A DNA stretch of 64,000 bases from Deltaproteobacteria bacterium (GTDB taxonomy: Bacteria; Myxococcota_A; Polyangia; Polyangiales; JADJMO01). The notes under the pieces were generated by a model. That model searched no databases. It saw only the letters and a program-made list of their open reading frames with translations, and was not told the DNA's origin. The translations under genes and the position numbers were made by a program. Shown in pieces: positions 1 through 64,000 of the stretch; the stretch's first letter is position 1; each line of letters starts with the position of its first letter. The stretch covers positions 124,001 to 188,000 of the forward strand of contig JANYDK010000011.1 in NCBI GenBank assembly GCA_025363655.1. Reading direction: 5' to 3'.

Positions 1-34
1 GTTCGCGATCCAGCTTCTAGTTCTAGTTACGAAT

Positions 35-673
35 TCACTTCAGTGCTTTGGCGTAGTCCTCGAACTCGGCGAGTGCTGCCTGCAGACGCTCGAGCGCATA
101 GCGCATTCTCGATTTCACGGTGTTCTCCGGGATGCCGATGATCTCCGCGATGTCCTTGAAGGGCAGCTCGCCGAGCTGACGCATGAGGAAGACCTCACGC
201 TGATCGTCGGGGAGCTTCTCGACGGCAGCCGCGATGTGCGTCTGCAGCTGCTTGCCGATCGCGACCCGATCGGCGCCTGCGGTGGTGCCGGCCACCTTGT
301 CACCCAGCGTCGGGCCATCGCCGCCCTCGCCCTCCGACTGCGGCGCGTCGAGGGACGCGTGCCGTCGATGAACCCGCTTGCGCAGGTGGTCGATGCAGAG
401 GTTGCGCGCGATCGTGTAGGCCCAGGTGGTGAAGCGCGCTTCCTCCTTGAAGGTCGCCACGTTCTGCACGACCCGGACGAAGACTTCCTGGACGATGTCC
501 TCGGCCGTCGACGGAGTGTGCACCTGTCGGAGCGCGAAGTTGTAGAGAGGGCGCTGGTGCTTGCGGACCAACGCCCGGAACGCAGCTGCGTCGCCGCGCC
601 GATAGCGCGCGAGGAGCGCCTCGTCCGTCTCGGGAGGGAGCGTGCTCAACGGCCGAGCCCCCCCGAGCCGCAC
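35..673 (-). CDS. ECF-type RNA polymerase sigma factor
   Basis: This 212-residue protein has the two-domain layout of an ECF sigma-70 family factor. Region 2 lies at about residues 18-100 and includes DIVQEVFVRVVQN and FTTWAYTIARNLCIDHLRK, the core-binding and -10 recognition helices. A short acidic linker follows. Region 4 lies at about 148-200, with LPDDQREVFLMR and a helix-turn-helix ending in NTVKSRMRYALERL. The family directs RNA polymerase to specific promoters, usually under an anti-sigma factor. No anti-sigma gene is visible here, and one could lie beyond the window start, just past position 35. The start used is GTG at 673. No Shine-Dalgarno is obvious, and a TTG eight codons further in is an alternative. 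The gene diverges from the envelope operon that begins at 1267. Confidence 0.9.
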   Translation of the reverse strand: MRLGGARPLSTLPPETDEALLARYRRGDAAAFRALVRKHQRPLYNFALRQVHTPSTAEDIVQEVFVRVVQNVATFKEEARFTTWAYTIARNLCIDHLRKRVHRRHASLDAPQSEGEGGDGPTLGDKVAGTTAGADRVAIGKQLQTHIAAAVEKLPDDQREVFLMRQLGELPFKDIAEIIGIPENTVKSRMRYALERLQAALAEFEDYAKALK

Positions 674-1053
674 GAGATCCGAAAGACGCCCAAGATGAGA
701 CGGGGCTGCCGGTTCTGACCTGGTCGACCAGGCATTCGCCGCCTCGGCGAGCGGCCAATGCCGCCACCGAAGGAGCCCATCTCGTCTTGCCTGCGTCCAT
801 GTTCATTCCGACGCATGAGCGGAAAGAACGGTCTGTCGGACGCGCGCCTTGCAGCTCGTGCCCATGCCTCGGCTCGGCTCCGTCGCGTCCCACTCCTCAC
901 GGTCGCATCTTGCCTTGTTCCATCCGAGAACCGGTACTTCCGAGGAAACGCGCTAGCGGCGGGTTCGATACCCGGTCGCTCGCCCAGCCGTCAATGGACA
1001 GCAAACACCTAGAAAACCTTGGGAGGTCGCGTGGTTGCACCCTGCACGCGCCG
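674..1053. other. Intergenic region between sigma factor and envelope operon
   Basis: No gene is supported in this part of the divergent intergenic region. Several open frames cross it, but they lack family resemblance and start signals. A weak minus-strand promoter (TTGACG at 989-994, then a TATCGA-like -10 near 965-970) could serve the sigma factor; it is not strong enough to list separately. A small T-arm-like hairpin near 960-975 is discussed under rejected observations. Confidence 0.5.
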
Positions 1054-1082
1054 TTGACCCCTCGTAACAGGCGAGCTATACT
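1054..1082 (+). promoter_or_regulatory. Sigma-70-type promoter of the envelope operon leader
   Basis: TTGACC (1054-1059) and TATACT (1077-1082) are separated by exactly 17 nt. They match the housekeeping consensus at five of six bases in each hexamer. The start of transcription would be near 1089, giving a leader of about 178 nt before the ATG at 1267. It is one of only two strong two-box promoters I could find in the window. Confidence 0.7.
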
Positions 1083-1088
1083 CCGAGG

Positions 1089-1191
1089 TCGCACATCGGG
1101 ACAACCAGCGCGCAGTGCCCCAAATAATTCGTCGGGGTGCGCTTCGTTCTCCCTCTCTCCCTCGCCGAGTCGTACACTCGGCCTGCTTTTT
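1089..1191 (+). ncRNA. Candidate structured leader RNA or small RNA
   Basis: The stretch from the predicted start to the terminator-like hairpin is about 100 nt. It can fold into two hairpins: GCGCA/TGCGC plus CCCC/GGGG (1110-1142, with a 3-nt bulge and 12-nt loop), and the terminator stem at 1164-1182. This could be a free-standing small RNA, or an attenuated 5' leader that controls entry into the operon. No known riboswitch class was recognised. The promoter and hairpins are seen in the sequence; the RNA itself is inferred. Confidence 0.4.
1164..1191 (+). terminator. Intrinsic-terminator-like hairpin in the operon leader
   Basis: A perfect 7-bp stem, GCCGAGT (1164-1170) with ACTCGGC (1176-1182), encloses a 5-nt loop. 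It is followed after four bases by five T residues (1187-1191). The hairpin sits between the promoter and the first operon gene, so it would stop transcription before the operon unless read through. Confidence 0.6.
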
Positions 1192-1266
1192 CGCCGACGT
1201 TGCTTCTTGGTGGGTCAATCGTAGCGGTCTCATACGGCTACTCCCCACCGAAAGGGGGCTCCGATC

Positions 1267-2133
1267 ATGTCTCGTACGATGCAGTCGCCGTCGACTCGCT
1301 CTGTTGTCGCGCGGTGGACGCCCACGATCCTCGTTGGCGCCGTTCTCCTCAGCCCCCTCGCGGCGTTCGCGCAGGCGGGTAAGCCTCCGGCTCCTGCGCC
1401 GGCGCCCGCCACGTCTGCCAAGGCCGCAGCCACCTCTGCGAAGGCTGGCACATCAGCCAGTGCTGCGCCGAGCGGCGCACCCACGGGAGCTCCCAGTGGG
1501 ACTGCGTCGACAGCGGCGACTGCAGCTCCTGCAGGTAGCACCCTGGCGACGGGTGCCACCGGCTCGATGGACGGGGCGACCTACTCGGTCCGGCTCCGCG
1601 ACCTCGAGCAGCGCATCAACGAACTGAAGGAGGCCATTCGCCGCAGCCACACTCGGCTCGCCCTCCTCTCCGAGTCGATCCTCAGCGGCATAACCGCAGC
1701 GGCGCGCGCCGAAGTCGTCTTCGAAAACGACATGTCGAGCGCCTTCCGCCTCAAGCGCATCGTCGCGCTCTACGACGGCGCACCGCTGGCGACGAAAACC
1801 GACGAGCGCGATCAGGTCGGCGATCAGAAAGAGATCCCGCTCTACGCCGAGCTCGTGCAGCCGGGCGATCACACGCTCCAGGTCCTCCTCGAGTACCAGG
1901 GCAACGGCTACGGCATCTTCTCGTATTTGAAGGGCTACAAGTTCGAGGTTCGCTCGAGCCGCTCCTTCACGGCGATCGAGGGCAAGACGCTCTCCCTCCG
2001 CGTCATCGGCTACGAGCAAGGTGGACCGACCACTCCTCTCGAGGAGCGCCCGGCCGTCCGCTACGTCGAAAAGGTCCAGGTCGGCGTCGGCGCCAACGCT
2101 GGACCAGGCGCGAAGAAGCCGGAGACGAAGTGA
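1267..2133 (+). CDS. Exported Ala/Pro-rich coiled-coil protein, first gene of TPR envelope operon
   Basis: The 288-residue product begins with a signal peptide that ends around AAFAQA (residues 31-36). An Ala/Pro/Ser-rich linker runs to about residue 95, followed by a short helical stretch (LEQRINELKEAIRR). A C-terminal beta-rich domain of about 150 residues has no family I can name. The low-complexity linker is the kind that gets mis-annotated as dihydrolipoamide acetyltransferase, but there is no lipoyl or catalytic domain. The ATG at 1267 follows an AAGGGGG sequence about 10 nt upstream. The next gene starts one base after the stop, so the two are almost certainly co-transcribed. The product probably acts in the periplasm with the TPR proteins encoded downstream. 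Confidence 0.85.
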   Translation: MSRTMQSPSTRSVVARWTPTILVGAVLLSPLAAFAQAGKPPAPAPAPATSAKAAATSAKAGTSASAAPSGAPTGAPSGTASTAATAAPAGSTLATGATGSMDGATYSVRLRDLEQRINELKEAIRRSHTRLALLSESILSGITAAARAEVVFENDMSSAFRLKRIVALYDGAPLATKTDERDQVGDQKEIPLYAELVQPGDHTLQVLLEYQGNGYGIFSYLKGYKFEVRSSRSFTAIEGKTLSLRVIGYEQGGPTTPLEERPAVRYVEKVQVGVGANAGPGAKKPETK

Positions 2134-2134
2134 C

Positions 2135-4504
2135 ATGCGGATCCGATCGCTCCGCGCCCGCGCGCTCGCGCTCGCGCTGATCGCCGCTCCGGCGGTGATC
2201 GTCGCGACCGCGCACGACGCGTCCGCGAAACTAGGACAAGGCGAAGCGGTCGGCGCCGCGTCCGGTGAGCTCGACGCCGTCGAGAAAGAGCTCCCGGGCG
2301 CCATCGCCAACGCCAGCAAGGTGGGCATCGCGCTGCGTTCGGCCGATCAGATGATCGCCGACGGCGAGCTCCTCTTCCGACTGCGCGACTACCCCCGCGC
2401 GATCCTCGTCTTCTCGCAGATCATCGAGAAGTATCCGAACGACAAGCCGGCCTACGCCGAAGCGCTCTATCGTGCCGGCGAGGCGCTCTACGCTTCGCGC
2501 GATTTTCTCTCGGCGCGCAACAAGTTCAAGCTCGTCGCCGATCACGGTAAGGAGAGCGAATTCCGCCCCTATGCCTCGCGCTCGGTAGCGCGGCTCGTCG
2601 ACATCGCGATGCGCGTCGACGATCCGAAAGATCCGAAATCGGCTGACGAAGTCCTCGCCCGCATCGCCCAGCTCGGTCCGAGCGAGGTCGACTCGACGAT
2701 TCTCTACGCCAAGGGCAAGGCGCAATATTTCAAGAAAGACCTCGACGCGGCCAAAGCCACGCTCGGCTCGGTCGGTGCCGATGGCGGCTTCCAGCACCAA
2801 GCTCGTTACATCGTCGGCGTCATCGCGCTCAAGCAGTCGCAGGCGGGCAAGTACGCCGCCGCCATCGACACCTTTCGCAAGGTGACCGAGCTTCCGGGTG
2901 ACACCGACGATCACAAAGAGGTCATCGACCTCGCGTGGATGGCGATCGGCCGTCTCTTCTACGAGATGGACCAGCTCGATCAAGCGGTTCTCGCCTACCA
3001 GCACATCGATCGCGCGAGCAAGCAGTTCGACACGATGCTCTATGAGATCGCCTGGGTCTACGTCCGCCAAGAAGACCAGGACAAGGCGACCCGCGCGCTC
3101 GATCTGCTCGCCCTCGCCAATCCCGACAGCCCCTACAGCGTCGAAGGCGAGTTGCTCAAGGCTGACATCCTCCTTCGCAAAGCAGACTTCTCCAAGGCCC
3201 TCGAGACCTACGAGAAGGTGCGCGACGAAATCGATCCGCTGCGCAAGCGCATCGACGACTACCTCGCGAGCGGAAAAACGGCCTCCGAGTACTACGACAA
3301 GCTCACCGGCAACCAACTCGACGCCCTCGACGGGCCCGACGCGCTCCCTCCCTTGGTCATTCGCTGGGCGAAAGAAGAGGAAGACGGCGCCCTCGCCTTC
3401 GCGGTGGTCGAAGACGTGCAGCAGACGAAGCAGCTCCTCGCGGAAGCGCAGCAGATGCTCGACAAGCTGCAGCTCGTCGCCAAGGGCTCGAACAAGGTCA
3501 AAGCGTTCCCAGAGATGAAGGACGCGTACCAGCGCATCCTCGCCCTCCTCAACCGCATTTCGCGCGCGCGACTCGACGTCGGCGAAGGCCTCGACGACGC
3601 CGAGCCCGGTGACCTCGGCGGCTTCCCCGAGCTCAACGCGGTCCGCGATCAGCGGCGCCGCCTCGAGAAGGAAATCGCCGGCCTCCCCTTCGACGAGCAG
3701 GGTTTCGCCAAGCGTGAAGAAGAAGCCAATGCCCAGTGGCGCGGCGTGTCTCAGCAGCTGCAACAGCGCCAAATCGAAATCGACATGCTGCAGGCGCAAT
3801 CGAACGCGCTTCGGCACTACTTGAAGACGAAGGTCGACGCCGGCGGGCAGAAGCTCGGTCCGGCGCAAATCGCCGAGTATCAGAAGCAGCTCGACGACAT
3901 CGACAAGGAGCTCGAAGGGCACCGCAAGGAAGCGACGGCGCTGCGACTGCTCGTCGAGCAGGGCAAAGTGCAGGTTGGGATCGGCGACGCGCGTTTCCAA
4001 GCCGACGCCGACGCTCGCGCTCAATATCGCGACCTCCTCGACAAAGAGGTGGCTCTCGTCTCGGCGCAGCTCGGCGGCGACGCCAAGAACTACGCCGCGA
4101 AGGCCGCCCCCGTCCTCGCGCGGGCCCGCGTCACCGAGCAGAAGGTCGAAGACCAGAAAGCCGTGCTCGATGCCGAGCTCGGCAAGAAGCTCACTGGGCT
4201 ACAGGCTCAGCTCGACGCCGAACAGGCTGCCCTCAACGGCTATCGCGATCAGCTCGCCAAGTTCGACGACGAAGCGCGCAGCGTGGTCGGCGAGGTGGCG
4301 AAGCGCAACCTCGGCCTCGTCCGCGACAAGCTGACGGCGCTGGTGATGCGTGCCGAGGTCGGCATCGTCGATCAAGCGTGGAACGAGCGCGAAGTGCGCA
4401 AAGCAATCCTCCGCGATCGCCAGGTAGAGCTCAAAGAGCAGGAACGCCTCCTCGATGACGAGCTCAAGGCGATCACCAACGACGGCGCGGCCGGCATCGA
4501 GTGA
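2135..4504 (+). CDS. Periplasmic TPR and coiled-coil protein
   Basis: This 789-residue protein starts at the ATG one base after the preceding stop; the longer upstream frame lies inside gene one and is rejected. A signal peptide spans about residues 1-36 and ends near DASA. TPR-like helical pairs follow at about 60-400, for example YPRAILVFSQIIEKYPND and AYAEALYRAGEALYASRDF. The second half, about 440-780, is charged and strongly coiled-coil. TPR proteins of this kind occur as periplasmic scaffolds in the gliding (Glt) complexes of Myxococcus. The specific orthologue cannot be assigned by eye. It shares an operon with two more TPR proteins and an ExbB-like protein, which suggests a trans-envelope complex. 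Confidence 0.85.
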   Translation: MRIRSLRARALALALIAAPAVIVATAHDASAKLGQGEAVGAASGELDAVEKELPGAIANASKVGIALRSADQMIADGELLFRLRDYPRAILVFSQIIEKYPNDKPAYAEALYRAGEALYASRDFLSARNKFKLVADHGKESEFRPYASRSVARLVDIAMRVDDPKDPKSADEVLARIAQLGPSEVDSTILYAKGKAQYFKKDLDAAKATLGSVGADGGFQHQARYIVGVIALKQSQAGKYAAAIDTFRKVTELPGDTDDHKEVIDLAWMAIGRLFYEMDQLDQAVLAYQHIDRASKQFDTMLYEIAWVYVRQEDQDKATRALDLLALANPDSPYSVEGELLKADILLRKADFSKALETYEKVRDEIDPLRKRIDDYLASGKTASEYYDKLTGNQLDALDGPDALPPLVIRWAKEEEDGALAFAVVEDVQQTKQLLAEAQQMLDKLQLVAKGSNKVKAFPEMKDAYQRILALLNRISRARLDVGEGLDDAEPGDLGGFPELNAVRDQRRRLEKEIAGLPFDEQGFAKREEEANAQWRGVSQQLQQRQIEIDMLQAQSNALRHYLKTKVDAGGQKLGPAQIAEYQKQLDDIDKELEGHRKEATALRLLVEQGKVQVGIGDARFQADADARAQYRDLLDKEVALVSAQLGGDAKNYAAKAAPVLARARVTEQKVEDQKAVLDAELGKKLTGLQAQLDAEQAALNGYRDQLAKFDDEARSVVGEVAKRNLGLVRDKLTALVMRAEVGIVDQAWNEREVRKAILRDRQVELKEQERLLDDELKAITNDGAAGIE

Positions 4505-4511
4505 GGTCTCC

Positions 4512-7500
4512 GTGACGGATCCTTCGCACAAAAACACTCGTTCCAAGTCCACGCGCTACGCCAGCGCGCTCTCGATCGTGCTCGCGGGAGTGGCCTTTTC
4601 CGAGGTCGCCGTCTCGCAGGCGACGAAGCCGCCGCCGGCCGCCAGTGCCAAGCCAGCGACGAGCGCGAAGCCAGGCGCCAAGGCGAGCGGAAAGCCCGCC
4701 CCCGTCGACTTCAACGCGCCGCCGCCGAATTTCGCGCCGAAACCGCCGGGCGTGTACTCGGTACTGAACGAGAAGGGGCCAGGCCTCCCCGTCCTCGTGG
4801 CGACGCAGCCATGGCCGGCGACGGTCCTCGGTGTGGCCCCCGTCGCCGCAGCCACGGCGGCCACGCCGGTCTCGACCAACGGCCCGCCCGCACCTCCCGA
4901 AGATCAGGTCACCGCGCTCGCACAGCTCGAAGCGGCGGCGAAAGACTACAAAGCCGGCGCCGCCTCCTACAGCAAGGCCGTCGCGCAAATCATCCGTCAG
5001 CGCTACGAACAGAAGCGCAAGGCGCGTCTCTCGCAGCTGCAAGAGAACATCGACAAAGATCAGGTCGAGCTCCGTAAAGCGCGTCTCGACACGATGGAGC
5101 GTCTGAAGGCGTTCCTCGCCAAGTACCCCGACGTCCCCGAGCACACCCCCAACGCGATGTTCCGGCTCGCAGCGCTCTATGAAGAGCAGGCCGTCGACTC
5201 CGACGTCGATCCGGCCGATCCGGATTACACGAACAAGCTCCGCGCCGCCTACGAGCCGGCCGAGCGACTCTATCGCGACATCCTCACGCGCTTCCCCGCC
5301 TATTCGCAGCGGCCGGCGGTGCACTTCTTCCTCGGCGCGCTCCTCAACGACACGGGGCGTGGACCGGAGTCGGTCTTCGTCTGGCGCGCGCTCGTCTGCG
5401 GCAACAAGTACCAGTTCCCGCTCCCCCCGCCGAAAGACGCTGCCGAGGAGAAAGAGCGCGCGAAGTGGAAAGAGGGCATCGCGCCGATCCCGCAAGACCA
5501 CGACATGGCCTTCTGGGACAAGTGGCGCGAGACGCACTACACGGTCCCCGATCCCAAGGCGAAGAAGAAGCCCGTCGCACCGCCGAAGAAGGGCGCTCCG
5601 GCGGTGGCCAGCACCAACGAGGACGAGTTCGTCGATCCGTATCCCGACGAGTGCGTTCCGCTCGGCGGCGGCAAGACGGCGACCGGCGAAGAGGTGCAGT
5701 TCGTCGCGCAGGCCTGGTGGCGAATCGGCGAATACCACTACGCGCGCGGCGATGACGGCGCGGAAGAAGAAGGCTATTTCGGCGCGAGTCCCTACCGGCT
5801 CAACCGCGCACTCACCGCGTACACGCATGCGACGAAGACCGAGAACGAAACGGTCAAGGTCTTCGCGATGTACAAGATCGCCTGGACTCTCTACAAAGAG
5901 CAGCGCTACACGGCCGCGCGCAACAAGTTCATGGAGCTGCTCGCCTACTTCGACGAGAAGGAGAAGAAGGGCGGCTCGGCGGGCGATCAGCAGATGCGCC
6001 AGGACGCGTACGACTACAGCGCGGCCTCGCTGACGTACATCGACATGGACGGCCCGGGCGCCAACGAGCCCTTCATCGAGCGTGACGACATCTTCGGGCA
6101 GTTCTCCGGCAAGGAACTGGAGAAGAAGCTCGAGGTCGCCATCGACCGCGTCCAAGATCCGAAGATCATCCCGCAGGACAAGGTCTGGACGCCGCGCATC
6201 TACAAGGCGCTCGCGGCCGAGTTCGAGTCCGACGAAGTCCAGCTCGACGCCATCCGCACCTACGAGCTCATCCTCAAGAAGTGGGACTGCGATCCGGAAG
6301 CGCCGCAGTTCCAGAAGACGATCGGCGACCTCTACGACCTCCTCGCCATCAAGGCCGAGGCGCAGGCCGAGAAGGACGACTACTCGGCGAAGGCGCTCGA
6401 CGCGCGTACCAAGCTCCTCAACTACGTCGGCAACACGAAGTGGACGGAGTGCAACAAGAACAACCCCGACGCGATTCGCCTCGCGGAGTCGTTGATGAAC
6501 GAAGGCGTGAAGAACGCCGCCGGTCGTCACACGTCGCTCGGTCGCGTGTTCATGTCGAAGGCGCAGTCGTCGACCGAAGGCTCGGCTGACTACAAGTCGA
6601 ACCTCCAGCACGCGCGTGACGAGTACCTCCTCGCCGAACGCGGATGGCAGGCGTACCTCGGCCAAGATCCGGACGCCGCCGACTCGTACGACTCGAAATT
6701 CTTCATCGCCGACGCGCGACACAAAATCATCCTCGCGACGCGCAAGCTCGACGAGAAGCTCGATCCGAAGAAGGTCGACGAGGCGCGCACCGCCGCCGTC
6801 GAGGTCCGTGATTCGAACCTCGACGACAAGTACCTCCGCTACTCCGCCTACTTCGCGGTCGACGTCGTCGACATGCTCGCCGACGAAGGCTTCGAGGCGA
6901 ACAAGAAGGCCGGCTGCGGTCTCGGCGTCGGGCTCGAAGTGGTCGAGTCGCCGCTCGACGAACCGCAGGACGCCTGTCGTACCGAAGGGGAAAAAGAAGG
7001 CCGGGACGAGAAGACGCAGAAGCGCATCTGGATCCGGACCATCCCCGATCCCGTCGTCCGCACGTTCCGCGAACGCGACGAGTACGTGTCGAAGGTGCCG
7101 ACCTCGCTCGACGTCGACAAGAACGCCGCGCGCTTCGAATACGAAATCGCCGACGGCCTCTATCGCTACGGTCATTTCGACGAGGCCGCCGGACGGTACG
7201 AGAAAATTTGGCGCGATCGCTGCGGCAAGGACGAGAGCGGCTTCGAGGCTTGGTATCGCCTCGGCGTCATGTCGAACTTGATGGGCAACAGCAAGCGTTC
7301 GCTCGAGCTCGTCGCCGAAGAGAAGACCAAGAAGTGCGCGATGAACGAGGAGCAACGGCAGCGCGAGAAGGAATTCTCCGATCCGACCGAGCTCCAGGCG
7401 CTCTACCAGCAGGCCGACGAAGCGTTCAACGCCGCTGAAAAAGAGACCGATCCGAAGCTGAAGGCGGCGAAGTACCGCGAGGCTGCCGCGAAGTACGAGC

Positions 7501-8996
7501 TCGCCCTCAAGCGCGCTCCGTCGCGTCCGGAAGCTCCGCGCGGCGCGATGAACTCGGCCTACTGCTACAAGCAGGTGAACGACTACAAGCGCGCGGCCGA
7601 GGTCTACCGCTTCTTCCTCGACAAGTACGGCAAGGAAGAAGACCTCATCGCCTACCGCGATGGCGACGCGAAGAAGGGCATCAAGAAGGACCCGGAACAG
7701 TTCAAGACGCGCCTCGACTACACGAAGAAGGCGCTCGACGAGCTCGGCCGCACGTACCTGCAGGCGTTCGACTACGCCAACGCCGCCAAGCACTACGACG
7801 AGGTCGCGGGGCGCACGCTCCTCGACGAGGCCCAGCGCCGCGACGCCGCCTCGAACGCGACCATCCTCCAAGCGAACCTCGGCAACCGCGAGAAGATGCA
7901 GGCCGACTTCGCCAAGTTCCTCACCTTCCATCCGAGCGCTGCCGACAAGGCCGAGCTCGAGTTCGTCGTCGACGAGTTCGAGTTCAAGCAGTGGAAGCAG
8001 ACGCCGAGCGACAACGCGCAGAAGGCGCGCGCGTCGACGGCGCTCGAGAAGTATTACACGGCGTACAAGGGCCAGGCCCCCGCCGCGAAGTTCATCGTCG
8101 ACGCCGCCTACGATCTCGCGACGATGAAGAAGACGGCCGGCGAGGCCACCTTCCGCGATTGGTACAAGAAGACCAGCGACGCCTTCCTCACCTACAAGGG
8201 CGGAAACAAAGACGCTGCCGGCTCGCGCGAGTCGGATTTCGGCGCCGAAGCGGCGTACTTCTTCGTCAACGAGCAAATCGAAAAGGAGTGGGACACCGCG
8301 CCCGGCCAGCCGCCCAAGATCAAATACGAAGGCGAAGGCAAGACGGTCGTCACCAAGCTCGAAGCCGACGACAAGAAGCGCGAGAAGTTCCTCACCGAGC
8401 TCGACGACATCAACAAGACCTACGTCTCGCCGAAGCTCTTCCCGGTCGTCCTCAGCCGTGAGGGGACGGTCTACGACACGCAGCGCACCGCGCTCGCCAA
8501 GTCGAAGGTCGAGGTCCTCGACAAGGCCACGGCCGCGAAGATCACCGCGATCGAGAACAAGGCGCAGAAGATCCTCGACGACCCGAAGGCCTCGGACGAA
8601 TCGAAAGATCAGGCCACCGCGCTCCTCGGGCAGGCCGACGACATCCGTCGCGCGACCAACAAGGCTTGGACCGACAAGCGCGCCGCTTACTACAAGGTCC
8701 TCGAGCCGGGGATGATCGACCGCTATTGCCGCGGCTATCTGCGCGGCAAGCAGTTCGACGTCAAAGATCCGATGGTGAGCAAGGCCGTGCAGCGCCTCGC
8801 GTTCTACACGGACCAACTGAACGACACGAAGATGCGCGAGTACCTGATCGGCGTCGAGAAGGACATGCCCCCCTTCAAGTACGTCGATCAGATGTTCAAG
8901 AAGGCGCGTCCCGGTTCGCTCAGCGCACCGCAGCCGTCGGTCGATACGCCGACGGGCGGGGTCGTGAGCGCGGGCGCACCGAAGGCGAGCGAGTGA
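4512..8996 (+). CDS. Very large periplasmic TPR protein
   Basis: The product is 1494 residues if translation starts at the GTG 7 nt after the previous stop. Its N-terminus has a basic patch and a hydrophobic stretch that resemble a signal peptide ending near VAVSQA. A Pro/Ala linker follows. The rest is almost entirely helical and Lys/Glu/Asp-rich, with many degenerate TPR units such as AMFRLAALYEEQAV, KVFAMYKIAWTLYKEQRY and AMNSAYCYKQVNDYKRAAEVY. Size and composition recall the large AgmK/GltI-type TPR protein, but that link is inference. The stop overlaps the next ATG by one base (TGATG), a sign of translational coupling. A long minus-strand open frame across this gene is a composition shadow. 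Confidence 0.87.
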   Translation: MTDPSHKNTRSKSTRYASALSIVLAGVAFSEVAVSQATKPPPAASAKPATSAKPGAKASGKPAPVDFNAPPPNFAPKPPGVYSVLNEKGPGLPVLVATQPWPATVLGVAPVAAATAATPVSTNGPPAPPEDQVTALAQLEAAAKDYKAGAASYSKAVAQIIRQRYEQKRKARLSQLQENIDKDQVELRKARLDTMERLKAFLAKYPDVPEHTPNAMFRLAALYEEQAVDSDVDPADPDYTNKLRAAYEPAERLYRDILTRFPAYSQRPAVHFFLGALLNDTGRGPESVFVWRALVCGNKYQFPLPPPKDAAEEKERAKWKEGIAPIPQDHDMAFWDKWRETHYTVPDPKAKKKPVAPPKKGAPAVASTNEDEFVDPYPDECVPLGGGKTATGEEVQFVAQAWWRIGEYHYARGDDGAEEEGYFGASPYRLNRALTAYTHATKTENETVKVFAMYKIAWTLYKEQRYTAARNKFMELLAYFDEKEKKGGSAGDQQMRQDAYDYSAASLTYIDMDGPGANEPFIERDDIFGQFSGKELEKKLEVAIDRVQDPKIIPQDKVWTPRIYKALAAEFESDEVQLDAIRTYELILKKWDCDPEAPQFQKTIGDLYDLLAIKAEAQAEKDDYSAKALDARTKLLNYVGNTKWTECNKNNPDAIRLAESLMNEGVKNAAGRHTSLGRVFMSKAQSSTEGSADYKSNLQHARDEYLLAERGWQAYLGQDPDAADSYDSKFFIADARHKIILATRKLDEKLDPKKVDEARTAAVEVRDSNLDDKYLRYSAYFAVDVVDMLADEGFEANKKAGCGLGVGLEVVESPLDEPQDACRTEGEKEGRDEKTQKRIWIRTIPDPVVRTFRERDEYVSKVPTSLDVDKNAARFEYEIADGLYRYGHFDEAAGRYEKIWRDRCGKDESGFEAWYRLGVMSNLMGNSKRSLELVAEEKTKKCAMNEEQRQREKEFSDPTELQALYQQADEAFNAAEKETDPKLKAAKYREAAAKYELALKRAPSRPEAPRGAMNSAYCYKQVNDYKRAAEVYRFFLDKYGKEEDLIAYRDGDAKKGIKKDPEQFKTRLDYTKKALDELGRTYLQAFDYANAAKHYDEVAGRTLLDEAQRRDAASNATILQANLGNREKMQADFAKFLTFHPSAADKAELEFVVDEFEFKQWKQTPSDNAQKARASTALEKYYTAYKGQAPAAKFIVDAAYDLATMKKTAGEATFRDWYKKTSDAFLTYKGGNKDAAGSRESDFGAEAAYFFVNEQIEKEWDTAPGQPPKIKYEGEGKTVVTKLEADDKKREKFLTELDDINKTYVSPKLFPVVLSREGTVYDTQRTALAKSKVEVLDKATAAKITAIENKAQKILDDPKASDESKDQATALLGQADDIRRATNKAWTDKRAAYYKVLEPGMIDRYCRGYLRGKQFDVKDPMVSKAVQRLAFYTDQLNDTKMREYLIGVEKDMPPFKYVDQMFKKARPGSLSAPQPSVDTPTGGVVSAGAPKASE

Positions 8997-10573
8997 TGGT
9001 CATGGAATCTCGAGAGAGCATCGGCGTCCGTCTCACTCGTCGCTTCGGCGGCGTGACGCTCGTCGTCGTGATGGCCGCCGTCCCCGGCTTCCTCGCTGCG
9101 TGCGGCGACAAGAAGCCGGCAAAGTCGGCCGTCGCCGCAACCGCCACCAAGGACACTGCTGGTACGGCGGCGACGACGCCGACGCCGACCGGCGATCAAG
9201 GCGACGCGCCCCCTCCCCCGCCGGCACCCGGCGAAACCAGCAAGCTCGTCGGCGCTGCACGCGATGCCTACGATCGCGGCGTCGCGTCTTACAACGCTGG
9301 CGATTTGGCGGGCGCGCTCACCGCGTTCCAGCAAGCGGTCGGCGCCGAGTCGAAGGCCTACGAAGCGCACTACGCTCTCGCCGTCACCTACGAGCGCATG
9401 GGCAAGAACAGCGAGGCGCTCGAGCACTATCGCGAGGCGTACAAGCTGAACCCGAACTACGACGCGGCGATCGCCGGCTACGGCTACTTGCTCTATCGGC
9501 AAGGCAGCAAGACGGAAGCCGAGAGCTTCCTCACCGATCAACAGGCGAAGAATTCGAAGTCGGTCGGTCTGATGACCGCGCTCGCCGAGGTCAAATCACT
9601 GCAGGGCGACAGCGCCAACGCCCAGCGGTTGGCCGGCGACGCGCTCACCGCAGAAGCCAAATACGAGCCCGCGATGGTGCTCATCGCCCGCGATCACTAC
9701 CGCCGCGGTCGCCTCGATCTCGCGAGCTACGTGCTCACCGCCATCCTCGACGGGCAGAAGACCGAAGACGAGAAGGCGAAGGGACTCCCTGCCAAGACCA
9801 ACCCGCCGCGCGCGCCGAACAACCCCGAGGCGCACCTTCTTCGCGCGATGATCTTGCAGAAGATGGGCGAGCGACTCGCTGCGGCGAAGTGGTTCGAATC
9901 TGCCTCGAAATTGCGTCCCGATCTCGTCGAGGCGCGATTGCAGCTCGGCCTCATCCGCCTCGAAGCCAACGACGCCGATGGCGCGCTCGAGCCGCTGCAG
10001 AAGGCGGTGGCGTATGCCTCGGGCAACGTCGAAGCGCACCTCGCGCTCGGCGAGGCCTATCGCCTCTCGGCCGGAAAATCGGCCGATGCCAAGGCGCAGT
10101 ACAACTGGGTGCTCGGGGCTCCCGCCGCAGCGGCCCAGCTCAAGGCGCTCGCACAATACGACCTCGGCCTTCTCTTCTTCCTCACGCCGAGCATCGACGG
10201 CCTCAGCGATTCAGCTCGCTACGACAAGTCGATCGGCTACTGGAACGATTTCAAGGCAGCGAAGGGTGGCTCGAATGGTCCGAGCTGGCCATCCGATGCC
10301 GACGACTTGATCGATCAGGCAAGGCGCGCGAAGACCGCTGCGGCAGCTGCTGGCACCGGCGCGGGTGCAGCGACGCCGAAACCGGCGACGACGACGGCCG
10401 CTCCCACCACCTCCGCGAAAGCGTCGGCTGCCCCGACGCCGACGACCGTACCGACGCCGACGACCGCGCCGAAACCGACCGCTGCCCCGACGCCGACGCC
10501 GACGACCGCGCCGAAGCCCACGGCCGCGCCGACGACGACGAGCACTGCAGCGGCACCGAAGACCACGTTCTGA
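8996..10573 (+). CDS. TPR lipoprotein with Pro/Thr-rich tail
   Basis: This 525-residue protein has a signal peptide with lipobox LAAC and the acceptor Cys at about residue 36, so it should be membrane-anchored. An Ala/Thr/Pro linker is followed by TPR repeats at about 80-340. Clear units are AYDRGVASYNAGDLAGALTA and AYEAHYALAVTYERMGKN. The last 70 residues are a low-complexity Pro/Thr/Ala tail encoded by short GACGCC-type repeats. ATG 8996 overlaps the preceding stop; ATG 9002 is an alternative. In Myxococcus a TPR lipoprotein of similar plan (AglT/GltE type) anchors the motility complex at the outer membrane. Assignment here is by analogy only. Confidence 0.87.
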   Translation: MVMESRESIGVRLTRRFGGVTLVVVMAAVPGFLAACGDKKPAKSAVAATATKDTAGTAATTPTPTGDQGDAPPPPPAPGETSKLVGAARDAYDRGVASYNAGDLAGALTAFQQAVGAESKAYEAHYALAVTYERMGKNSEALEHYREAYKLNPNYDAAIAGYGYLLYRQGSKTEAESFLTDQQAKNSKSVGLMTALAEVKSLQGDSANAQRLAGDALTAEAKYEPAMVLIARDHYRRGRLDLASYVLTAILDGQKTEDEKAKGLPAKTNPPRAPNNPEAHLLRAMILQKMGERLAAAKWFESASKLRPDLVEARLQLGLIRLEANDADGALEPLQKAVAYASGNVEAHLALGEAYRLSAGKSADAKAQYNWVLGAPAAAAQLKALAQYDLGLLFFLTPSIDGLSDSARYDKSIGYWNDFKAAKGGSNGPSWPSDADDLIDQARRAKTAAAAAGTGAGAATPKPATTTAAPTTSAKASAAPTPTTVPTPTTAPKPTAAPTPTPTTAPKPTAAPTTTSTAAAPKTTF

Positions 10574-10586
10574 TCGAGGAGGCACC

Positions 10587-10853
10587 ATGCGCACGCATCG
10601 AATCGTTCAGCTCACCTTCGGACTCGCCTTCGCCGCTTCGCTCTCGGCTTTCGCCGTCGACGCCAGCGCGCAGAAGAAGGACGACAAGAAGGGCCAGCCC
10701 TACGAAATCGGTCCGGTGATCGTCACCGCGCGCCCGACGCGTCCGAGCGCGGTCGTCGAGCTCGGAAAGATCCTGCCCGAGGTCGAGATCGCCAAGATTC
10801 GTCAACCGTTCCTCGACAAGATCGAAGCTGCGCTCTCCGGCGAGCCGTTCTGA
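10587..10853 (+). CDS. Small exported protein of the TPR operon
   Basis: The gene encodes 88 residues with a clear signal peptide (about 1-29, ending VDASAQ), then KKDDKKGQPYEIGPVIVTARP and a short helical tail ending GEPF. A strong Shine-Dalgarno, GAGGAGG (10576-10582), sits 4 nt before the ATG, which fixes the start. No family is recognised. The ITV-type segment EIGPVIVTARP is reminiscent of a short strand-forming docking peptide, but that is speculation. It lies 13 nt after the TPR lipoprotein gene and 13 nt before the ExbB-like gene. Confidence 0.8.
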   Translation: MRTHRIVQLTFGLAFAASLSAFAVDASAQKKDDKKGQPYEIGPVIVTARPTRPSAVVELGKILPEVEIAKIRQPFLDKIEAALSGEPF

Positions 10854-10866
10854 TCGCCTCTCTTTC

Positions 10867-11478
10867 GTGCTGATTCTTCTCGGCGTCCTCATCGTCTCGC
10901 TGCCGATCAGCCTCGCGCTGCGCACCGTACTCCGACTGGTGCGCGTGCTCGGCGGTGCAGACGCAGCTGAAGTGGCGGTCATCGTCAGCGCTTCGCCGGA
11001 CGTCGACTTGGCGCCGATCGCCGAAGCCGTTCGTCGAGAAGCACCGGGCAGCATCCCCGATCGACTCTTGACCGCCGTGACCACCGGTGACGATCGCGCG
11101 CTCGCGAGGCGACTTTCTCTCGCCGAAGCCGTCGCCGACATCGAACGGTCGGTGGTCGACGACGTGCGTGTCCCGCGTGTGGCCGCCTCGCTGGCAACGA
11201 CGTCTGGGCTCCTCGCCGCCGCACTGGTGATGCGCGAGGGCCTCTCGGCCACAGTTGTCGAAGAGGGCGGCGCCGCCGTCGTCGCTCGATTCACCGGCGT
11301 CATCGAGCGCGGACTGACCATGGCGGCGATCGCCGTGCTGGGTGGGGTGGTGTGCGCAGCTCTTCATCGAACGGCCCAGAAAGAGCGTCGGGCCCGGCTC
11401 GATGAGCTCGACGCCCTCGTATCGCCCCTCGCCGTGCGCTTCGGCAATCCGCTCGACGGCGTTCCCGACAGGAAGTGA
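10867..11478 (+). CDS. ExbB/TolQ/MotA-like inner-membrane protein
   Basis: This 203-residue protein starts at GTG and opens with a transmembrane helix (about 1-20). A cytoplasmic stretch of about 85 residues follows. Two more hydrophobic helices lie near 112-128 and 148-168, and the protein ends with a basic, helical tail (AQKERRARLDELDALV). The order of one helix, a cytoplasmic domain, two helices and a basic tail is that of the TolQ/ExbB proton-channel family. The segment SLATTSGLLAAALV lines up with the family's pore helix. Divergence is high, so the call is moderate. In gliding myxobacteria a TolQ-like subunit (AglR) powers the Glt complex. No TolR/ExbD-like partner is encoded next to it. 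Confidence 0.75.
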   Translation: MLILLGVLIVSLPISLALRTVLRLVRVLGGADAAEVAVIVSASPDVDLAPIAEAVRREAPGSIPDRLLTAVTTGDDRALARRLSLAEAVADIERSVVDDVRVPRVAASLATTSGLLAAALVMREGLSATVVEEGGAAVVARFTGVIERGLTMAAIAVLGGVVCAALHRTAQKERRARLDELDALVSPLAVRFGNPLDGVPDRK

Positions 11479-11479
11479 T

Positions 11480-11508
11480 TTCACCTGGAGCCGTCCACGG
11501 TGTACGCT
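11480..11508 (+). promoter_or_regulatory. Probable promoter of the AgmX/PglI-type gene
   Basis: TTCACC (11480-11485) and TACGCT (11503-11508) are spaced by 17 nt. They lie just after the stop of the ExbB-like gene and about 130 nt upstream of the ATG at 11639. The -35 box matches four of six consensus bases, and the -10 box has the TANNNT core. A separate transcription start would explain the 160-bp gap, the longest within the locus. Confidence 0.45.
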
Positions 11509-11638
11509 GGAGGAGAATGCGCTTAATCGCCGCGAGGTCGGGAACCTCGAAGCATCGGCGTTGTCGGCAATACGGGGCCCCGTCCGCGCACGCGTCCGGC
11601 CGTCCTCATGTAGCCAACCATCGCTCGGAGACCGCATC

Positions 11639-13093
11639 ATGAGCATGAACATGGGTCCGCGTTCGCAGCCGGGAGCTGGAGGGAATCGCCCCGGGCAGAT
11701 GACGATGGCCATGCGGGCGATGCCGCAGGTCACCGGTCCGAAGGTCCTTCGCATCGGCAAGGTGCAAGGCGGACGAGTCATCGAAGAGCGCGTCATCAAG
11801 CAGCGCACGCACGTCACGATCGGCTCCAGCCACACCAACATGTTCCTCGCGACGGGCGCTGGCGTCCCCGAGAACATGCGGCTCTTCGAGCTCGTCGGAA
11901 ACGAGTACGTGCTCAACATGAACGACGCGATGACCGGACGCGTGGCCCTGCCCACGGGCGTCACCGACGTCGTCCAGGCTCGCCAGAGCGGCGCCGCCAA
12001 GCGCGTCGGCAATTTCTACCAGCTCCGATTGACCGAAGATTCTCGTGGCAAAGTCGTCATCGGCGACACCACGTTCCTCTTCCAGTTCGTCGCGCCCCCT
12101 CCCGTGCAGCCGAAGCCGCAGCTGCCCCTCGCAGTGCGCGGAGGCCTCGCGTCGCAGATCGACTGGGGCTTCACCATCATCGCGGCGTTCTCGTTTCTCA
12201 TCCACTTCGGCTTCGCCGGCGCGGTCAACAGCGATTGGTTCGATCCCGTCGTCGACGACGATCTCGAAACGGCCGCGCTCATCGAGCACGCCAAAGATCG
12301 TCCGATGCCGCAGCTCGAGGAGCCGCCCAAGCCCGCCGAAGATCTGACGGCGAAGAAGGATGAGTCGAAAAAGGACGACAAGGGCGAGAAGAAGGACGAG
12401 CCGAAGAAGCCTGCGCCTGGTGCGGGTGCGGCGCCGAAGCCCGCGCAGATGACCGCGCAGCAGGGAGCGGCGCTCTCCAACGAGCTCGATCAATTGCAGA
12501 TGAAGGCGCTCGGCAGCCTCGGTACCAATGGTCCGGCGCAGTCGAGCATCCTCAAGTCGGGCTCTTCGGCGGCCGACTCGAGCCTCGACCAGCTCGCGAA
12601 GAACGGCGGCGGCATCGACACCGGTAGCGGACTCAAGACCGGTGGTCCTGGCGGCGGCCCTGTCCTTCCGGGTGGCCCGGGCACCGGTCTCACGGGCATC
12701 GGCAACACGGCAGGCACAGGAACCGCGAAACCTGGCGGCACGGGCGACAAGTCGAGCGACGTCAAGGTTCCGACCGGCGATGCGGCGACAGGCGCGGCAG
12801 CCGGTGCGAGCAACGTCAAGGACGCCGACTCGGTCATTGCGCGCAACCGTTGGCGCTTCAAAGCTTGCTACTCCAAGGCGCTCGCGAGCGACCCGAACGC
12901 CGGCGGCACCGTCAAGGTCACCGTCCGCGTCGGTGAAGGCGGCGAAGTCACGGGAGCCAACCTCGCATCGAGCGACGCGGGGGCTGGCCTCGCGCAGTGC
13001 ATCGTCTCGGCCTTCCTCGGCATGAAGTTCTCGGAGCCCGACGGCGGTTCCGCGACCTTCACCGTTCCCGTCGTGCTCTCGGCGAAAAAATAG
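11639..13093 (+). CDS. AgmX/PglI (GltG-like) trans-envelope protein: FHA-like, TM, TonB-like C-terminus
   Basis: The 484-residue product has a cytoplasmic FHA-like domain at about 33-152 (VTIGSSHTNMF, YQLRLTEDSRGKVVIG). A single transmembrane helix spans about 178-197. A long Lys/Glu/Pro and Gly-rich periplasmic region follows. The C-terminal AgmX/PglI-type domain (about 395-484) carries VIARNRWRFKACYSKALA, VKVTVRVGEGGEV and two Cys residues. This plan matches Myxococcus GltG/PglI, in which the periplasmic part reaches toward the outer membrane. The zinc-ribbon and GYF domains of AgmX/GltJ are absent. ATG 11639 is chosen because the longer frame runs through the preceding gap. A terminator follows the gene. 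Confidence 0.88.
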   Translation: MSMNMGPRSQPGAGGNRPGQMTMAMRAMPQVTGPKVLRIGKVQGGRVIEERVIKQRTHVTIGSSHTNMFLATGAGVPENMRLFELVGNEYVLNMNDAMTGRVALPTGVTDVVQARQSGAAKRVGNFYQLRLTEDSRGKVVIGDTTFLFQFVAPPPVQPKPQLPLAVRGGLASQIDWGFTIIAAFSFLIHFGFAGAVNSDWFDPVVDDDLETAALIEHAKDRPMPQLEEPPKPAEDLTAKKDESKKDDKGEKKDEPKKPAPGAGAAPKPAQMTAQQGAALSNELDQLQMKALGSLGTNGPAQSSILKSGSSAADSSLDQLAKNGGGIDTGSGLKTGGPGGGPVLPGGPGTGLTGIGNTAGTGTAKPGGTGDKSSDVKVPTGDAATGAAAGASNVKDADSVIARNRWRFKACYSKALASDPNAGGTVKVTVRVGEGGEVTGANLASSDAGAGLAQCIVSAFLGMKFSEPDGGSATFTVPVVLSAKK

Positions 13094-13105
13094 ACCAAAG
13101 CGAGC

Positions 13106-13151
13106 CGCGAACGCGGATTCTCCCTTCGGAGGTCCGCGTTTCGCGCATTTT
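13106..13151 (+). terminator. Terminator hairpin after the AgmX/PglI-type gene
   Basis: CGCGAACGCGGA (13106-13117) pairs with TCCGCGTTTCGCG (13133-13145), leaving one bulged base. The loop can itself form a CTCC/GGAG mini-stem. Four T residues follow at 13148-13151. It lies 13 nt past the stop and closes the 1.3-13.1 kb locus. Confidence 0.65.
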
Positions 13152-13253
13152 GGGGCTTGGGCGAGCACACCGGAATGAATGCCCGCCGCCCTCTCGGCAT
13201 CGCAACTGTAGGAATCAGCTCGCGAAGGCGGGAAAATCGTCCTGGTTTGGACA

Positions 13254-13282
13254 TTGACAGCAAAACCCCGGGCCTTTAGGCT
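13254..13282 (+). promoter_or_regulatory. Sigma-70-type promoter for the export-port genes
   Basis: A perfect -35 box TTGACA (13254-13259) is followed after 17 nt by TAGGCT (13277-13282). Transcription would start near 13289, about 20 nt before the ATG at 13309. A GGAGG Shine-Dalgarno lies between them. This is the best two-box promoter in the window. Confidence 0.72.
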
Positions 13283-13308
13283 GGTGTCGGTTCGACTGGA
13301 GGATTGCG

Positions 13309-13866
13309 ATGGCTTCACGCGTGAAATGGATCGCCGCTACGCCTGTACTGTTGGGCTCGCTGATTTTTGGATCGGCAGCTGCGCAGCCGGCTGCCGGCAC
13401 GGTCGACGTGAAGTCGGGCTCCGCGGTCGCCCCTGGTGATCAAGCGGGTCTCGCCGACTCGTACGTCGCCAAGATTCAGACCTCGGCCACCCGCGTTCGT
13501 CACCTTCTCGACGATGCGCGTCGCCAAAAAGACGTCGTCAAGACCACCTGCCTCAGCGACAAGCTGGCGCAAATCGAAGTCGCTTCGCGCAGCGCGAAGG
13601 ACCGCAGCGGCTCGCTGAAGTCGGCGATCGCGCGCGGTGACACCGACCTCCGCAACCACGAGTTCTCGGTGCTCAACGTCCTCCGTCAGCGCGCCGAAGT
13701 GCTCGACGCAGAGGCCAACCAGTGCATCGGCGAAGAGCTCGGGTTCCCGGGCGAGACGAAGGTTAATTTCTCGGTCGACCCGAACATTGCTCCGGTCGAC
13801 CCTGGAACCGGTGAGGGCACCGTCGTCGTTATCGTTCCGCCCCTTCCCGCGAGCGGGTTTAAATGA
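13309..13866 (+). CDS. Small periplasmic helical protein upstream of export port
   Basis: This 185-residue protein has a signal peptide ending near GSAAAQ (about residue 26). A helical, charged domain spans about 45-145. It contains AKIQTSATRVRHLLDDARRQ and two Cys residues that could form a disulphide (TTCLSD and NQCIGE). A Pro/Val-rich tail ends VVVIVPPLP. A GGAGG sequence 7 nt upstream fixes the ATG. I do not recognise the family. It is the first gene of a plus-strand run followed by a beta-barrel and an OPX protein, so a role as a periplasmic accessory of polysaccharide export is plausible but unproven. Confidence 0.82.
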   Translation: MASRVKWIAATPVLLGSLIFGSAAAQPAAGTVDVKSGSAVAPGDQAGLADSYVAKIQTSATRVRHLLDDARRQKDVVKTTCLSDKLAQIEVASRSAKDRSGSLKSAIARGDTDLRNHEFSVLNVLRQRAEVLDAEANQCIGEELGFPGETKVNFSVDPNIAPVDPGTGEGTVVVIVPPLPASGFK

Positions 13867-13988
13867 CCAGCAGTCGCAGTAGGCGTTAGGCAGTCGGCGT
13901 CGAATTGCTGTAGTTAAGCGCACGCAGTCGCATCGTTCCGCATGGCATCCCCGGGGTGGGGGGCGGGATGGTCGCTGAGCGAGAGTCC

Positions 13989-15308
13989 ATGAAACGCTTC
14001 GTCTTCGCCTTCTTCGCAGCTGCATCGGTTAGCTCGGTCGCCGCAACCGCGAGCGCCCAGGCATGGCTGAGCGATCGCTCGTCCACGCAAGGGCCTGGCA
14101 TCCGGTCGGGAGACCTCGAGCTTCACCCGGGAATCGCGGCCGAGGTCGGCTACGACTCCAACTATTTCAGTCGCTCGAAGAGCCAAACCGGCCTGCCGGT
14201 GGTGGACACCCTGCGGCTTCGCGTCACCCCTTCTTTTCACGTCAGCACACTGACCACGCAGCGTAAGGACGGGGCGCCGGCCGCTCCGCCGAAGGTCAGC
14301 TTCGACGCTGGCGCGGCGCTCATCTACAGCCAATTTCTCACCAACGCGAGCAGCGACGGAACCGACCAGACCAAGCTCGGACGCTCCAACGAGTTCGGTG
14401 TGCAGGGCGATCTCGCTCTCCTCATCAACCCCGGTCGGCCGTGGGGCTTCAACATCCTCGACACCTACGTGCGCACGACGCAGCCTTCGCTCGTCGCCGA
14501 CAAGAGCTTCGGTCTCGATCGTGACGATAACCGCGTCGCGGGAGAAGTCGTCTACACGAAGCCCGGCGGCCTCCTCGATTGGCGCGTTGGTTACGCTTTC
14601 GGCATCACATACTTCGAGCAAGGCAACGTCCAGAGCCTCAACAACACGCGCCACGAGATCTACACGAAGGGCCGCTGGAAGTTCCTTCCGCGCACCGCCT
14701 TCGTCTACGACGGCAGCGTTCAAGTCATTCGCTACTCGAACACGACCACGCTCGAAGGGTCGACTCCTCTACGGACGCGCTTCGGCCTCAGCGGACTGCT
14801 CACCGACCGTCTCAGCCTCCTCGCGATGGTTGGCTGGGGCGCGAGCTTCTACAAGAACGACAAGGACTTCGACTCGATCATCGGGCAACTCGAGCTTCGT
14901 TACTTCTTCAATGGCGCGGCGCCCGACGCGGGCAGTACCGCTCCGCCCTCGATGTCATCGATTGCCTTCGGCTTCACTCGTGATTTCTACAACTCGTACT
15001 TGAGCAACTACTACGAGCGCGATCGCGGCTACGTACAGGTGAGCGCGCTCATCGCGCAGCGTTTCTACCTCGGTCTCGACACTGGCGTCGCCCTCATCAA
15101 GTACGGCGGCATCAAGGGTGGCGGCGCCGAAACGGTCAGTGGCGCACGCATAGATGCTGCGGTCTTCGGTGAGTATCGCGTCAGTGATTGGCTGGGCTTC
15201 AACGCCACGGCGCAGTACTTGGGTGACACGACGAATGCCACAGTTGGCACCCTCCACCTGGATTTCAATCGTTTCCAGGGTCTGGTCGGCGTTCGCGCCT
15301 TCTGGTGA
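13989..15308 (+). CDS. Outer-membrane beta-barrel, Wzp-like partner of OPX protein
   Basis: The 439-residue protein has a signal peptide that ends at TASA (about residue 22). The remainder is rich in alternating aromatic/polar strands, for example YDSNYFSRSKSQ, FGFTRDFYNSYLSNYYERDRG and LGFNATAQYLG. It ends in ALVGVRAFW-type sequence with a terminal aromatic residue, as expected for a barrel recognised by the Bam machine. Its place 57 bp before a short OPX lipoprotein matches the myxobacterial arrangement in which a separate barrel provides the outer-membrane pore. ATG 13989 is chosen because the signal peptide starts exactly there. Confidence 0.85.
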   Translation: MKRFVFAFFAAASVSSVAATASAQAWLSDRSSTQGPGIRSGDLELHPGIAAEVGYDSNYFSRSKSQTGLPVVDTLRLRVTPSFHVSTLTTQRKDGAPAAPPKVSFDAGAALIYSQFLTNASSDGTDQTKLGRSNEFGVQGDLALLINPGRPWGFNILDTYVRTTQPSLVADKSFGLDRDDNRVAGEVVYTKPGGLLDWRVGYAFGITYFEQGNVQSLNNTRHEIYTKGRWKFLPRTAFVYDGSVQVIRYSNTTTLEGSTPLRTRFGLSGLLTDRLSLLAMVGWGASFYKNDKDFDSIIGQLELRYFFNGAAPDAGSTAPPSMSSIAFGFTRDFYNSYLSNYYERDRGYVQVSALIAQRFYLGLDTGVALIKYGGIKGGGAETVSGARIDAAVFGEYRVSDWLGFNATAQYLGDTTNATVGTLHLDFNRFQGLVGVRAFW

Positions 15309-15365
15309 TTCGGCTGTAGTTGCACCTCGTCGCGGTCGACCATAGAGGGTCCGCAGGGTCTCGTC

Positions 15366-15962
15366 ATGGTCATGTCCCGCCGAATCACCGCCGCATTGCT
15401 CGCCGTCGTCATGACGGGGTGCGCCTCACCGCCGGCACGTCCGGTGAAGCTTCCTCCGCCTGTCGAGGCGTCTTCGCTTGGTCCGGGCGACGTTTTGGAA
15501 GTGCTCGTCTACGACGAGCCGTCGATGTCCAAGCCCTTCAAGGTCGCGCCCAACGGCACCATCGATTTTCCGCTCGTCGGAAACGTGGAAGTCGAGGGGA
15601 AGGAGCCGCAAGAGATCGCCGCTCTCCTCCGTGCTCGCCTGAAAGACGGGAAGATCCTCAAAGATCCGCAGGTCTCGGTGCAGGTCAAAGAGGTGAACTC
15701 GAAGAAGTTCGCCGTCTTCGGACAGGTGCAGAAGCCCGGACAATTTCCGATGACCGAGGGGATGACCGTCGTGCAGGCTATCTCTCTGGCAGGCGGCTTC
15801 ACGCCGCTCGCCGATCGTGATCGCGTGACGCTCAACCGCAAGATCGCCAAGGACAAGGTGGTGCGCGTCGTCTTTTCGGTCGCCGCGATGACCGAAGGCA
15901 AGATCAACGACGTGCCACTGCAGGCCGGCGACACGATCTACGTCGAAGAGCGCGTCTTCTGA
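15366..15962 (+). CDS. OPX (Wza-type) polysaccharide export lipoprotein, short form
   Basis: The product has 198 residues. The lipobox MTGC places the lipidated Cys at about residue 19. A polysaccharide-export (PES) domain follows at about 36-110 (LGPGDVLEVLVYDEPSM, GTIDFPLVGNV). One SLBB domain lies at about 112-195 (GQVQKPGQFPMTEGMTVVQAISLAGGF). The chain stops right after SLBB, so the amphipathic helix that Wza uses to cross the outer membrane is missing. This fits export through the separate beta-barrel encoded just upstream. No glycosyltransferase, flippase or polymerase gene is nearby. Confidence 0.92.
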   Translation: MVMSRRITAALLAVVMTGCASPPARPVKLPPPVEASSLGPGDVLEVLVYDEPSMSKPFKVAPNGTIDFPLVGNVEVEGKEPQEIAALLRARLKDGKILKDPQVSVQVKEVNSKKFAVFGQVQKPGQFPMTEGMTVVQAISLAGGFTPLADRDRVTLNRKIAKDKVVRVVFSVAAMTEGKINDVPLQAGDTIYVEERVF

Positions 15963-15978
15963 AGCGATAGGAGCCGAG

Positions 15979-17010
15979 GTGACCAAGCCGCACGTCGTGC
16001 TCATCCAGACGGGCGGCACCTTGGCGATGCCGGTCGACGACGACGACGCTGGCGGGACCCTCGCGCCGGGCAAGGCGAAGATCGATCTACGGGCCGTCGT
16101 GCCAGGGATCGGACGCGTCGCCGACGTCGAAGTGGTCGAGCTCTTCAACCTCGACTCCGGTGACATGCAGCCGTCGCATTGGCTGACGATGGCGCGCGCG
16201 GTGCACGAGGCGCTGATGCGCACGGAGGTGTCCGGCGTGGTCGTCACGCATGGCACCGACACGATGAGTTACACGGCGAGCGCGCTCTCGTTTCTCCTCG
16301 GGCCGCTCCCGAAGCCGGTGGTGCTCACGGGTGCGCAAAGGCCACTCGGTGATCTGCGGACCGATGCCCGCGCCAACCTCGTCGACGCGACGATCGGCGC
16401 AACGCTGCCCGTACCCGAAGTGCTGATCGCGTTTGGTGCGCGGCTCCTTCGAGGCTGCCGCACCTCCAAGGTCGACGCCTGGGCCTTCGATGCCTTCGCG
16501 TCGCCCGGTGCGCCGCCGCTGGTCGAGCTCGGGCTCTCGGTGCAAGTGGCGCCGCACGTGCGCGGAAAGACGGCCCTCACGCCGCTCGATCTCTCGATTG
16601 AACCGCGCGTCTTGGCGGTACGCGTCTTTCCCGGGCTCGATCCGCGCCTGGTGATGGGTGCGGTGCGCGCTGGCGTGAAGGGCTTGGTCCTCGAGGGATA
16701 TGGGACCGGAAATTTGCCGAACCTCGTCGGCTCGTCGCTCATCCCGGCGATCGAGGAAGCGCAGGAGCGCGGCGTGCCGGTGGTGGTCGTCTCGCAGTGC
16801 ATGCGCGGACACGTCGACCTCGAGCGGTACGAAGGCGGCGCAGCTGCGAAGTGGGCGGGCGCGATCGATGGCGGTGACATGACCGTCGAGGCCGCGCTCG
16901 CGAAGCTGATGGTCGGGCTCGCTCGTCACACCGATCCGGCCGAGCTGCGGGCCTACATGCTGGCGGACGTGGTCGGCGAGCGCGTGTCCGCAGGTGTTCG
17001 CGACCTTTAG
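15979..17010 (+). CDS. Type I L-asparaginase
   Basis: This 343-residue enzyme should hydrolyse L-asparagine to aspartate and ammonia. Both family signatures are present: QTGGTLAM near the N-terminus, with the nucleophilic Thr at residue 14, and VVTHGTDTM at about 88-96, with the second Thr-Asp pair. VVLTGAQRPL and the C-terminal SQCMRGHVD also fit the family. There is no signal peptide, so the enzyme is cytoplasmic. The start is GTG 15979, preceded by GGAG at -9, 16 nt after the OPX stop. The stop overlaps the end of the convergent Kelch-like gene by 4 bp. Confidence 0.93.
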   Translation: MTKPHVVLIQTGGTLAMPVDDDDAGGTLAPGKAKIDLRAVVPGIGRVADVEVVELFNLDSGDMQPSHWLTMARAVHEALMRTEVSGVVVTHGTDTMSYTASALSFLLGPLPKPVVLTGAQRPLGDLRTDARANLVDATIGATLPVPEVLIAFGARLLRGCRTSKVDAWAFDAFASPGAPPLVELGLSVQVAPHVRGKTALTPLDLSIEPRVLAVRVFPGLDPRLVMGAVRAGVKGLVLEGYGTGNLPNLVGSSLIPAIEEAQERGVPVVVVSQCMRGHVDLERYEGGAAAKWAGAIDGGDMTVEAALAKLMVGLARHTDPAELRAYMLADVVGERVSAGVRDL

Positions 17011-18806
17011 CCGCGAATGACGGTGATGCCTTGAACCTTGGCGCCCGAGGCAGAGGCCACCAAGATCAACGAGACGCGTTCGAGAGGGTCGTCGACGATG
17101 AGCGGCGCGCAGGTCTTCGTGAGGTCGCCGGCCGAGAGCGTGATGATGCCGTGCGCGTCGCGCCGAAGCTCGGTGGCGCCGACGGATGACGACACTGCCG
17201 GCCACGCGCACCCACCGATGCCGATGCGTGCGACGAGGAGCCCGCGTGGCGTTCTGAGCTCGACGTCGGGGAGGTCGCGGCCCCCTGCCCCGCCGAGCCG
17301 AAGCGTGAAGGCCGCGTAGGTCGCGTCGGCGATGGCGACACGGCCGTTGGGTGGAAATTGCAGGCCTTCGCGTGAGGGCACGAAGCCGGAGAGACGATCG
17401 GGCACCAGGTGCGACGTCGAGCCGAGGCCGAGGGGCTCGTCGACCGCGAGCGCGGTGCGCAAGTCGGTGCGCGTCGCTGCAAATGTGAGCGTGCTGTCTG
17501 CCAACTGCGGCACGACGACGACGCCGAGCGAGAGCATGAAGGGACGCACGTCGGAGGACGCGGTCAACGTCGAGAGGTTCGAAGGCGCGTCGTCCCACGT
17601 CACCGTCCACGGCGCGAAGTGACGCACCCGACCGTCGAAGAGGAGCGGAGCGCCTTCACTCATCTCGACGAACCGTGGCGGGCTGCCCCCGCTCTCGAGG
17701 ATGCCGACGGATTCGACGCCGTCGAGTCGGACGAGCGAGAGCTCGAGCGCGGCACCGGGGGCTCCGCGTGCGACGAGGACGGCTCCGGAAGGAAGCGCGA
17801 CTGCATCGAGCCAGAGGCGAGCCGTGAGCGGTACGACGCCGAGGGCGGACTTGGCGTCGGACGAGAAGACCTCGACGTCGGGCACGGGAGCGCCGTCGTC
17901 ACCGATACCGCCCATGACCAGCACCTCGCCGGTGGCGATGCGGACGACGATGGGCGCGCGCCGACGAGATCGAAGTGCGGCGAGATCGACGACGCGCGAC
18001 TCCAACGTCGCCGCGTCGATGCGCTCCATCGAATCGAGCGCACGCCCATCGTTGAAGCCGCCGACAAGGAGACCATCACCGTTGGCGAGAACGATGCTCC
18101 CGGCATCTGCGCGCGGTTGGCCGAGCGGCGGGAGGCCCGAGTGCTCGAAGTGGAGGGGCACCGAGGTGGGATCGAAAGGCTCGAAATCCTGCCAGATCTT
18201 GCCGTCGAGGCCGACGCCGCCGGCGATGACGAAGGCGCGGTCGAGCGGAAGGACCGACGCCCGATCGCGTACGTGGGAGAGGCCTTCTTTCAGACGCGTA
18301 GGGACGGCAGTGGTGGCATCGATCCAGATCGCGTCGGCGCGTGGACGTCCGCCAGCGTCGTGACCGCCCGCGAGGAGGACGCCGCGTGACGATCGGCCAT
18401 ATGCCGGGCCGGACACTGCAGGGAAGCCCGCGAGCGAGAGCTGGCAGCCGCGATCGGTGCGGAAGATGGGGCCGACCAGCTGACCGTCCGGTAGAGGGGC
18501 GAGGACGCCGAGACCGACGGCCGTGTCGTCGGCGCGGGTGAGGCGTGCGAGGACGAGCTGCGTGTCGCTGGGAAAGCCGGTCAGGTCTTCTGTCGCGTTC
18601 GGGCTCACGACCGCGAACGAGCCGGCACCGAGCGGTCGGTCGTCGAGCGCGGTGAGCTCGACCTTGGCCGCTTCGTCGAGCGCGCAGCCGGGGAGCGTGT
18701 TCCCCTGAATGGGGCGATTTCCAGGCGTTTTTGCGCCGCAGGCAGCGATGGATAACGCCATGATGCAACCTGCGACGAGGCTGCCGGACCGCAAAATCGG
18801 GCGCAT
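17007..18806 (-). CDS. Kelch-like beta-propeller lipoprotein
   Basis: The 599-residue protein starts at MRPILRSGSLVAGC and has a lipobox (SIAAC) at about residue 23. The body shows Kelch-type units: a Gly-Gly pair, then an aromatic or charged turn. Examples are GVLLAGGHDAGGRPRAD, AFVIAGGVGLDGKIWQD, GDGLLVGGFNDGRALDSME and EVLVMGGIGDDGAPVPDVE. These suggest a surface or periplasmic beta-propeller. The longer frame reaching 19781 is antisense to the neighbouring kinase and is rejected. The gene diverges from that kinase with 42 bp between the starts, so a functional pairing is possible. No enzymatic motif was seen. Confidence 0.85.
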   Translation of the reverse strand: MRPILRSGSLVAGCIMALSIAACGAKTPGNRPIQGNTLPGCALDEAAKVELTALDDRPLGAGSFAVVSPNATEDLTGFPSDTQLVLARLTRADDTAVGLGVLAPLPDGQLVGPIFRTDRGCQLSLAGFPAVSGPAYGRSSRGVLLAGGHDAGGRPRADAIWIDATTAVPTRLKEGLSHVRDRASVLPLDRAFVIAGGVGLDGKIWQDFEPFDPTSVPLHFEHSGLPPLGQPRADAGSIVLANGDGLLVGGFNDGRALDSMERIDAATLESRVVDLAALRSRRRAPIVVRIATGEVLVMGGIGDDGAPVPDVEVFSSDAKSALGVVPLTARLWLDAVALPSGAVLVARGAPGAALELSLVRLDGVESVGILESGGSPPRFVEMSEGAPLLFDGRVRHFAPWTVTWDDAPSNLSTLTASSDVRPFMLSLGVVVVPQLADSTLTFAATRTDLRTALAVDEPLGLGSTSHLVPDRLSGFVPSREGLQFPPNGRVAIADATYAAFTLRLGGAGGRDLPDVELRTPRGLLVARIGIGGCAWPAVSSSVGATELRRDAHGIITLSAGDLTKTCAPLIVDDPLERVSLILVASASGAKVQGITVIRG

Positions 18807-18848
18807 GCGGCCACTCGTCGAGCGAACGTTGCTAGGCTGTGCCTCGCG

Positions 18849-20609
18849 ATGACGGCCGAGAGCGCCCACGGCAGCCCGGTGACCCCGGCCGGAGACGGCG
18901 GCGGCATCGGGAGCGCGCAACCTCGCTTGCCGAAGTCCTTCGGTAAGTTCGTCCTCAAGCGAAGGCTCGCCCGCGGCGGCATGGCCGAAGTGTTCCTGGC
19001 GGGGCTTTCGGGCGCTCAAGGGTTCGAGAAGGAGCTGGTGGTGAAGCTGATTCGCCCCGAGCTCGCCGCGGACGAGGCGTTCGTCCGGAGGTTCGTCGAG
19101 GAGGCCAAGACGTGTGTGCGCCTGACGCACCCCAACATCGTCTCGATCTTCGAGCTCGGTGTCGAGACGGGCGTGCTCTATCTGGCCATGGAGCTGGTCC
19201 GCGGGGCAACGCTCGCGGAGATTCTCACCGAAGGGGGGGCGCTGCGCTGGGACGAGGGAGCCTACGTCGCCCTCGAGGTTGCCCGCGCGCTCGATCATGC
19301 GCACCGCCGCAACGTCGTCCATCGCGACGTCACCCCGGGCAACGTGATGCTCGACGAAGAGGGCGGCGTGAAGCTCCTCGACTTCGGCATCGCTGCGCCG
19401 GCGGGTCTCGATACCATCGAGGTGTTCGGCACGCCTGGGCACATGCCGCTCGAACAGCTCGAAGGCAGGCCGCTCAGCGGCTCGACCGACTTGTTCGCGC
19501 TCGGCACCGTGCTCGTGGAGACGTGGACCGGACGCGCACCCTATCGGCGTGCAGATGCGCGGGCGTCGCGCACGGCCTTGATGGAAGGCCCGCCGCCACC
19601 ACTGTCGTCGAGCATCCCCGACCTCGCCCCGCTCGACGAGCTGATCACTGCGCTCCTCGCGCGGGCACCGATCGATCGTCCGCAGCACGCCGACGACGTC
19701 GCGCGAGTACTCCGGCGGGTGCTGCGCGAGCGGAACATCGATCTCGACGAGGTGGCGCGTGGGCTCGGCGTACGGGTGCAACGGGCGATGTCGGCTCGCG
19801 AAGAGCGGGAAGCAGGCCGCGCCGTCGCCGCGCCTCCGATGCCGAAAGCGATGCGACCGACGCCGCTCGGTGATGCCACCAAAACCTTCGCCACGCGCGG
19901 AGAAATCGGCTCCTGGTCTGGAACGGCGGCGATGCCGAGCGATCCGAGTCGACCGAGCGGCAGCGTCACCCGCGACGAGGGCGCCGTGGTCTCGACCCGC
20001 AAGCTCGACGAGCCCTCGGCCGAGCCGACCGGGACGCGGCGAATGGTGTCGAGCCGTCCGAGCGCGCCGATCGTCCCCGGAGCCGCACCTCCGCGACGTC
20101 TGCCCGCGCTCGTCGCAGTGCTGGCGGTGTTCGCGATCGGAGGTGGTGTCTATTTCGCGCTACGTCGACCGGCCGTGGTGACTCCGCCCGTCCCGAGCAC
20201 GACCGCGAACACACTGGCGACCTCTGGCTCGACGATTGGTTCGAACAGCGGTGGTGGCAGCGTGACGGTGAGTGCGTCGTCGACGACGTTGCCGAGCGTG
20301 ACGACGAGCACGACGACGAACGTGGCGACCTCCCCCTCGACCGACGCTGGGGCCGCGACCGTCATCTCAGCGCGGCTGGTGGTCACCTCGTCACCGCCGG
20401 CGACCTGTGAGCTCGATGGGCGATCGCTCGGACGAACGCCGGTCAATACCACCGCGCCCCTTGGCGAACATCGACTGGTGATGCGTCCGGCAGGGCTCGG
20501 AGAGAGCTTCGAGCGGCGCATCACCCTCACCGCCGCGGGCGGCGTCGACGTCCACGGCGATTTCAACGACGAGCCGACGATTTCGATCCGGCGCATCCCG
20601 CCGAAGTGA
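18849..20609 (+). CDS. Transmembrane Ser/Thr protein kinase with atypical catalytic loop
   Basis: The 586-residue protein has an N-terminal Hanks-type kinase domain (about 31-295). It contains the Gly loop LARGGMAEVF, Lys66 in VVKLI, HRDVTPGN at 158-165 and DFG at 178-180. A transmembrane helix at about 418-437 follows a Pro/Ser-rich linker. A PEGA-like extracytoplasmic domain lies at about 515-570 (LVVTSSPPATCELDGRSLG). The catalytic-loop Lys after HRD is Thr, and the APE motif reads PLE. Such HRDVTP/HRDVSP loops are common in myxobacterial kinases, so activity is not ruled out. TAGGCT lies 10 nt before the ATG with no Shine-Dalgarno. Confidence 0.92.
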   Translation: MTAESAHGSPVTPAGDGGGIGSAQPRLPKSFGKFVLKRRLARGGMAEVFLAGLSGAQGFEKELVVKLIRPELAADEAFVRRFVEEAKTCVRLTHPNIVSIFELGVETGVLYLAMELVRGATLAEILTEGGALRWDEGAYVALEVARALDHAHRRNVVHRDVTPGNVMLDEEGGVKLLDFGIAAPAGLDTIEVFGTPGHMPLEQLEGRPLSGSTDLFALGTVLVETWTGRAPYRRADARASRTALMEGPPPPLSSSIPDLAPLDELITALLARAPIDRPQHADDVARVLRRVLRERNIDLDEVARGLGVRVQRAMSAREEREAGRAVAAPPMPKAMRPTPLGDATKTFATRGEIGSWSGTAAMPSDPSRPSGSVTRDEGAVVSTRKLDEPSAEPTGTRRMVSSRPSAPIVPGAAPPRRLPALVAVLAVFAIGGGVYFALRRPAVVTPPVPSTTANTLATSGSTIGSNSGGGSVTVSASSTTLPSVTTSTTTNVATSPSTDAGAATVISARLVVTSSPPATCELDGRSLGRTPVNTTAPLGEHRLVMRPAGLGESFERRITLTAAGGVDVHGDFNDEPTISIRRIPPK

Positions 20610-20648
20610 CCGCGGGCGACGACGACCGGGAGATGCTAGATAGCGGCC

Positions 20649-23180
20649 ATGACTGCCGTCGATCCTCACGACGTCGCTCCGCCCAAGGCGCGAGCCGATC
20701 TCGAATGGGCACGGCTCCTCGCCGCCCTCGCCGAGCGATGCGACACCGCGCTCGGCCGTGATTTGGCGTTGCGGCTCGATCCTTCGATCGATCGCGACGA
20801 GACCCGCCGCGTGCTCGCCGAGGTGGAAGAGGCGATTCGAACCGCGCAGCAGGGAGAGCCCCTTCCGTTGCCCGAGCTCCCCGACGCACGTGAGGCCTTT
20901 GCGCGCGTCGAGCATGGCGGAGTGCTCTCGGCGACCGAGCTGCGGGGAATCGCGACGGTGCTGGCGGCGGCGCGTGTGCTCCGGCGTTTCCTCCATGCAC
21001 GCCAGAAAGATCTCCCCGCGCTCTTCTCCGCGTGCTCCACGGACCCCTCGCTCGATCGCGTCGAAGAGGAGATTTCCCGCTGCTTCGACCCAGACGGCAC
21101 CCTCGCCGATCACGCGAGCCCGAACCTCCGTCAGCTGCGCACCGAGTATGCGGCGGCCCGCGCGCGGATGATCTCGCGCATCGAGGACGTCATGCGCCGT
21201 TACTCGACGGTGCTCTCCGACTCGTACTGGACCGAGCGTGAAGGGCGCTACGTCCTGCCGATGCGCGCCGATGCCCACGAGCGCTTTCCCGGCATCGTCC
21301 ACGGCTCGAGCGGCTCCGGGGCGACACTCTTCGTCGAGCCGCGCGTCGTCATCCCGATGGGCAACCGTCTGAAGATGCTCGACGGCGACGTGCGTCGCGA
21401 GGAAGAGGCCATCTACGCGCACTTGAGCAGTCGCGTGGCGTCGGTCATCACCAGCGTCGGAGGCGCGATCGACGCGCTCGGCCGAGCAGACTTGCGCGCA
21501 GGCTCGGCGCGGCTGGCGCGTGAGCTCTCCCTCACCTTCCCGCTCCTCCCCGACGACGGGGCGGCCATTTTTTCAGCCGATTTGCGCGAGATGCGGCACC
21601 CGCTGCTGGTGCTCGAGGCGATCTCCACCAGCGGCGCGCAACGCAAGGCGGTGGTCCCGAGTGATCTCCGCGTCGAGGGCGGTCGCGCGGTCGTGGTCAG
21701 CGGCCCCAACGCCGGCGGCAAGACGGTCGCACTCAAGGCGCTCGGGCTCGCGGCGCTGATGTTGCGCGCAGGACTGCCCATCGCCGCCGCCGAAGGCTCG
21801 ACGCTCTCGCTGGTCGACGTCGTGCTCACCGACGTCGGCGACGATCAATCGCTGCAGATGTCGCTCTCGACCTTCAGCGCGCACGTCGTCAATCTCAGCC
21901 AAATTCTCGATACCGCACGACCCGGTGCGCTGGTGCTGCTCGATGAGCTCGCCGGTGGAACCGATCCCCGCGAGGGCGAGGCGCTCGCGGCAGGAGTGCT
22001 CGATGGGCTCTGCCGTCGGGGCGCGGCGGTGGTGGCGACGACGCACTACGAAGGTCTGAAGGCGCTGGCACTCGCCGACGAACGCTTCGTCAACGCCGCC
22101 GTCGGCTTCGACGACGCGACCCTGACCCCGACGTTCCGTCTCGTGATCGGCGTGCCCGGCGCATCGAGCGCGCTCGCGGTGGCGCGTCGTTTCGGCATCC
22201 CTTCGCTCGTGATCGAGCGCGCCGAGGCTTACTTGTCGGGCGAAGATCGCAGCTTCGAGCAGACCGTTCGCCAGCTCCACGACGAGCGACGCGCGCTCGA
22301 GCTCGCCAGGTCGGCCGCCGAGCAGGACCGAATCGAAGCGCGAAGACTGCGCACCGAGATCGAAGCCGAGCTCGAAGCATTGCGCGCCCGCGACCGGCGC
22401 ATCGTCCACCAAGAAGCCGAGACGTTGCTCGCGTCGGTGCGACGTGCGCGCGAAGATCTCCGCGGCGCCCAGGCTCGCCTTCGCGCGAAGAAGCCCGACG
22501 CCGAAGCCCTCGCCGCCGCCGACCGTGCCATCGACGGGGTCGCCGCGCGCTTCTCCCTCGGCGCCGATCTCGGGGAAATTCTCGAGCCCGCGCCGGTTCT
22601 TCCCCGTGGAGAACGCGTCGAGAGCGACACGCCGCTGCGCAAGGGCGCGAAGGTCTACGTCACGCGCCTCCGCGCGGAGGCCGAGGTCGTCGACGTCCAG
22701 TCCGACGGTCAGCTCCGCGTCGCCGCCGGCTCGCTCAAGCTGACAGTGCCGCGTGCCGACGTGCGCGTCCTCTTCGACGGGCCACGCGAGGGAGCGACGC
22801 GCAGCGGAGGCCGCAACACCGGACGTTCGCCGCGCTTGCAATCGAGCCATTTCGCGCGAGGCGGCGGCGCTCCGATGCGCGCGGCCGGGCCGAGCCACGG
22901 CGACCCCTCGCAAGAGCCGGAGATGGTGCTGCAGACCTCCGACAACACCTGCGACGTGCGTGGTCTCCGCGTCGACGATGCCTGGCCGATGGTGGAGTCG
23001 TTCCTCGATCGAAGCCTCAACGACGGACGTCGGCTCGCCATCGTCGTCCATGGACACGGCTCCGGTGCGCTCCGTGACAAGGTGCGCGTCGAGCTGACGT
23101 CGAGTGGCTACGTCGAGCGCTTCCGCTCCGGCCGGCCTGCCGAGGGTGGCGACGGCGTCACCGTGGTGTGGCTCCGCTGA
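20649..23180 (+). CDS. mutS2: MutS2 family ATPase with Smr domain
   Basis: The 843-residue length is typical of MutS2. The clamp/lever region is N-terminal, without the mismatch-recognition domain of MutS1. The ATPase Walker A motif GPNAGGKT lies near residues 352-359, followed by LVLLDELAGGTDPREG (Walker B) and ATTHYEGLKALA. A coiled coil spans about 540-620. The C-terminal Smr nuclease domain (about 765-843) carries CDVRGLRVDDA and VVHGHGSGALRDKVR. MutS2 proteins act on recombination intermediates or rescue collided ribosomes. ATG 20649 has no Shine-Dalgarno; a TAGATA hexamer ends 6 nt upstream. The 3' end overlaps the convergent methyltransferase gene by 23 bp. Confidence 0.96.
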   Translation: MTAVDPHDVAPPKARADLEWARLLAALAERCDTALGRDLALRLDPSIDRDETRRVLAEVEEAIRTAQQGEPLPLPELPDAREAFARVEHGGVLSATELRGIATVLAAARVLRRFLHARQKDLPALFSACSTDPSLDRVEEEISRCFDPDGTLADHASPNLRQLRTEYAAARARMISRIEDVMRRYSTVLSDSYWTEREGRYVLPMRADAHERFPGIVHGSSGSGATLFVEPRVVIPMGNRLKMLDGDVRREEEAIYAHLSSRVASVITSVGGAIDALGRADLRAGSARLARELSLTFPLLPDDGAAIFSADLREMRHPLLVLEAISTSGAQRKAVVPSDLRVEGGRAVVVSGPNAGGKTVALKALGLAALMLRAGLPIAAAEGSTLSLVDVVLTDVGDDQSLQMSLSTFSAHVVNLSQILDTARPGALVLLDELAGGTDPREGEALAAGVLDGLCRRGAAVVATTHYEGLKALALADERFVNAAVGFDDATLTPTFRLVIGVPGASSALAVARRFGIPSLVIERAEAYLSGEDRSFEQTVRQLHDERRALELARSAAEQDRIEARRLRTEIEAELEALRARDRRIVHQEAETLLASVRRAREDLRGAQARLRAKKPDAEALAAADRAIDGVAARFSLGADLGEILEPAPVLPRGERVESDTPLRKGAKVYVTRLRAEAEVVDVQSDGQLRVAAGSLKLTVPRADVRVLFDGPREGATRSGGRNTGRSPRLQSSHFARGGGAPMRAAGPSHGDPSQEPEMVLQTSDNTCDVRGLRVDDAWPMVESFLDRSLNDGRRLAIVVHGHGSGALRDKVRVELTSSGYVERFRSGRPAEGGDGVTVVWLR

Positions 23181-23988
23181 CGACGTCGAGGACTCGCACG
23201 GCGTTGCGAACGTCCGGAAAACATAGGCGATCCCACCACGAGACGTGCCATCTCGGCGATGGCTGCGCGGCGTCCCACTCGACGATCGAGACGTCGTTCG
23301 CGACCGAGAAGCCGAGCTCGGCGAGCCATCGTCCAGGTTCGTCGACGAGCGTGCGGTAAGGCGCGCCAGTTGCGGCGACGACGGCGGGAATGCGCGTCGC
23401 CCGTTTGCGCGCGTACCGACCGCCGCCGAAGTCGGCGATGACGCGGCCGCCCGACCGCACCGACAGACGCCGAAGCAGCTGGGCGGCATGCGCCGGCTCG
23501 AAGTACTGCACGACACCTTCGAGGATGACGACGAAGGGGCGGTCGTCTTTCGGGAGGAGGCCGTCGAGCGCATCGAGGTCACCGAGGTCGAAGGCGTGCC
23601 GCTCGATTTCTACCCCGACCGGCACCGGCAGATCGCGGGCGCGCTCGTTTTTCCAGGCGATCAGCGATGGATGATCGGCTTCGTGAAAACGGACCTCGCC
23701 GCCCAGCAGCATCCGATAGGGACGCGCGTCGAGCCCGCAGCCGAGCGAGACGACCCACCGATGTCCGTGCTCGACGACAGCCGCATGCAGCAGATCATCG
23801 ATAACCCGCGTGCGCAGGACGATACCATCGTGCGCCCCGCCTTGCGTCTCGAGCTCGCGGCCGATGCGCAGGCCTTCTTCACCGCAGAGCGTGGCGGCAA
23901 AACGATCGACGACGAGCGGCTGCGATCGCAGCGACTCGTCGGCTCGACAGGCGGCGGTCCAAAAGGCAGTGCGTTCGACGGGAAGCAC
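23158..23988 (-). CDS. Leucine-carboxyl/O-methyltransferase (PPM1/Tcmp) family
   Basis: This 276-residue protein begins VERTAFWTAACRADES, the family's substrate-side N-terminus. The SAM-binding signature LGCGLDARPYRML is at about 81-93, and FVVILEGVVQYF matches the family's EGVxxYL motif. The family includes protein phosphatase 2A methyltransferase and TcmP-type O-methyltransferases. The start is GTG 23988, 15 nt downstream of the mglA stop, so it is very likely the third gene of the mglBA operon. The substrate is unknown; the operon position hints at a role in polarity or motility, which is inference. Confidence 0.88.
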   Translation of the reverse strand: MLPVERTAFWTAACRADESLRSQPLVVDRFAATLCGEEGLRIGRELETQGGAHDGIVLRTRVIDDLLHAAVVEHGHRWVVSLGCGLDARPYRMLLGGEVRFHEADHPSLIAWKNERARDLPVPVGVEIERHAFDLGDLDALDGLLPKDDRPFVVILEGVVQYFEPAHAAQLLRRLSVRSGGRVIADFGGGRYARKRATRIPAVVAATGAPYRTLVDEPGRWLAELGFSVANDVSIVEWDAAQPSPRWHVSWWDRLCFPDVRNAVRVLDVVSGATPR

Positions 23989-24003
23989 GACCGAGCAGAG
24001 ACG

Positions 24004-24597
24004 TTAGCCGCCGCCGCCCTTTTTCAGTTCCGTGAGCACCAGCTTGGCCACGGCCTTGAGCGTCTCGAAGACGCCGATGCCGGTGCGCGCGCAGGCCTCG
24101 TATTCGGGGATGTTGGTCGGGTTGAGCAGCTCGTGCAGCTCGGCGACGTCGGCGACGTTGGGCAAGTCGCGCTTGTTGTACTGGATGACGTACGGGAGCT
24201 TGTCGAGGTCGTAGCCCTGCTCGTTCAAGTTCGTCCGCAAGTTGTCGAGCGACTCGATGTTCGCTTCGGTACGCTCGATTTGCGAGTCGGCGACGAAGAC
24301 GACGCCGTCGACACCCTTCAAGATGAGCTTGCGGCTCGCGTCGTAGAAGACCTGCCCCGGCACCGTATAGAGCTGGAAACGGGCCTTGAAACCGCGGATT
24401 TCGCCGAGGCTGAGGGGGAGGAAGTCGAAGAAGAGCGTTCGCTCCGTCTCGGTGGCGAGCGAGATCAGCTTGCCCTTCGCAGCCGGGTTCGTGCGCTCGT
24501 AGATGTACTGGAGGTTCGTCGTCTTCCCGCAGAGACCTGGACCGTAATAGACGATCTTACAGTTGATCTCGCGAGCCATGTAGTTGATGAACGACAT
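24004..24597 (-). CDS. mglA: MglA, Ras-like polarity GTPase
   Basis: MglA is the small GTPase that sets front-rear polarity in gliding bacteria and recruits the Glt/Agl machinery and type IV pili at the leading pole. The 197 residues carry the diagnostic sites of the family. The P-loop GPGLCGKTT is at 19-27. Arg53 is the intrinsic finger. Thr78 stands where Ras has Asp, followed by Gln82. NKRD is at 141-144, with Asn141 and Asp144. Numbering agrees residue for residue with the known Myxococcus protein at these sites. The gene lies 12 nt downstream of mglB, in the conserved mglB-mglA order. Confidence 0.98.
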   Translation of the reverse strand: MSFINYMAREINCKIVYYGPGLCGKTTNLQYIYERTNPAAKGKLISLATETERTLFFDFLPLSLGEIRGFKARFQLYTVPGQVFYDASRKLILKGVDGVVFVADSQIERTEANIESLDNLRTNLNEQGYDLDKLPYVIQYNKRDLPNVADVAELHELLNPTNIPEYEACARTGIGVFETLKAVAKLVLTELKKGGGG

Positions 24598-24609
24598 CGG
24601 CTGGTTCGC

Positions 24610-25095
24610 TCAATCGTTGAACAGGTTGTCGATGTCCTCGTCGGAGATCTCGGCGAACGGCGTGTCGGCGCCGGGATCCTGGACCTTCTTCAGGAGCGTC
24701 TCGAAGATCTTGTTCAGCTCTTCGGAGGCCTTCTTCACGCGCAGGCGGACGAGGCCGAGCGAGCTGCGTGAGTCGAAGATGACGACGAGGATGACGCGGT
24801 TGCCGACGAGCTGAATGTGGACGTTCTGCTTCGTCCCCTCGTGGAACTGCGTGGCGAACTCTTCTTCGCGCAGCAGTTTGGCCATGCCGCCCGTCGCGGC
24901 GATGTTGCCGGCGGTGAGCGAAGCGAGTGAAGTGGTGTCGAGGTTCTCGACGTCACCAGAGGCAGCAATGAGCTGCCCATTCTTGTCGACGATGAAGACG
25001 ACCTTGGCGTTCGCGTCCTTCACCAGCTTGTCGACGACTTGCTGGATGAGGTTGAACTCCTCTTCGTACATCACCATCTGCGGGTCTTTGGCCAT
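24610..25095 (-). CDS. mglB: MglB, Roadblock/LC7 GTPase-activating protein
   Basis: MglB activates GTP hydrolysis by MglA at the lagging pole. The 161-residue protein is a single Roadblock/LC7 domain (about 10-125) containing VVFIVDKNGQLIAASGD, SLTAGNIAATGGMAKLL and VILVVIFDSRSSLGLVRLR. A C-terminal acidic tail ends EISDEDIDNLFND, equivalent to the helix through which MglB contacts MglA. ATG 25095 is preceded by a GAGG at about -10. Downstream genes mglA and the methyltransferase follow at 12 and 15 nt. Confidence 0.97.
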   Translation of the reverse strand: MAKDPQMVMYEEEFNLIQQVVDKLVKDANAKVVFIVDKNGQLIAASGDVENLDTTSLASLTAGNIAATGGMAKLLREEEFATQFHEGTKQNVHIQLVGNRVILVVIFDSRSSLGLVRLRVKKASEELNKIFETLLKKVQDPGADTPFAEISDEDIDNLFND

Positions 25096-25197
25096 CCAGT
25101 GCCTCGTGCGAAAGTTCGTCGAGAAAACGTTGCTTGGGAGCCTCGGCGAGGGCCGGGGCGTGAGTCCAACGCGGAGGAGCGCTCTTCGCGAGGAAGA

Positions 25198-25226
25198 GAC
25201 CTATCCGAGTCATCCTTGCTCTTCAA
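25198..25226 (-). promoter_or_regulatory. Candidate promoter of the mglBA operon
   Basis: On the minus strand TTGAAG (25221-25226) is followed after 17 nt by TAGGTC (25198-25203). The -35 box matches four of six consensus bases. The -10 box is weak because it lacks the final T. Transcription would start near 25190, about 95 nt before mglB. No better candidate is visible in the 265-bp divergent gap. Confidence 0.35.
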
Positions 25227-25360
25227 CCCATACCAGGCCGCGCACCGATGGCGGGGAGTCTTTTGCGTTTCGCGAAGATTGCCTCACCGCGACGGCTGCG
25301 CGCGGTTTCGGACCGGAAATTCGCTTGCCGCCGAGAGCCTGCCTGTGAAATCCTCCGTCC

Positions 25361-25624
25361 ATGGCCCTGATCGAGATCGAGGAGGCCGCGCGCCGCCTCG
25401 CGCGTGCGATCGCGAGCGACTTGTCGCTGTACAACGCCGAGAAAATCGAGAAAGGGGTCGCCGCCGACACCCTCTTCGACGAGCTCGCGGGTGACATCGA
25501 GGAGGGGCGTGCGCTCTACAACTCGCGCGTCTCGCCCGAGCTGTACCCGAAGAATTTCTACGATCGCGCCATCGTCGACCTGCTCATCCGCGGCAAAGGG
25601 CACGTGCGGTCGAAGATGTGGTGA
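25361..25624 (+). CDS. Conserved-looking small cytosolic protein, 87 aa
   Basis: The 87-residue product has no signal peptide. It is helical and acidic, starting MALIEIEEAARRLARAIASDL and ending RGKGHVRSKMW. The motif NAEKIEKG and the segment SPELYPKNFYDRAIVDLLI look like a conserved helical domain, but I do not recognise the family. It overlaps the following pseudouridine synthase gene by 7 nt (GTG 25618), so translation is probably coupled and the two may work together in RNA modification or ribosome assembly. It diverges from mglBA. Confidence 0.8.
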   Translation: MALIEIEEAARRLARAIASDLSLYNAEKIEKGVAADTLFDELAGDIEEGRALYNSRVSPELYPKNFYDRAIVDLLIRGKGHVRSKMW

Positions 25625-26670
25625 GGGTCCTCGAGGTCGTCGTTCCTCCGGAAGCAGGGGGCGGACGACTCGATCGCGTGCTCGCCGAGCTCTCGTCAGG
25701 CGTCTCACGCGCCGAGGTGACGCGTTGGATCGAGGCTGGCCGCGTCGAGGTCGACGGCGTGCCGAAAAAAAAGCCGTCCGAGCGGGTGCGGGGCGGCGCT
25801 CGGCTTCGTGCTCTGCCGCTGCCTCCGCCAGCCAGTGATGCGCTACCGGACGCGAGCGTCGTCGTCGACGTCGTCTATCGTGACGACGACATCATCGTCG
25901 TCGACAAGCCGGCGGGGATGGTCGTGCATCCGGCCAAAGGACACGCCACCGGGACGTTGGTCAACGGCCTCCTCGCGCTCTTCTCTCGCGAGGGAATCGC
26001 GCCGGCCGAAACGCATGACGACGGCGACGGCAACCAGGACGGCGACGGGGAAGTCGAGAGCGAGCTGGCGATGCAACGGCCGGGCATCGTCCACCGCATC
26101 GATCGCGGCACGAGCGGCCTCTTGGTCGTCGCCCGCACCGTCGCCGCACGCGAGGCGTTGAAGAAGACGTTCGCGGCCCACGATCTCGAGCGCGTCTACG
26201 ACGCCATCGCTCTCGGCGCGCTCCCCGACACCATCACCTACGACACGCGCTACGGCCGGCACCCGACCGATCGCAAGGCGTTCACCAGCAAGCCGCGCGG
26301 CGAAGGCAAGCGAGCCGTGACCCACGTCACGGTGGTCGAACGCCTCGCGTTGCCGAGCCTCGCCATCACCCGAGTCGAGTGCCGATTGGAGACAGGACGC
26401 ACGCATCAGATTCGCGTGCACCTCGCGGAGCACGGCGCGTCGCTCCTCGGCGATCGAACCTACGGGAAGAATCCGCGCGACGCCGCGGTGCGGGCGATCG
26501 GCGAGGAGCTCGGTCGACAGGCGCTGCACGCGCGCCTCCTTGCGTTCGCGCATCCGATCACGCGAAAATCGATGCGCTTCGAGTCGCCCTGGCCGGCGGA
26601 CTTCTTGCGCGCAATCAGCGAGCTGCGCGCGTTAGCGGCGGCGCATGTGCCCAGGCGACACCGTCCGTGA
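25618..26670 (+). CDS. RluD-family 23S rRNA pseudouridine synthase
   Basis: The 350-residue enzyme isomerises uridine in large-subunit rRNA. An S4-like RNA-binding domain lies at about 14-62 (SRAEVTRWIEAGRVEVDG). The synthase domain opens with YRDDDIIVVDKPAGMVVHPAKGH. The catalytic motif is VHRIDRGTSGLLVVAR, with the catalytic Asp in HRID. ETGRTHQIRVHLAEHG is the C-terminal family signature. An acidic insert (about 138-155, DDGDGNQDGDGEVE) precedes the catalytic loop and is unusual. The start is GTG 25618 or GTG 25621, both inside the end of the preceding gene. Which uridine is modified cannot be told from sequence. Confidence 0.93.
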   Translation: MVRVLEVVVPPEAGGGRLDRVLAELSSGVSRAEVTRWIEAGRVEVDGVPKKKPSERVRGGARLRALPLPPPASDALPDASVVVDVVYRDDDIIVVDKPAGMVVHPAKGHATGTLVNGLLALFSREGIAPAETHDDGDGNQDGDGEVESELAMQRPGIVHRIDRGTSGLLVVARTVAAREALKKTFAAHDLERVYDAIALGALPDTITYDTRYGRHPTDRKAFTSKPRGEGKRAVTHVTVVERLALPSLAITRVECRLETGRTHQIRVHLAEHGASLLGDRTYGKNPRDAAVRAIGEELGRQALHARLLAFAHPITRKSMRFESPWPADFLRAISELRALAAAHVPRRHRP

Positions 26671-26761
26671 ACGCAGCACCACGAGCTCCCGCGGGCTCGT
26701 GCGATCGGCCATGTTTTTCGGCCTCTCGCGCGCGGCATCACCTTTGCGATGGTGGATCGAC

Positions 26762-27340
26762 ATGCAGCGATCGACCTTCGCCTCTGCGCTCGCGGGCAGC
26801 TTGCTCCTGTCGGCCTCCGGTGCCTCTGCCGAGCCGCTCCAGGCACACTCGACGCTCGGCCTGAAAATCGACGAGCCGGACGTCGTCTTCGCCGAGTCGG
26901 GCACCGTCGACGGCTGGGAACGACATCGCTTCGCGGTGCTCGCGCGGCTCGAAACACTCGGACCGATCGGCATCGGCGGCGTTGGCGTCGAGTACGGGAT
27001 CGATCGATGGTTCAGCGTCGGCGTCGCCGTGGGCTCGAACTCGAACGACGTGCAAGCAGCGTCGATGGCGCGCTTTCGCTTTCCACTCGGCGTCAACGGC
27101 GGCGTCGGGATCGGCCTTGGGGCATCCTATGGACGCGCCTTCGACGGCGGAGCCTGCCCCGCATCGAGCTCCTGCAGCAGTAGCCGGCCGCCGGTGGTGT
27201 CGGGCGACGGGGAGCTGTTCATCGAGGGGCGCTCGGACGAGGGATTCCTCATCCGTCTCTACGGCGGCTTGCATCGCAACTTCGATCACCAGCAGCAGCT
27301 CTATCCGTACTTCGGGCTCGGCCTCGGCTTCGCGCTATGA
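26762..27340 (+). CDS. Small outer-membrane beta-barrel-like protein
   Basis: This 192-residue protein starts at MQRSTFASALAG with a signal peptide ending GASAEP (about residue 25). The mature part is Gly/aromatic-rich with alternating strands, for example IGGVGVEYGIDRWFSVGVAVG, GVGIGLGASYGRAFDG and LYPYFGLGLGFAL. It ends in hydrophobic residues as outer-membrane barrels do, and the size suits an 8-stranded barrel. A Cys pair in ACPASSSC suggests an extracellular loop disulphide. The longer frame from 26645 is rejected because the signal peptide starts at 26762. The stop overlaps the convergent HAD gene by 6 bp. Confidence 0.8.
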   Translation: MQRSTFASALAGSLLLSASGASAEPLQAHSTLGLKIDEPDVVFAESGTVDGWERHRFAVLARLETLGPIGIGGVGVEYGIDRWFSVGVAVGSNSNDVQAASMARFRFPLGVNGGVGIGLGASYGRAFDGGACPASSSCSSSRPPVVSGDGELFIEGRSDEGFLIRLYGGLHRNFDHQQQLYPYFGLGLGFAL

Positions 27341-28159
27341 CGCGCGTACGAGGCCCGGAATCTCGGCTGCGATCGCCGAGAGCGCCGGCTTGGGACGGAC
27401 GGCGATCGGCACGCATGCCGCGCGCAACATGGGAGCGTCGAAGACGTTGTCCCCCATCGCAGCGACGATCGAGCGTTTCACGCCGCTCGCTTCGCCCGCG
27501 AGCTCGTGGGTGAGCGCGAGCGTCTTTCCTTCACCGTAGGTCCACGTCCCTTGCAAGGGCTGCGACTGGATGATGCCTGCCGAGACGCGCGGGGTCATCG
27601 CCAGGATTCGAGGCACTGGGAGCGACCAACGCTCGGCCATGATCTTCGCCGCGCGCTCGACGACGACGCGCGGCGAGGCGGAGACGAGGACGATGGAGAG
27701 CCGACGACGATGCGCCCACTGGAGCACCGCACCTGCCTCTTCGATGAGGCGATCACGCAGACCAAAGGAGCCTTCGAGCACCTCACGGGCGACTTCGTCG
27801 ATCGCCGCGACCGAGTGACCGGCGACGCACCAAGCCATCGCAGCGCAGATACGATCTTCCGGGAAACGCCGCGCAGAATACGCTTCGAAGAGCGCGCGCG
27901 CGATCGCAGTCGGATCGTCTTCCGGGACCGACACGCCGTGCTCGCGGGCTTCGGCGAGGAGATCGACGCGCGCCGATTCGCCGATCATGCGTCGTTCGAG
28001 CAGCTCGGCGAAGAGCGCTTCGCCGACGTCCGAGGTCCAGAGCGTTCCGTCGCCGTCGGTGGCGATCACCGCGCGCTCGGGCGAGGGGAGCGCGTCCAGC
28101 GTCTGATCGAGACGAGCGAGAAGCGTCTCGCGGGCGAGCACGGGGACGACCGGGATCAT
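27335..28159 (-). CDS. HAD-IB family phosphatase (SerB-like)
   Basis: The 274-residue protein contains the HAD motif I DGDGTLW at about 35-41, with both Asp residues, and motif II VLVSASPR at about 171-178. Late in the chain it has GDNVFDAPML, the DxxxD motif. The helical cap between motifs I and II resembles the IB subclass, which includes phosphoserine phosphatase. Its ATG overlaps the stop of fbp by four bases (ATGA), so it is translationally coupled to fructose-1,6-bisphosphatase. That pairing suggests a phosphorylated metabolite of central carbon metabolism as substrate, but this is inference. Confidence 0.88.
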   Translation of the reverse strand: MIPVVPVLARETLLARLDQTLDALPSPERAVIATDGDGTLWTSDVGEALFAELLERRMIGESARVDLLAEAREHGVSVPEDDPTAIARALFEAYSARRFPEDRICAAMAWCVAGHSVAAIDEVAREVLEGSFGLRDRLIEEAGAVLQWAHRRRLSIVLVSASPRVVVERAAKIMAERWSLPVPRILAMTPRVSAGIIQSQPLQGTWTYGEGKTLALTHELAGEASGVKRSIVAAMGDNVFDAPMLRAACVPIAVRPKPALSAIAAEIPGLVRAS

Positions 28160-29217
28160 GCCGGCTCGGCGCGTGTCTCTGCGACCGGACCGCCCTCTTG
28201 CGCGAAGCGCTCGAACGTGGCGACGTCGTCGGGAGAACCGATGATCAGCGGCGTGCGCTGGTGCAGCTGATGAGGAGCGATGTCGAGGATGCGCTCCTTG
28301 CCGCTCGTCGCCCGCCCGCCGGCCGCTTCGAAGATGAAGGCCATCGGGTTCGCCTCGTAGAGGAGGCGCAGCTTTCCTTGCGGCGATTTGCGATCGGCCG
28401 GGTAGGCGAAGATGCCGCCCTTGACCAACGTCCGGTGCGCGTCGGCGACGAGCGAGCCGACGTAGCGCGCGCCGTAGGGGCGCTTGGTCTCCTTGTCTTC
28501 CTGCTTCAGGTACTCGACCCAGGCGCGCGTCGCCTCGTCCCAACGCGCCGTGTTGCCTTCGTTGACGGAGTACGTGCTGCCCCGCTGGGGGACCTTGATG
28601 TTCTCGTGCGAGAGGAAGAACTCGCCGATGTTCGGGTCGAGGGTGAAGCCGTGGACGCCGAACTTCGGACCCGTCGAATAGACGAGCATCGTGCTCGAAC
28701 CGTAGATGAGGTAGCCGGCGGCACGGAGCGAGGTGCCCGGCTGGAGGAGGTCGTCGAGCGTGCCCGGTACCGACGGATCGCTCTTGCGGCGATAGATGCC
28801 GAAAATCGTGCCGATCGAGATATTGCAGTCGATGTTCGAGGAGCCGTCGAGCGGATCCATCGCCACCGCGTAACGACCACCACCCGGCAGGAGAATCGGG
28901 TCCTCGAGCTCTTCGCTGCCGATGGCGCAGGCGCGTTGGCCGCGCTGGATGACCGTGATGAACGTGTCGTTCGCCATCGTGTCGAGCTTCTGCACGCGCT
29001 CGCCCTGGACGTTGACGTCACCGGTGTACCCGAGGACGTCGGCGAGGCCGGCCTGGCGAACTTGCGCGTCGACGAGCTTCGCCGCGAGCGCGATTTGATA
29101 GAGCAGCGAGGTGAAATGCCCGGTCGCGCCCGGAGACATCTCCATTTGCTGGGAAATGTGGGCTTCCAGCGAGATGCCGACGGTCGACGGGGGGGCAGCG
29201 CGCCACGACGTTTGCAT
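28156..29217 (-). CDS. fbp: Class I fructose-1,6-bisphosphatase
   Basis: The enzyme removes the 1-phosphate from fructose-1,6-bisphosphate in gluconeogenesis. The 353-residue length fits the class. Key sites are GSEELEDP at about 100-107, the metal-binding DPLDGSSN at 121-128, and YVGSLVADAHRTLVKGGIF. The C-terminal LLYEANPMAFIFEAAGG is the family's sugar-phosphate-binding stretch. ATG 29217 is chosen because the longer frame to 29379 has no family sequence. The gene is followed by the overlapping HAD phosphatase gene. Confidence 0.96.
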   Translation of the reverse strand: MQTSWRAAPPSTVGISLEAHISQQMEMSPGATGHFTSLLYQIALAAKLVDAQVRQAGLADVLGYTGDVNVQGERVQKLDTMANDTFITVIQRGQRACAIGSEELEDPILLPGGGRYAVAMDPLDGSSNIDCNISIGTIFGIYRRKSDPSVPGTLDDLLQPGTSLRAAGYLIYGSSTMLVYSTGPKFGVHGFTLDPNIGEFFLSHENIKVPQRGSTYSVNEGNTARWDEATRAWVEYLKQEDKETKRPYGARYVGSLVADAHRTLVKGGIFAYPADRKSPQGKLRLLYEANPMAFIFEAAGGRATSGKERILDIAPHQLHQRTPLIIGSPDDVATFERFAQEGGPVAETRAEPA

Positions 29218-29299
29218 GGCCGGGCTCTTCCCTCGGCGGGTCTCCGGCGGCAACTCCGAGCGCGTCAGCCACGGAGAATCTGCTACGCTCGCGGCCCCG

Positions 29300-29788
29300 A
29301 TGAACGAATCAGCGCGGCGCTCGTGCGCCAAACTCGAGCACGTCCTCTCGTCGAGCCCTGCCTTCCAGAAGGTCGACAAGAACTTCTATGTCGTCCGCCA
29401 GGGCAGCGCGTACGTCTACATCCTCGTCGTCGAGTGGGGTGATGAGCGAGCCCTCGTACGCTTCGTCGCCCAGCTCGCCCGCGGCGTCGATTTGACCCCC
29501 GACTTGGCGATGAAGCTGCTCCGCCTCAACTCGCGCATGCGCTTCGGCGCCTTCGGCTTCGTGCGTGACGGTCAGTGCGTCACCTTCAGCCACACGCTCC
29601 TCGGCGGCGCCACCTTGGACGAGGCGGAGATCTTCGCCACCCTCCGCGACGTCGCGCTCGTCGCCGACGAATACGACGATCAAATCGTCGAAGAAGCGGG
29701 CGGACAGACGATGCAGCAGCTCCTCGAGGAATCGGCCCTCAGCTCGCTGAAGGACCACCTCGAGCACAAAGGCTGGGGCGAAGCGTAA
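29300..29788 (+). CDS. YbjN-like / secretion-chaperone-fold protein
   Basis: This 162-residue soluble protein has the alternating strand-helix order of the YbjN and CesT-type fold. It starts CAKLEHVLSSSPAFQKVDKN. A beta-hairpin FYVVRQGSAYVYILVVEWGD follows, then LLRLNSRMRFGAFGFVRDG and a C-terminal helical region. Proteins of this fold bind peptides or act as regulators, and the sequence does not say which. TACGCT lies 10 nt upstream of ATG 29300, again with no Shine-Dalgarno. The next gene starts about 6 nt downstream. Confidence 0.8.
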   Translation: MNESARRSCAKLEHVLSSSPAFQKVDKNFYVVRQGSAYVYILVVEWGDERALVRFVAQLARGVDLTPDLAMKLLRLNSRMRFGAFGFVRDGQCVTFSHTLLGGATLDEAEIFATLRDVALVADEYDDQIVEEAGGQTMQQLLEESALSSLKDHLEHKGWGEA

Positions 29789-29793
29789 GAGTC

Positions 29794-31146
29794 TTGTCGG
29801 ACCCGAAGGACGACGAGGGCCGCGGCGAAGGGCACGAGGCGACCGACGAAGGGCGCACTGCCTCGGCACGCCCGCCGCCCGTTTCGTCCCCGGGTGAGGC
29901 CTCGCGCCTCGGAATTCCCAGCACCAGCACGCTGCGGCCGCCGCCGCCGCCGGTCTCGCCGAGCGGACGTCCACCGCCGCCGCCGTCGATTCCGCCGCCT
30001 CCTCCCTCGGGAGATCCGACGCGTTCGTCGCAGCGCCCCTCGAAGCCGCAACGCAGCGAAGAGCTGCTCCTCAATACCGGCCGCGATCGCTTCGGCGTCG
30101 GGCTCTTGTGGCCGATGGCGATCGCCGCGCTCGCCGCCAACCTCATCGCCGGGCTCCTCGCACCAGGTTTCATCGGCTCGGCCGGCAACGCGCTCGCCAG
30201 TCGCTGGCGTTGGTGGGCGACCATCACCCCGCTCGCCGCCGCCATCCTCGGCATCGGCTCGGTCATCGCGCTGGTGATGGCCGCCGTCGCCAATCCTCGA
30301 ACGTCGATCTCGACGCGCATCGTCGCCACCTTCGGCGCTGGCCTCGTCCTCACGCTCACCGCCGCGGCGCTCCGAGGAAAGCTCGAGCAGACCCAGCTCA
30401 TCGTCCTCTTCGCCGGCGCCTTCGCGGTGCTCGTGGCCAGCGCCGTGGAAGCGCTCGCCCCACCACCAACGCGCGCGCTCGGCGTCATGCTCGGCCTCCT
30501 GGCGCTCTCGTCGCTTCTTCGCGTCGCCGGATGGGGCCTCGCATGGAGCGCGAGTCACAAGAACTACCCGAGCGCGCTCGGCCTCGGTCAAACGGCGGCG
30601 TCGGTCGCGCTCGTCCTCGAGCTCCTCGCGCAGGGCTTCGCCGTCCTCTACCTCTTCTATCGCCCTGGTTTTCGTGGGGCGATCGCCGCGGTCATCGCCG
30701 TCGGCGCAGCCTTCGCGCTCTCGATGTACACGCTGCGCACCGTCTACGATCCGAACGCGGCCGGGACGACGCGCGAAGCGTTGCAACACGCGGTCTCACT
30801 CCGCGTGCAGGGTCTCGATCCCCTCCCCTCGTGGGTCGATCGCGCCGCGGGCATCCAAGAGATCGCGCTCCTCGAGGCGCGCCACCGGCTCGGGCTCCTG
30901 CCGCTCGTCTTCGCCGAGTTCGCCTCGCTGACGTTGCCGCTCGCCGCCTTCGCCTCGGTCTCGCGTCCGACCCTCGGGCTCGTCGCCGCGGTCTCGCTGG
31001 CGGTCCTCTCGCGCGGTCAGGTCGACACGCCGCTGCGCGCCCTCGAGCTTTGCCTCGCCGCCCTCGGCGCGCTCGTGCTCTCGCGAGGCGCACGTGTTCG
31101 ACAAGCCTCGAACGCGCGCCAAAGCGAACGGCCGACGGCGAAGTAG
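29794..31146 (+). CDS. Polytopic membrane protein with Pro-rich N-terminus
   Basis: The product is about 450 residues if translation starts at TTG 29794, where the reading gives SDPKDDEGRG. The first 95 residues are hydrophilic and contain Pro tracts (PPPPPV, PPPPPSIPPPPPS). About ten hydrophobic segments follow, starting at LLWPMAIAALAANLIAGLLA. A loop of about 50 residues near 340-390 contains AGIQEIALLEARHRLG. No transporter or enzyme signature was recognised. The start is uncertain; no ATG or GTG is available between the previous gene and the conserved-looking N-terminus. Confidence 0.75.
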   Translation: MSDPKDDEGRGEGHEATDEGRTASARPPPVSSPGEASRLGIPSTSTLRPPPPPVSPSGRPPPPPSIPPPPPSGDPTRSSQRPSKPQRSEELLLNTGRDRFGVGLLWPMAIAALAANLIAGLLAPGFIGSAGNALASRWRWWATITPLAAAILGIGSVIALVMAAVANPRTSISTRIVATFGAGLVLTLTAAALRGKLEQTQLIVLFAGAFAVLVASAVEALAPPPTRALGVMLGLLALSSLLRVAGWGLAWSASHKNYPSALGLGQTAASVALVLELLAQGFAVLYLFYRPGFRGAIAAVIAVGAAFALSMYTLRTVYDPNAAGTTREALQHAVSLRVQGLDPLPSWVDRAAGIQEIALLEARHRLGLLPLVFAEFASLTLPLAAFASVSRPTLGLVAAVSLAVLSRGQVDTPLRALELCLAALGALVLSRGARVRQASNARQSERPTAK

Positions 31147-31162
31147 TCGGCGTCGGCTCGGC

Positions 31163-32284
31163 TCACGCTGCTTTCTTCCCCCAATCGGTCTCGCGGCAGT
31201 AGCGGAAGAGCGTCTCGAAATACGTCTCGACGCGCGGCACGGTGATGCCCGTGCCTTCGAGACCACGCGTGGTCTCCGTCGTGTCGAACGCCAGCTCCAG
31301 CGATAGATAAGGTGTGTATACACGGCCGGTCGTGAGCACGCGCTTGATGCGGCCGAACGTGAACCGATCGACCAGCGGGCGCGCATAGCGGACGAAGAAC
31401 GAAGGCTCGACGAAGATCGCCGGCTTCACGCCGAAGAAGCGCGCGGCGAGCGACGAGAGCTGACCGAGCGTCGCCGAGCGCTCGGCGCCGGCCGTGAGGT
31501 GATGGACGCGACCGAGGCTGCGTTCGCTCTTGCGCAGATGGACGAGCGCCTGGACCACGAAGTCGGAGGGGACGATGTCGACGGGCGTCGAGGCGCGACC
31601 AGGCACCACGCGCCAGAGACCGCTGCCGTAGATCTTGAGCGGCCAGTAGAGGACCTTGAAGCTCGAGGTGCGTCCGGTGCTCGAGTCGCCGACGATGATG
31701 CTCGGGCGGAAGACGGCGATGGGCTGGCTGACGAAGCGCGATTGTACGAGCTTCTCGGCCTCCATCTTCGTCTGCTCGTAGGTGTTGCGGAACGATTGGC
31801 CGACGTCGAGCTCACCTTCGAGCACGCGGCCACTGCGCTCACCGGCGACGTAGGCCGTGCCGATGTAGTCGAGCCGCGCGCCTGCCTCGGCGCAGAAGTC
31901 GAGGACGCGACGGGTTCCTTCGACGTTGATCGCGCGGGCCTCCTCGAGCGGCAGCGTGAAGCTGACCGCGGCAGCGCCATGAATGACAGCGCCCGTCTCG
32001 ACGACCAGCGCACGATAGGCCGCCTCGTCGAGACCGAAGCGCGGGCGCTCGAGATCTGCACGAACGAAGCGCACGCGATCGCGAGCGTTTGCGAGGACCT
32101 CGGGCGCGACGACGGCGACCAGCAGCGCCTCGCCCCGCCGCGCAGAATCGCCGTCGTCCTTTCCGCGGATGAGCAACGTGAGCTGCGCGCGCGAATCGTC
32201 AGCGAGGAGCGCGGCGACGATTTCACGCCCGAGGAAGCCGGTGGCGCCAGTGACGAGGGTGCGAGGAGAGGTGTCGGAAATCAT
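31163..32284 (-). CDS. Fatty-acyl-CoA-reductase-like extended SDR (NAD_binding_4 type)
   Basis: The 373-residue protein has the Rossmann motif TGATGFLG near the N-terminus, LDYIGTAYVAGERSG at the catalytic Ser/Thr region and NTYEQTKMEAEKL, which holds the YxxxK catalytic pair. The overall order resembles the NAD_binding_4 domain of fatty acyl-CoA reductases and thioester reductases. The likely reaction is NAD(P)H-dependent reduction of an acyl thioester or a steroid-like alcohol. ATG 32284 is preferred to ATG 32302, because the latter lies inside a perfect palindrome that looks like an operator. Confidence 0.83.
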   Translation of the reverse strand: MISDTSPRTLVTGATGFLGREIVAALLADDSRAQLTLLIRGKDDGDSARRGEALLVAVVAPEVLANARDRVRFVRADLERPRFGLDEAAYRALVVETGAVIHGAAAVSFTLPLEEARAINVEGTRRVLDFCAEAGARLDYIGTAYVAGERSGRVLEGELDVGQSFRNTYEQTKMEAEKLVQSRFVSQPIAVFRPSIIVGDSSTGRTSSFKVLYWPLKIYGSGLWRVVPGRASTPVDIVPSDFVVQALVHLRKSERSLGRVHHLTAGAERSATLGQLSSLAARFFGVKPAIFVEPSFFVRYARPLVDRFTFGRIKRVLTTGRVYTPYLSLELAFDTTETTRGLEGTGITVPRVETYFETLFRYCRETDWGKKAA

Positions 32285-32285
32285 T

Positions 32286-32302
32286 TTGCACCCATTGTGC
32301 AA
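32286..32302. promoter_or_regulatory. Candidate operator palindrome before the SDR gene
   Basis: TTGCAC and GTGCAA form a perfect 6-bp inverted repeat with a 5-nt spacer, immediately upstream of the SDR start. The size and symmetry suit a dimeric TetR/FadR-type regulator that could sense acyl-CoA, which would fit a reductase of acyl thioesters. Related TGCAC/GTGCA pairs occur at 36730-36770. Confidence 0.4.
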
Positions 32303-32378
32303 CTTCTTTCCGAAACGTCAAGCCGCTGGCCAGCCCCTCGAGAAGGAGGCCGTTACGCGACGTTCAGCGAGCGAGCAT

Positions 32379-32411
32379 GCCGGCGGGCCGAGCGTCAGAG
32401 CTCACGCCGGC
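32379..32411 (-). terminator. Possible hairpin between SDR and aminotransferase genes
   Basis: GCCGGCG (32379-32385) and CGCCGGC (32405-32411) form a 7-bp stem, with an inner GAGC/GCTC mini-stem in the loop. It lies just beyond the stop of the upstream SDR-side gap, in the minus-strand direction before the aminotransferase end. There is no T run, so it may be only a compact GC-rich structure. Confidence 0.25.
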
Positions 32412-32419
32412 GGCAGCGT

Positions 32420-33631
32420 CTATCCCAACTTCTCGACGGCTGCCTTCGCTGCTGCGAGACCGGCGTCGATGTTCTCTTCGCTCGTCGCGTAGCTGAAACG
32501 AAGATACCCGGGCGCGCCGAACGCCGAGCCGGGAACGGCGGCGCATCCGGCCTCTTCGAGGAGGAAGGTGGCGATCGCCAGATCGTCGGTGAGCGGTCCG
32601 TTCTTCGCCTTCTTGCCGAGGAGCGCGCGGAAGTCGGCGAATGCATAAAAGGCGCCCTCCGGTGCGCGGCAACGAATGCCAGGGATCGCCCCGAGCCCAG
32701 CGACCATGCGCGTGCGCCTTGCAGCGAAACGGAGGCGCATCGCCTCGATCGACTCTTGCGGGCCGGTCAACGCGGCCACCGCAGCCGCTTGGGCGACGGC
32801 GGCAGGATTGGTCGTCGATTGGCTCTGCACGACGTCCAGCGCCTTGGCCATCGCCGGCGGCGTGATCGACCAACCGATGCGCCAACCCGTCATCGCATAC
32901 GATTTCGAGACGCCGTCGATGACGAGGATTCGATCGCGAATCTTCATTCCGTCCCGATGCGCCAGCGTCAGGGCCGAGACCTGCTTGAAGCCGTCGTAGA
33001 CGAGGTCGGCGTAGATTTCGTCGACCACGAGCCAACAGTCGTGGGCCTCGAGCACCTCGAGGAGCGCGCGCAACGACTTCTCGCCGTACGCGCTGCCCGT
33101 CGGGTTGGACGGCGTGCAGAGGATCACCGCCTTGGTCTGCGGCGAGAGCGAGGCCTGCAGCGTCTCGGGCGTGAGCAGCCAACCGTCTTCTTCCCGCGTC
33201 TCGGGGCAGACGGCCGTCGCGCCGACCAAGCGAACTTGTTCGGGATAGCTGACCCAGTACGGCGCTGGACAGATGACCTCGTCGCCTGGCTCGTAGAGGG
33301 CGAGCGCGAGGTTGAAGAGCGAGTGCTTGGCCCCGACGCCGACGACGACCTGCTCCGGCGCACACGGTGCTCCCCGACGAGCGGCCGAGCTGGCGGCGAT
33401 CGCCTTCTTCAGCTCGGGAGTCCCGGTGACCGCCGTATAGCGCGTGGCCCCCGCGTCGAGCGCCTTCTTGGCCGCGTCACGAATGTGGATCGGCGTGTCG
33501 AAATCGGGCTCGCCGACGCCGAAAGGATAGATGGTGCGACCCTGGGCTCGAAGGGCTGCCGCGCGCGCCGAGACGGCCAGCGTGGCGCTCGGCTGCACGA
33601 CGTCCAATCGCTGTGAGAAGCGGTGCGTCAT
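32420..33631 (-). CDS. PLP-dependent aminotransferase class I (aspartate aminotransferase-like)
   Basis: The 403-residue enzyme begins MTHRFSQRLDVVQPSATLAVSARA, typical of the bacterial AspB subgroup. Key sites are FGVGEPDFDTP, APYWVSYPEQ, CTPSNPTGS (Asn contacts PLP), VVDEIYADLVYD (Asp binds the ring N and Tyr the phenol) and SKSYAMTGWRIGW, with the Schiff-base Lys. It should transfer amino groups between aspartate or related amino acids and 2-oxoglutarate. It could belong to amino-acid or cofactor synthesis. ATG 33631 is used because the longer frame has unrelated composition. Confidence 0.93.
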   Translation of the reverse strand: MTHRFSQRLDVVQPSATLAVSARAAALRAQGRTIYPFGVGEPDFDTPIHIRDAAKKALDAGATRYTAVTGTPELKKAIAASSAARRGAPCAPEQVVVGVGAKHSLFNLALALYEPGDEVICPAPYWVSYPEQVRLVGATAVCPETREEDGWLLTPETLQASLSPQTKAVILCTPSNPTGSAYGEKSLRALLEVLEAHDCWLVVDEIYADLVYDGFKQVSALTLAHRDGMKIRDRILVIDGVSKSYAMTGWRIGWSITPPAMAKALDVVQSQSTTNPAAVAQAAAVAALTGPQESIEAMRLRFAARRTRMVAGLGAIPGIRCRAPEGAFYAFADFRALLGKKAKNGPLTDDLAIATFLLEEAGCAAVPGSAFGAPGYLRFSYATSEENIDAGLAAAKAAVEKLG

Positions 33632-33720
33632 ACGGACACGAGTACGGGGCGGAAGGGGCGCGGTCAACCCCTGGCAGGAGGTACAGCCGAAGGGCACAGA
33701 GCCGAGCGCATGCATGGCGC

Positions 33721-35331
33721 CTACTGCTTGATGATCACCTTCGGCATCGGCGCGACCTGGTCGCCGGTGAGGGCGTGGACGCCGGCGCCATTTTGGACCT
33801 CGACCTTGGCCTTGGGTTCTTCGTCGCCCGTGCTTCCGCTGCCGCATTCGCCCGCGCAGGCGATGGCGGCGGTGGCGTACTCCGGGACCTCGCCCTTCTT
33901 CTTGGCGAGAGCCTCGATGACGTCTTGGGGCATCGTCGGGAGCTCGGTCGGATCGGTGCCGGGCGCGACGACGTAGATTTCGGTGGTCGGAGGGTAGAAG
34001 TCGAAGGTCTCTTCGATGCGCGGCTCGCCGACGGTTCCACCCGCGAGGGTGAGCGGGGTGATGGTGCGGACGCGCTTGATGCGATAGCCGCGGATTCCGC
34101 CTTGCTTCTTGATGGCCTTGCCTGGCTTGACGAAGCTCTCTTCGTCGAGACGACGCTCGTAGGGAAGCACCGCCACGGTGTCGCGATCGAAGGCGACGCT
34201 CACCGGTTTCTCTTTGCCGAGAAGCTCGACGCGAAGCGTGTTGCCGGTGACGATGGTGTGCACCACCAGCGGGAACGAGTACGGGTTCTTCACCTTCAGA
34301 TCGACGGCCGGATAGACGACGGTGGAGTCGAGGCCCATCGGGATGTAGGCGCTCGGACGCGAGTGCGGGAGACGCTCGAGGACATCGAGGCCGCCGAAGA
34401 ACGCCGCCGCGTGGAAGGTCGAAGCGACCTGGCAAGTGCCGCCGCCGACGCCGGGGCGCATCTCGCCTTTGAAGATTTCCCAGGCCATTTTGAAGCCGTT
34501 GGCTTCACTGCGCTCGCCGACGACGCCGTTGAACGAGATGAGCTGCTGCGGTTCGAGCACCAGGCCGTCGAGCTTCTTGGCGGCGTTCTCGATGTTGGTG
34601 GCGCGTGGTGCTTGATCGCCACCACGACCGAAGTGCGTTTCGAAGGAGGCGACGACGGTGGTGATGTCGAGCTTGCGAAGCGACTCGGCGGTGACCCGCG
34701 CAGAGACCGTCAGCGGCGCGACGTCGATGGTCGTTGCGGCGTCGTCGAGCCAACGCGATTCGATGAAGCTCGCGACGGTGACGACGCCACCGTCGAAATC
34801 GAGATAGTGACCCGGCACGTCGGGGAACGTGGTGTGTGCGGCGAGATCGAGCTTGGCGTCGGTGGGCGGCTCGTCGACGCCTTCTTTGAGCTCGGCGACG
34901 ATTTTCTCGATCGCAGCGACGTCGACCGCGATGCCCAGCGGGAGGTCGATTTCTCCGCGACGCGCTCGAAGCGCCGTGTCGAAGCGCTCGGAGAGCTCGT
35001 CCTCGTGACCGAGCTCTCGGAGCCGACGAACGATTGTGGTCGCGTCGAGCGGCGCCACCAGCGACTTCAGCGGCACGGTGCGCGAGAGCTCTTTGCCAGG
35101 GACGTGGACCGTCACCGAGCGCTCGAGGAAGGGCGCTTCGCGCGACTCGATCCACGCGCGTAACACGTCGTCGTTGCTGGCGGCGACGTCGTCGGGAACG
35201 GTCGCTCCACCGACCTTGAGGCCGGGCAAGATGCGTCCGCGCGGAAACAGGGAACGCTCGGCCACGGCGGCGCCACCGGCGAGAGCACCGGTGAGAGCGA
35301 GCACGAGTCCGGCGCGAAGGAGGGTCGTCAT
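33721..35331 (-). CDS. VanW family envelope protein
   Basis: The 536-residue protein has an N-terminal hydrophobic segment (about 5-25) that acts as signal or anchor. YoaR/peptidoglycan-binding-like repeats follow at about 30-240. The VanW domain spans about 255-385, with signatures GLVLEPQQLISFNGVVGERSE-type sequence, GVGGGTCQVASTFHAAAFFGG and RPSAYIPMGLDSTVVYP. A beta-rich C-terminal part includes a G5-like region (about 430-470). VanW proteins are cell-wall-associated and their biochemical role is not settled. ATG 35331 gives the hydrophobic N-terminus directly. A Cys pair in ACAGECG lies near the end. Confidence 0.88.
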   Translation of the reverse strand: MTTLLRAGLVLALTGALAGGAAVAERSLFPRGRILPGLKVGGATVPDDVAASNDDVLRAWIESREAPFLERSVTVHVPGKELSRTVPLKSLVAPLDATTIVRRLRELGHEDELSERFDTALRARRGEIDLPLGIAVDVAAIEKIVAELKEGVDEPPTDAKLDLAAHTTFPDVPGHYLDFDGGVVTVASFIESRWLDDAATTIDVAPLTVSARVTAESLRKLDITTVVASFETHFGRGGDQAPRATNIENAAKKLDGLVLEPQQLISFNGVVGERSEANGFKMAWEIFKGEMRPGVGGGTCQVASTFHAAAFFGGLDVLERLPHSRPSAYIPMGLDSTVVYPAVDLKVKNPYSFPLVVHTIVTGNTLRVELLGKEKPVSVAFDRDTVAVLPYERRLDEESFVKPGKAIKKQGGIRGYRIKRVRTITPLTLAGGTVGEPRIEETFDFYPPTTEIYVVAPGTDPTELPTMPQDVIEALAKKKGEVPEYATAAIACAGECGSGSTGDEEPKAKVEVQNGAGVHALTGDQVAPMPKVIIKQ

Positions 35332-35410
35332 GGGCAGTGCCTCGCCTGGCTTCCAGAGCAAGAGACGGGCGAGAAGACGAGAGTGAGCGAGTGGGCCGAT
35401 TCTCGCGCGT

Positions 35411-35455
35411 TTGCCCACGGGAGGACAAGCAACGGGGCGGCGAAAGCGTGGGCAA
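35411..35455. repeat. 9-bp inverted repeat upstream of the VanW gene
   Basis: TTGCCCACG (35411-35419) and CGTGGGCAA (35447-35455) are perfect reverse complements, separated by 27 nt. They lie in the 156-bp gap between the flavoenzyme gene and the VanW gene. They could be a large-loop terminator without a T run, or a pair of operator half-sites. Confidence 0.35.
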
Positions 35456-35487
35456 CGGCGCCCACCGCGTGTGCGACCGGCGACGAC

Positions 35488-36699
35488 CTAGCAAAATCGT
35501 CCCGGCGAGAACATCGAGAGGTCGTGCTCACTCTGGCCGCGAGTGGCCAAGTCGGCGATCACCTCGCCGATCGCGGACGCGAACTTGTAGCCGTGCCCGG
35601 AGAAGCCGCCGGCGACGATCACGCGCGGCGCACGCGGATGGACACCGAGGAGGAAGTTCTCGTCGGGCGTGTTGGTGTACATGCAAACGCGCGAACGTAG
35701 GAGCGGGCCGTCGGCGATCGGCACGTGGGCCCGCACGTAGGCGCGAACGACGGCCTCGTCCTCCACTCGTATCGACCGGTCGAGCCCATCGACCGTGGTC
35801 GGCTCGCCGCCATGGTGACGGCAGATCTTCACGGCCGGTTCGACCTGCTCGCTGCCGGCAGTCATCGCCATCGGCAGCCCATAAAAGGCGCGATCAGGGA
35901 GGAAATGGATGAATCCGGGAAAGCTGGGCGCGCGGGCGATCGACGGCTCTGTGGGACGGAACCAGAGCTGCACCTGCCTCTCGACGACGAGGGGAAGGTC
36001 GGACGCCAGCTCGCGCAGCGCCGGGTGCGAGCCGAGCCACGGACCGGCGGTGAGGACGAGTCGATCGGCCGTGAAGCGCGCGCCGTCGTCGAGCGTGACG
36101 ACGACCCCGACTGCGTTCGTCTCTACCGCCACGACCGTAGCCTTCGTTCGTACCTCTGCCCCGAGCGCCAGCGCGCGACGTAGGTGTGCGGAGGTCGCGG
36201 CCTCGACGCGAAGGTAACCGCCGTCGTCCTCGAAGACGCCGACGTCGCCACCTCGCGGCCGAAAGGCTGGAAATCGAGCTTGAATCTCTGCCTCGTCGAG
36301 ACGTGCGTGGGGCAACTGGTGGCGGGCGACGCTCTCCATCACCCCGCGAATCGCCGGATGATCGGGCGGGCCGAGGTTGAGACAACCGGTGAGGTGGAGG
36401 AGCGTCTCGCCCGCCTCGGCCTCGAGCTCACGCCAGAGCACATAGGCTCGTTGCACCAGCGGCACGTAGCGGGGGTCCTCGAAATAAGCCTTGCGGATGA
36501 TGCGCGTCTCGCCGGTGGAGCTCCCGAAGACGCTCGGTACGACGTCTTGCTCGAGGCCGAGGACCGAGACGCCCCGCGCGGCGAGGTGACGTAGTGCAGC
36601 TGCACCCATGCCGCCGACGCCGAGCACGATGACGTCGTAATGGTCGTAATGGTCGCGACGATCGTAACGCGCACGTGACGGTGGGTCGGTCGAGAGCAT
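35488..36699 (-). CDS. solA: N-methyltryptophan/sarcosine oxidase-like flavoenzyme
   Basis: This 403-residue FAD enzyme should oxidise N-methyl groups of secondary amino acids, yielding formaldehyde and hydrogen peroxide. The Rossmann motif is VIVLGVGGMGAAALRHLAARG, cut here to its key GxGxxG at about 26-31. FGSSTGETRIIRKAY near 60 matches the family's flavin-binding segment. RVCMYTNTPDENF at about 337-349 holds the Cys that carries covalent FAD in monomeric sarcosine oxidase and MTOX. GFSGHGYKF near the C-terminus is also a family mark. ATG 36699 is used; the N-terminal RRDHYDHYD is an odd local repeat. Substrate is not determined by sequence. Confidence 0.9.
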   Translation of the reverse strand: MLSTDPPSRARYDRRDHYDHYDVIVLGVGGMGAAALRHLAARGVSVLGLEQDVVPSVFGSSTGETRIIRKAYFEDPRYVPLVQRAYVLWRELEAEAGETLLHLTGCLNLGPPDHPAIRGVMESVARHQLPHARLDEAEIQARFPAFRPRGGDVGVFEDDGGYLRVEAATSAHLRRALALGAEVRTKATVVAVETNAVGVVVTLDDGARFTADRLVLTAGPWLGSHPALRELASDLPLVVERQVQLWFRPTEPSIARAPSFPGFIHFLPDRAFYGLPMAMTAGSEQVEPAVKICRHHGGEPTTVDGLDRSIRVEDEAVVRAYVRAHVPIADGPLLRSRVCMYTNTPDENFLLGVHPRAPRVIVAGGFSGHGYKFASAIGEVIADLATRGQSEHDLSMFSPGRFC

Positions 36700-36729
36700 G
36701 CCGCGCTCACCGTACGACGACGCGCAACT

Positions 36730-36770
36730 GCACGTTGTGCCTACATTGCGTGGTTGCACGCTTTGGTGCA
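36730..36770. promoter_or_regulatory. Two TGCAC/GTGCA palindromes in a divergent promoter region
   Basis: GCAC-GTT-GTGC (36730-36740) and TGCAC-N6-GTGCA (36755-36770) lie in the 83-bp gap between the solA-like gene and the VWA lipoprotein gene. Both resemble the 6-bp palindrome at 32286. They could be operators of one regulator that controls divergent genes. This is inference from pattern only. Confidence 0.35.
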
Positions 36771-36782
36771 CCGTAATTGCCC

Positions 36783-38159
36783 ATGTTCCACAAGCGCGGT
36801 GCAACGCTCGTCTCGCTGGTGGCCCTCACTTTGGGCGCTCCGTGCGCGATCGGCGCGATGGGTTGCGGCAGCACCGATTCCCACCCCGGAAACCTCGGCG
36901 ACGATACCGGCGAAGGTACTGGAGACACCGGCGTCGGCGGGGACGACAGCACGGTTCCGTTCGACATCGGCAACGACGACACGGGGTCGGGCGACGGGAC
37001 GGGCGGCGACGGCGGCGACACGCACCCCAGCGGTGATGTGCTCTCCGACGTCAGCGCCGACACCACCTGCGCGACGACCGAGGTCGTTGCCGCCAAGCCA
37101 CCCGTCGACGTCATCCTCGTCATCGATCAATCGGGCAGCATGTCCGACGACATCGCCAACGTGAAGGCGAACATCAACAAGCTCTCCGACTACTTGAAGG
37201 CGAGCGGGCTCGACTACCAAGTCGTGATGATCGCCAAGGTCGGCACTGGCACCTTCGACATGTGCACGCCTCCCCCGCTCGGCGGCGTCGCCACGCTCTG
37301 CACCGACGCGACCAAGCCACTGCGCAACTCCAATCCTCCGGGTTACCGGACGAGCAACCAGACGATCGCGTCGACCAACGCGCTCTCTCTCCTCCTCAGC
37401 ACCTACGACAGCGCGACGATCGGCATCGGTTGGAAGGACGCGCTGAGGCCCGACGCGTTCAAGGCGATCATCCCCATCACCGACGACAACTCCGCGCTCG
37501 CCGCCGCCAGCTTCGACACCTCGCTGCTCGCGAAGGCGCCCGCGGGAATGTTCGGCACCGCGGCAGCACGAAAGTACGCGGCGTTTCCCATCATGGGCAG
37601 CTCGGCCTATCCGTCGGAGGCCAAGTGCGGCTCGACGATGGTCAACAACGGACCGACCTACGTCAGCTTGGTGAAGCTCACCGGCGGCAAGTGGTTCCCG
37701 CTCTGCTCGACGGATTTCGGACCGCTCTTCACCGACATCGCCAAGAGCATCGCCTCCAAGGTCGCCTGCGAGCTGACGGTGCCTCCGCCGCCGGCGGGTG
37801 AGGTCTTCGATCCGAGCAAGGTCAACGTCGTCTACTCACCGGCGAGTGGTGGCAGCGTTCCCATCGCCCGCGACGACAGCAAGCCGTGCGGCGCCGGCGC
37901 CAACGGTTGGCAATACTCGACCGACGGCAAGAAGATCTACCTCTGCGGCACGGCTTGCTCGGGGCTCAAGGCCGACCTCGGCGGGAAGGTCAGCGTGCAG
38001 TTCGGATGCGAGGGCAAGCCGCCGCCTCCTCCGCCCGATGCCGGTTCATGCACGCCGATCGGCGCGCCGTGCGGTGACGCCGACGTTTGCTGCGCGCCGC
38101 TCGTCTGCCTGCCGGGCCCGGACGGCTCGCCGATTTGCCGCGCCAAGCCGCCCTCGTGA
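36783..38159 (+). CDS. von Willebrand factor A-like lipoprotein with Cys-rich tail
   Basis: The 458-residue protein has a lipobox (AMGC) at about residue 28, then a low-complexity Asp/Gly/Thr region (about 35-90). A VWA domain begins VDVILVIDQSGSMSDD, the DxSxS MIDAS metal site. A second part carries FPLCSTDFGPLFTDIAKSIA and Cys pairs. The C-terminus has a Pro-rich linker and a small Cys-rich module (CTPIGAPCGDADVCCAPLVC). Proteins like this are common surface lipoproteins in Polyangia. ATG 36783 is chosen over a TTG six nt upstream. Confidence 0.88.
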   Translation: MFHKRGATLVSLVALTLGAPCAIGAMGCGSTDSHPGNLGDDTGEGTGDTGVGGDDSTVPFDIGNDDTGSGDGTGGDGGDTHPSGDVLSDVSADTTCATTEVVAAKPPVDVILVIDQSGSMSDDIANVKANINKLSDYLKASGLDYQVVMIAKVGTGTFDMCTPPPLGGVATLCTDATKPLRNSNPPGYRTSNQTIASTNALSLLLSTYDSATIGIGWKDALRPDAFKAIIPITDDNSALAAASFDTSLLAKAPAGMFGTAAARKYAAFPIMGSSAYPSEAKCGSTMVNNGPTYVSLVKLTGGKWFPLCSTDFGPLFTDIAKSIASKVACELTVPPPPAGEVFDPSKVNVVYSPASGGSVPIARDDSKPCGAGANGWQYSTDGKKIYLCGTACSGLKADLGGKVSVQFGCEGKPPPPPPDAGSCTPIGAPCGDADVCCAPLVCLPGPDGSPICRAKPPS

Positions 38160-38198
38160 GGATTCGAACCTGGATACCGGTCCGCTACGGGTCACGAG
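38153..38198 (-). other. tRNA-like remnant (possible attachment-site copy)
   Basis: On the minus strand a 7-bp acceptor-like stem (CTCGTGA with TCACGAG, 38192-38198 and 38153-38159) encloses D-arm-like CCCGTAGC and a T-loop TTCGAAT. No anticodon arm fits, and only part of the T stem is present, so it cannot be a functional tRNA. Eighteen bases, 38159-38176, match the T-arm of the tRNA-Gln gene at 38814-38831 with one difference. This may be one end of a decayed integrated element. Confidence 0.35.
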
Positions 38199-38500
38199 AC
38201 GACGCAACAACCACTCCCTTGCTGCAACGAGCTCCGGAACCGCCGGAGATCGTCGGTCAGCAGCATCCCACACATGTCAGGCGCGACGTCGACGACGTAG
38301 TCGTAAAGAGACCGTCGTCCGATGCCGGTCTCGAGGGAAATGCCCTGCATGACGCGGGCGTGCGCTCCCCCGCGGAATCCGCGCAGCGTGTTCAGGCACC
38401 GCACGACGGCGAGCACGTCTGCGGGCGCATCGACCATGAACCCAGTGTCGACACCGTTCAACGTGTCGATGGCAGAAATGAGATCGCTGCGGGCTGACAT
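38192..38500 (-). CDS. Small hypothetical protein in tRNA-bounded segment
   Basis: The open frame gives 102 residues with balanced composition: MSARSDLISAIDTLNG, then FMVDAPADVLAVVRCLNTL and RRSLYDYVVDVAPDMCGMLLTDDLRRF. A GGTG sequence lies about 5 nt before the ATG. No family is recognised and no domain motif is visible. The frame lies between tRNA-Gln and the tRNA-like remnant, so it could be cargo of a decayed mobile element. It is the only plausible gene in that 640-bp segment, and it may still be a chance frame. Confidence 0.4.
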   Translation of the reverse strand: MSARSDLISAIDTLNGVDTGFMVDAPADVLAVVRCLNTLRGFRGGAHARVMQGISLETGIGRRSLYDYVVDVAPDMCGMLLTDDLRRFRSSLQQGSGCCVVS

Positions 38501-38800
38501 GTCACCTACCGAAGTGGTTGTTGATGATCGTTCGTGACGGTGACAGCGTCGGAAGTGCGCCGGTCACCGCGAGCGCGTCGCGAAGCTCCAGCGTCGTCGT
38601 CGACTTCGACGTCTCGATGCATTGCCGATAGCACGTCCATTTTCAGGTCATGACTGGGAGGGGCAAGGACTTGCGCAAGGTCAGCAACTGCGGAGCAGGG
38701 ACAGCCAGCCGCTCTGCATTCGGGCCGACGTCCCTCTGCTTCTAGGCGCCGCTGACGTCTGCGATTGAGACAGCGCCTACTCACCCGATCGCGCAACCCC
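38501..38800. other. Gene-poor segment between hypothetical ORF and tRNA-Gln
   Basis: No convincing gene is present. A minus-strand frame covering 38506-38814 runs into the tRNA and is Arg-rich with no recognisable motif. There is no clear terminator downstream of the tRNA and no inverted repeat of note. The AT-rich patches are slightly more frequent here than in neighbouring genes, in keeping with foreign or decaying DNA. Confidence 0.4.
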
Positions 38801-38874
38801 TGGTTCCGGTGCAAGGATTCGAACCTCGATAGCGGGAATCAAAATCCCGCGTCCTGCCTTTAGACGACACCGGA
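38801..38874 (-). tRNA. tRNA-Gln (anticodon TTG)
   Basis: The 74-nt sequence folds as a full cloverleaf with the 3' CCA encoded. The acceptor stem TCCGGTG pairs with CACCGGA, with discriminator A. The anticodon stem CGGGA/TCCCG holds the loop TTTTGAT, whose middle triplet is TTG. The T arm has GAGG-TTCGAAT-CCTT with the standard loop. A possible -10 (TAAATA) lies about 12 nt upstream on the minus strand. The 3' end faces the gene-poor segment, the usual side for integration events. Confidence 0.95.
38814..38831. repeat. T-arm copy of tRNA-Gln, partner of 38159-38176
   Basis: This 18-nt stretch inside the tRNA 3' half is matched at 17 positions by 38159-38176 in the same orientation. The two copies bracket about 640 bp. 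Half of the match is the near-universal T-loop sequence, so the repeat may be partly coincidental. Confidence 0.35.
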
Positions 38875-39002
38875 AAGACCGGGGGTATTTAGCACAAATT
38901 CTCGACAACGGAACCCCTCCTGCGCGAGAGGGACGCTGGCGCGAGAAGCGCGCGAGAAGCGGGTATTTCCACGACGGGGGGGCGAGTCCGTTATCCTCGG
39001 CG

Positions 39003-40322
39003 GTGCGACACGGAGTCCCTCTCCGTTTGAATGATGGGTTCTTCGTCCCGTCTCTCGCCTCGCCCATGCCCCTTCCTTCCTCCGGCAGCACCATCCGTAC
39101 GGCGAATGGCGAGTCGTTCGTCATCGGGAAGGTGCTCGGTACGGGCGGCATGGGCACCGTCGTCGCCGCCAAACACGCGCAGAGCGGGCGCGACATGGCG
39201 CTCAAGTTCCTCCACGACGAGCTCCTCAATCACCCGACGATTCCGCAGCGATTCGCGCGCGAGGTGGAGCTGGCGACGTCGCTTTCGACGGCGCACGTCG
39301 CGCGCACCTTCGGCGTCGAGCGAGGGGCCGACGGCACCACGTTCATGATCATGGAGCTCCTCGACGGGCGTGATCTGAACACCTTGCTCCGCGGCGAAGG
39401 AAAGCTCGCGCCGGCGCGGGCGACGGCGATCATCTCGCAGGCCTGCGAGGCGCTCGAAGAGGCGCATGCGCGCGGCATCGTCCATCGCGACGTGAAGCCG
39501 GAGAACCTCTTCATCAGCCGCGCGCAAGACGGCAGCGACTGGGTGAAGGTGCTCGACTTCGGCATCAGCAAGGTGATGGAAGCGACGCCGGCCTCGGGAG
39601 CGGGACAGCCAGCGAGGCCGAAGCTGACGCGCGTCGGCACCACCGTCGGGACGCCCGAATACATGGCTCCCGAGCAGCTCCGCGGCGCGGCCGATCTCGA
39701 TGCCAGCGCCGACGTCTACGCGCTCGGGGTCGTGCTCTACGAGGCGCTCTCGGGACAGCGGCCCTATCAATCGAAAGAGTACGCCGAGCTCGTGCGTCGG
39801 ATCTGCGCCGGTGAGCACACGCCGCTCGGCAAGCTGCGCCCCGAGGTGCCGCCGCCGCTCGCCGAGGTGTGTGCGCGCGCGATGTCGAAAGATCGCAAGG
39901 CGCGCATCCAAACGGCTCGTCAGCTTCGCGAGCATCTCTCGCAATTCGCGTCGAACAGTCGGCGCGCCGAGTGGACCGTGGTGATGGAGCCGCCGGTGTC
40001 GGTTCGGTCGGCGCCGGTGGCGCAGCCTGCCGGTCCGGCGCAACCTCCGCCCGCGGCCGGCGCACTTCCGGCAGCAGCAGCGGCGGCAGCAGCGGCGCCC
40101 CCACCCGCGCGTCCACCGGTGATCGCACCGTCGATTCCTGCCAACACGACGAACTCGCCGGGCTCACGCATGGGCACGCAGAGCGAGACGTTCGCCGATC
40201 ACGACGGACACGGCGCCAGCGGCGGCGGTCGTGGATGGGTGGTGGCGGTCGTCGTCATCGTCGTCCTCATGCTCGGCGCCGGCGCGGTCGTCCTCTTCGC
40301 GCCGCAGCTCGTCGGGCTCTGA
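39003..40322 (+). CDS. Membrane-anchored Ser/Thr protein kinase
   Basis: The 439-residue protein, numbered from GTG 39003, is a Hanks-type kinase (about 38-315). It has the Gly loop GTGGMG (46-51), Lys68, HRDVKPEN (161-168), DFG (185-187) and APEQL. All catalytic residues are canonical. An Ala/Pro-rich linker (about 325-385) leads to a C-terminal transmembrane helix (about 412-432) with only a short tail beyond. It would therefore be inner-membrane-tethered without a sensor domain. Start choice: TATCCT ends 5 nt before GTG 39003, as in a leaderless gene; ATG 39066 is the alternative and loses 21 non-conserved residues. Confidence 0.92.
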   Translation: MRHGVPLRLNDGFFVPSLASPMPLPSSGSTIRTANGESFVIGKVLGTGGMGTVVAAKHAQSGRDMALKFLHDELLNHPTIPQRFAREVELATSLSTAHVARTFGVERGADGTTFMIMELLDGRDLNTLLRGEGKLAPARATAIISQACEALEEAHARGIVHRDVKPENLFISRAQDGSDWVKVLDFGISKVMEATPASGAGQPARPKLTRVGTTVGTPEYMAPEQLRGAADLDASADVYALGVVLYEALSGQRPYQSKEYAELVRRICAGEHTPLGKLRPEVPPPLAEVCARAMSKDRKARIQTARQLREHLSQFASNSRRAEWTVVMEPPVSVRSAPVAQPAGPAQPPPAAGALPAAAAAAAAAPPPARPPVIAPSIPANTTNSPGSRMGTQSETFADHDGHGASGGGRGWVVAVVVIVVLMLGAGAVVLFAPQLVGL

Positions 40323-40503
40323 GCCCTCCTCCCGAGGCGTGCTCGACACCCCGGAAAAACTGCCTCATCGTCCGTTCTCGCCGGTACGCGTCGTCGGCGC
40401 TCGGGTGGACTAAGGTCGCACCTCGCGAGCGTTCTCGGTGCACACTGGGCGAACGCTGAAACGCGACGAATCGCACGCGAAACCCCGCCCGTGAAGTTGG
40501 CCG

Positions 40504-41757
40504 ATGTCCCGCACTCCTGCTAGCCGACGAACCATGAGCGCTCACAAGGCAGCCGCTGCGGCGGTCGATCCGGCCAAGGGCTCGCCGCTGCGCGTGCTCC
40601 GTCCGCGTCGCGCTGCCCCGGATCATGCCGTGCGACCGACCCGAGCCGAAGTCGACCTCTCCGCGTTGCGGCACAACCTCAACGCAGTTCGAAAAGCCGC
40701 CGGCAGCGCTCGCGTCTTCGCGGTGCTCAAGGCCGACGGCTACGGGCACGGTGCACCCGCGGTGGCTCGCACGCTCGAGCGCGCTGGCGCCCACGGCTTC
40801 GCGGTCGCGCTCCTCGAAGAAGCGATCGAGCTCCGTGACGCTGGCCTGCGCGCTCCCATCCTCGTCATGGGCGGCTACTACGGCCAGGCCTACGACGAGC
40901 TGCTGGCACACGAGCTGGTCCCCGTCGTCTACGACGCGTCGCACTTCGAAGGCCTCTCGCGCGCGCTCCGATCACGCGACAGCGACGAGCCGGCGAAGGT
41001 GCACGTGAAGATCGACACCGGGATGTCGCGCCTCGGCGTGCGTCTGGAAGAGCTCCCTGCCCTGCTCGAAATCGCCAAGAATTTTCCGCAAATCGTCATC
41101 GATGGGGTGATGACCCACCTCGCCAATGCCGACGTCGAAGGCGACGACGCCGCAGCCTCGGTCGATGAGCAGTTGGCGCTCTTCGCACGCGGCGTCGCCG
41201 ACGTTCGTCGTCATGGCGCGACGCCGCGCTTCGTTCATGCCGCCAACAGCGCGGCTTTGGTCCGCACCGAAGGCGCGAAGCTCGACGCGGTCCGCCCCGG
41301 CATCGCGCTCTTCGGTCACGATCCGCTCGGGACCCTCGGCCTTCGTTCGACGTTGCGTGTTCGATCCGAGGTCGTCGCCTTGCGCACGGTGCCGGTCGGT
41401 ACACCCGTCGGCTACGGCTCGACCTGGCGCGCGCCGCGCGAGTCGGTGATCGCGACGGTGCCAGTCGGGTACGCCGACGGGCTCTCGCGCTCGCTCTCCA
41501 ACGTCGGGCAGGTGCTCATCCGCGGCAAACGCGCGCCGATCGTCGGCTCGATTTCGATGGACCTCTCGACCATCGACGTGACCGACGTGCCTGGCGTGAA
41601 GCTGCGTGACGAAGTGGTGACGCTCGGTGAGCAACGCGGCCCGCTCGGCAGCGACGTGCTCTCCCTCGGCGAGGTGGCGAAGACCGCCGGTCTCATCACC
41701 TGGGACGTCTTGACGTCGATCTCGCGACGCGTGCCCCGCTTCTACCGCGAGCCCTGA
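40504..41757 (+). CDS. alr: Alanine racemase
   Basis: This PLP enzyme interconverts L- and D-alanine for peptidoglycan synthesis. Of 417 residues, the core begins at about 46. The PLP Lys is in FAVLKADGYGHG (Lys76). VKIDTGMSRLGV, FVHAANSAAL and RPGIALFG follow the barrel pattern. VGYGSTWRAP holds the second catalytic Tyr, and IGSISMDLSTIDVT-like sequence is in the C-terminal domain. The 45-residue basic N-terminal extension is unusual; ATG 40534 would shorten it by ten residues. The 3' end overlaps the convergent MYXO-CTERM gene by 62 bp. Confidence 0.95.
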   Translation: MSRTPASRRTMSAHKAAAAAVDPAKGSPLRVLRPRRAAPDHAVRPTRAEVDLSALRHNLNAVRKAAGSARVFAVLKADGYGHGAPAVARTLERAGAHGFAVALLEEAIELRDAGLRAPILVMGGYYGQAYDELLAHELVPVVYDASHFEGLSRALRSRDSDEPAKVHVKIDTGMSRLGVRLEELPALLEIAKNFPQIVIDGVMTHLANADVEGDDAAASVDEQLALFARGVADVRRHGATPRFVHAANSAALVRTEGAKLDAVRPGIALFGHDPLGTLGLRSTLRVRSEVVALRTVPVGTPVGYGSTWRAPRESVIATVPVGYADGLSRSLSNVGQVLIRGKRAPIVGSISMDLSTIDVTDVPGVKLRDEVVTLGEQRGPLGSDVLSLGEVAKTAGLITWDVLTSISRRVPRFYREP

Positions 41758-43213
41758 GCGCGAAGACGAGCGCGAGCGCCGCGCCCGACAGCGACCACGT
41801 CGTCGCCTTCGCCGAGGTGGCGGAGCTCTCGACGCGACAGCCGCAGCCGCCCGATTGACTGACCGCGGGCTCGTCGGCGCCGAGGGGACCGGCGTCGGGA
41901 GCGCCTGCCGCCGCTTGTCCATGCAAGTGCACGAGCTGCTTCGGCGAGAGCGGATCGTTCGACGTGATGACGATGGTGGTGTCGATGAGGCCCGGCGCGT
42001 CTGGGTTGATCTCGGCATGGATGGCGTCGGAGAGGCCGGGCTCGATCGCCATGTGCGGCGTCGTCACCGTCGCGACCTTGGTCGGATCGTCGGCGTCGAA
42101 GACGACCTTCGCCTCCCCGAGATCGAACACCGCCAGCGTCAGCGCGGTGGCGCGACCGACGGGAATGGTGCCGAGATCGACGTCGGTCGGCTTCACCTCG
42201 AGGCGCGGCAACGGCACGTGCGCGGCGACGTCGTCGAAGGTCCAATCGCTGGTCGACGTCGGCAACGGCACCGGGATGTCGGCGATCGGAAGATCGAATT
42301 TCTTGCCGAGGATCTCGAAGTAGAAGCCCGGGATGAGGTGAATCTTGACGCCGTGGCTGACCTCGCCATGGATCGTGAAGATGGTGTCGATCGACGGCGC
42401 GGGCGCGATGAGCATGCGCGTCGAGGCGAAGGTGCTGGTGACGTCCGAGACGCTGCCCTTGGCCACCAGCTCGTCGAAGCCGATCTTCAGCGTGTCGTAC
42501 GTGGCGCTGAACTCGGCGGCGCCATCGAGATCGAATCCGCCTGAAATTCCAGGGATGGGGATGATCTTGTCGGTGAGCGAGACCTTGTAGAGCGTGATCG
42601 TTCCGGTCTCTCCCTTGACGGTGGGAGGGCTGCCCTTGTCCTTCCACGCGAAAGGATCGAACGTCGTCGACTGGATGACGCTGAGATCGACGCCGGGGAT
42701 GCCCGGGAGATCTCCCGTCCAGCCGTAGTCTTTCCCGGCGACCGTGACGCTGAATCGTCCTTGGGCCTTGAGCTCGAAGCCGTCGTCGATGGCGAGGACG
42801 CCGGTGCCGGCCTTCGGCTTCGGGGTCAGCGTCAGCGGCTCGGGCCACGTGGCGTCGAGGGAGCCCGACAGTTCGACCCGCGTGCGGCCGTGGAGGAAGG
42901 CGACGAAGCGCACTTGCACCGGCGATCCGGCGGGCATCCATCCGGTGTCGAAGTTGAAGTCGATGTTGATTTTCTCGGTCTTCGCCACCGTGAAGTCGGC
43001 GCGCTCGCAGCGGGCCTTGGGGTCTTCGGGGCAGACCGATGCTTTGATCTTCGGCGTCGGAACGGCGGGTGCGCCATCGGGTGCCGCGTCGCCGGCGTCC
43101 CCGGTATCGAGCCCCGCATCGGCGCGCGCGTCTCCTGAAAAGAGCGCGACGAGTGCGACGAGCGAAGCCGACGAGATGGGCGACGCGAGACCGAAGCGAA
43201 GAGGTAGCACCAC
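41696..43213 (-). CDS. Secreted protein with MYXO-CTERM-like sorting signal
   Basis: With GTG 43213 the product has 505 residues and a signal peptide ending near GDARADA. The body is beta-rich with no family I recognise. A late domain has TDVDLGTIPVGRATALTLAVF and VITSNDPLSP, typical of the ASPM/Hydin-like or choice-of-anchor folds. The tail has GGCGCR, a hydrophobic helix (LSGAALALVFAL) and a basic end (RARGRS). That is the plan of MYXO-CTERM, which in myxobacteria directs proteins to the surface. ATG 43279 would add 22 residues but overlaps the divergent gene start. The overlap with alr is 62 bp. Confidence 0.8.
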   Translation of the reverse strand: MVLPLRFGLASPISSASLVALVALFSGDARADAGLDTGDAGDAAPDGAPAVPTPKIKASVCPEDPKARCERADFTVAKTEKINIDFNFDTGWMPAGSPVQVRFVAFLHGRTRVELSGSLDATWPEPLTLTPKPKAGTGVLAIDDGFELKAQGRFSVTVAGKDYGWTGDLPGIPGVDLSVIQSTTFDPFAWKDKGSPPTVKGETGTITLYKVSLTDKIIPIPGISGGFDLDGAAEFSATYDTLKIGFDELVAKGSVSDVTSTFASTRMLIAPAPSIDTIFTIHGEVSHGVKIHLIPGFYFEILGKKFDLPIADIPVPLPTSTSDWTFDDVAAHVPLPRLEVKPTDVDLGTIPVGRATALTLAVFDLGEAKVVFDADDPTKVATVTTPHMAIEPGLSDAIHAEINPDAPGLIDTTIVITSNDPLSPKQLVHLHGQAAAGAPDAGPLGADEPAVSQSGGCGCRVESSATSAKATTWSLSGAALALVFALRARGRSGARVARSTSRRPR

Positions 43214-43277
43214 ACCGAAGAGGTTAACGCGCTTCGCCTCTTTCCGCGACGTCGTCACGGCGGTAACTGCGAAACCC

Positions 43278-44384
43278 ATGTCTGCCGCCCCGCACTTGCT
43301 CGATGCGCTCGACGACGATGCCGAGGGCTGGAACCTCACCCGCTTCGACCCTCGCGCGCTCGATCCGAAGAAAGGGCACCTCGAGAGCACCTTTCTCAAG
43401 CTCAACGATCCGTCGTCGCCGCGCGCGTTGTGGGTGAAGCTGACGGTCTTCGCGCCGACCGCGCGCACCAGCGGCGGGCCTGCCTACGAACGTGGACGCA
43501 CCGTCGCCGAGACGTGGGCGATCGCCTTCGATCGCGTGGGGAGCGACGCCAGCGGCTCGACGCACGTGGCCGTGAAACAGACGGTGCCGGTCGAAGAAGC
43601 GAAGCTCTCGCCGGGTCGGCCCTTCGCGCTCGAGGTCGCCGGCGTGCGCTTCGATGGCAAGCGCCTCGAAGGCGAGGTCGTCCATGGCGACGCCACCATC
43701 CGTTTCAAGCTCGTGCTCACGCCGCGCGACGAGACGCCGTTCGTCCCCTTCCCCCACGCGAGCCTCTATCGCGGGCCGTTTCCCAAATCGAAGCTCGTCT
43801 CGCCGATCGTCGACGCGCTCGCCGATGGTGAGGTCGAGGTGCTGACGCCGAACTCCGTGCGCACGTGGCGCGTCGAGAAGTGGCCGGCGATGCAAGGTCA
43901 CAACTGGGGCACGCGGCACGCCGACACGTACGCGTGGGCGCATTGCAACTCGTGGAACGAACCGGAAGGACGCGACGTCGTCTTCGAAGGTTTCTCTGCC
44001 AAGGTCCGGCTCGGAAAGGCGATGAGGACGCCGCTCGTGACCGTCGTCGCCGTGCGCTATCGCGGCGTTCGCTACGAAGCGCGCGCCATTGGAGAGCTAC
44101 TGCGTGGTCGCGGCGGCATCGACAATTTGCGCCGTTGGACCTTCGCCGCGCGTCAGGCCGGCGCCAACATCGAAGGCTCGTTCGTCCTCCGTGACGAGGA
44201 CATCGTCGGCCTCTACTACCCGAACCCCGACGGCGAGATGACCTACTGCCTCAACTCCAAGCTCGCGCGCGCGACGCTCCGGTTCGCGCCCCACGATCGC
44301 GCGCCGCTGCTTTTGACGAGCGACGCGGCAGCGCTCGAGATTGGCACCCACGACGCGGCCCACGGCGCGCGCATGTACGTCTGA
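43278..44384 (+). CDS. AttH/Svf1/CrtC-like (lipocalin-type) protein
   Basis: The 368-residue soluble protein has no signal peptide. It starts MSAAPHLLDALDDDAEGW. Its sequence has the beta-rich character and the motif NWGTRHADTYAWAHCNSW (about 215-232) that recalls the AttH, Svf1 and CrtC-type calycin-like proteins, which bind or modify hydrophobic ligands. I cannot name the family with confidence. The ATG lies in a CATG that also contains the upstream start of the divergent gene if ATG 43279 is used. A bc complex follows on the other strand, 6 bp beyond. Confidence 0.78.
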   Translation: MSAAPHLLDALDDDAEGWNLTRFDPRALDPKKGHLESTFLKLNDPSSPRALWVKLTVFAPTARTSGGPAYERGRTVAETWAIAFDRVGSDASGSTHVAVKQTVPVEEAKLSPGRPFALEVAGVRFDGKRLEGEVVHGDATIRFKLVLTPRDETPFVPFPHASLYRGPFPKSKLVSPIVDALADGEVEVLTPNSVRTWRVEKWPAMQGHNWGTRHADTYAWAHCNSWNEPEGRDVVFEGFSAKVRLGKAMRTPLVTVVAVRYRGVRYEARAIGELLRGRGGIDNLRRWTFAARQAGANIEGSFVLRDEDIVGLYYPNPDGEMTYCLNSKLARATLRFAPHDRAPLLLTSDAAALEIGTHDAAHGARMYV

Positions 44385-44390
44385 CGCGCG

Positions 44391-46295
44391 TCAGGAGTGC
44401 GACGCGCTCGGGGTCGGCGACGCCGACGACGACGGGGCGGTCGAGCCCGAGGGTGCGGGTTCCGGAGCCGGAGTCGGCGCAGGAGTCGGAGCCGGCGGGG
44501 CCTTCGGCTTCGGCGCGGTCGCGTCTTTGATCTCTTGCTCGGTCGGCGCGCGGCCCTTGGCCTTGGTGAAGATCCATTGGGCGATGAGATCGACGTCGTT
44601 CTTCACGTCGACGTCGTCGGCGAACGCCGGCATGTGGCCCTTGAAGCCAGGATCGGACGCGCCCGTCTTGTACGTGTCGCCGGCCGCGGGATTGGCGATC
44701 TGCGATCGCAACCAGGTGAGCGTGCCCCAACGGGCGAGGTCGGGGGCGACATCGGTGTCGTCGTCGCCGCCATCGCCGTCGAGCGCGTGACATCCGTTGC
44801 ACGCATTGGAGAACGTCTCTTTTCCCAGCGCGAGTTGCGCCGGTGTGCCTTCGCCCGCGACGAACGAAGCGACCGCGTCGATCGTCGCGTCGGGCATCGG
44901 ATGGAAGTCGGCTTCCTCACCGGGCGCCGCCTTGGTCATCGACGGCATCTTCCCCGCGAACGGGCTCTTCTTGAAGCGAAGCACGCCATCGGGATCGCGC
45001 ATCGTCTCGGCGACCCATGCCTTGGTGCCCCAGCCGGTGAGATCGGGCGCGCTGCCTCCGCCCTTGCCGTCCATCGTGTGGCAGGTCGAGCACTTCTCTT
45101 TCCAAATCGCCTCGCCGCGTAGCTTCGGATCGCGCTCGAGCATCACCAGCGGCCCCTCGGGGGGCACGCCCTTCATCGCGATTTCGTTGGCGTAGGCGGC
45201 GCGCTCGTCGGCGACCTTTCGCGCTTTCTGGAAGCCCTGATCGCGTTCGTCGGCGCGCTTGCTCGCCATCGTCAGCGCGCCGATGCCGAGGAAGCCGAGG
45301 GCGATCGCGCCCACCCAGACGAGCCGTCCGCGGAGCGCGGTGCCCGGCTTGCGATCGAGGAGTGGGAGCGCGAAGAGAAACGTGGCGACGACGCCCGGCA
45401 GGATGAGCGTGCCGACCATCTCGAGCGGCCCGTGGAAGTACTTGAGGAGCTGGAAGAGCGCCAAGAAGTACCACTCGGGGCGCGCGGGATACTCACTCGA
45501 GGGATCGGCGGGCGCATCGAGCGGGGCGCCGTGATCTTTCACGACCAGCGCGACCACCACCGCAAACGCCACGAGCGCCGCGAGCGCGTCGTAGGCGAGC
45601 TGTTTGGGGAAGAACTTGTCGACCTTCTTCAAATCGGCGTGCGCGGGCGGCGTCACGCCGTGCTTCCGGAAGAGCGCGACGTGCGCCACGATCAGCGCCA
45701 CGAACGCCGCCGGCAAGACGCCGACGTGGAGCGCGTAGAAGCGCGTCAGCGTGTGATGTCCGTAGGAGTCGCCGCCTTGCGCGAGCTTCTGCACCGCGGC
45801 GCCGACGACGGGCACGGTGCCCATGATGTTGGTGGCGACGCGCGTCGCCCAGTAGCCCTTCTGATCCCACGGCAGGAGATAGCCGGTGAGCGAGAAGCCG
45901 AGGACCACGCCCATCAGGCCGAGCCCGAACCACCAGTTCATCTCGCGCGGCTTCTTGTAGGCACCGAAGAGCGCGGTCTGCGCGAGGTGGAGCGCGAGCA
46001 AGACGACGGTGGCGCCGGAGCCGAAGTGATGGAGGCCGCGGATGAACCAGCCCATCGTCATCTTGTGGCTGATGTAGTGGACCGAGGCCCACGCGGTGCT
46101 CGCCGACGGCGCGTAGGCGCTCATCAGGAGCCAGCCGGTGACGATCTGCACGAGGATCGACGCGGTGAGGACGCTGCCGAAGACGTACGAGACGCGCGCG
46201 CCTCCCTTCACCGGCTCGTCGAGCGCGTGTCGAAGGAGCGCGCGATGACCCGTGCGCTCGTCGAGCGCATCGCCGAGTCGCGAAAAGAGGCTCAT
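44391..46295 (-). CDS. Cytochrome b fused to two cytochrome c domains
   Basis: The 634-residue protein carries a complete cytochrome b of a bc/b6f-type complex. N-terminal helices contain the haem-ligating His pairs (GLHHFGSG...ALHL and FYALHVGV...VAHV). A subunit-IV-like part holds the Qo-site motif PEWYFLALFQLLKY. It continues into two c-type haem domains, each with a CxxCH: CSTCH at about 402-406 and CNGCH at about 499-503. The tail is Pro/Ala/Ser-rich. It oxidises quinol and passes electrons through its own c domains. The start overlaps the Rieske stop by one base. Confidence 0.94.
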   Translation of the reverse strand: MSLFSRLGDALDERTGHRALLRHALDEPVKGGARVSYVFGSVLTASILVQIVTGWLLMSAYAPSASTAWASVHYISHKMTMGWFIRGLHHFGSGATVVLLALHLAQTALFGAYKKPREMNWWFGLGLMGVVLGFSLTGYLLPWDQKGYWATRVATNIMGTVPVVGAAVQKLAQGGDSYGHHTLTRFYALHVGVLPAAFVALIVAHVALFRKHGVTPPAHADLKKVDKFFPKQLAYDALAALVAFAVVVALVVKDHGAPLDAPADPSSEYPARPEWYFLALFQLLKYFHGPLEMVGTLILPGVVATFLFALPLLDRKPGTALRGRLVWVGAIALGFLGIGALTMASKRADERDQGFQKARKVADERAAYANEIAMKGVPPEGPLVMLERDPKLRGEAIWKEKCSTCHTMDGKGGGSAPDLTGWGTKAWVAETMRDPDGVLRFKKSPFAGKMPSMTKAAPGEEADFHPMPDATIDAVASFVAGEGTPAQLALGKETFSNACNGCHALDGDGGDDDTDVAPDLARWGTLTWLRSQIANPAAGDTYKTGASDPGFKGHMPAFADDVDVKNDVDLIAQWIFTKAKGRAPTEQEIKDATAPKPKAPPAPTPAPTPAPEPAPSGSTAPSSSASPTPSASHS

Positions 46296-46834
46296 CAGCC
46301 GATCTCCTTCTTCTCGGAGATGCCGATGCGGAAGCGTTGGAAGGTGACGGTGAGGACGCCGCCCTCGCCAAGCTCGACGGGGAGCGCGTCCATGTTGCGC
46401 GGCGAAGGGCCGGCCGCGCGTACGCCGTCGAAGCCGAAGGTGCTGTCGTGACAGGGGCAGGCGAAGCTCTTGAGGTCGTTGCCGATCTCGATGCCGCAGC
46501 CGAGGTGCGGGCAGATGACGCTGAGCGCGCGCACCTCTTTTTCCGAGACGCGGAGGAGCCAGACCGAGCCGAGGCGTCGCTTCTCCGAGCGCGTCCAGGC
46601 ATCGACCTCGTCGCCGATGATCGAGACCTTGGTCGGGATGCCGACCACCAACTCGTCGAGCTTGCCGACCGTGTATTTCTTGCCGCCGCCGCCCGATTCG
46701 CTGCGGAGGGGCGTGGCGATGAAGGCCGCTGCTGGCACGCCGACGACGCCGGCGATGGCGCAACTGGCGACCGCGGTGGCGACGACGAACCCTCGACGGC
46801 TAGGCTCTGCTTCCGGCGATTTTTTCTCCGTCAT
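46295..46834 (-). CDS. Rieske [2Fe-2S] iron-sulphur protein
   Basis: The 179-residue protein has a twin-Arg-like N-terminus (SRRGF) followed by a hydrophobic helix, which serves as Tat signal and anchor. The Rieske domain contains the cluster ligands in CPHLGC (about 127-132) and CPCHDS (about 144-149). It transfers electrons from quinol at the Qo site to the cytochrome c domains. The gene lies directly before and coupled to the cytochrome b-c fusion, so the two genes encode a minimal bc-type complex. No separate cytochrome c1 gene is present. Confidence 0.95.
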   Translation of the reverse strand: MTEKKSPEAEPSRRGFVVATAVASCAIAGVVGVPAAAFIATPLRSESGGGGKKYTVGKLDELVVGIPTKVSIIGDEVDAWTRSEKRRLGSVWLLRVSEKEVRALSVICPHLGCGIEIGNDLKSFACPCHDSTFGFDGVRAAGPSPRNMDALPVELGEGGVLTVTFQRFRIGISEKKEIG

Positions 46835-46929
46835 GACGCGATCGAGAGGTTAGTTCGGTTCGCCGACCGGGGTGTCGCGATTTCGACGCGACGGGCGTGG
46901 GCGGGGGACTTCTTGTACTGTGAGGGGAG

Positions 46930-48009
46930 ATGTCGCCTTCCTTTTCCTTCGCCCGTGCGGCTCGTTTCGCCAGCGGGTGCCTCGTTTCGCTCGCGGCGCT
47001 CGGTCTCGGCTGCAGCTCGTCGTCCTCACCCGTCAGCGTCGAAGACACCGGCGTCGTCGACGACACGGCTCCCGTCGACGACGTGGCCGTCGAGGTCGCC
47101 GACGCGAACGCTCCCGTCACCTCGACCGACGTCACGCTGGTGGTCATGCCCGACGACGGGCAGGCGAAGATTTACGACCCGATTCGCAACGCGACGAAGT
47201 CGGTGCACCTCGAGATGTATCTCTTGACCGACGACACCGCGGTGAGCGCGCTGATCGCGGCGAAGAAGGCCGGACGCGACGTCCGCGTCATCCTCGAGCA
47301 CTACCCGTACCCCGTCACCAACGCCAACGACACCACGTACAAGACGCTCGCGGCGGCCGGCGTGGACGTGCATTGGACGACGACCAAGTACCAGCTCACG
47401 CACTCCAAGTTCTTCGTCGTCGATGGCACGGTCGCCTACGTGATGACCCTCAACTTCACCAACGCCGGCGTGGGCGGCAACCGCGAGTACGCGGCGATCG
47501 ATCGCGATCCCGACGACGTCGCCCAGGCCGAAGCCGTCTTCACCGCCGATCTCACCGGCGTCGCGCCGGCGCCCGGTGGCAAGCTCTTGCTCTCGCCGAT
47601 CGACGCGCGCTCGAGGCTGCTCGCGCTCATCGACAGCGCGACCACCAGCATCGACATCGAGATGGAAGAGCTCTCCGACACCTCGGTGCTCGATCACCTG
47701 ACGTCGCGCCTCGGCAAGGGCGTGACCGTTCGTCTGGTGGCGCCGCGCGATGGGCAGAGCACCGGAATGACCGCGACGGTCAGCTCGCTCAAGTCGCGCG
47801 GCGGGCAGGTGAAGCTGCTCGCGTCCCCGGCCATCCACGCCAAGCTCCTGCTCGTCGACGGCGTGCACGCCTACGTCGGCTCGGTGAACTTCACCACCGC
47901 GTCGATGGACAAGAACCGCGAGGTCGGGCTGTTGACCGACACGGCGGCCGCCGTCGCGCGGGCGAAGACGGCGTTCGAGGCTGATTTTGCGAAGGGGACT
48001 GCGCTCTAG
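46930..48009 (+). CDS. Phospholipase D-like lipoprotein
   Basis: This 359-residue protein has a lipobox (GLGC) at about residue 28 and an acidic linker. It then has two PLD domains with intact HxK(x4)D motifs: HSKFFVVDG (about 158) and HAKLLLVDG (about 299). Each is followed by a family Asn-Phe-Thr (NFTNAG, NFTTAS) and Glu. All catalytic residues are present, so it should hydrolyse or transfer phosphodiester bonds of a lipid or nucleic acid outside the cytoplasm. TACTGT lies 8 nt before the ATG. The 3' end lies 2 bp from the convergent RCC1 gene. Confidence 0.93.
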   Translation: MSPSFSFARAARFASGCLVSLAALGLGCSSSSSPVSVEDTGVVDDTAPVDDVAVEVADANAPVTSTDVTLVVMPDDGQAKIYDPIRNATKSVHLEMYLLTDDTAVSALIAAKKAGRDVRVILEHYPYPVTNANDTTYKTLAAAGVDVHWTTTKYQLTHSKFFVVDGTVAYVMTLNFTNAGVGGNREYAAIDRDPDDVAQAEAVFTADLTGVAPAPGGKLLLSPIDARSRLLALIDSATTSIDIEMEELSDTSVLDHLTSRLGKGVTVRLVAPRDGQSTGMTATVSSLKSRGGQVKLLASPAIHAKLLLVDGVHAYVGSVNFTTASMDKNREVGLLTDTAAAVARAKTAFEADFAKGTAL

Positions 48010-48011
48010 TT

Positions 48012-49271
48012 CTACAGCGGCTTCGGCGCCGCCGGCCCCATCGGCGCGAGACTCGTCCTTGGCGTCGTCGTCCCGTCACCGAGCTGGCCGTGATCGTTCC
48101 AGCCCCAGCACTGCACTTGGCCCTTTCGATCGCGCACGCAGGCGTGCTCGGCGCCGAGCGCGACCTCGACGACGTCGGGCGGCGCCGCGAGTCGGGTCGG
48201 CGTCGTCACGCGATCGAGGAAGTTCACGCCGAGCTTCTTTCCCCAACAGAAGAGCGCGCCGTCTTTGCGCACCGCGCAGCTGACGAAGGCGCCGGCGGCG
48301 ATCTGGGTGACGTCGGCGAGGCCTTCGAGGGTGACCGCACGTGGGCGGCGCTCCGTGGTGCCGTCGCCGACTTCTCCCGCGGCGTTCTCACCAAAACAGG
48401 CGACGCGTCCGCTGGTGAGCCGTGCGCACGAGTGGTGCTTTCCGGCGGCGACCTCGGCGACGGCGGCGAGCCCTTCGACGAGCACCGGCGCCACGCGATC
48501 TTCGGCCGCGCCATCCCCGAGCTGGCCGTCTCCGCCGGCTCCCCAACAGACGACGGTGCCATCGTCACGGCGCGCGCAGGCGTGGTGATCGGAGGTGCTC
48601 ACTTGCGTCACCGCCCCGAGGCCAGCGAGCTCGAACGGGGAGGTCTTCACGTCGGGCACCGCGTCTTTGACGCCGAGGTCACCGAAGCAACGAACGACGT
48701 GCGCGCCGCCCGCGACGACGCAGACCTTGGAAGCCGACGACGAGAACGCGAGCGGCGCGTCCAGCCCCGTGGCCGCCGCGAAGGCCGCGTGACCCGTCGT
48801 CGTGCCGTCGCCGAGCTGACCGACCTCGTTGGTGCCCGCGCACATCACCTGCCCGCCGGCGAGCGCGCAGACGTGGCGGAGGCCGACGGCGATGCCCTTG
48901 GTGCTGGAGGGCAGCTCGGCGACGATCATCGGGCCGAGCTCGTCGTGTCCGAGGGCGCTCGTCGCGTCGATGGCGAGGCCCGCGCACGCGAGGCGATGAT
49001 CGGCGCGCAGGACGCACGTGCGGGAAGGTCCGAGCGCGAGGGCGAGCGCGCTGTCTGCGTTGGGTGCTGCAGCGCTGGCCGAGGTCGAGGTCGAGGTCGA
49101 CATGCTCGCCGTCGGTCCGCCGAGGTCGCGCGTGAGCGGAGACTTCCCACCCCGCGACGATGCGTACATCAGCGCCGAGGCGCCGACCGCGACGAGGATC
49201 ACCGCGAGGATCGGCTTCGGTTTCTTCTCGTCGCCCTCCTCGTCGCCGCCGGGCATGAACGGGTTTCCCAT
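48012..49271 (-). CDS. RCC1-repeat (beta-propeller) membrane-anchored protein
   Basis: The 419-residue protein has an N-terminal transmembrane helix (about 21-38) that follows a cytoplasmic acidic/basic segment. A Ser/Thr-rich linker precedes about six RCC1-type units, each with a HxCAxxxxGxVxCWGxNxxGQLGDGT pattern; one reads CWGWNDHGQLGDG. Two Cys per unit suggest disulphides outside the cytoplasm. This is a seven-bladed-type beta-propeller, usually for protein or ligand binding. ATG 49271 is chosen over the start at 49325, because the hydrophobic anchor begins close by. Confidence 0.9.
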   Translation of the reverse strand: MGNPFMPGGDEEGDEKKPKPILAVILVAVGASALMYASSRGGKSPLTRDLGGPTASMSTSTSTSASAAAPNADSALALALGPSRTCVLRADHRLACAGLAIDATSALGHDELGPMIVAELPSSTKGIAVGLRHVCALAGGQVMCAGTNEVGQLGDGTTTGHAAFAAATGLDAPLAFSSSASKVCVVAGGAHVVRCFGDLGVKDAVPDVKTSPFELAGLGAVTQVSTSDHHACARRDDGTVVCWGAGGDGQLGDGAAEDRVAPVLVEGLAAVAEVAAGKHHSCARLTSGRVACFGENAAGEVGDGTTERRPRAVTLEGLADVTQIAAGAFVSCAVRKDGALFCWGKKLGVNFLDRVTTPTRLAAPPDVVEVALGAEHACVRDRKGQVQCWGWNDHGQLGDGTTTPRTSLAPMGPAAPKPL

Positions 49272-49327
49272 CGAGCGGCTATAGCGCGCGCGGGAATGGG
49301 AGGACATCCTGGTACGCTGCGGCACCC

Positions 49328-50437
49328 ATGCGGCCTTCGCTCGTCGTCCGAGGCAGACTCGGAATCACGTTCGGCTTCACATTCGGCGTCACGTGCGCGT
49401 CACTCGCACTCGCCTGCGGTCCGAAGACGATCAAGGTCGAGCCCAATGAAGTGCGCCAAGTGCTCGTGCGTCCGGTGAGTGGTCAGCCGATCTTCTGCCC
49501 TGGGCTTCCCTTCGCGGTCGAGCTGGTCGCGCAGATGGTCAACGGCGACAACTGCTCGACGAGCAAGCCTGGTCGGTGCTCGGGCAGCAGCACCGCGCTC
49601 CTCGATCGTCGGCAGGTGGTCGTCACCGCCACCGACGGCATCTTCGATCCGCAGACGATGACCGTCACGCCGGCCCCCGATCCGCTCACCACCGCGAGCG
49701 GACTGCCGATCAAAGGGTGGGTGGTCGGCGCCGAGGCGAAGCTCGCGAGCACGACGCTGAAGCCGGTCTACGGCTGCCTCGCGACCAGTGACTACGAAGG
49801 CGCTCCGAGCGGCGCCGGGCCCAACCTCGAGGTCGCGGCGACGATCATCAAGACGCCGTACTACCCGAAGATCTCACTCATCCGCATTCGCGCCGGGGGC
49901 ACGGTCCGCTACGTGATGGCGCCGATCGGACAGCGCGTGCAGATCTTCGCCCGCGGCGGTCCCGGCTTCCCCGGTGCGTACGGCGTTGCCGGCACCGCGG
50001 GTGCGAAGGGCGTCGACGGCGGCTCGTCCTGCGCGTCGGGTGGAGCAGGTGGAGCAGGCACCGCCGGCGGCCCGGGAGGTCCCGGTGGCGACGGTGGACC
50101 GGGCGGCATCATCCTCGCGTCCCTCGACGAAGCCTTCTACGACGAGCTCGCCGCGCAGCTCGATCTCGACACGCCCGGCGGCGATCCGGGACCTGGCGGA
50201 CCCGGCGGATCCGGCGGCGCCGGCGGCGAAGGCGGTCGCGGCGGATCGAGCGACACCAAACAGTGCCCCGGTGGCGGCAGCGCCGGCTCACATGGACCGC
50301 AGGGGCCGGCCGGCGCCAATGGAATGCCGGGACGGCCTGGTTCCCCAGGAGCTCCACCGCGTCGCCTCGCCGGCAAACGCGAGCTCCTCTTCAGCGCGGA
50401 GATCGCCCGCATCGAGCGCCTCGTGACCGGAGACTGA
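49328..50437 (+). CDS. Collagen-like Gly-rich lipoprotein
   Basis: The 369-residue protein has a lipobox-like LALAC near residue 30, a globular N-terminal part of about 180 residues with Cys pairs, and a Gly-rich region with collagen-type G-x-y triplets in two blocks (about 222-265 and 285-345). Examples are GPGFPGAYGVAG and GPQGPAGANGMPGRPGSPG. A short non-collagen segment sits between the blocks, and a helical tail ends IARIERLVTGD. It is likely an outer-surface stalk. TACGCT lies 9 nt before the ATG with no Shine-Dalgarno. Confidence 0.88.
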   Translation: MRPSLVVRGRLGITFGFTFGVTCASLALACGPKTIKVEPNEVRQVLVRPVSGQPIFCPGLPFAVELVAQMVNGDNCSTSKPGRCSGSSTALLDRRQVVVTATDGIFDPQTMTVTPAPDPLTTASGLPIKGWVVGAEAKLASTTLKPVYGCLATSDYEGAPSGAGPNLEVAATIIKTPYYPKISLIRIRAGGTVRYVMAPIGQRVQIFARGGPGFPGAYGVAGTAGAKGVDGGSSCASGGAGGAGTAGGPGGPGGDGGPGGIILASLDEAFYDELAAQLDLDTPGGDPGPGGPGGSGGAGGEGGRGGSSDTKQCPGGGSAGSHGPQGPAGANGMPGRPGSPGAPPRRLAGKRELLFSAEIARIERLVTGD

Positions 50438-50456
50438 GAGAGCGTTCCTCTCGCGC

Positions 50457-51131
50457 TCACCCCTCGCCATCGGCAGCATCGACCGCCGCGATCGCCGCAT
50501 CGGCCCACGACTGCAGCCCGAGCTCCTCGCGCGTGAGACCGAAGACGAGCGTGTCGCGGAGCGCACCCTCTGGCGTCAACGAGTGACAGCGGAGCCGAGC
50601 TTCCTGCGTGAAGCCGAGCGACTGGGGCACCTTCGCGCTGCGCACGTTGCTCGGATCGCAATGGATGCGCACGTGCGAGGCGCCGAGGCGTCGGAAGGCC
50701 ATCGCCGCCAGCAGCGTCACCGCCTCGCGGATGTAGCCCTTGCCTTCGCCGGCCTTGCGCACCCAGTAGCCGATCTCGAAGCTGCGTACTTTCCAGTCGA
50801 AGCGATGGAGCCCGCTCCCGCCGATGATCTCGCCAGCGGCGAAGGGACCGTGGGCCGTGCGCGCGCAGACGACGACGACGAAGTCTTCGCGCAGCGCCCA
50901 CTTCGCCGCCAAGGTGCGCGCCGTCGACTCGCTGTCTTCGGCGACCTTCACCGACGGCACCCACGGCAGAAAGCGCGCGAGGTGCTCGCGGGAGCCGTCG
51001 ATCGCGGCGAAGAGCTCGGCGCCGTCACCGCGACGGAAGGGCCGCACGACGATGCGGTCGCCGACGACCTGGGATGGAACATGAAGGAGCGGCGGACGGG
51101 CGAGCGTCTCGGGCGTGGCGGGGGAGGACAT
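50457..51131 (-). CDS. GNAT acetyltransferase (RimJ/RimL type)
   Basis: The 224-residue protein has the RimJ-like order. It starts VVRPFRRGDGAELFAAIDGS. The core contains EIGYWVRKAGEGKGYIREAV, in which the acetyl-CoA loop reads GEGKGY. HIRCDPSN-type sequence (VRIHCDPSNVRSAKVPQSLGF) closes the domain. The family acetylates N-terminal amines or small molecules, and the substrate is unknown. ATG 51131 is preferred; the longer frame upstream lacks family sequence. Confidence 0.92.
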   Translation of the reverse strand: MSSPATPETLARPPLLHVPSQVVGDRIVVRPFRRGDGAELFAAIDGSREHLARFLPWVPSVKVAEDSESTARTLAAKWALREDFVVVVCARTAHGPFAAGEIIGGSGLHRFDWKVRSFEIGYWVRKAGEGKGYIREAVTLLAAMAFRRLGASHVRIHCDPSNVRSAKVPQSLGFTQEARLRCHSLTPEGALRDTLVFGLTREELGLQSWADAAIAAVDAADGEG

Positions 51132-51225
51132 GTCGGAGAGAAAAGCGACGATGGGTGCGCCCGGCAAGTGATCGCGCGCATGCATCGAGACACGGAAGGA
51201 TGTTTTTCGCGCCAAGCTCTGTTGC

Positions 51226-51852
51226 ATGAGCATGGCGCGTACGACCTTCCTTTCCTCTCGCTTGATCTCAGTGGCCTGCCTCGCCTCACCGATATGGCTC
51301 GCAGGAGCGTGCGGTGGTCGAATCGCTCCCGACGATCGTCCAGAGACCGGCCTCGTCGAGCCGTCGGTCGACACCGGCCTTCCGCCGACCCCCGATCCGG
51401 CGCCCGATCCGACGCCGGAGCCGGAGCCCGAGCCGCTGCCCATCCCCGACACCGGCACGCTCCCCGATGCCCCTGCCCTGCCGGACACGCGTGACACTGC
51501 GCCTCCCGCCGACACGACCCCGCCGCCCCCGCCAACCGATGGTTCGACGGGACCAGGCGGACCGACGAGCTGCCGCGCGCGCCCCGAAGCGTGCGGGCCG
51601 ACGACGACGCGACAAGCGTGGGCTCAGTCGGTCGTCGATGCGTGCCAGCGCACCGTCGGTAGCGAGTGCGGCCAAGCCATCTTCGACTTCGACGATCCCG
51701 ACGGCTGCGTCGGCACGATCGACGTCACCAGCTACTCCGCAGCCTTCGCCGCCTGCCTCGAGCACCACGCGTTCACCGAGCGGTGCAGCGGCGACGTCGC
51801 CGTACCTTCAGGAGTGGGCGCCAAGGCAGTGCGGGCTTCGAGCTGCTTCTGA
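51226..51852 (+). CDS. Pro-rich lipoprotein with Cys-containing C-terminal domain
   Basis: The 208-residue protein has a lipobox-like LAGAC at about residue 29 and a Pro/Asp/Thr-rich low-complexity region (about 40-115). A C-terminal domain carries six Cys residues (CRARPEACG, CQRTVGSECG, CVGTIDVT, CLEHHA, ERC). It is probably surface-exposed, with the linker projecting the domain away from the membrane. No function is recognised. ATG 51232 is an alternative start. The next gene is convergent and ends 3 bp further on. Confidence 0.82.
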   Translation: MSMARTTFLSSRLISVACLASPIWLAGACGGRIAPDDRPETGLVEPSVDTGLPPTPDPAPDPTPEPEPEPLPIPDTGTLPDAPALPDTRDTAPPADTTPPPPPTDGSTGPGGPTSCRARPEACGPTTTRQAWAQSVVDACQRTVGSECGQAIFDFDDPDGCVGTIDVTSYSAAFAACLEHHAFTERCSGDVAVPSGVGAKAVRASSCF

Positions 51853-51855
51853 GGA

Positions 51856-52860
51856 TTACTTGCACGACGCCGGATCCGGCGCGACGCACTTGGCAGAGAC
51901 GCACTTCATCGGTTCGAGGCACTTCGGTCCGACGTTCTCGTCGTCGTTGCAGGCCTCCCCGGCCTTCGCCCCCGCGATGCACGTGCCGCCCGGATCGGTC
52001 GCCTTCACCTTGTGGCAGACGCCCTTGTTCGTGCACGCGGTGACCGTCTTGGCGGTCGCGTCGTAGCCGCAGGGCGCGCCGACGCCGGCGAGCTTGATCT
52101 TGAGACACGTCTTGCCGATGGGATCGCAGATGAGCCCCTGCGAGATGTCGCACGTCGGCGCGCCCTTGCCGTTGAAGTCGCAGGCGGCGCCTTCGACGCC
52201 CGCGGCCGGCGCGCACTTGCCGTCGGTGCAGCTCAGCTCGGTGCGGCAAGGAGCGCTCTTGGCGTCGCACGTCGCGCCGACGGCTCCCTGGACGACGCAG
52301 GTCTTGGCGTCCGAGCACTTCAGCCCATGCGCACACTTCTGCGTCGCACACGAAGCGCCAGCGACCGGAGCGACCGCGCACTTGCCGCACACGCTGCCAT
52401 CGCCGGTGCTGCAGTACTTGCTCGTGCACTGCGAGTCGTCGCCGCAGGCTGCGCCCTCGGCGAGCGTGCCGGCCACCGGCAGACAGACGGTCGGCAACGC
52501 GTCGGCGAAGAGGTCGCTGCAAGTGACGGTCGCCGCCGCCTTCGTGCAGTCGGCGTCCTGCTGCGTCGTCGCGCCCGTGCTCGGCGCCGAGAGTCCGAGG
52601 AGACAGTTCGCCTTGAAGGTGCTCTTGCAGGACCCGACGTCGGGATAGGTGATCTGCGTGAGCACGGAGGCGCAGCTGTCGATCTTGGAGCAGTAGGTCG
52701 CTCCGAGATCGCTGCACGCTTGGTCGGCCGTCGGACCCGCGGGCGCGTCGGCGGACGAAGACGACGAACAACCCCCGAGCGCGCCGAGCGCACCGAGTGC
52801 CGTGAGCAAAACGAACGACAGAGGACGAAGCGCGAGCGGCGAGCGGGTGGGGGAAGGCAT
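51856..52860 (-). CDS. Cys-rich lipoprotein with repeated Cys modules
   Basis: The 334-residue protein has a lipobox (LGGC) near residue 29, then about 30 Cys residues. The repeated module has the form C-GDDSQC-x-YC-x-GDGSVCGKC and appears several times with variation. These disulphide-rich modules are common in secreted and surface proteins of Polyangia, where they usually act as adhesion or protection domains. No catalytic residues are seen. It has two further Cys-rich neighbours in the same region. Confidence 0.85.
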   Translation of the reverse strand: MPSPTRSPLALRPLSFVLLTALGALGALGGCSSSSSADAPAGPTADQACSDLGATYCSKIDSCASVLTQITYPDVGSCKSTFKANCLLGLSAPSTGATTQQDADCTKAAATVTCSDLFADALPTVCLPVAGTLAEGAACGDDSQCTSKYCSTGDGSVCGKCAVAPVAGASCATQKCAHGLKCSDAKTCVVQGAVGATCDAKSAPCRTELSCTDGKCAPAAGVEGAACDFNGKGAPTCDISQGLICDPIGKTCLKIKLAGVGAPCGYDATAKTVTACTNKGVCHKVKATDPGGTCIAGAKAGEACNDDENVGPKCLEPMKCVSAKCVAPDPASCK

Positions 52861-52988
52861 GTGCGCGACCAGAGCGAGGCGCGTGCCTGGAGGGGCTCGA
52901 CGAGATTCATGTGCGCGCGCAGGGAATGGAGGGGGGATCGTGAAGCGTGGTTGGCGGGAGCGTGAAGGGGTGGATACGGGCTCTCCCC

Positions 52989-53864
52989 TCACGGACACAG
53001 CAGCTGCGCCGTGCACTCCCAGTGCTTGCTCGTCGCCGAGTACGCACAAATCTTCGGAACGCCGCCGCCCCCCGCGCAGTCGGGGTCGTCGACGCACGTG
53101 TCGGCGCTGGTGTGGCAGAAGTAGCCGGTGAGCCCGCCGCATCCGCCGCCGCGCGTCGGCGAGCAGAAGCCGCCCGCGCCGCAGTCGGCGTCGACGCGAC
53201 ACGCGCCATCGGTGCAGGTGTTGCCGCCCGCGGTGTAGGGACTGCCGTGGCAAACGCAGAGCTTGCCCTTGGCGCAGTCGGTGTCGTGGGTGCAGGTGTC
53301 GTAGGAGCAGAAGCAGATGCGCGCGCCGCCGCCGACGTTCTCGACGCAGCGTCCGTTGGTGCCGCTCTTACAATCGCCGTCGGCGCTGCAGGTGGGTCCA
53401 CCACCGCCGCCGAGCGAGCAGCTTCCGGGTCCGGGCGCGCCTGCGCACAGCGCGTCGCTCGCGCGATGATTGACCGGCACCCTCCCGCCCGAGTCCGACT
53501 TGGTGTCGGTCGAACTGGTGTCGGTGGTGCTGCTGTCGGACGCGCTGGTGTCGAGGCCTGTCGTGTCCGAGCCGGTCGTGTCCGAGCCCGTCGTGTCGAG
53601 GCCTGTCGTGTCGAGGCCGGTCGTATCCAAGCCCGGCGTGTCGGAGCCGCGGGTGTCGAGGCCGGTCGTATCCGAGCCCGTCGTGTCCGAGCCGCCGGCG
53701 TCGTCGGTGGTGTCGCTCGAGGTGCTGCCGCCGCAAGCGGCGACGAGGACCATCACGGTCGCGAGCGAGGTCGCGCGCAAAGTCGTGAGCGAGGTCGCGA
53801 GGCAGCTGGCGCGCAGGCCACGGGACACGGGGGAGACGGGGGACATGCGTGAGGAGTAAGCCAT
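52989..53864 (-). CDS. Cys-rich lipoprotein with Gly-x-Asp-Thr pentapeptide repeats
   Basis: The 291-residue protein has a lipobox (VAAC, Cys44). It continues with ten tandem pentapeptides of the form G-[SL]-D-T-[TRPS] at residues 58-107, then Ser/Thr-rich sequence. A Cys-rich C-terminal half has at least 20 Cys residues in modules such as CSADGDCKSG and CRVDADCGAGGFC. The repeats give a flexible, possibly glycosylated stalk that lifts the Cys-rich head from the membrane. It lies close to two other lipoprotein genes. ATG 53864 is used. Confidence 0.85.
   Translation of the reverse strand: MAYSSRMSPVSPVSRGLRASCLATSLTTLRATSLATVMVLVAACGGSTSSDTTDDAGGSDTTGSDTTGLDTRGSDTPGLDTTGLDTTGLDTTGSDTTGSDTTGLDTSASDSSTTDTSSTDTKSDSGGRVPVNHRASDALCAGAPGPGSCSLGGGGGPTCSADGDCKSGTNGRCVENVGGGARICFCSYDTCTHDTDCAKGKLCVCHGSPYTAGGNTCTDGACRVDADCGAGGFCSPTRGGGCGGLTGYFCHTSADTCVDDPDCAGGGGVPKICAYSATSKHWECTAQLLCP
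53544..53693 (-). repeat. Ten 15-bp tandem repeats encoding G-x-D-T-x
   Basis: Ten in-frame copies of a 15-bp unit (150 bp) encode residues 58-107 of the Cys-rich lipoprotein. Units differ at the second and fifth codons. In-frame repeats of this kind can gain or lose copies by slippage and change stalk length without breaking the frame. Confidence 0.75.
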
Positions 53865-53908
53865 GCACCCAGACTAGCGCCGGATCGCCCCGCACGCCGA
53901 CCTGCGAC

Positions 53909-55195
53909 TCACGTCCCGCGAATCGGTTTCTTCATCGCCGCCGGAATTCGCGTCTCGTCACTCTCCGAGCCCTCGAAGCGCACCTCGCGCGTGGCATAGC
54001 CGCCCTCGGCGACGCGGGCCTCGATCGTGCGCAGGAGCTCGACGAAGGGCTGCTCGTGCTTCGATGCGTCGGCGGGCTTTGCGTACGCGCAAAGCTCCTC
54101 GGGCTCGCCGAGCCAGTAGATCTTGAGCGCGGTGCCGAGATCGCAGCGCGCGTGACGGGCGATGACGAGGAGCTTCTTCGCGCCGTCGTCCCAGTTGTGC
54201 GACGAGGCGACGAGGTCGAGCTCCCAGAGATCCATGTCGGCGAGCTTGCGATTGGACTTGATGCCGAAGCGCTTGCGCAGCTCGGGGATGGCGCGCTTCT
54301 GCCGCTCGGTGCAGAGCACTTCGACGCCGGCGTCGACGTCGAGCTTCTTCAGTCGAGGAAGGCCGCGCACGTCGAGCACGCGCAGCGGATTGCGCGCGAC
54401 GTCGACTCTCTCGAGGAGAGGACAGGCGCCGAGCTCGAGGGTCTCGAGGCTGTTGTCGGCGCACGAGAAGTGACCGAGCGAGGCGCACCCACCGAGGTCG
54501 AGGCGGATCAGCCCGAGCTCGTCGCAGAAGAGCGTCTTCAGCGTCGGATACGCATGAACATCGAATCCACTGAGCGCGCCGAGAGGGCAGGACGACACCG
54601 CCAGCGTCGCGAGCGGCGCGCCCTTCGGGGGAAGCGTCAACGTTCGAATCGGGTTTCCGACCACCCAGAGCGCGCGCAGCTGCGCGAGCCCCGAGACGTC
54701 GAGAGACGTGAGCGCGTTGCGCGACAACGAGAGGCGGGCGAGCGCAGGAAACGAGCGCGCATCGAAGGCGGGCAAGCGGTTGTCGTCGGCGTCGAGGATC
54801 TCGAGCGGCGCCTCGCGAGCCACGGTCAGCTCCTCGAGCGCATTGAAGGAGACGTCGAGATCGACCAGCGCCGGGCACCCACGAAGGTCGAGCGTGCGCA
54901 GGCCATGACTGCCGAGGTGCAGGTGCGTGAGCCGCGGGTGCGTGCCGAGCTCGACGGTGGCGAACTTCATCTTCCAGTTCACGCCGTTGGCGCTGACCTT
55001 CTCGAGCGCGACGAACGGCCGCAGGTCGAGCGCGGGCAACGCGAGCCCCGCGTGGAGCGCGAGCGCGAGGAAGGTGCCGCCCTCGATGCGCGAGCCGGCG
55101 CGCACGAGGTTGTAGATGACGGATTCGGCGTCACTGCCGTCCACCTTGGCGAGCTTGGCGACGAACGCGCGCGCAGCCGGATCGAGGGATTCCAC
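53909..55195 (-). CDS. LRR protein with C-terminal DUF4274-like domain
   Basis: The 428-residue protein starts at GTG 55195. A leucine-rich-repeat array spans about 50-320 (LTHLHLGSHGLRTLDLRGCPAL, LVDLDVSFNALEELTV, RLSLSRNALTSLDVSG). Its C-terminal domain (about 325-400), with LWELDLVASSHNWDDGAKKLL and CDLGTALKIYWLGEPEEL, recalls DUF4274, a fold often linked to immunity or SMI1/KNR4-type proteins. It has no signal peptide. The gene follows a 313-bp non-coding gap that contains the 21-bp minisatellite. Confidence 0.85.
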   Translation of the reverse strand: MESLDPAARAFVAKLAKVDGSDAESVIYNLVRAGSRIEGGTFLALALHAGLALPALDLRPFVALEKVSANGVNWKMKFATVELGTHPRLTHLHLGSHGLRTLDLRGCPALVDLDVSFNALEELTVAREAPLEILDADDNRLPAFDARSFPALARLSLSRNALTSLDVSGLAQLRALWVVGNPIRTLTLPPKGAPLATLAVSSCPLGALSGFDVHAYPTLKTLFCDELGLIRLDLGGCASLGHFSCADNSLETLELGACPLLERVDVARNPLRVLDVRGLPRLKKLDVDAGVEVLCTERQKRAIPELRKRFGIKSNRKLADMDLWELDLVASSHNWDDGAKKLLVIARHARCDLGTALKIYWLGEPEELCAYAKPADASKHEQPFVELLRTIEARVAEGGYATREVRFEGSESDETRIPAAMKKPIRGT

Positions 55196-55228
55196 GTGGG
55201 CGAGAGTAGACGAGTCGTCAGAGCAGGG

Positions 55229-55375
55229 CCCCGCGTCCGGACCAACCTACCCCACGCCCGGACCAACTTACCCCACGTCCAGACCAGCTTACCCCGCGTC
55301 CAGACCAGCTTCCCCCACGTCCAGACCAGCTTCCCCACGGCCGGAACCAGCTCACCCCGCGTCCCGATCAAGCGA
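55229..55375. repeat. 21-bp minisatellite, about seven copies
   Basis: The array has about seven units related to CCCCACGTCCAGACCAGCTT. Units lie at 55229, 55250, 55271, 55292, 55313, 55333 and 55355, with lengths of 20-22 bp. The inner copies are nearly identical, while the outer ones diverge. In one minus-strand frame the units read KLVWTWG-like heptapeptides, but that frame has no start or context as a gene. The copies are contiguous, without spacers, so it is not a CRISPR array. Confidence 0.85.
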
Positions 55376-55421
55376 ACCGCCGCGCGGACCGAGCTGCGAA
55401 ACGGGCGCACGATGCGGCGAC
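55376..55421. other. Rest of the non-coding gap before the terminator
   Basis: This completes the 313-bp gap between the LRR gene and the KxxK-tailed gene. Apart from the repeats and the terminator I see nothing functional in it. Confidence 0.4.
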
Positions 55422-55459
55422 AAAAAAAGACGTGGGCGCAGCCTTGGCCCGCCCACGTC
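55422..55459 (-). terminator. Intrinsic terminator of the 55509-56468 gene
   Basis: On the minus strand a perfect 10-bp stem, GACGTGGGCG (55450-55459 and 55429-55438), with an 11-nt loop is followed at once by seven T residues (55422-55428). It lies 50 nt past the stop at 55509 and is the clearest terminator in the window. Confidence 0.9.
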
Positions 55460-55508
55460 CCCCGCGACTTCCCCCCTTTTCGCGAAGTCTTCTCGAGCTG
55501 GTTCTCGC

Positions 55509-56468
55509 TCAGCTCGGCGTTGCGGTCGGCGCCGCCGCCGCGCCGTTCTTGATGTTCTTCGAGGAGCTGTTGTGGGAGACGAGGACCCCGCGCGTCCCTG
55601 CCCCTGCGTTCAGCGCCGGCACCCCGGCCGCGCTCTCCCGCGCATGCGCGAACGCGCGCATCGCGTACCTCATCTCCAAGAGCACTCGCCCCTCGACGAT
55701 GTTCACGTCGCGCGAGTCCTTGCCGCCGCTGCGACGCTCGCCCGAGGCTTGCTGAATCGCGAGGTCGAGATCGTCGGCGGTGCCCCATGCGTGGTCGACG
55801 TCGCCGCGCTGCAGGTCGAGCGAAGCGACGAGCGCCTTCGACTCGCCATCGGTGCGCCGGAGCCAACCATCGGCGAGGCGGGCGAGCGCGTGCAGAGATT
55901 CGACGAGGTCGCTCGGCTTCTCACCGTGGCCGCGCGCGTCGTCGAGCGAGCCTTGCTCGACGTCGCTGTCGCCGGTGAGCTGTTCGAGCGCGTGGAGCAG
56001 ATCGCGGCGCGAGGCCTTGGCGACGGACACCGAGTGATCGAGCGAGTTGCGCGCTGCCCCCGCGCCCTTGTCGGAGGACTCGGCGCGCGTGCGCTCGAGG
56101 GCGACGATCGACTCGAGGAAGTAGACGAAGCGCGAGGCGCCGTAGCGACGAAGCGCCTGCGGGAACTTGCGGAGCGCGCCGTCGATGACGCGCGCGAAGC
56201 CGACCGCCTCGTTGCGCACGGCATCCGACTGCGTGCGCGCGCCGAGCTGCTGGCACTTGTCGTCGCGATACTGCCCGTTGAATGCCGCGCGCTCGACGTC
56301 GGTGATCGGCGGCCACGACGCGAGGATGCGCGCCGCCTCGCTCGTCTTCTTGCCGCCACCACCACCGCCGCTCGCCTTCGCCGCCACCGCTTTCTTCGGC
56401 GCGCTCTTCGCTTTCGGAGCGGGCTTCTTGCTGCTCTTCGCTTTGGAGGTCTTCTTGGGTTTGGCCAT
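55509..56468 (-). CDS. Hypothetical protein with Lys/Ala-rich histone-H1-like N-tail
   Basis: The 319-residue protein opens with a Lys/Ala-rich tail (about 1-42) with repeats such as KKPAPKAKSAPKKA and a Gly run. A helical domain follows with WPPITDVERAAFNGQYRDDKCQQLG, RFVYFLESIVALERTRAES and DLVESLHALARLADGWLRR. The tail suggests nucleic-acid binding like myxobacterial histone-like proteins. The body is not recognised and looks like a coiled-coil helical bundle. ATG 56468 is chosen; the longer frame is antisense to the next genes. A strong terminator lies downstream. Confidence 0.78.
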   Translation of the reverse strand: MAKPKKTSKAKSSKKPAPKAKSAPKKAVAAKASGGGGGGKKTSEAARILASWPPITDVERAAFNGQYRDDKCQQLGARTQSDAVRNEAVGFARVIDGALRKFPQALRRYGASRFVYFLESIVALERTRAESSDKGAGAARNSLDHSVSVAKASRRDLLHALEQLTGDSDVEQGSLDDARGHGEKPSDLVESLHALARLADGWLRRTDGESKALVASLDLQRGDVDHAWGTADDLDLAIQQASGERRSGGKDSRDVNIVEGRVLLEMRYAMRAFAHARESAAGVPALNAGAGTRGVLVSHNSSSKNIKNGAAAAPTATPS

Positions 56469-56624
56469 GGGCGCGATGGTACCGGGGCGAAGGGGCTTTT
56501 CAATGGTCCGGCGACCGAGCGGAGCGAGATCGACCGGACGGGCCAAAGTTGCGGAGCAATCTTTGGCGAAATGAGACTCTCTCGGAGACCCACGCAAACC
56601 GCGCACCCCGGCTAGGCTGCCCTG

Positions 56625-57188
56625 GTGTCCCATCTCCGCCTGGTCGCCCCGGCCCCCGAGCACCGCGACGGATTCCTCGCCCTGGTTGCCGAAGCACGCG
56701 CTGCCGGCGAAGACGCCTACCTTTGGGACTACCACGACGATTATCTGCGCTACCTCCGCGAGACCTCCGCCCTCTCGCGCGGCGAAGACCTCGCACCGGG
56801 CATGGTCCCCTGCGACGTCCTCTTCCTCGTCGACCGCGACGATCGCGGAGCCCCACGAGCCGGTCCGCTCCCCGTCCTTGGCTTCGCCCGCGTCCGCCAT
56901 CGACTGAACGAGCGGCTCGAGGAGTACGGCGGTCACATCGGGTACTACGTCACGAAGAGCGTGCGCGGTCGCGGCCTCGGCACCGCCATCCTCCGGCTCG
57001 CGCTCGCCCGCACCGCCGAGCTCGGCCTCGCGTCGGTGCTCGTCACCTGCGACGCCGACAACCTCGGCTCGGTGCGCGTGCTCGAGAAGAACGGCGCCGT
57101 GCGAGAGAGCGAGGGCCGCTCCCCCAAGGACGGCGCCAAGCTCCTCCGCTGGTCGGTGCGCATCGGCCCGCCAGCCATGTCGACATAG
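56625..57188 (+). CDS. GNAT acetyltransferase
   Basis: The 187-residue protein starts at GTG 56625. The core has the GNAT acetyl-CoA loop in SVRGRGLGTAILRLALARTAELG (R/Q-x-x-G-x-G/A pattern) and the C-terminal DADNLGSVRVLEKNGA. HIGYYVTKSVRGRG matches a common GNAT order. The substrate is unknown. TAGGCT ends 6 nt before the GTG with no Shine-Dalgarno, so this is the clearest leaderless-type start in the window. Confidence 0.92.
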   Translation: MSHLRLVAPAPEHRDGFLALVAEARAAGEDAYLWDYHDDYLRYLRETSALSRGEDLAPGMVPCDVLFLVDRDDRGAPRAGPLPVLGFARVRHRLNERLEEYGGHIGYYVTKSVRGRGLGTAILRLALARTAELGLASVLVTCDADNLGSVRVLEKNGAVRESEGRSPKDGAKLLRWSVRIGPPAMST

Positions 57189-57210
57189 CTGAGACCAGGA
57201 ACTAGCCCCG

Positions 57211-57645
57211 ATGCCGACGGTGCGCGCTCTCTTTCCCTCCGCCCTGACCCTCGCTCTCGGCTCGCTCGTCGGGTGCCGCGAGTCCTGCTCCCGCGACTCA
57301 CGCGACGTACGCATCGGTCCCGATGACGCCGGCTCCTCGACGCCCTCTCCGCCACCGGCGCCCGCGCCACGCCTCCCTGCCGATGGGCCCATCGTGCTCT
57401 CCAGCGAATGGACGCGCTGCAAGCTCGACGCCGACTGCGTCATTCTCACCCTCGGTTGCTGCAACGAAACCGCCGTCGCACGCCCCCACGCCGCCGAGGT
57501 CCGCAAGGCCCTCGATGCCTCCGGCCGCAGCTATTGCCCACCGAAGACCGCCTGCGGCCCCGGCCCCGACGGAACCTGGAACGACCAGCCCGCAACCTGC
57601 GGCGACGGCACGTGCCAACTGCCCGCAGCCTTGGTGCCGAAGTAG
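57211..57645 (+). CDS. Small Cys-containing lipoprotein
   Basis: The 144-residue protein has a lipobox (LVGC) at about residue 22, a Pro-rich linker, then a C-terminal domain with about eight Cys residues (CKLDADCVILTLGCC, CPPKTACGPG, CGDGTCQLP). The arrangement suggests a disulphide-stabilised surface domain. No function is recognised. It lies 22 nt after the GNAT stop, so the two may be co-transcribed. Confidence 0.82.
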   Translation: MPTVRALFPSALTLALGSLVGCRESCSRDSRDVRIGPDDAGSSTPSPPPAPAPRLPADGPIVLSSEWTRCKLDADCVILTLGCCNETAVARPHAAEVRKALDASGRSYCPPKTACGPGPDGTWNDQPATCGDGTCQLPAALVPK

Positions 57646-57748
57646 CGCGCGCTTGCGACCGAGCGATCTGCGGAACTTCCCCCCGCTCCCCCTGTCGCTC
57701 CGCCGACCACTGCACCCTCGCAGTTGCGTCCCTACCAGGAGCGAACCG

Positions 57749-58156
57749 ATGCCCGAATGGATTCACGAAGCAGGCTGGCCGATCTACATGGTGATCGTCG
57801 TCGGGGCGGCGTCACTGACGGCGGCGATGCAGTACGCGCGTTCGCCACGGCGTGATCTCTTCGCGCTCGTCGTCGGGCTCGGCGTGGCGACCGCGCTGCT
57901 CGGCGTGATCGGAACGGTGCTCGGCATCCAGATGTCTGCGGGGGCCATCGGCAAGGTGGCGGCCGATCAGCGGTGGATCTTTCTCGTCGGGTTGAAGGAG
58001 TCGCTGCACAACACGACGGCGGCGCTGGTCATCGCGGCGGTCGATGCGCTGGTGGTCACGGTCGGCGCCGTGCGCTTCGCGCGACGTGAAGCGCGCCGTG
58101 ACGCACGCACGGACGCAGCGACGGCAGCGGCGGCTGCGACGGCAGCGGAAGGCTGA
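57749..58156 (+). CDS. Orphan ExbB/TolQ/MotA-like membrane protein
   Basis: The 135-residue protein has an N-terminal helix (about 10-25), a second hydrophobic segment (LFALVVGLGVATALLGVIGTVLG, about 38-60) and a third (TTAALVIAAVDALVVTVGAV, about 88-107). The pair with GVIGTVLG and the helix after LKESLHN matches the pore helices of the ExbB/TolQ family in short form. There is no adjacent ExbD/TolR partner. The call is moderate because of length and divergence. Confidence 0.7.
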   Translation: MPEWIHEAGWPIYMVIVVGAASLTAAMQYARSPRRDLFALVVGLGVATALLGVIGTVLGIQMSAGAIGKVAADQRWIFLVGLKESLHNTTAALVIAAVDALVVTVGAVRFARREARRDARTDAATAAAAATAAEG

Positions 58157-58181
58157 GCGATCGCTCCGAGTCTCGTCTCAC

Positions 58182-58760
58182 ATGCATGCGGGCGGCAGTT
58201 CAGCCAGCAAGGAGGGCTCGCCGCCCGGGCGCGTTCTTGCCACGCTCGACGACGTGCCGATCGCCCTTCGCCCCGCCCTCCCCGCCGATCTCCCCGGTGC
58301 CACGCGTCTCGCGGTGCTGCTGGTGCATCAGCATCACGCCTACGACCCGCAGCGCTTCGCGCTCTTCGGCAGCCACGGCGATCTCGAGCGCGGGTACGCG
58401 GGCTTCCTTGCCCACGAGATGGACGATCCGCAGGCGGTGATCCTGGTCGCCGTCGACGAGGGCGAGGGCGAGGGCGCCTCCGACATCGTCGGCTACGCCT
58501 ATGGGCGCATCGAACCACCGAGCTATCAAGCGCTGCTCGACACGTACGGCGCCCTCCATGATCTCTACGTCGACGAGCGCGTGAGGGGACGCGGGCTGGC
58601 GCGTCGATTGGTGACCGAGATGCTCGCCCGCCTGCGCGCGCTCGGCGCTCCGCGCGTGGTGCTCTCGACTGCGCAGGAGAACGCGAACGCGCAGGCGATG
58701 TTCGCGAAGCTGGGGTTTCGCCGGACGATGATCGAGATGACCTGCGAGCTCGGCGTGTGA
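58182..58760 (+). CDS. GNAT acetyltransferase
   Basis: The 192-residue protein has the GNAT core with LYVDERVRGRGLARRLVTEMLARLRALG, whose acetyl-CoA loop reads RGRGLA, and LSTAQENANAQAMFAKLGF. ATG 58182 is used; the frame upstream to 58044 overlaps the ExbB-like gene. Substrate is unknown. The stop overlaps a GTG that could start the next gene, but the better start there is ATG 58799. Confidence 0.9.
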   Translation: MHAGGSSASKEGSPPGRVLATLDDVPIALRPALPADLPGATRLAVLLVHQHHAYDPQRFALFGSHGDLERGYAGFLAHEMDDPQAVILVAVDEGEGEGASDIVGYAYGRIEPPSYQALLDTYGALHDLYVDERVRGRGLARRLVTEMLARLRALGAPRVVLSTAQENANAQAMFAKLGFRRTMIEMTCELGV

Positions 58761-58798
58761 CGCGGAATACCGAGGGACGCTCTCGGGTTGGTGGGCGC

Positions 58799-59146
58799 AT
58801 GCGTCGCTCTGGGTCCATCTCCAAGGCACTGGTCGCGATGGCGCTCGGCGTCGCTCTGGCGAGCCTCGGCTGCTTCGAGAATCATTTTCGCGAGGTGGCG
58901 ACGCAGGCGGCGGCAGAGCAGAGCAGCTGCGAAGGCAGCAGCAAGCCGATGGCGGTGAAGCAGCTCGAGAGCTACGCCTTCGAGGCCGAGACCTGCCGCG
59001 GGCCCGCGTATTACCGTTGCTACTACCAGCGCAAGACGATGGGCCGCGTGCAGTGCTGCGGCCGGGTGGCGACGTACGAGGAGGCGACGGCGACGATCGG
59101 CGGCTGGCAATACGAGACGCCGCCGGTGTGCCGCGAGATGCCGTAG
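58799..59146 (+). CDS. Small Cys-rich lipoprotein
   Basis: The 115-residue product has a signal peptide with lipobox SLGC at about residue 24, then a short domain with six Cys residues (SSCEGS, ETCRG, YRCYYQ, QCCGR, PVCREMP). Function is unknown. ATG 58799 is preferred to GTG 58757, which overlaps the previous stop and would add 14 residues before the signal peptide. Confidence 0.75.
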   Translation: MRRSGSISKALVAMALGVALASLGCFENHFREVATQAAAEQSSCEGSSKPMAVKQLESYAFEAETCRGPAYYRCYYQRKTMGRVQCCGRVATYEEATATIGGWQYETPPVCREMP

Positions 59147-59187
59147 CTGGCGCGAGCTCGCCCTGGTTCGACGGAGCCGCGAGACCG

Positions 59188-61926
59188 CTAGACCACGACC
59201 ATCGCTGCGAAGGGCACCCACTGCTGCATGCCATTCGTGAACACCACGAGGTAATGATCGCCGCTCGCCTCGTGCACTTGGCCTTGGTACTGGTTGCCGT
59301 CGGACCACATGACCATCACCTGCGTGCCCACCTCGTAGGGGGCGGCGGAGGGGCTGGCGGCTGCAGGGACCGGCGAGTGATCGACCGAGAGTTCGGCGAG
59401 CTGCGGCTCGTAGGCTGGCGGTGGCGGTGGCGGCGGTGGCTCTTGCCAGGCGGGAACGGGGGATGGCACCGGTCGCAACGCGGGCGCGTGTGCGATGGGC
59501 GCGACCGGCGCGACCGGCAAGACCGCGATGGCCGAGGCCGGAACCGCGGACGAAGACTCGTGCGCGCGAGGCGGCTCGCCCGACATGATCGTGCCGTAAG
59601 GGGACGACGCTTCGGGCGCGGGCGTTCGTGATTGCGCTTGCGGGTGCGACCAGGCGACCGGCGAGGCCTGCACTTGATCGGGTGACCACGGCGCGGCGGG
59701 CTCTTTGTACGCGGCGGCGGGCGCGCTCGAACCGTGGACCATCGTCGCTTTGGCGTGCTCTTCCATCCACTCTTCGGAGACGTGCGAGGTGCGCTCTTCG
59801 GGGTGATCGCTGCCGCGACGGGTGGTCGCGGGCTCGGGCCACGGGCGTTGATCGAGCGCGATGCGCGCGCTCGATCGCGCGTCGTAGGCGTTGCGCGCGT
59901 GCTCGTCGGAGTCGGGGACGACGGGGGTGAGCTCGACGCTGCGCGGCTCGCGTGGCTCGCGAGGCTCGCGGAAGGCCTCGGCGGGGACCGGGAACGGGCG
60001 AATGGCGGTCATCTCGACGCGATCGTCTTCTTCGTCGTCGTCGCCGTGGCGCCAGGGCTCGCCGTCGACCGAGTTGATCTCTTCGCGCTCGGAGGGGCGC
60101 GTGTGCGGTTCGGGTTGGGTCAGCGGCGGCTTGGCCTCGTCGGGAGAGCCGACGTTGATCGCGAGCTCGAGGATCTCGATCGACGTGCCGGCGACGCGGG
60201 TGGCAAGCCGCTCGTAGCCCTTCTGGCAGCGGCGAATCACTTCTTCGATCTCGGTGGGATCGGCGACGCTGGCGAGGTCCCATTCGCCGCCGAGACCGTC
60301 GCGCACGACCTGGCGGAGCACCTCGGTGAGCGCGGCGCGCACCGACGCGAGGAGCTCGTCGCCCGAGGCACGAAGCGGCGCTGCGAAGCTGCGGACCAGC
60401 ACCTCCGGATCGTCGATGTGCACCTCGACCTTGCCGAAGGCGCGGACGCTCCCCTCGATGCCCTTGAAGTCCTGAATGACGCCGAGCTGCGCACCGAACG
60501 GCGTGCTCTCGCCCGTCTGCAACACGAAGAGCCCGCCGGCGAGCGCCTCTTCGAGACGATGACGCCCCGGGGGAAGAGAGAGGAGCGTGCCGTCGCCGCG
60601 CACGCCGATGAAGCCGTCGTCCATCCGCACGCCGAGGACGCCGCCGACGGGCATCGCTGCAGACACGACCCAGAGCAGCTCGCCGATCTCCGCGCTCTCG
60701 GTCGGGCGCTCGAAGAACGTCGGTGCGCTCGGCGCCATGTCTTCGGCGACGGGCAAGCGCGCGGAGGTCGCCGAGCTCGCCGACTTCGCGGAGTCTTCGA
60801 CGGGCGGCGGCGGCTCACTCGGCAAAGGGCGCAGGCCGGGGTGCTCGGCCGCGCTCGGGGGCGCACTGCGCGCGGTCGACGGCGCGTGCGCGGGATCCAT
60901 CGCGGGCGCGGGCGCGAGGTACGTAGACGAAGACATCGCCTCGGCGACGCGTACGCGCAGCGCGCTCAGCTCCCAAGCGATGCCGTGACTGCGCCAGAGC
61001 TTGGGTGCGAAGCGCTCGGAGGTGGCGCGCTCGAGGAGGCGTCCATCGGCGGCGCCACGCTCGAGGCTCGCGAGATCGACGTCACCTGCCGCCAGCGCAT
61101 CCCGCGTCGCTGCCGCCGCCGCGATGCCGACTGCACGGGAGACCAAGCCCGCGAGCGGCTCGTCGTCGAGGTCGGCCTCCGACGCCAAGAGGCGCGCGGG
61201 GTCGACGATTTCGAAGCTGATGCTGCCGTGGGCGACGAACCGGCCGCGACTTCCTTGCGCGTCCTCGAGCTCGCCGACCTCGTGCGCGAGCTCGACTCCT
61301 TCGGTGCCGCGCGAGACGAAGTAGCCGACGCACGTCTGCGGCGTCTTGCGCAGCCCGGTCATGAGCGCGAAGGCCACCGTGCGCGAGCCGTCTCCACCCG
61401 CGGTAGGGGCGCTGGTGCTGACGACTCCATAGAAGGTGTCGTCGGGACCGATCTCGACCGTGGTGCCCTCGAGGATGGCGTCGTCGTGCATGTGCACGAG
61501 CGAGGTGACGTCGCCTGGACGATGGAGCTCGGCGCTCCCCGTCGACTGCGGCCGCGCCCCGAGCGGTGGAGGCGGCACCGACTGCGGCCGCGCTTGCGGA
61601 GGAATCGGCACCCCGCGCGGCGGCGAGAAACGAGGAGCCGGGTCGCCGCGGAGGTTTCCCACCGGCGCACCGGCGTATCCCGGCGCCGGAGCGACATGGA
61701 TCTGCGGCGGCGCGGCATACGGCGGCGGGGCGAACCCGAACGCGGGATCACCGGCGACACCGGCGACACCTGAGAAAGGAGGCGGCGCGGGTGGTGGCGT
61801 CGGCGCGACCATCGCCGGAGGAATCGGCGGCATCGGCTCGATCGGCGGAGGCATCTCCATCGGCATGCCGCAAACTCCGCAGAAGCGACCTTCCGTCGCT
61901 GCCCCGCATGCCCCGCAGAACGCCAT
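59188..61926 (-). CDS. Zinc-ribbon, double SPFH-like, Tudor-like protein
   Basis: The 912-residue protein starts with a zinc ribbon (Cys4, Cys7, Cys16, Cys19; FCGACG and FCGVCG). A Pro-rich linker follows to about residue 140. The first SPFH/virion-core-like domain spans about 145-330 (VHMHDDAILEGTTVEIGPDD, GRFVAHGSISFEIVDPARLL). After a low-complexity stretch a second similar domain lies at about 395-590 (GFIGVRGDGTLLSLPPGRH, GKVEVHIDDPEVLVRSFAAPLR). A Pro/Ala-rich part leads to a C-terminal Tudor/SH3-like module (MVMWSDGNQYQGQVHEASGD). SPFH proteins build membrane-associated rings; the domain calls are by resemblance. ATG 61926 has TATCGT 8 nt upstream. Confidence 0.85.
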   Translation of the reverse strand: MAFCGACGAATEGRFCGVCGMPMEMPPPIEPMPPIPPAMVAPTPPPAPPPFSGVAGVAGDPAFGFAPPPYAAPPQIHVAPAPGYAGAPVGNLRGDPAPRFSPPRGVPIPPQARPQSVPPPPLGARPQSTGSAELHRPGDVTSLVHMHDDAILEGTTVEIGPDDTFYGVVSTSAPTAGGDGSRTVAFALMTGLRKTPQTCVGYFVSRGTEGVELAHEVGELEDAQGSRGRFVAHGSISFEIVDPARLLASEADLDDEPLAGLVSRAVGIAAAAATRDALAAGDVDLASLERGAADGRLLERATSERFAPKLWRSHGIAWELSALRVRVAEAMSSSTYLAPAPAMDPAHAPSTARSAPPSAAEHPGLRPLPSEPPPPVEDSAKSASSATSARLPVAEDMAPSAPTFFERPTESAEIGELLWVVSAAMPVGGVLGVRMDDGFIGVRGDGTLLSLPPGRHRLEEALAGGLFVLQTGESTPFGAQLGVIQDFKGIEGSVRAFGKVEVHIDDPEVLVRSFAAPLRASGDELLASVRAALTEVLRQVVRDGLGGEWDLASVADPTEIEEVIRRCQKGYERLATRVAGTSIEILELAINVGSPDEAKPPLTQPEPHTRPSEREEINSVDGEPWRHGDDDEEDDRVEMTAIRPFPVPAEAFREPREPREPRSVELTPVVPDSDEHARNAYDARSSARIALDQRPWPEPATTRRGSDHPEERTSHVSEEWMEEHAKATMVHGSSAPAAAYKEPAAPWSPDQVQASPVAWSHPQAQSRTPAPEASSPYGTIMSGEPPRAHESSSAVPASAIAVLPVAPVAPIAHAPALRPVPSPVPAWQEPPPPPPPPAYEPQLAELSVDHSPVPAAASPSAAPYEVGTQVMVMWSDGNQYQGQVHEASGDHYLVVFTNGMQQWVPFAAMVVV

Positions 61927-61990
61927 GACGCGGAACGATACCGCCTTTGCGGCAGAACGTCGCAAAGACGCGTGCTAGGACCCACCCCCC

Positions 61991-62518
61991 ATGGCCGCTC
62001 GCCGCAAGTCCCAAGAGCGCCCGACGTCTCTCGCCGCCTTGCTCCGCGACACTGCACCGGGACGCGCCGCCGCCGGAACGACGCTGACGCGGCAGCTGTG
62101 GCTGGAGGTCGCCGGGGTCGCCTTCGCCAAGCGGACGCGGCCTGCCAAGATGGAGCGGGGGACACTTCTGGTCCTCGTCACCTCCGCCGGGTGGGCGCAG
62201 GAGCTCTCGCTGCACGGACCGGTGCTCCTCGAACGCCTCCGAGCGCGCGGAGTCGAAGTCGAGAAAATGCGCTTCAAGGTTGGTCCGGTGGAGCCGCCCG
62301 AGCGCGGCGGGGTCCATGCCCCGAGCGCCGACGAGCTCGACCGCGCGCGACGAACCGAGCCGACGGCAGCGACCTTGGAGAAAGTGGAGAGCCTCCCCGA
62401 GGGCGGCCTGCGCGCGGCGCTCGAGAAGACCGCCCGCGTCGTGGCGCGTCGGAACGCCGAGCAGGACGTGACGCACAAAGCGGCAGCGCAGAAGAAGCCG
62501 CGGCTGCCGGGCACCTGA
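61991..62518 (+). CDS. DciA-like (DUF721) protein
   Basis: The 175-residue protein has the DUF721 core at about 12-95. It starts LAALLRDTAPGRAAAGTTL and continues with LWLEVAGVAFAKRTRPAKMERGTLLVLV and SAGWAQELSLHGPVLLERL. In bacteria without DnaC or DnaI, DciA helps load the replicative helicase. The C-terminal part is charged and basic at the end. The ATG follows TAGGAC by 9 nt. The call rests on the characteristic W-x-x-V-G and W-A-Q-E-L positions. Confidence 0.87.
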   Translation: MAARRKSQERPTSLAALLRDTAPGRAAAGTTLTRQLWLEVAGVAFAKRTRPAKMERGTLLVLVTSAGWAQELSLHGPVLLERLRARGVEVEKMRFKVGPVEPPERGGVHAPSADELDRARRTEPTAATLEKVESLPEGGLRAALEKTARVVARRNAEQDVTHKAAAQKKPRLPGT

Positions 62519-62730
62519 GTATCGTCTGAGCTGTTTTCCAGGCTAGACGCCCCCACCGTCGACGGACGCCGCCGACGTCGTGACGACGCAGACGCCGTCC
62601 ACGCGGACATGTACTCTCCCGCTCCCTCGCCCCCGCCTAGGGTCGGTCGCTCCCAATGCCGACCCGAGGCGCGCGAGCTCCACACTTCCGCGTCCTTTCC
62701 GCTCCCTTTCGGATCTCGAGGACCGCACCC
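62519..62730. other. Intergenic region with hairpin upstream of the kinase
   Basis: This 212-bp gap contains a TACTCT hexamer (62612-62617) that may be a -10 element and a perfect 7-bp hairpin, GGGTCGG/CCGACCC (62640-62665), in what would be the kinase leader. No T run follows it. I see no other gene or site. Confidence 0.4.
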
Positions 62731-64000
62731 ATGGAAACCGTAATGGCCGACTCGTCCACCATGAGCAGCTCCCCCCAGAAGCAGTCCGGTTCTCAATCGG
62801 TCAGCATGCTCGCCGCCGCGCCTCCGGTGGCGGTGGGGCACCCGCTGCTCGAGGTGGTGCGCGGAGAGCTCGAGCGTGTCTTCTCCCTCGAAGAGCTGAT
62901 CAAGCTGGCGCAAGAGTCGCTCGGCATCGAGGTCGAGCTCATCGGCGGGACCACGGCCAAGGGCTCGTTCTCGCGCGGCCTCGTCGACTACTGCGCCGAG
63001 CACGACGCCATCGAAGCGCTCGTCGACGCGGTGCTCATCCAGAAGACCGACCTCGACCCGCGCGTCCGTGAAATCGCGGCCAACGGCCTCGCGCACGCCG
63101 ACGACATCGCGCCCGGCACCGAGGTCGGCGACTTCACGGTGGTGAAGAAGATCGGCGAAGGCGGCGCCGGCGTCGTCTATCTCGCGACCCGCCGCGTCGA
63201 GGGCGCGACCCGCCAGGTGGCGCTGAAGCTGGTCAAGCGCGAGGCCGCTCGCGACATGCGCGCGCTGCAGCGCTTCCTCACGGCCAACCGCTTGGTCGGC
63301 ACCGTCTCGCACCCAGGTCTCCCGCGCAACATCGAGACCGGCGCCTTCGTCGATGGGCGCCTCTACATCGCCTACGACTTCATCGAAGGTCAGCCGCTCG
63401 CCGCGCGCCTCACGCGCACCGGTCCGATGCACCTCAACGAGGCGCGGCCGATCCTCCGCACCATCCTCGAAGCCCTCGACGCGCTCCACGAGAAGCGCCT
63501 CGCGCACGGCGACTTGAAGACCGAGAACGTGCTCCTCGGGCGCACCGCCGACTCGAGCGCGACCACCGGTCCGCGCGTCGTCCTCGTCGACTTCGGCACC
63601 GACAGGCTCCGCGCCCGCGGTCGCACCGCGCTCCACCACACGGGAATTCTCGCCGTCTACGGCAGCGCGAAGGCGATGGCCCCCGAGCTCGTCCGCGGCC
63701 ACGTCGCCGACACCAAGAGCGATGTCTATGCCTTCGGCGCGCTCCTCTTCGAGGTCATCACCGGCAAGCCGCTCTTCGCCAAGGAGGGCGCGACTTCGCT
63801 CGAGGTCGCCCTCGCCCACCTCGCCGAGATGCCGACGGCGCCGAGCCTGACCGCACCGCGCGGCTGGGTCTCGAAGGAGCTCGATCAGTTCGTGCTCTCC
63901 CTCCTCCACAAAGATCCGACCCAGCGTCCAGCCGACGCGAAGGCCGTCCTCGAAGCGTTCGATCGCCTCGGTCGCAACCAGAACGCAGCGACGACGACCG
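62731..64000 (+). CDS. Ser/Thr protein kinase with effector-associated-domain-like N-terminus, 3' truncated by window
   Basis: The frame is open to the window end, giving 423 residues so far. Residues about 38-118 form a helical domain with LLEVVRGELERVFSLEELIKLA, GSFSRGLVDYCAEHDAIEAL and DPRVREIAANGL, the pattern of bacterial effector-associated (EAD1-type) domains. The kinase domain follows: Gly loop GEGGAG (142-147), Lys166 in VALKLVK, HGDLKTEN (259-266), DFG (287-289) and APE (317-319). The usual HRD Arg is Gly, so activation-loop control probably differs. ATG 62731 is used. More domains may lie beyond 64000. Confidence 0.9.
   Translation, partial: METVMADSSTMSSSPQKQSGSQSVSMLAAAPPVAVGHPLLEVVRGELERVFSLEELIKLAQESLGIEVELIGGTTAKGSFSRGLVDYCAEHDAIEALVDAVLIQKTDLDPRVREIAANGLAHADDIAPGTEVGDFTVVKKIGEGGAGVVYLATRRVEGATRQVALKLVKREAARDMRALQRFLTANRLVGTVSHPGLPRNIETGAFVDGRLYIAYDFIEGQPLAARLTRTGPMHLNEARPILRTILEALDALHEKRLAHGDLKTENVLLGRTADSSATTGPRVVLVDFGTDRLRARGRTALHHTGILAVYGSAKAMAPELVRGHVADTKSDVYAFGALLFEVITGKPLFAKEGATSLEVALAHLAEMPTAPSLTAPRGWVSKELDQFVLSLLHKDPTQRPADAKAVLEAFDRLGRNQNAATTT

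Follow-up and report, generated by a model that had tools for sequence, protein, structure and literature searches.

The stretch of DNA analysed here, 64,000 nucleotides in length and referred to as the window, carries genes for a polysaccharide export port preceded by a block of genes resembling those of Glt-type envelope machines. The features are as follows.

1267-2133, + strand: 288-aa protein, first conserved gene of the block (HMM of orthologs)
2021-4504, + strand: GltC-like TPR protein, start codon uncertain (NCBIfam, orthologs)
4455-8996, + strand: GltD-like large protein, 1513 aa (HMM of order-level orthologs)
8996-10573, + strand: GltE-like TPR protein (NCBIfam, orthologs)
10867-11478, + strand: 203-aa protein, present in 9/59 contexts
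11606-13093, + strand: GltG-like inner-membrane protein with a TonB-like AgmX/PglI tail (NCBIfam, GltG tree)
13309-13866, + strand: secreted three-helix protein, 185 aa, third member of the port trio (signal peptide by eye, conserved Cys, model)
13989-15308, + strand: outer-membrane beta-barrel, WzpB ortholog (profile search, predicted structure, fold matches, C-terminal aromatic residue)
15366-15962, + strand: short D1-D2 (class 3) OPX lipoprotein, WzaB ortholog (Pfam domains, alignment, OPX tree)
15979-17010, + strand: asparaginase, 16 bp 3´ of the OPX gene, probably outside the system (Pfam)

The OPX protein is 198 aa long and consists of a Poly_export domain (residues 35-108, E 1.6e-22 in Pfam) and SLBB_2 (residues 113-193, E 9.1e-15). 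The latter leaves 5 C-terminal residues and thus no room for a Wza-type helix, in agreement with the initial annotation, which described a short OPX ending after its single SLBB domain. A self-sufficient (class 1) OPX of the Wza type was rejected, as the protein lacks the C-terminal amphipathic outer-membrane helix. Cys19 is invariant in 33/33 aligned sequences and marks the protein as a probable lipoprotein, the lipobox being judged by eye. Its 52 counterparts in port neighbourhoods across the order have lengths of 186-221 aa as extracted. These group with the window protein, one paralog from the same genome and four OPX proteins of the Myxococcus group in a clade of 58 rows (support 100/100), with EpsY and ExoA falling outside. 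The M. xanthus member of this clade is identical to PDB 9n9a over 185 residues, and was picked as WzaB for its length of 204 aa and because it is neither EpsY nor ExoA. Judged from the tree, the window OPX is an ortholog of M. xanthus WzaB, beyond mere similarity. The genome's own OPX paralog is located on contig C108 and has no obvious adjacent barrel, because the reading frame at 8256-9521 (- strand) of locus L005 was rejected as one; it has no Pfam or NCBIfam match, and the opposite strand carries a long frame there.

For the 439-aa product of 13989-15308, Pfam yields no more than a weak match to OMP_b-brl (E 0.015, under the cut-off). AlphaFold2, run with 39 orthologs, predicts a barrel at a mean pLDDT of 85.1 and a pTM of 0.83, with 16 long strands from residue 103, preceded by one at 48-56 and an interrupted one at 74-87, making ~18 when counted by eye from the predicted strand list. 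The top solved fold matches are, at Z up to 19.3, porins of the OprD/Occ family and, at Z 18.4, AlgE, which exports alginate. The Foldseek list is mixed, with porins and TonB receptors alongside BcsC and 4y25, a polysaccharide secretin barrel. Since OprD/Occ and AlgE are effectively tied, the fold alone does not decide between exporter and porin, and it was orthology to WzpB that settled the matter. Each of six Myxococcus-group genomes yields a single match to the barrel profile at E<=0.001, adjoining a WzaB-clade OPX in 5/5 genomes whose surroundings were inspected, and the window protein shares 24% identity with M. xanthus WzpB over 436 positions (E 1.7e-20). We regard the two barrels as orthologs on these sequence comparisons. 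The barrel is present in 128/144 genomes. That the gene directly upstream of the OPX gene encodes a beta-barrel had been proposed in the initial annotation, and neither a non-barrel nor a porin unrelated to the Wzp group, the outcomes that would have spoken against it, was borne out.

A split of export into a short OPX and a separate barrel has been described for myxobacteria (PMC9601211, PMC9603273), and the match to this arrangement suggested earlier now rests on orthology with WzaB/WzpB. By orthology and prediction, the pair forms a composite outer-membrane port of the WzpB/WzaB type, in which a periplasmic ring of the OPX lipoprotein is expected to sit beneath the ~18-strand barrel. In M. 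xanthus, WzpB/WzaB (MXAN_1916/1915) is the port of the BPS pathway (PMC9603273, PMC9601211, PMC7310880). The two ports share the orthologous barrel gene 5´ of the OPX gene on the same strand, a D1-D2 OPX lipoprotein, a barrel of ~18 strands and the absence of synthesis genes alongside, whereas the gap between the genes is 57 bp in the window and 23 bp in M. xanthus (PMC9603273). A short OPX paired with an 18-strand barrel is also seen in the EpsX/EpsY composite translocon, the components of which interact and stabilize each other (PMC9601211), but the window OPX belongs to another clade. It scores 83 bits with the EpsY equivalog model, against a cut-off of 320, and this cut-off was exceeded in 0/282 genomes in a phylum-wide marker search for Myxococcus, which therefore recognized no such genome. 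A separate cluster for EPS, with its own EpsY-like OPX and a weakly EpsX-like, barrel-like neighbour, is present in the genome. On the grounds of clade and separate cluster, identity with the EPS port was rejected.

The interval 13309-15962 also holds a third gene, 13309-13866, that is absent from the initial annotation. The predicted structure of its product has helices at residues 42-72, 76-109 and 112-140 at high pLDDT (76.3 for the whole model), and Cys81 and Cys139 are invariant in 22/22 sequences. The gene lies before the barrel gene in 53/55 order-level contexts of sufficient length, and its product is a new candidate part of the composite port.

The port had been labelled an orphan. 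This label does not hold, as the 12 kb upstream contain GltC-, GltD-, GltE- and GltG-like genes in fixed order with the port, and the GltC, GltE and GltG homologs adjoin one another as in a Glt/Nfs-type core. The GltC-, GltE- and GltG-like proteins fall well short of the NCBIfam equivalog cut-offs for gliding-machine proteins. The GltG model NF033760 matches 11606-13093 at E 2.3e-27 and 95.8 bits (cut-off 650) over profile positions 192-647 of 650; an FHA domain was not detected, no Pfam family matched at E<=1, and the TonB-like AgmX/PglI tail scores above its cut-off (NF033768, 55.7 bits against 40). For 8996-10573, the GltE model NF033758 gives E 3.8e-17 and 62.4 bits (cut-off 225) and is outscored by the PilW model at 83.3 bits, likewise under the PilW cut-off. 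The GltC model NF033756 gives E 1.1e-20 and 73.9 bits with 2021-4504, far under its cut-off of 450, and orthologs of this protein are found in Myxococcus-group blocks. No NCBIfam GltD match to 4455-8996 was obtained at E<=0.01. At the position of GltD, an HMM of its order-level orthologs scores 486-523 bits in three blocks of the Myxococcus group and, more weakly, 41-145 bits in four other Glt/Nfs-type loci. The protein from 1267-2133 has neither Pfam nor NCBIfam matches at E<=0.01, and an HMM built from it and one relative matches the gene 5´ of GltC in Archangium, M. eversor and Pyxidicoccus.

The block order of the window is repeated in these three Myxococcus-group genomes. Among 59 order-level contexts, with denominators counting those long enough for each gene, GltG is found 5´ of the barrel in 47/52, GltE is present in 45/51 and the OPX follows 3´ of the barrel in 51/57. 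An arrangement conserved both across the order and in the named Myxococcus-group genomes is beyond chance. In the GltG tree, the port-linked copies, including that of M. xanthus, are split from the gliding (G1) and other copies with support of 99/98, and the other GltG loci fetched lack the barrel, the trio protein and the OPX in 8/8 cases. The M. xanthus EpsY and ExoA regions (~20 kb each) gave no match to GltC, GltD or GltG. Gene order and trees place the port as the last module in a Glt/Nfs-like cluster of the G4 lineage, composed of GltC-, GltD-, GltE- and GltG-like proteins and the three-helix protein.

The M. xanthus G4 cluster has a gltD homolog, MXAN_1922, and its function is unknown (PMC3169522). 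The proximity of this locus tag to MXAN_1916/1915 fits MXAN_1922 being the GltD of the M. xanthus port-linked block. The window resembles G4 in its Glt-like block, and the M. xanthus GltG beside the three-helix gene shares the lineage of the window protein. The sections of the literature consulted name no polysaccharide port within G4 (PMC3169522) and contain no statement joining G4 with WzpB/WzaB, although a figure in PMC3169522 might show MXAN_1915/1916 beside G4. A Glt-like block and a secreted three-helix protein, recognized here as conserved partners, set the present port apart from the published, orphan-like WzpB/WzaB. The orphan-like BPS port and the G4 cluster of unknown function thereby appear to be one item rather than two.

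The initial annotation saw no synthesis, flippase or co-polymerase genes in the window, and a Pfam scan of 32 of the window's proteins (20 of them only at E<=1e-8) likewise detected neither a glycosyltransferase nor a flippase or co-polymerase. The sugar handled by the port is likely made outside the window. A single PF02397 initiating transferase was found in the genome, sited in the EPS cluster. PF02706 (Wzz) has no match in the genome, but is useless as a co-polymerase marker because the genome's own EpsV is also missed. In 12 EPS-type regions of other members of the order, EpsB was not found by tblastn above 60 bits. Genome-wide, AglRQS-type motor genes are present; contig C32 carries two triplets, one AglRQS-like (48% to AglR) and the other M2-like (42%), neither adjacent to the Glt-like block.

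We favour, at a probability of roughly 0.55, that the locus supplies the outer-membrane port for an envelope machine of the Glt/Nfs type, which is powered by a motor and acts on a secreted polysaccharide, both the coupling and the substrate being inferred. The GltG-like protein would draw its force from a proton motor of the AglRQS or M2 type whose genes lie elsewhere, its TonB-like tail could reach through the periplasm to couple motor force to the port, and this force may move, gate or position the exit of the polysaccharide. In M. xanthus, Agl-Nfs transports the spore coat polymer (PMC3858216), likewise combining a Glt-like machine, a secreted polysaccharide and an AglRQS motor. Nfs is encoded at a different locus from the Exo port (ExoA) and acts after export, whereas the G4-type machine would bring its own exit port within the same gene block. 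Port orthology, the gene block, the GltG tree, the other GltG loci without a port, the C32 motors, the Agl-Nfs precedent (PMC3858216) and the BPS phenotype of wzaB (PMC7310880) count in favour of a coupled machine. Against it count the low Glt-like scores, the distance of the motors and the polar disruption of MXAN_1922, which did not visibly affect motility (PMC3169522); if block and port form one operon, this disruption should also have hit wzpB/wzaB.

It is quite possible that the port instead serves, in the ordinary way, a Wzx/Wzy polysaccharide (BPS-like), and that it sits behind Glt-like genes because of an ancient operon or shared regulation, the two not being linked mechanically. In M. 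xanthus, wzaB lies 1.016 Mb away, yet its mutant resembles the other BPS mutants (PMC7310880), and the trio is able to leave the Glt block. In two Sandaracinus-type genomes (L047, L050) it adjoins a Wzc-type co-polymerase (Wzz+GNVR+AAA_31) and Glt genes are absent; three contexts retain Glt genes and barrel with the OPX missing, and in three others the barrel and helix protein remain while OPX and GltG are both missing. Such separation speaks against a coupled machine, as do the PF02397-like transferase genes within 20 kb of the port in 2/59 contexts (L045, L055), which fit an ordinary polysaccharide locus. A linkage kept in most order contexts and in the named Myxococcus-group genomes would, however, be unusual without selection, and barrel and OPX are kept in 13 of 20 listed genomes without PF02397, eight of the 13 being >=90% complete and <=5% contaminated. 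This retention would also suit a barrel and OPX that serve the Glt-like machine as structural anchors in the outer membrane and conduct no polymer, and outer-membrane components such as GltH do exist in Glt machines (PMC3169522). The OPX fold with its Poly_export/SLBB pair, typical of exporters, the wzaB phenotype (PMC7310880) and the Wzc-type neighbour in L047 and L050 make such anchors improbable. A port in decay, or a genuine orphan lacking any fixed partner, would account for the lack of synthesis genes among the 32 proteins scanned, but is scarcely credible for an intact block conserved in most contexts and in the Myxococcus group, with the barrel found in so many genomes.

Returning to a motor-driven machine, the conserved linkage to a sugar exit port suggests a job for the G4-type machine. 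More tentatively, and we consider this somewhat doubtful, G4 may itself be a motor-driven polysaccharide exporter, in which proton-motor force, transmitted via the TonB-like tail of GltG together with the three-helix protein, would open and close the OPX/barrel or pull on the polymer being extruded, replacing or acting beside a Wzc-type co-polymerase. If so, both the orphan look of the Myxococcus WzaB and the purpose of G4 would be accounted for. If port and block are one machine, the motor family of gliding and spore coat formation gains a member tied directly to polymer export. Downstream of the OPX gene, an asparaginase gene follows in 12/59 contexts.

The export port of the window is part of a trio of genes reading in the same direction (three-helix protein, barrel and OPX), with gaps of 122 bp and then 57 bp, downstream of genes resembling those of the Glt machinery:

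2021-4504, GltC-like protein (NCBIfam E 1.1e-20)
8996-10573, GltE-like TPR protein (NCBIfam GltE E 3.8e-17; the PilW model scores higher, E 1.9e-23)
11606-13093, GltG-like protein (NCBIfam E 2.3e-27; AgmX/PglI tail domain above cut-off)
13309-13866, secreted three-helix protein with two invariant cysteines (alignment A3)
13989-15308, predicted beta-barrel
15366-15962, OPX, 198 aa (Poly_export 35-108, SLBB_2 113-193, end at 198)

The initial annotation of a short OPX that ends after a single SLBB domain, with a barrel gene directly upstream, is right, as judged from the domain matches, the barrel model and the 57-bp gap. The barrel protein has no curated family match; modelled with 39 orthologs, it folds confidently (pLDDT 85.1, pTM 0.83) into a barrel of approximately 18 strands, counted by eye. 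Foldseek alone gave a diffuse result with this model, and VIA-align placed OprD/Occ porins (Z up to 19.3, 302 aligned at rmsd 5.0) almost level with AlgE (Z 18.4, 305 aligned at rmsd 4.2). The three-helix protein, which matches no Pfam family above cut-off and nothing in NCBIfam, accompanies the barrel even in relatives where Glt genes are missing from the surroundings, and is a candidate third component of the port.

The source genome (9.0 Mb, 150 contigs) has two OPX matches besides that of the window. One, on contig C39, belongs to an EPS cluster that also encodes Bac_transf and proteins resembling EpsV, EpsU, EpsB and, weakly, EpsX, all Eps assignments being under equivalog cut-offs. The other, on contig C108 (L005:9515-10210, -), is closely paralogous to the window OPX and falls in the same clade; its neighbours are DUF4159, VWA and TPR genes, with no obvious barrel beside it. 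Using the EpsB of this genome as query, we retrieved named genomes of Myxococcus, Pyxidicoccus, Archangium and Hyalangium (the Myxococcus group), including M. xanthus AM003, and the barrel profile found one match per genome in all six searched. M. xanthus AM003 has three OPX. The first reaches 393.9 bits with the EpsY model (cut-off 320), the second is a 190-aa frame, the published length of ExoA, and the third, at 204 aa, has the published length of WzaB (lengths from the available part of PMC9601211) and adjoins the barrel match. In a tree of 74 OPX rows, the window OPX and the 204-aa protein fall in a 58-row clade (support 100/100) with EpsY and ExoA outside; G054_eps, also outside, has a very long branch and is placed unsurely. 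Given this clade and the adjacency of the barrel in M. xanthus, the window pair is, by sequence, the ortholog of WzpB/WzaB. The closest solved structure to the window OPX is PDB 9n9a (E 5.3e-34; following entries far behind, E 1.5e-17). Its chain carries just the name 'Polysaccharide export protein' and agrees with the 204-aa M. xanthus OPX at every one of 185 residues, and a short OPX of the WzaB clade thus already has a solved structure. Pyxidicoccus caerfyrddinensis also has a long, apparently multi-SLBB, Wza-like OPX (L250, 423-aa frame), from which the short OPX differ. Among the Myxococcus EpsB matches was one (52% to the query) labelled Comamonas sp. KCTC 72670 (L126), an organism label that is doubtful.

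The port had also been described as orphan, which is not borne out: GltC-, GltE- and GltG-related genes lie upstream in the window, none reaching its NCBIfam equivalog cut-off, and the linkage is kept across relatives. A 1513-aa protein without a GltD model match holds the GltD position between GltC and GltE, and its HMM matches that position in other Glt-type loci. The barrel occurs in 128 of 144 genomes searched. Sixty surroundings of up to 20 kb were hand-picked from these for family spread, and 59 were kept after omission of L096, a different OPX contig. Where the sequence was long enough to judge, ortholog HMMs found the three-helix protein in 53/55, the OPX in 51/57, GltG in 47/52 and GltE in 45/51; the HMMs were partly built from these contexts, which flatters their sensitivity, but presence and order are nevertheless direct. 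The exceptions are the trio without Glt genes (L047, L050), Glt genes and barrel without three-helix protein or OPX (L048, L051), the same with the three-helix protein (L062), three-helix protein and barrel only (L063, L066, L068) and absence of GltE (L064).

The surroundings in the Myxococcus group cover five of the six genomes (G388 left out). Archangium lansinium, M. eversor and P. caerfyrddinensis have the order 288-aa protein-GltC-GltD-GltE-GltG-three-helix protein-barrel-OPX on one strand. In Hyalangium, the trio lies about 10 kb behind GltE-GltG, and in M. xanthus AM003 the block is split by contig ends, with GltG and the three-helix protein on one contig and barrel and OPX on another. 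Barrel, three-helix protein and OPX were absent from all eight other GltG loci retrieved (three from M. xanthus, three from Archangium and two from the source genome), a sample outside which many weaker GltG-model matches lie. GltC, GltD and GltG have no match in the regions around EpsY and ExoA of M. xanthus, and one weak GltE (TPR) match lies near ExoA. In a GltG tree built from the window copy, 16 of the 50 order-level rows and 13 hand-chosen ones (30 rows in all), the port-linked rows, M. xanthus included, are split from gliding G1 and other copies (99/98), with Mxan_C209 on a long branch on the non-port side. In the available text of PMC3169522, the gltD homologs of M. xanthus are MXAN_1922 (G4), MXAN_1327 (G5) and MXAN_3374 (G3, nfs), and G4 is of unknown function, polar mutations having no visible motility effect. 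WzaB (MXAN_1915) lies 23 bp downstream of MXAN_1916 (PMC9603273, in part) and is called orphan-like or outside any polysaccharide cluster (PMC7310880, PMC7484181, both in part). From the locus numbers 1915-1922 and the gene order found here, we infer that G4 and the WzpB/WzaB port very likely form one block, the M. xanthus genome used being without locus tags. A search with the tags MXAN_1916, 1917 and 1919-1922, covering few subscription papers and no figures, found one or more of them in three papers but MXAN_1922 and MXAN_1916 together in none, and the text searched, including the available parts of PMC9601211, PMC7310880 and PMC12288465 without their figures, holds no statement of a Glt/port link.

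The identity of the port, the conserved trio and its conserved placement behind Glt-like genes of the G4 lineage are established by these data. We favour, at a probability of roughly 0.55, a functional partnership of some kind between the Glt-like machine and the port. In its full form, a mechanical coupling, the GltG-like tail would contact the port and motor force would position, gate or pull; this we regard as doubtful. The precedent is Agl-Nfs, which moves secreted polymer on the spore by means of a proton motor and a contact between AglR and NfsG (PMC3858216, in part). The same paper, in its available text, argues that Agl-Glt/Nfs does not act in export itself, a point that weakens the stronger forms of the coupling. 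The main rival explanation is that the port is simply of BPS type and sits in an inherited operon: the MXAN_1915 mutant phenotype is BPS-type and the gene lies 1.016 Mb from the BPS genes (PMC7310880, in part).

The single PF02397 initiating transferase of the source genome is located in the EPS cluster, and Wzz had no match there, a weak test with a model that also misses EpsV. In G012 and G030, which we take to be Sandaracinus-type genomes, a Wzz+GNVR+AAA_31 co-polymerase is encoded at a distance of about 2 kb from the trio. This agrees with PMC7310880 (available part) on S. amylolyticus. Two further loci (L045, L055) have a PF02397-like gene within 20 kb. PF02397 was not found in 23 of 144 genomes; the barrel is present in 15 of 20 such genomes listed, with the OPX as well in 13, eight of which reach 90% completeness or more and have no more than 5% contamination (G003, G011, whose barrel match is partial and weak, G064, G071, G072, G074, G088 and G091). 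In some lineages the port is thus linked with polysaccharide genes, but in others it is kept without a detected PF02397 enzyme, the sole initiating type searched. G071, G074 and G091 have a single OPX match, adjoining the barrel, and no PF02397 match.

No motor triplet adjoins the Glt-like block. ExbD matches occur in 12/12 genomes searched and in the source genome include two divergent pairs on contig C32, each next to a TolQ-like gene. In BLAST comparisons, one triplet is closest to M. xanthus AglRQS (AglR 48%), which was recognised by its AglR (245 aa) and AglQ (162 aa) having the published lengths, and the other to a second, M2-like M. xanthus triplet (42%), which is probably M2. The AglRQS-like and M2-like triplets stand back to back in the source genome (L263, C32:1-15000). 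About 8 kb from the port, at 24007-25095 (-), are two genes resembling mglA and mglB (polarity GTPase and regulator): the first, without a Pfam match at E<=1e-8, is presumably mglA-like, and the second has a Roadblock/LC7 domain.
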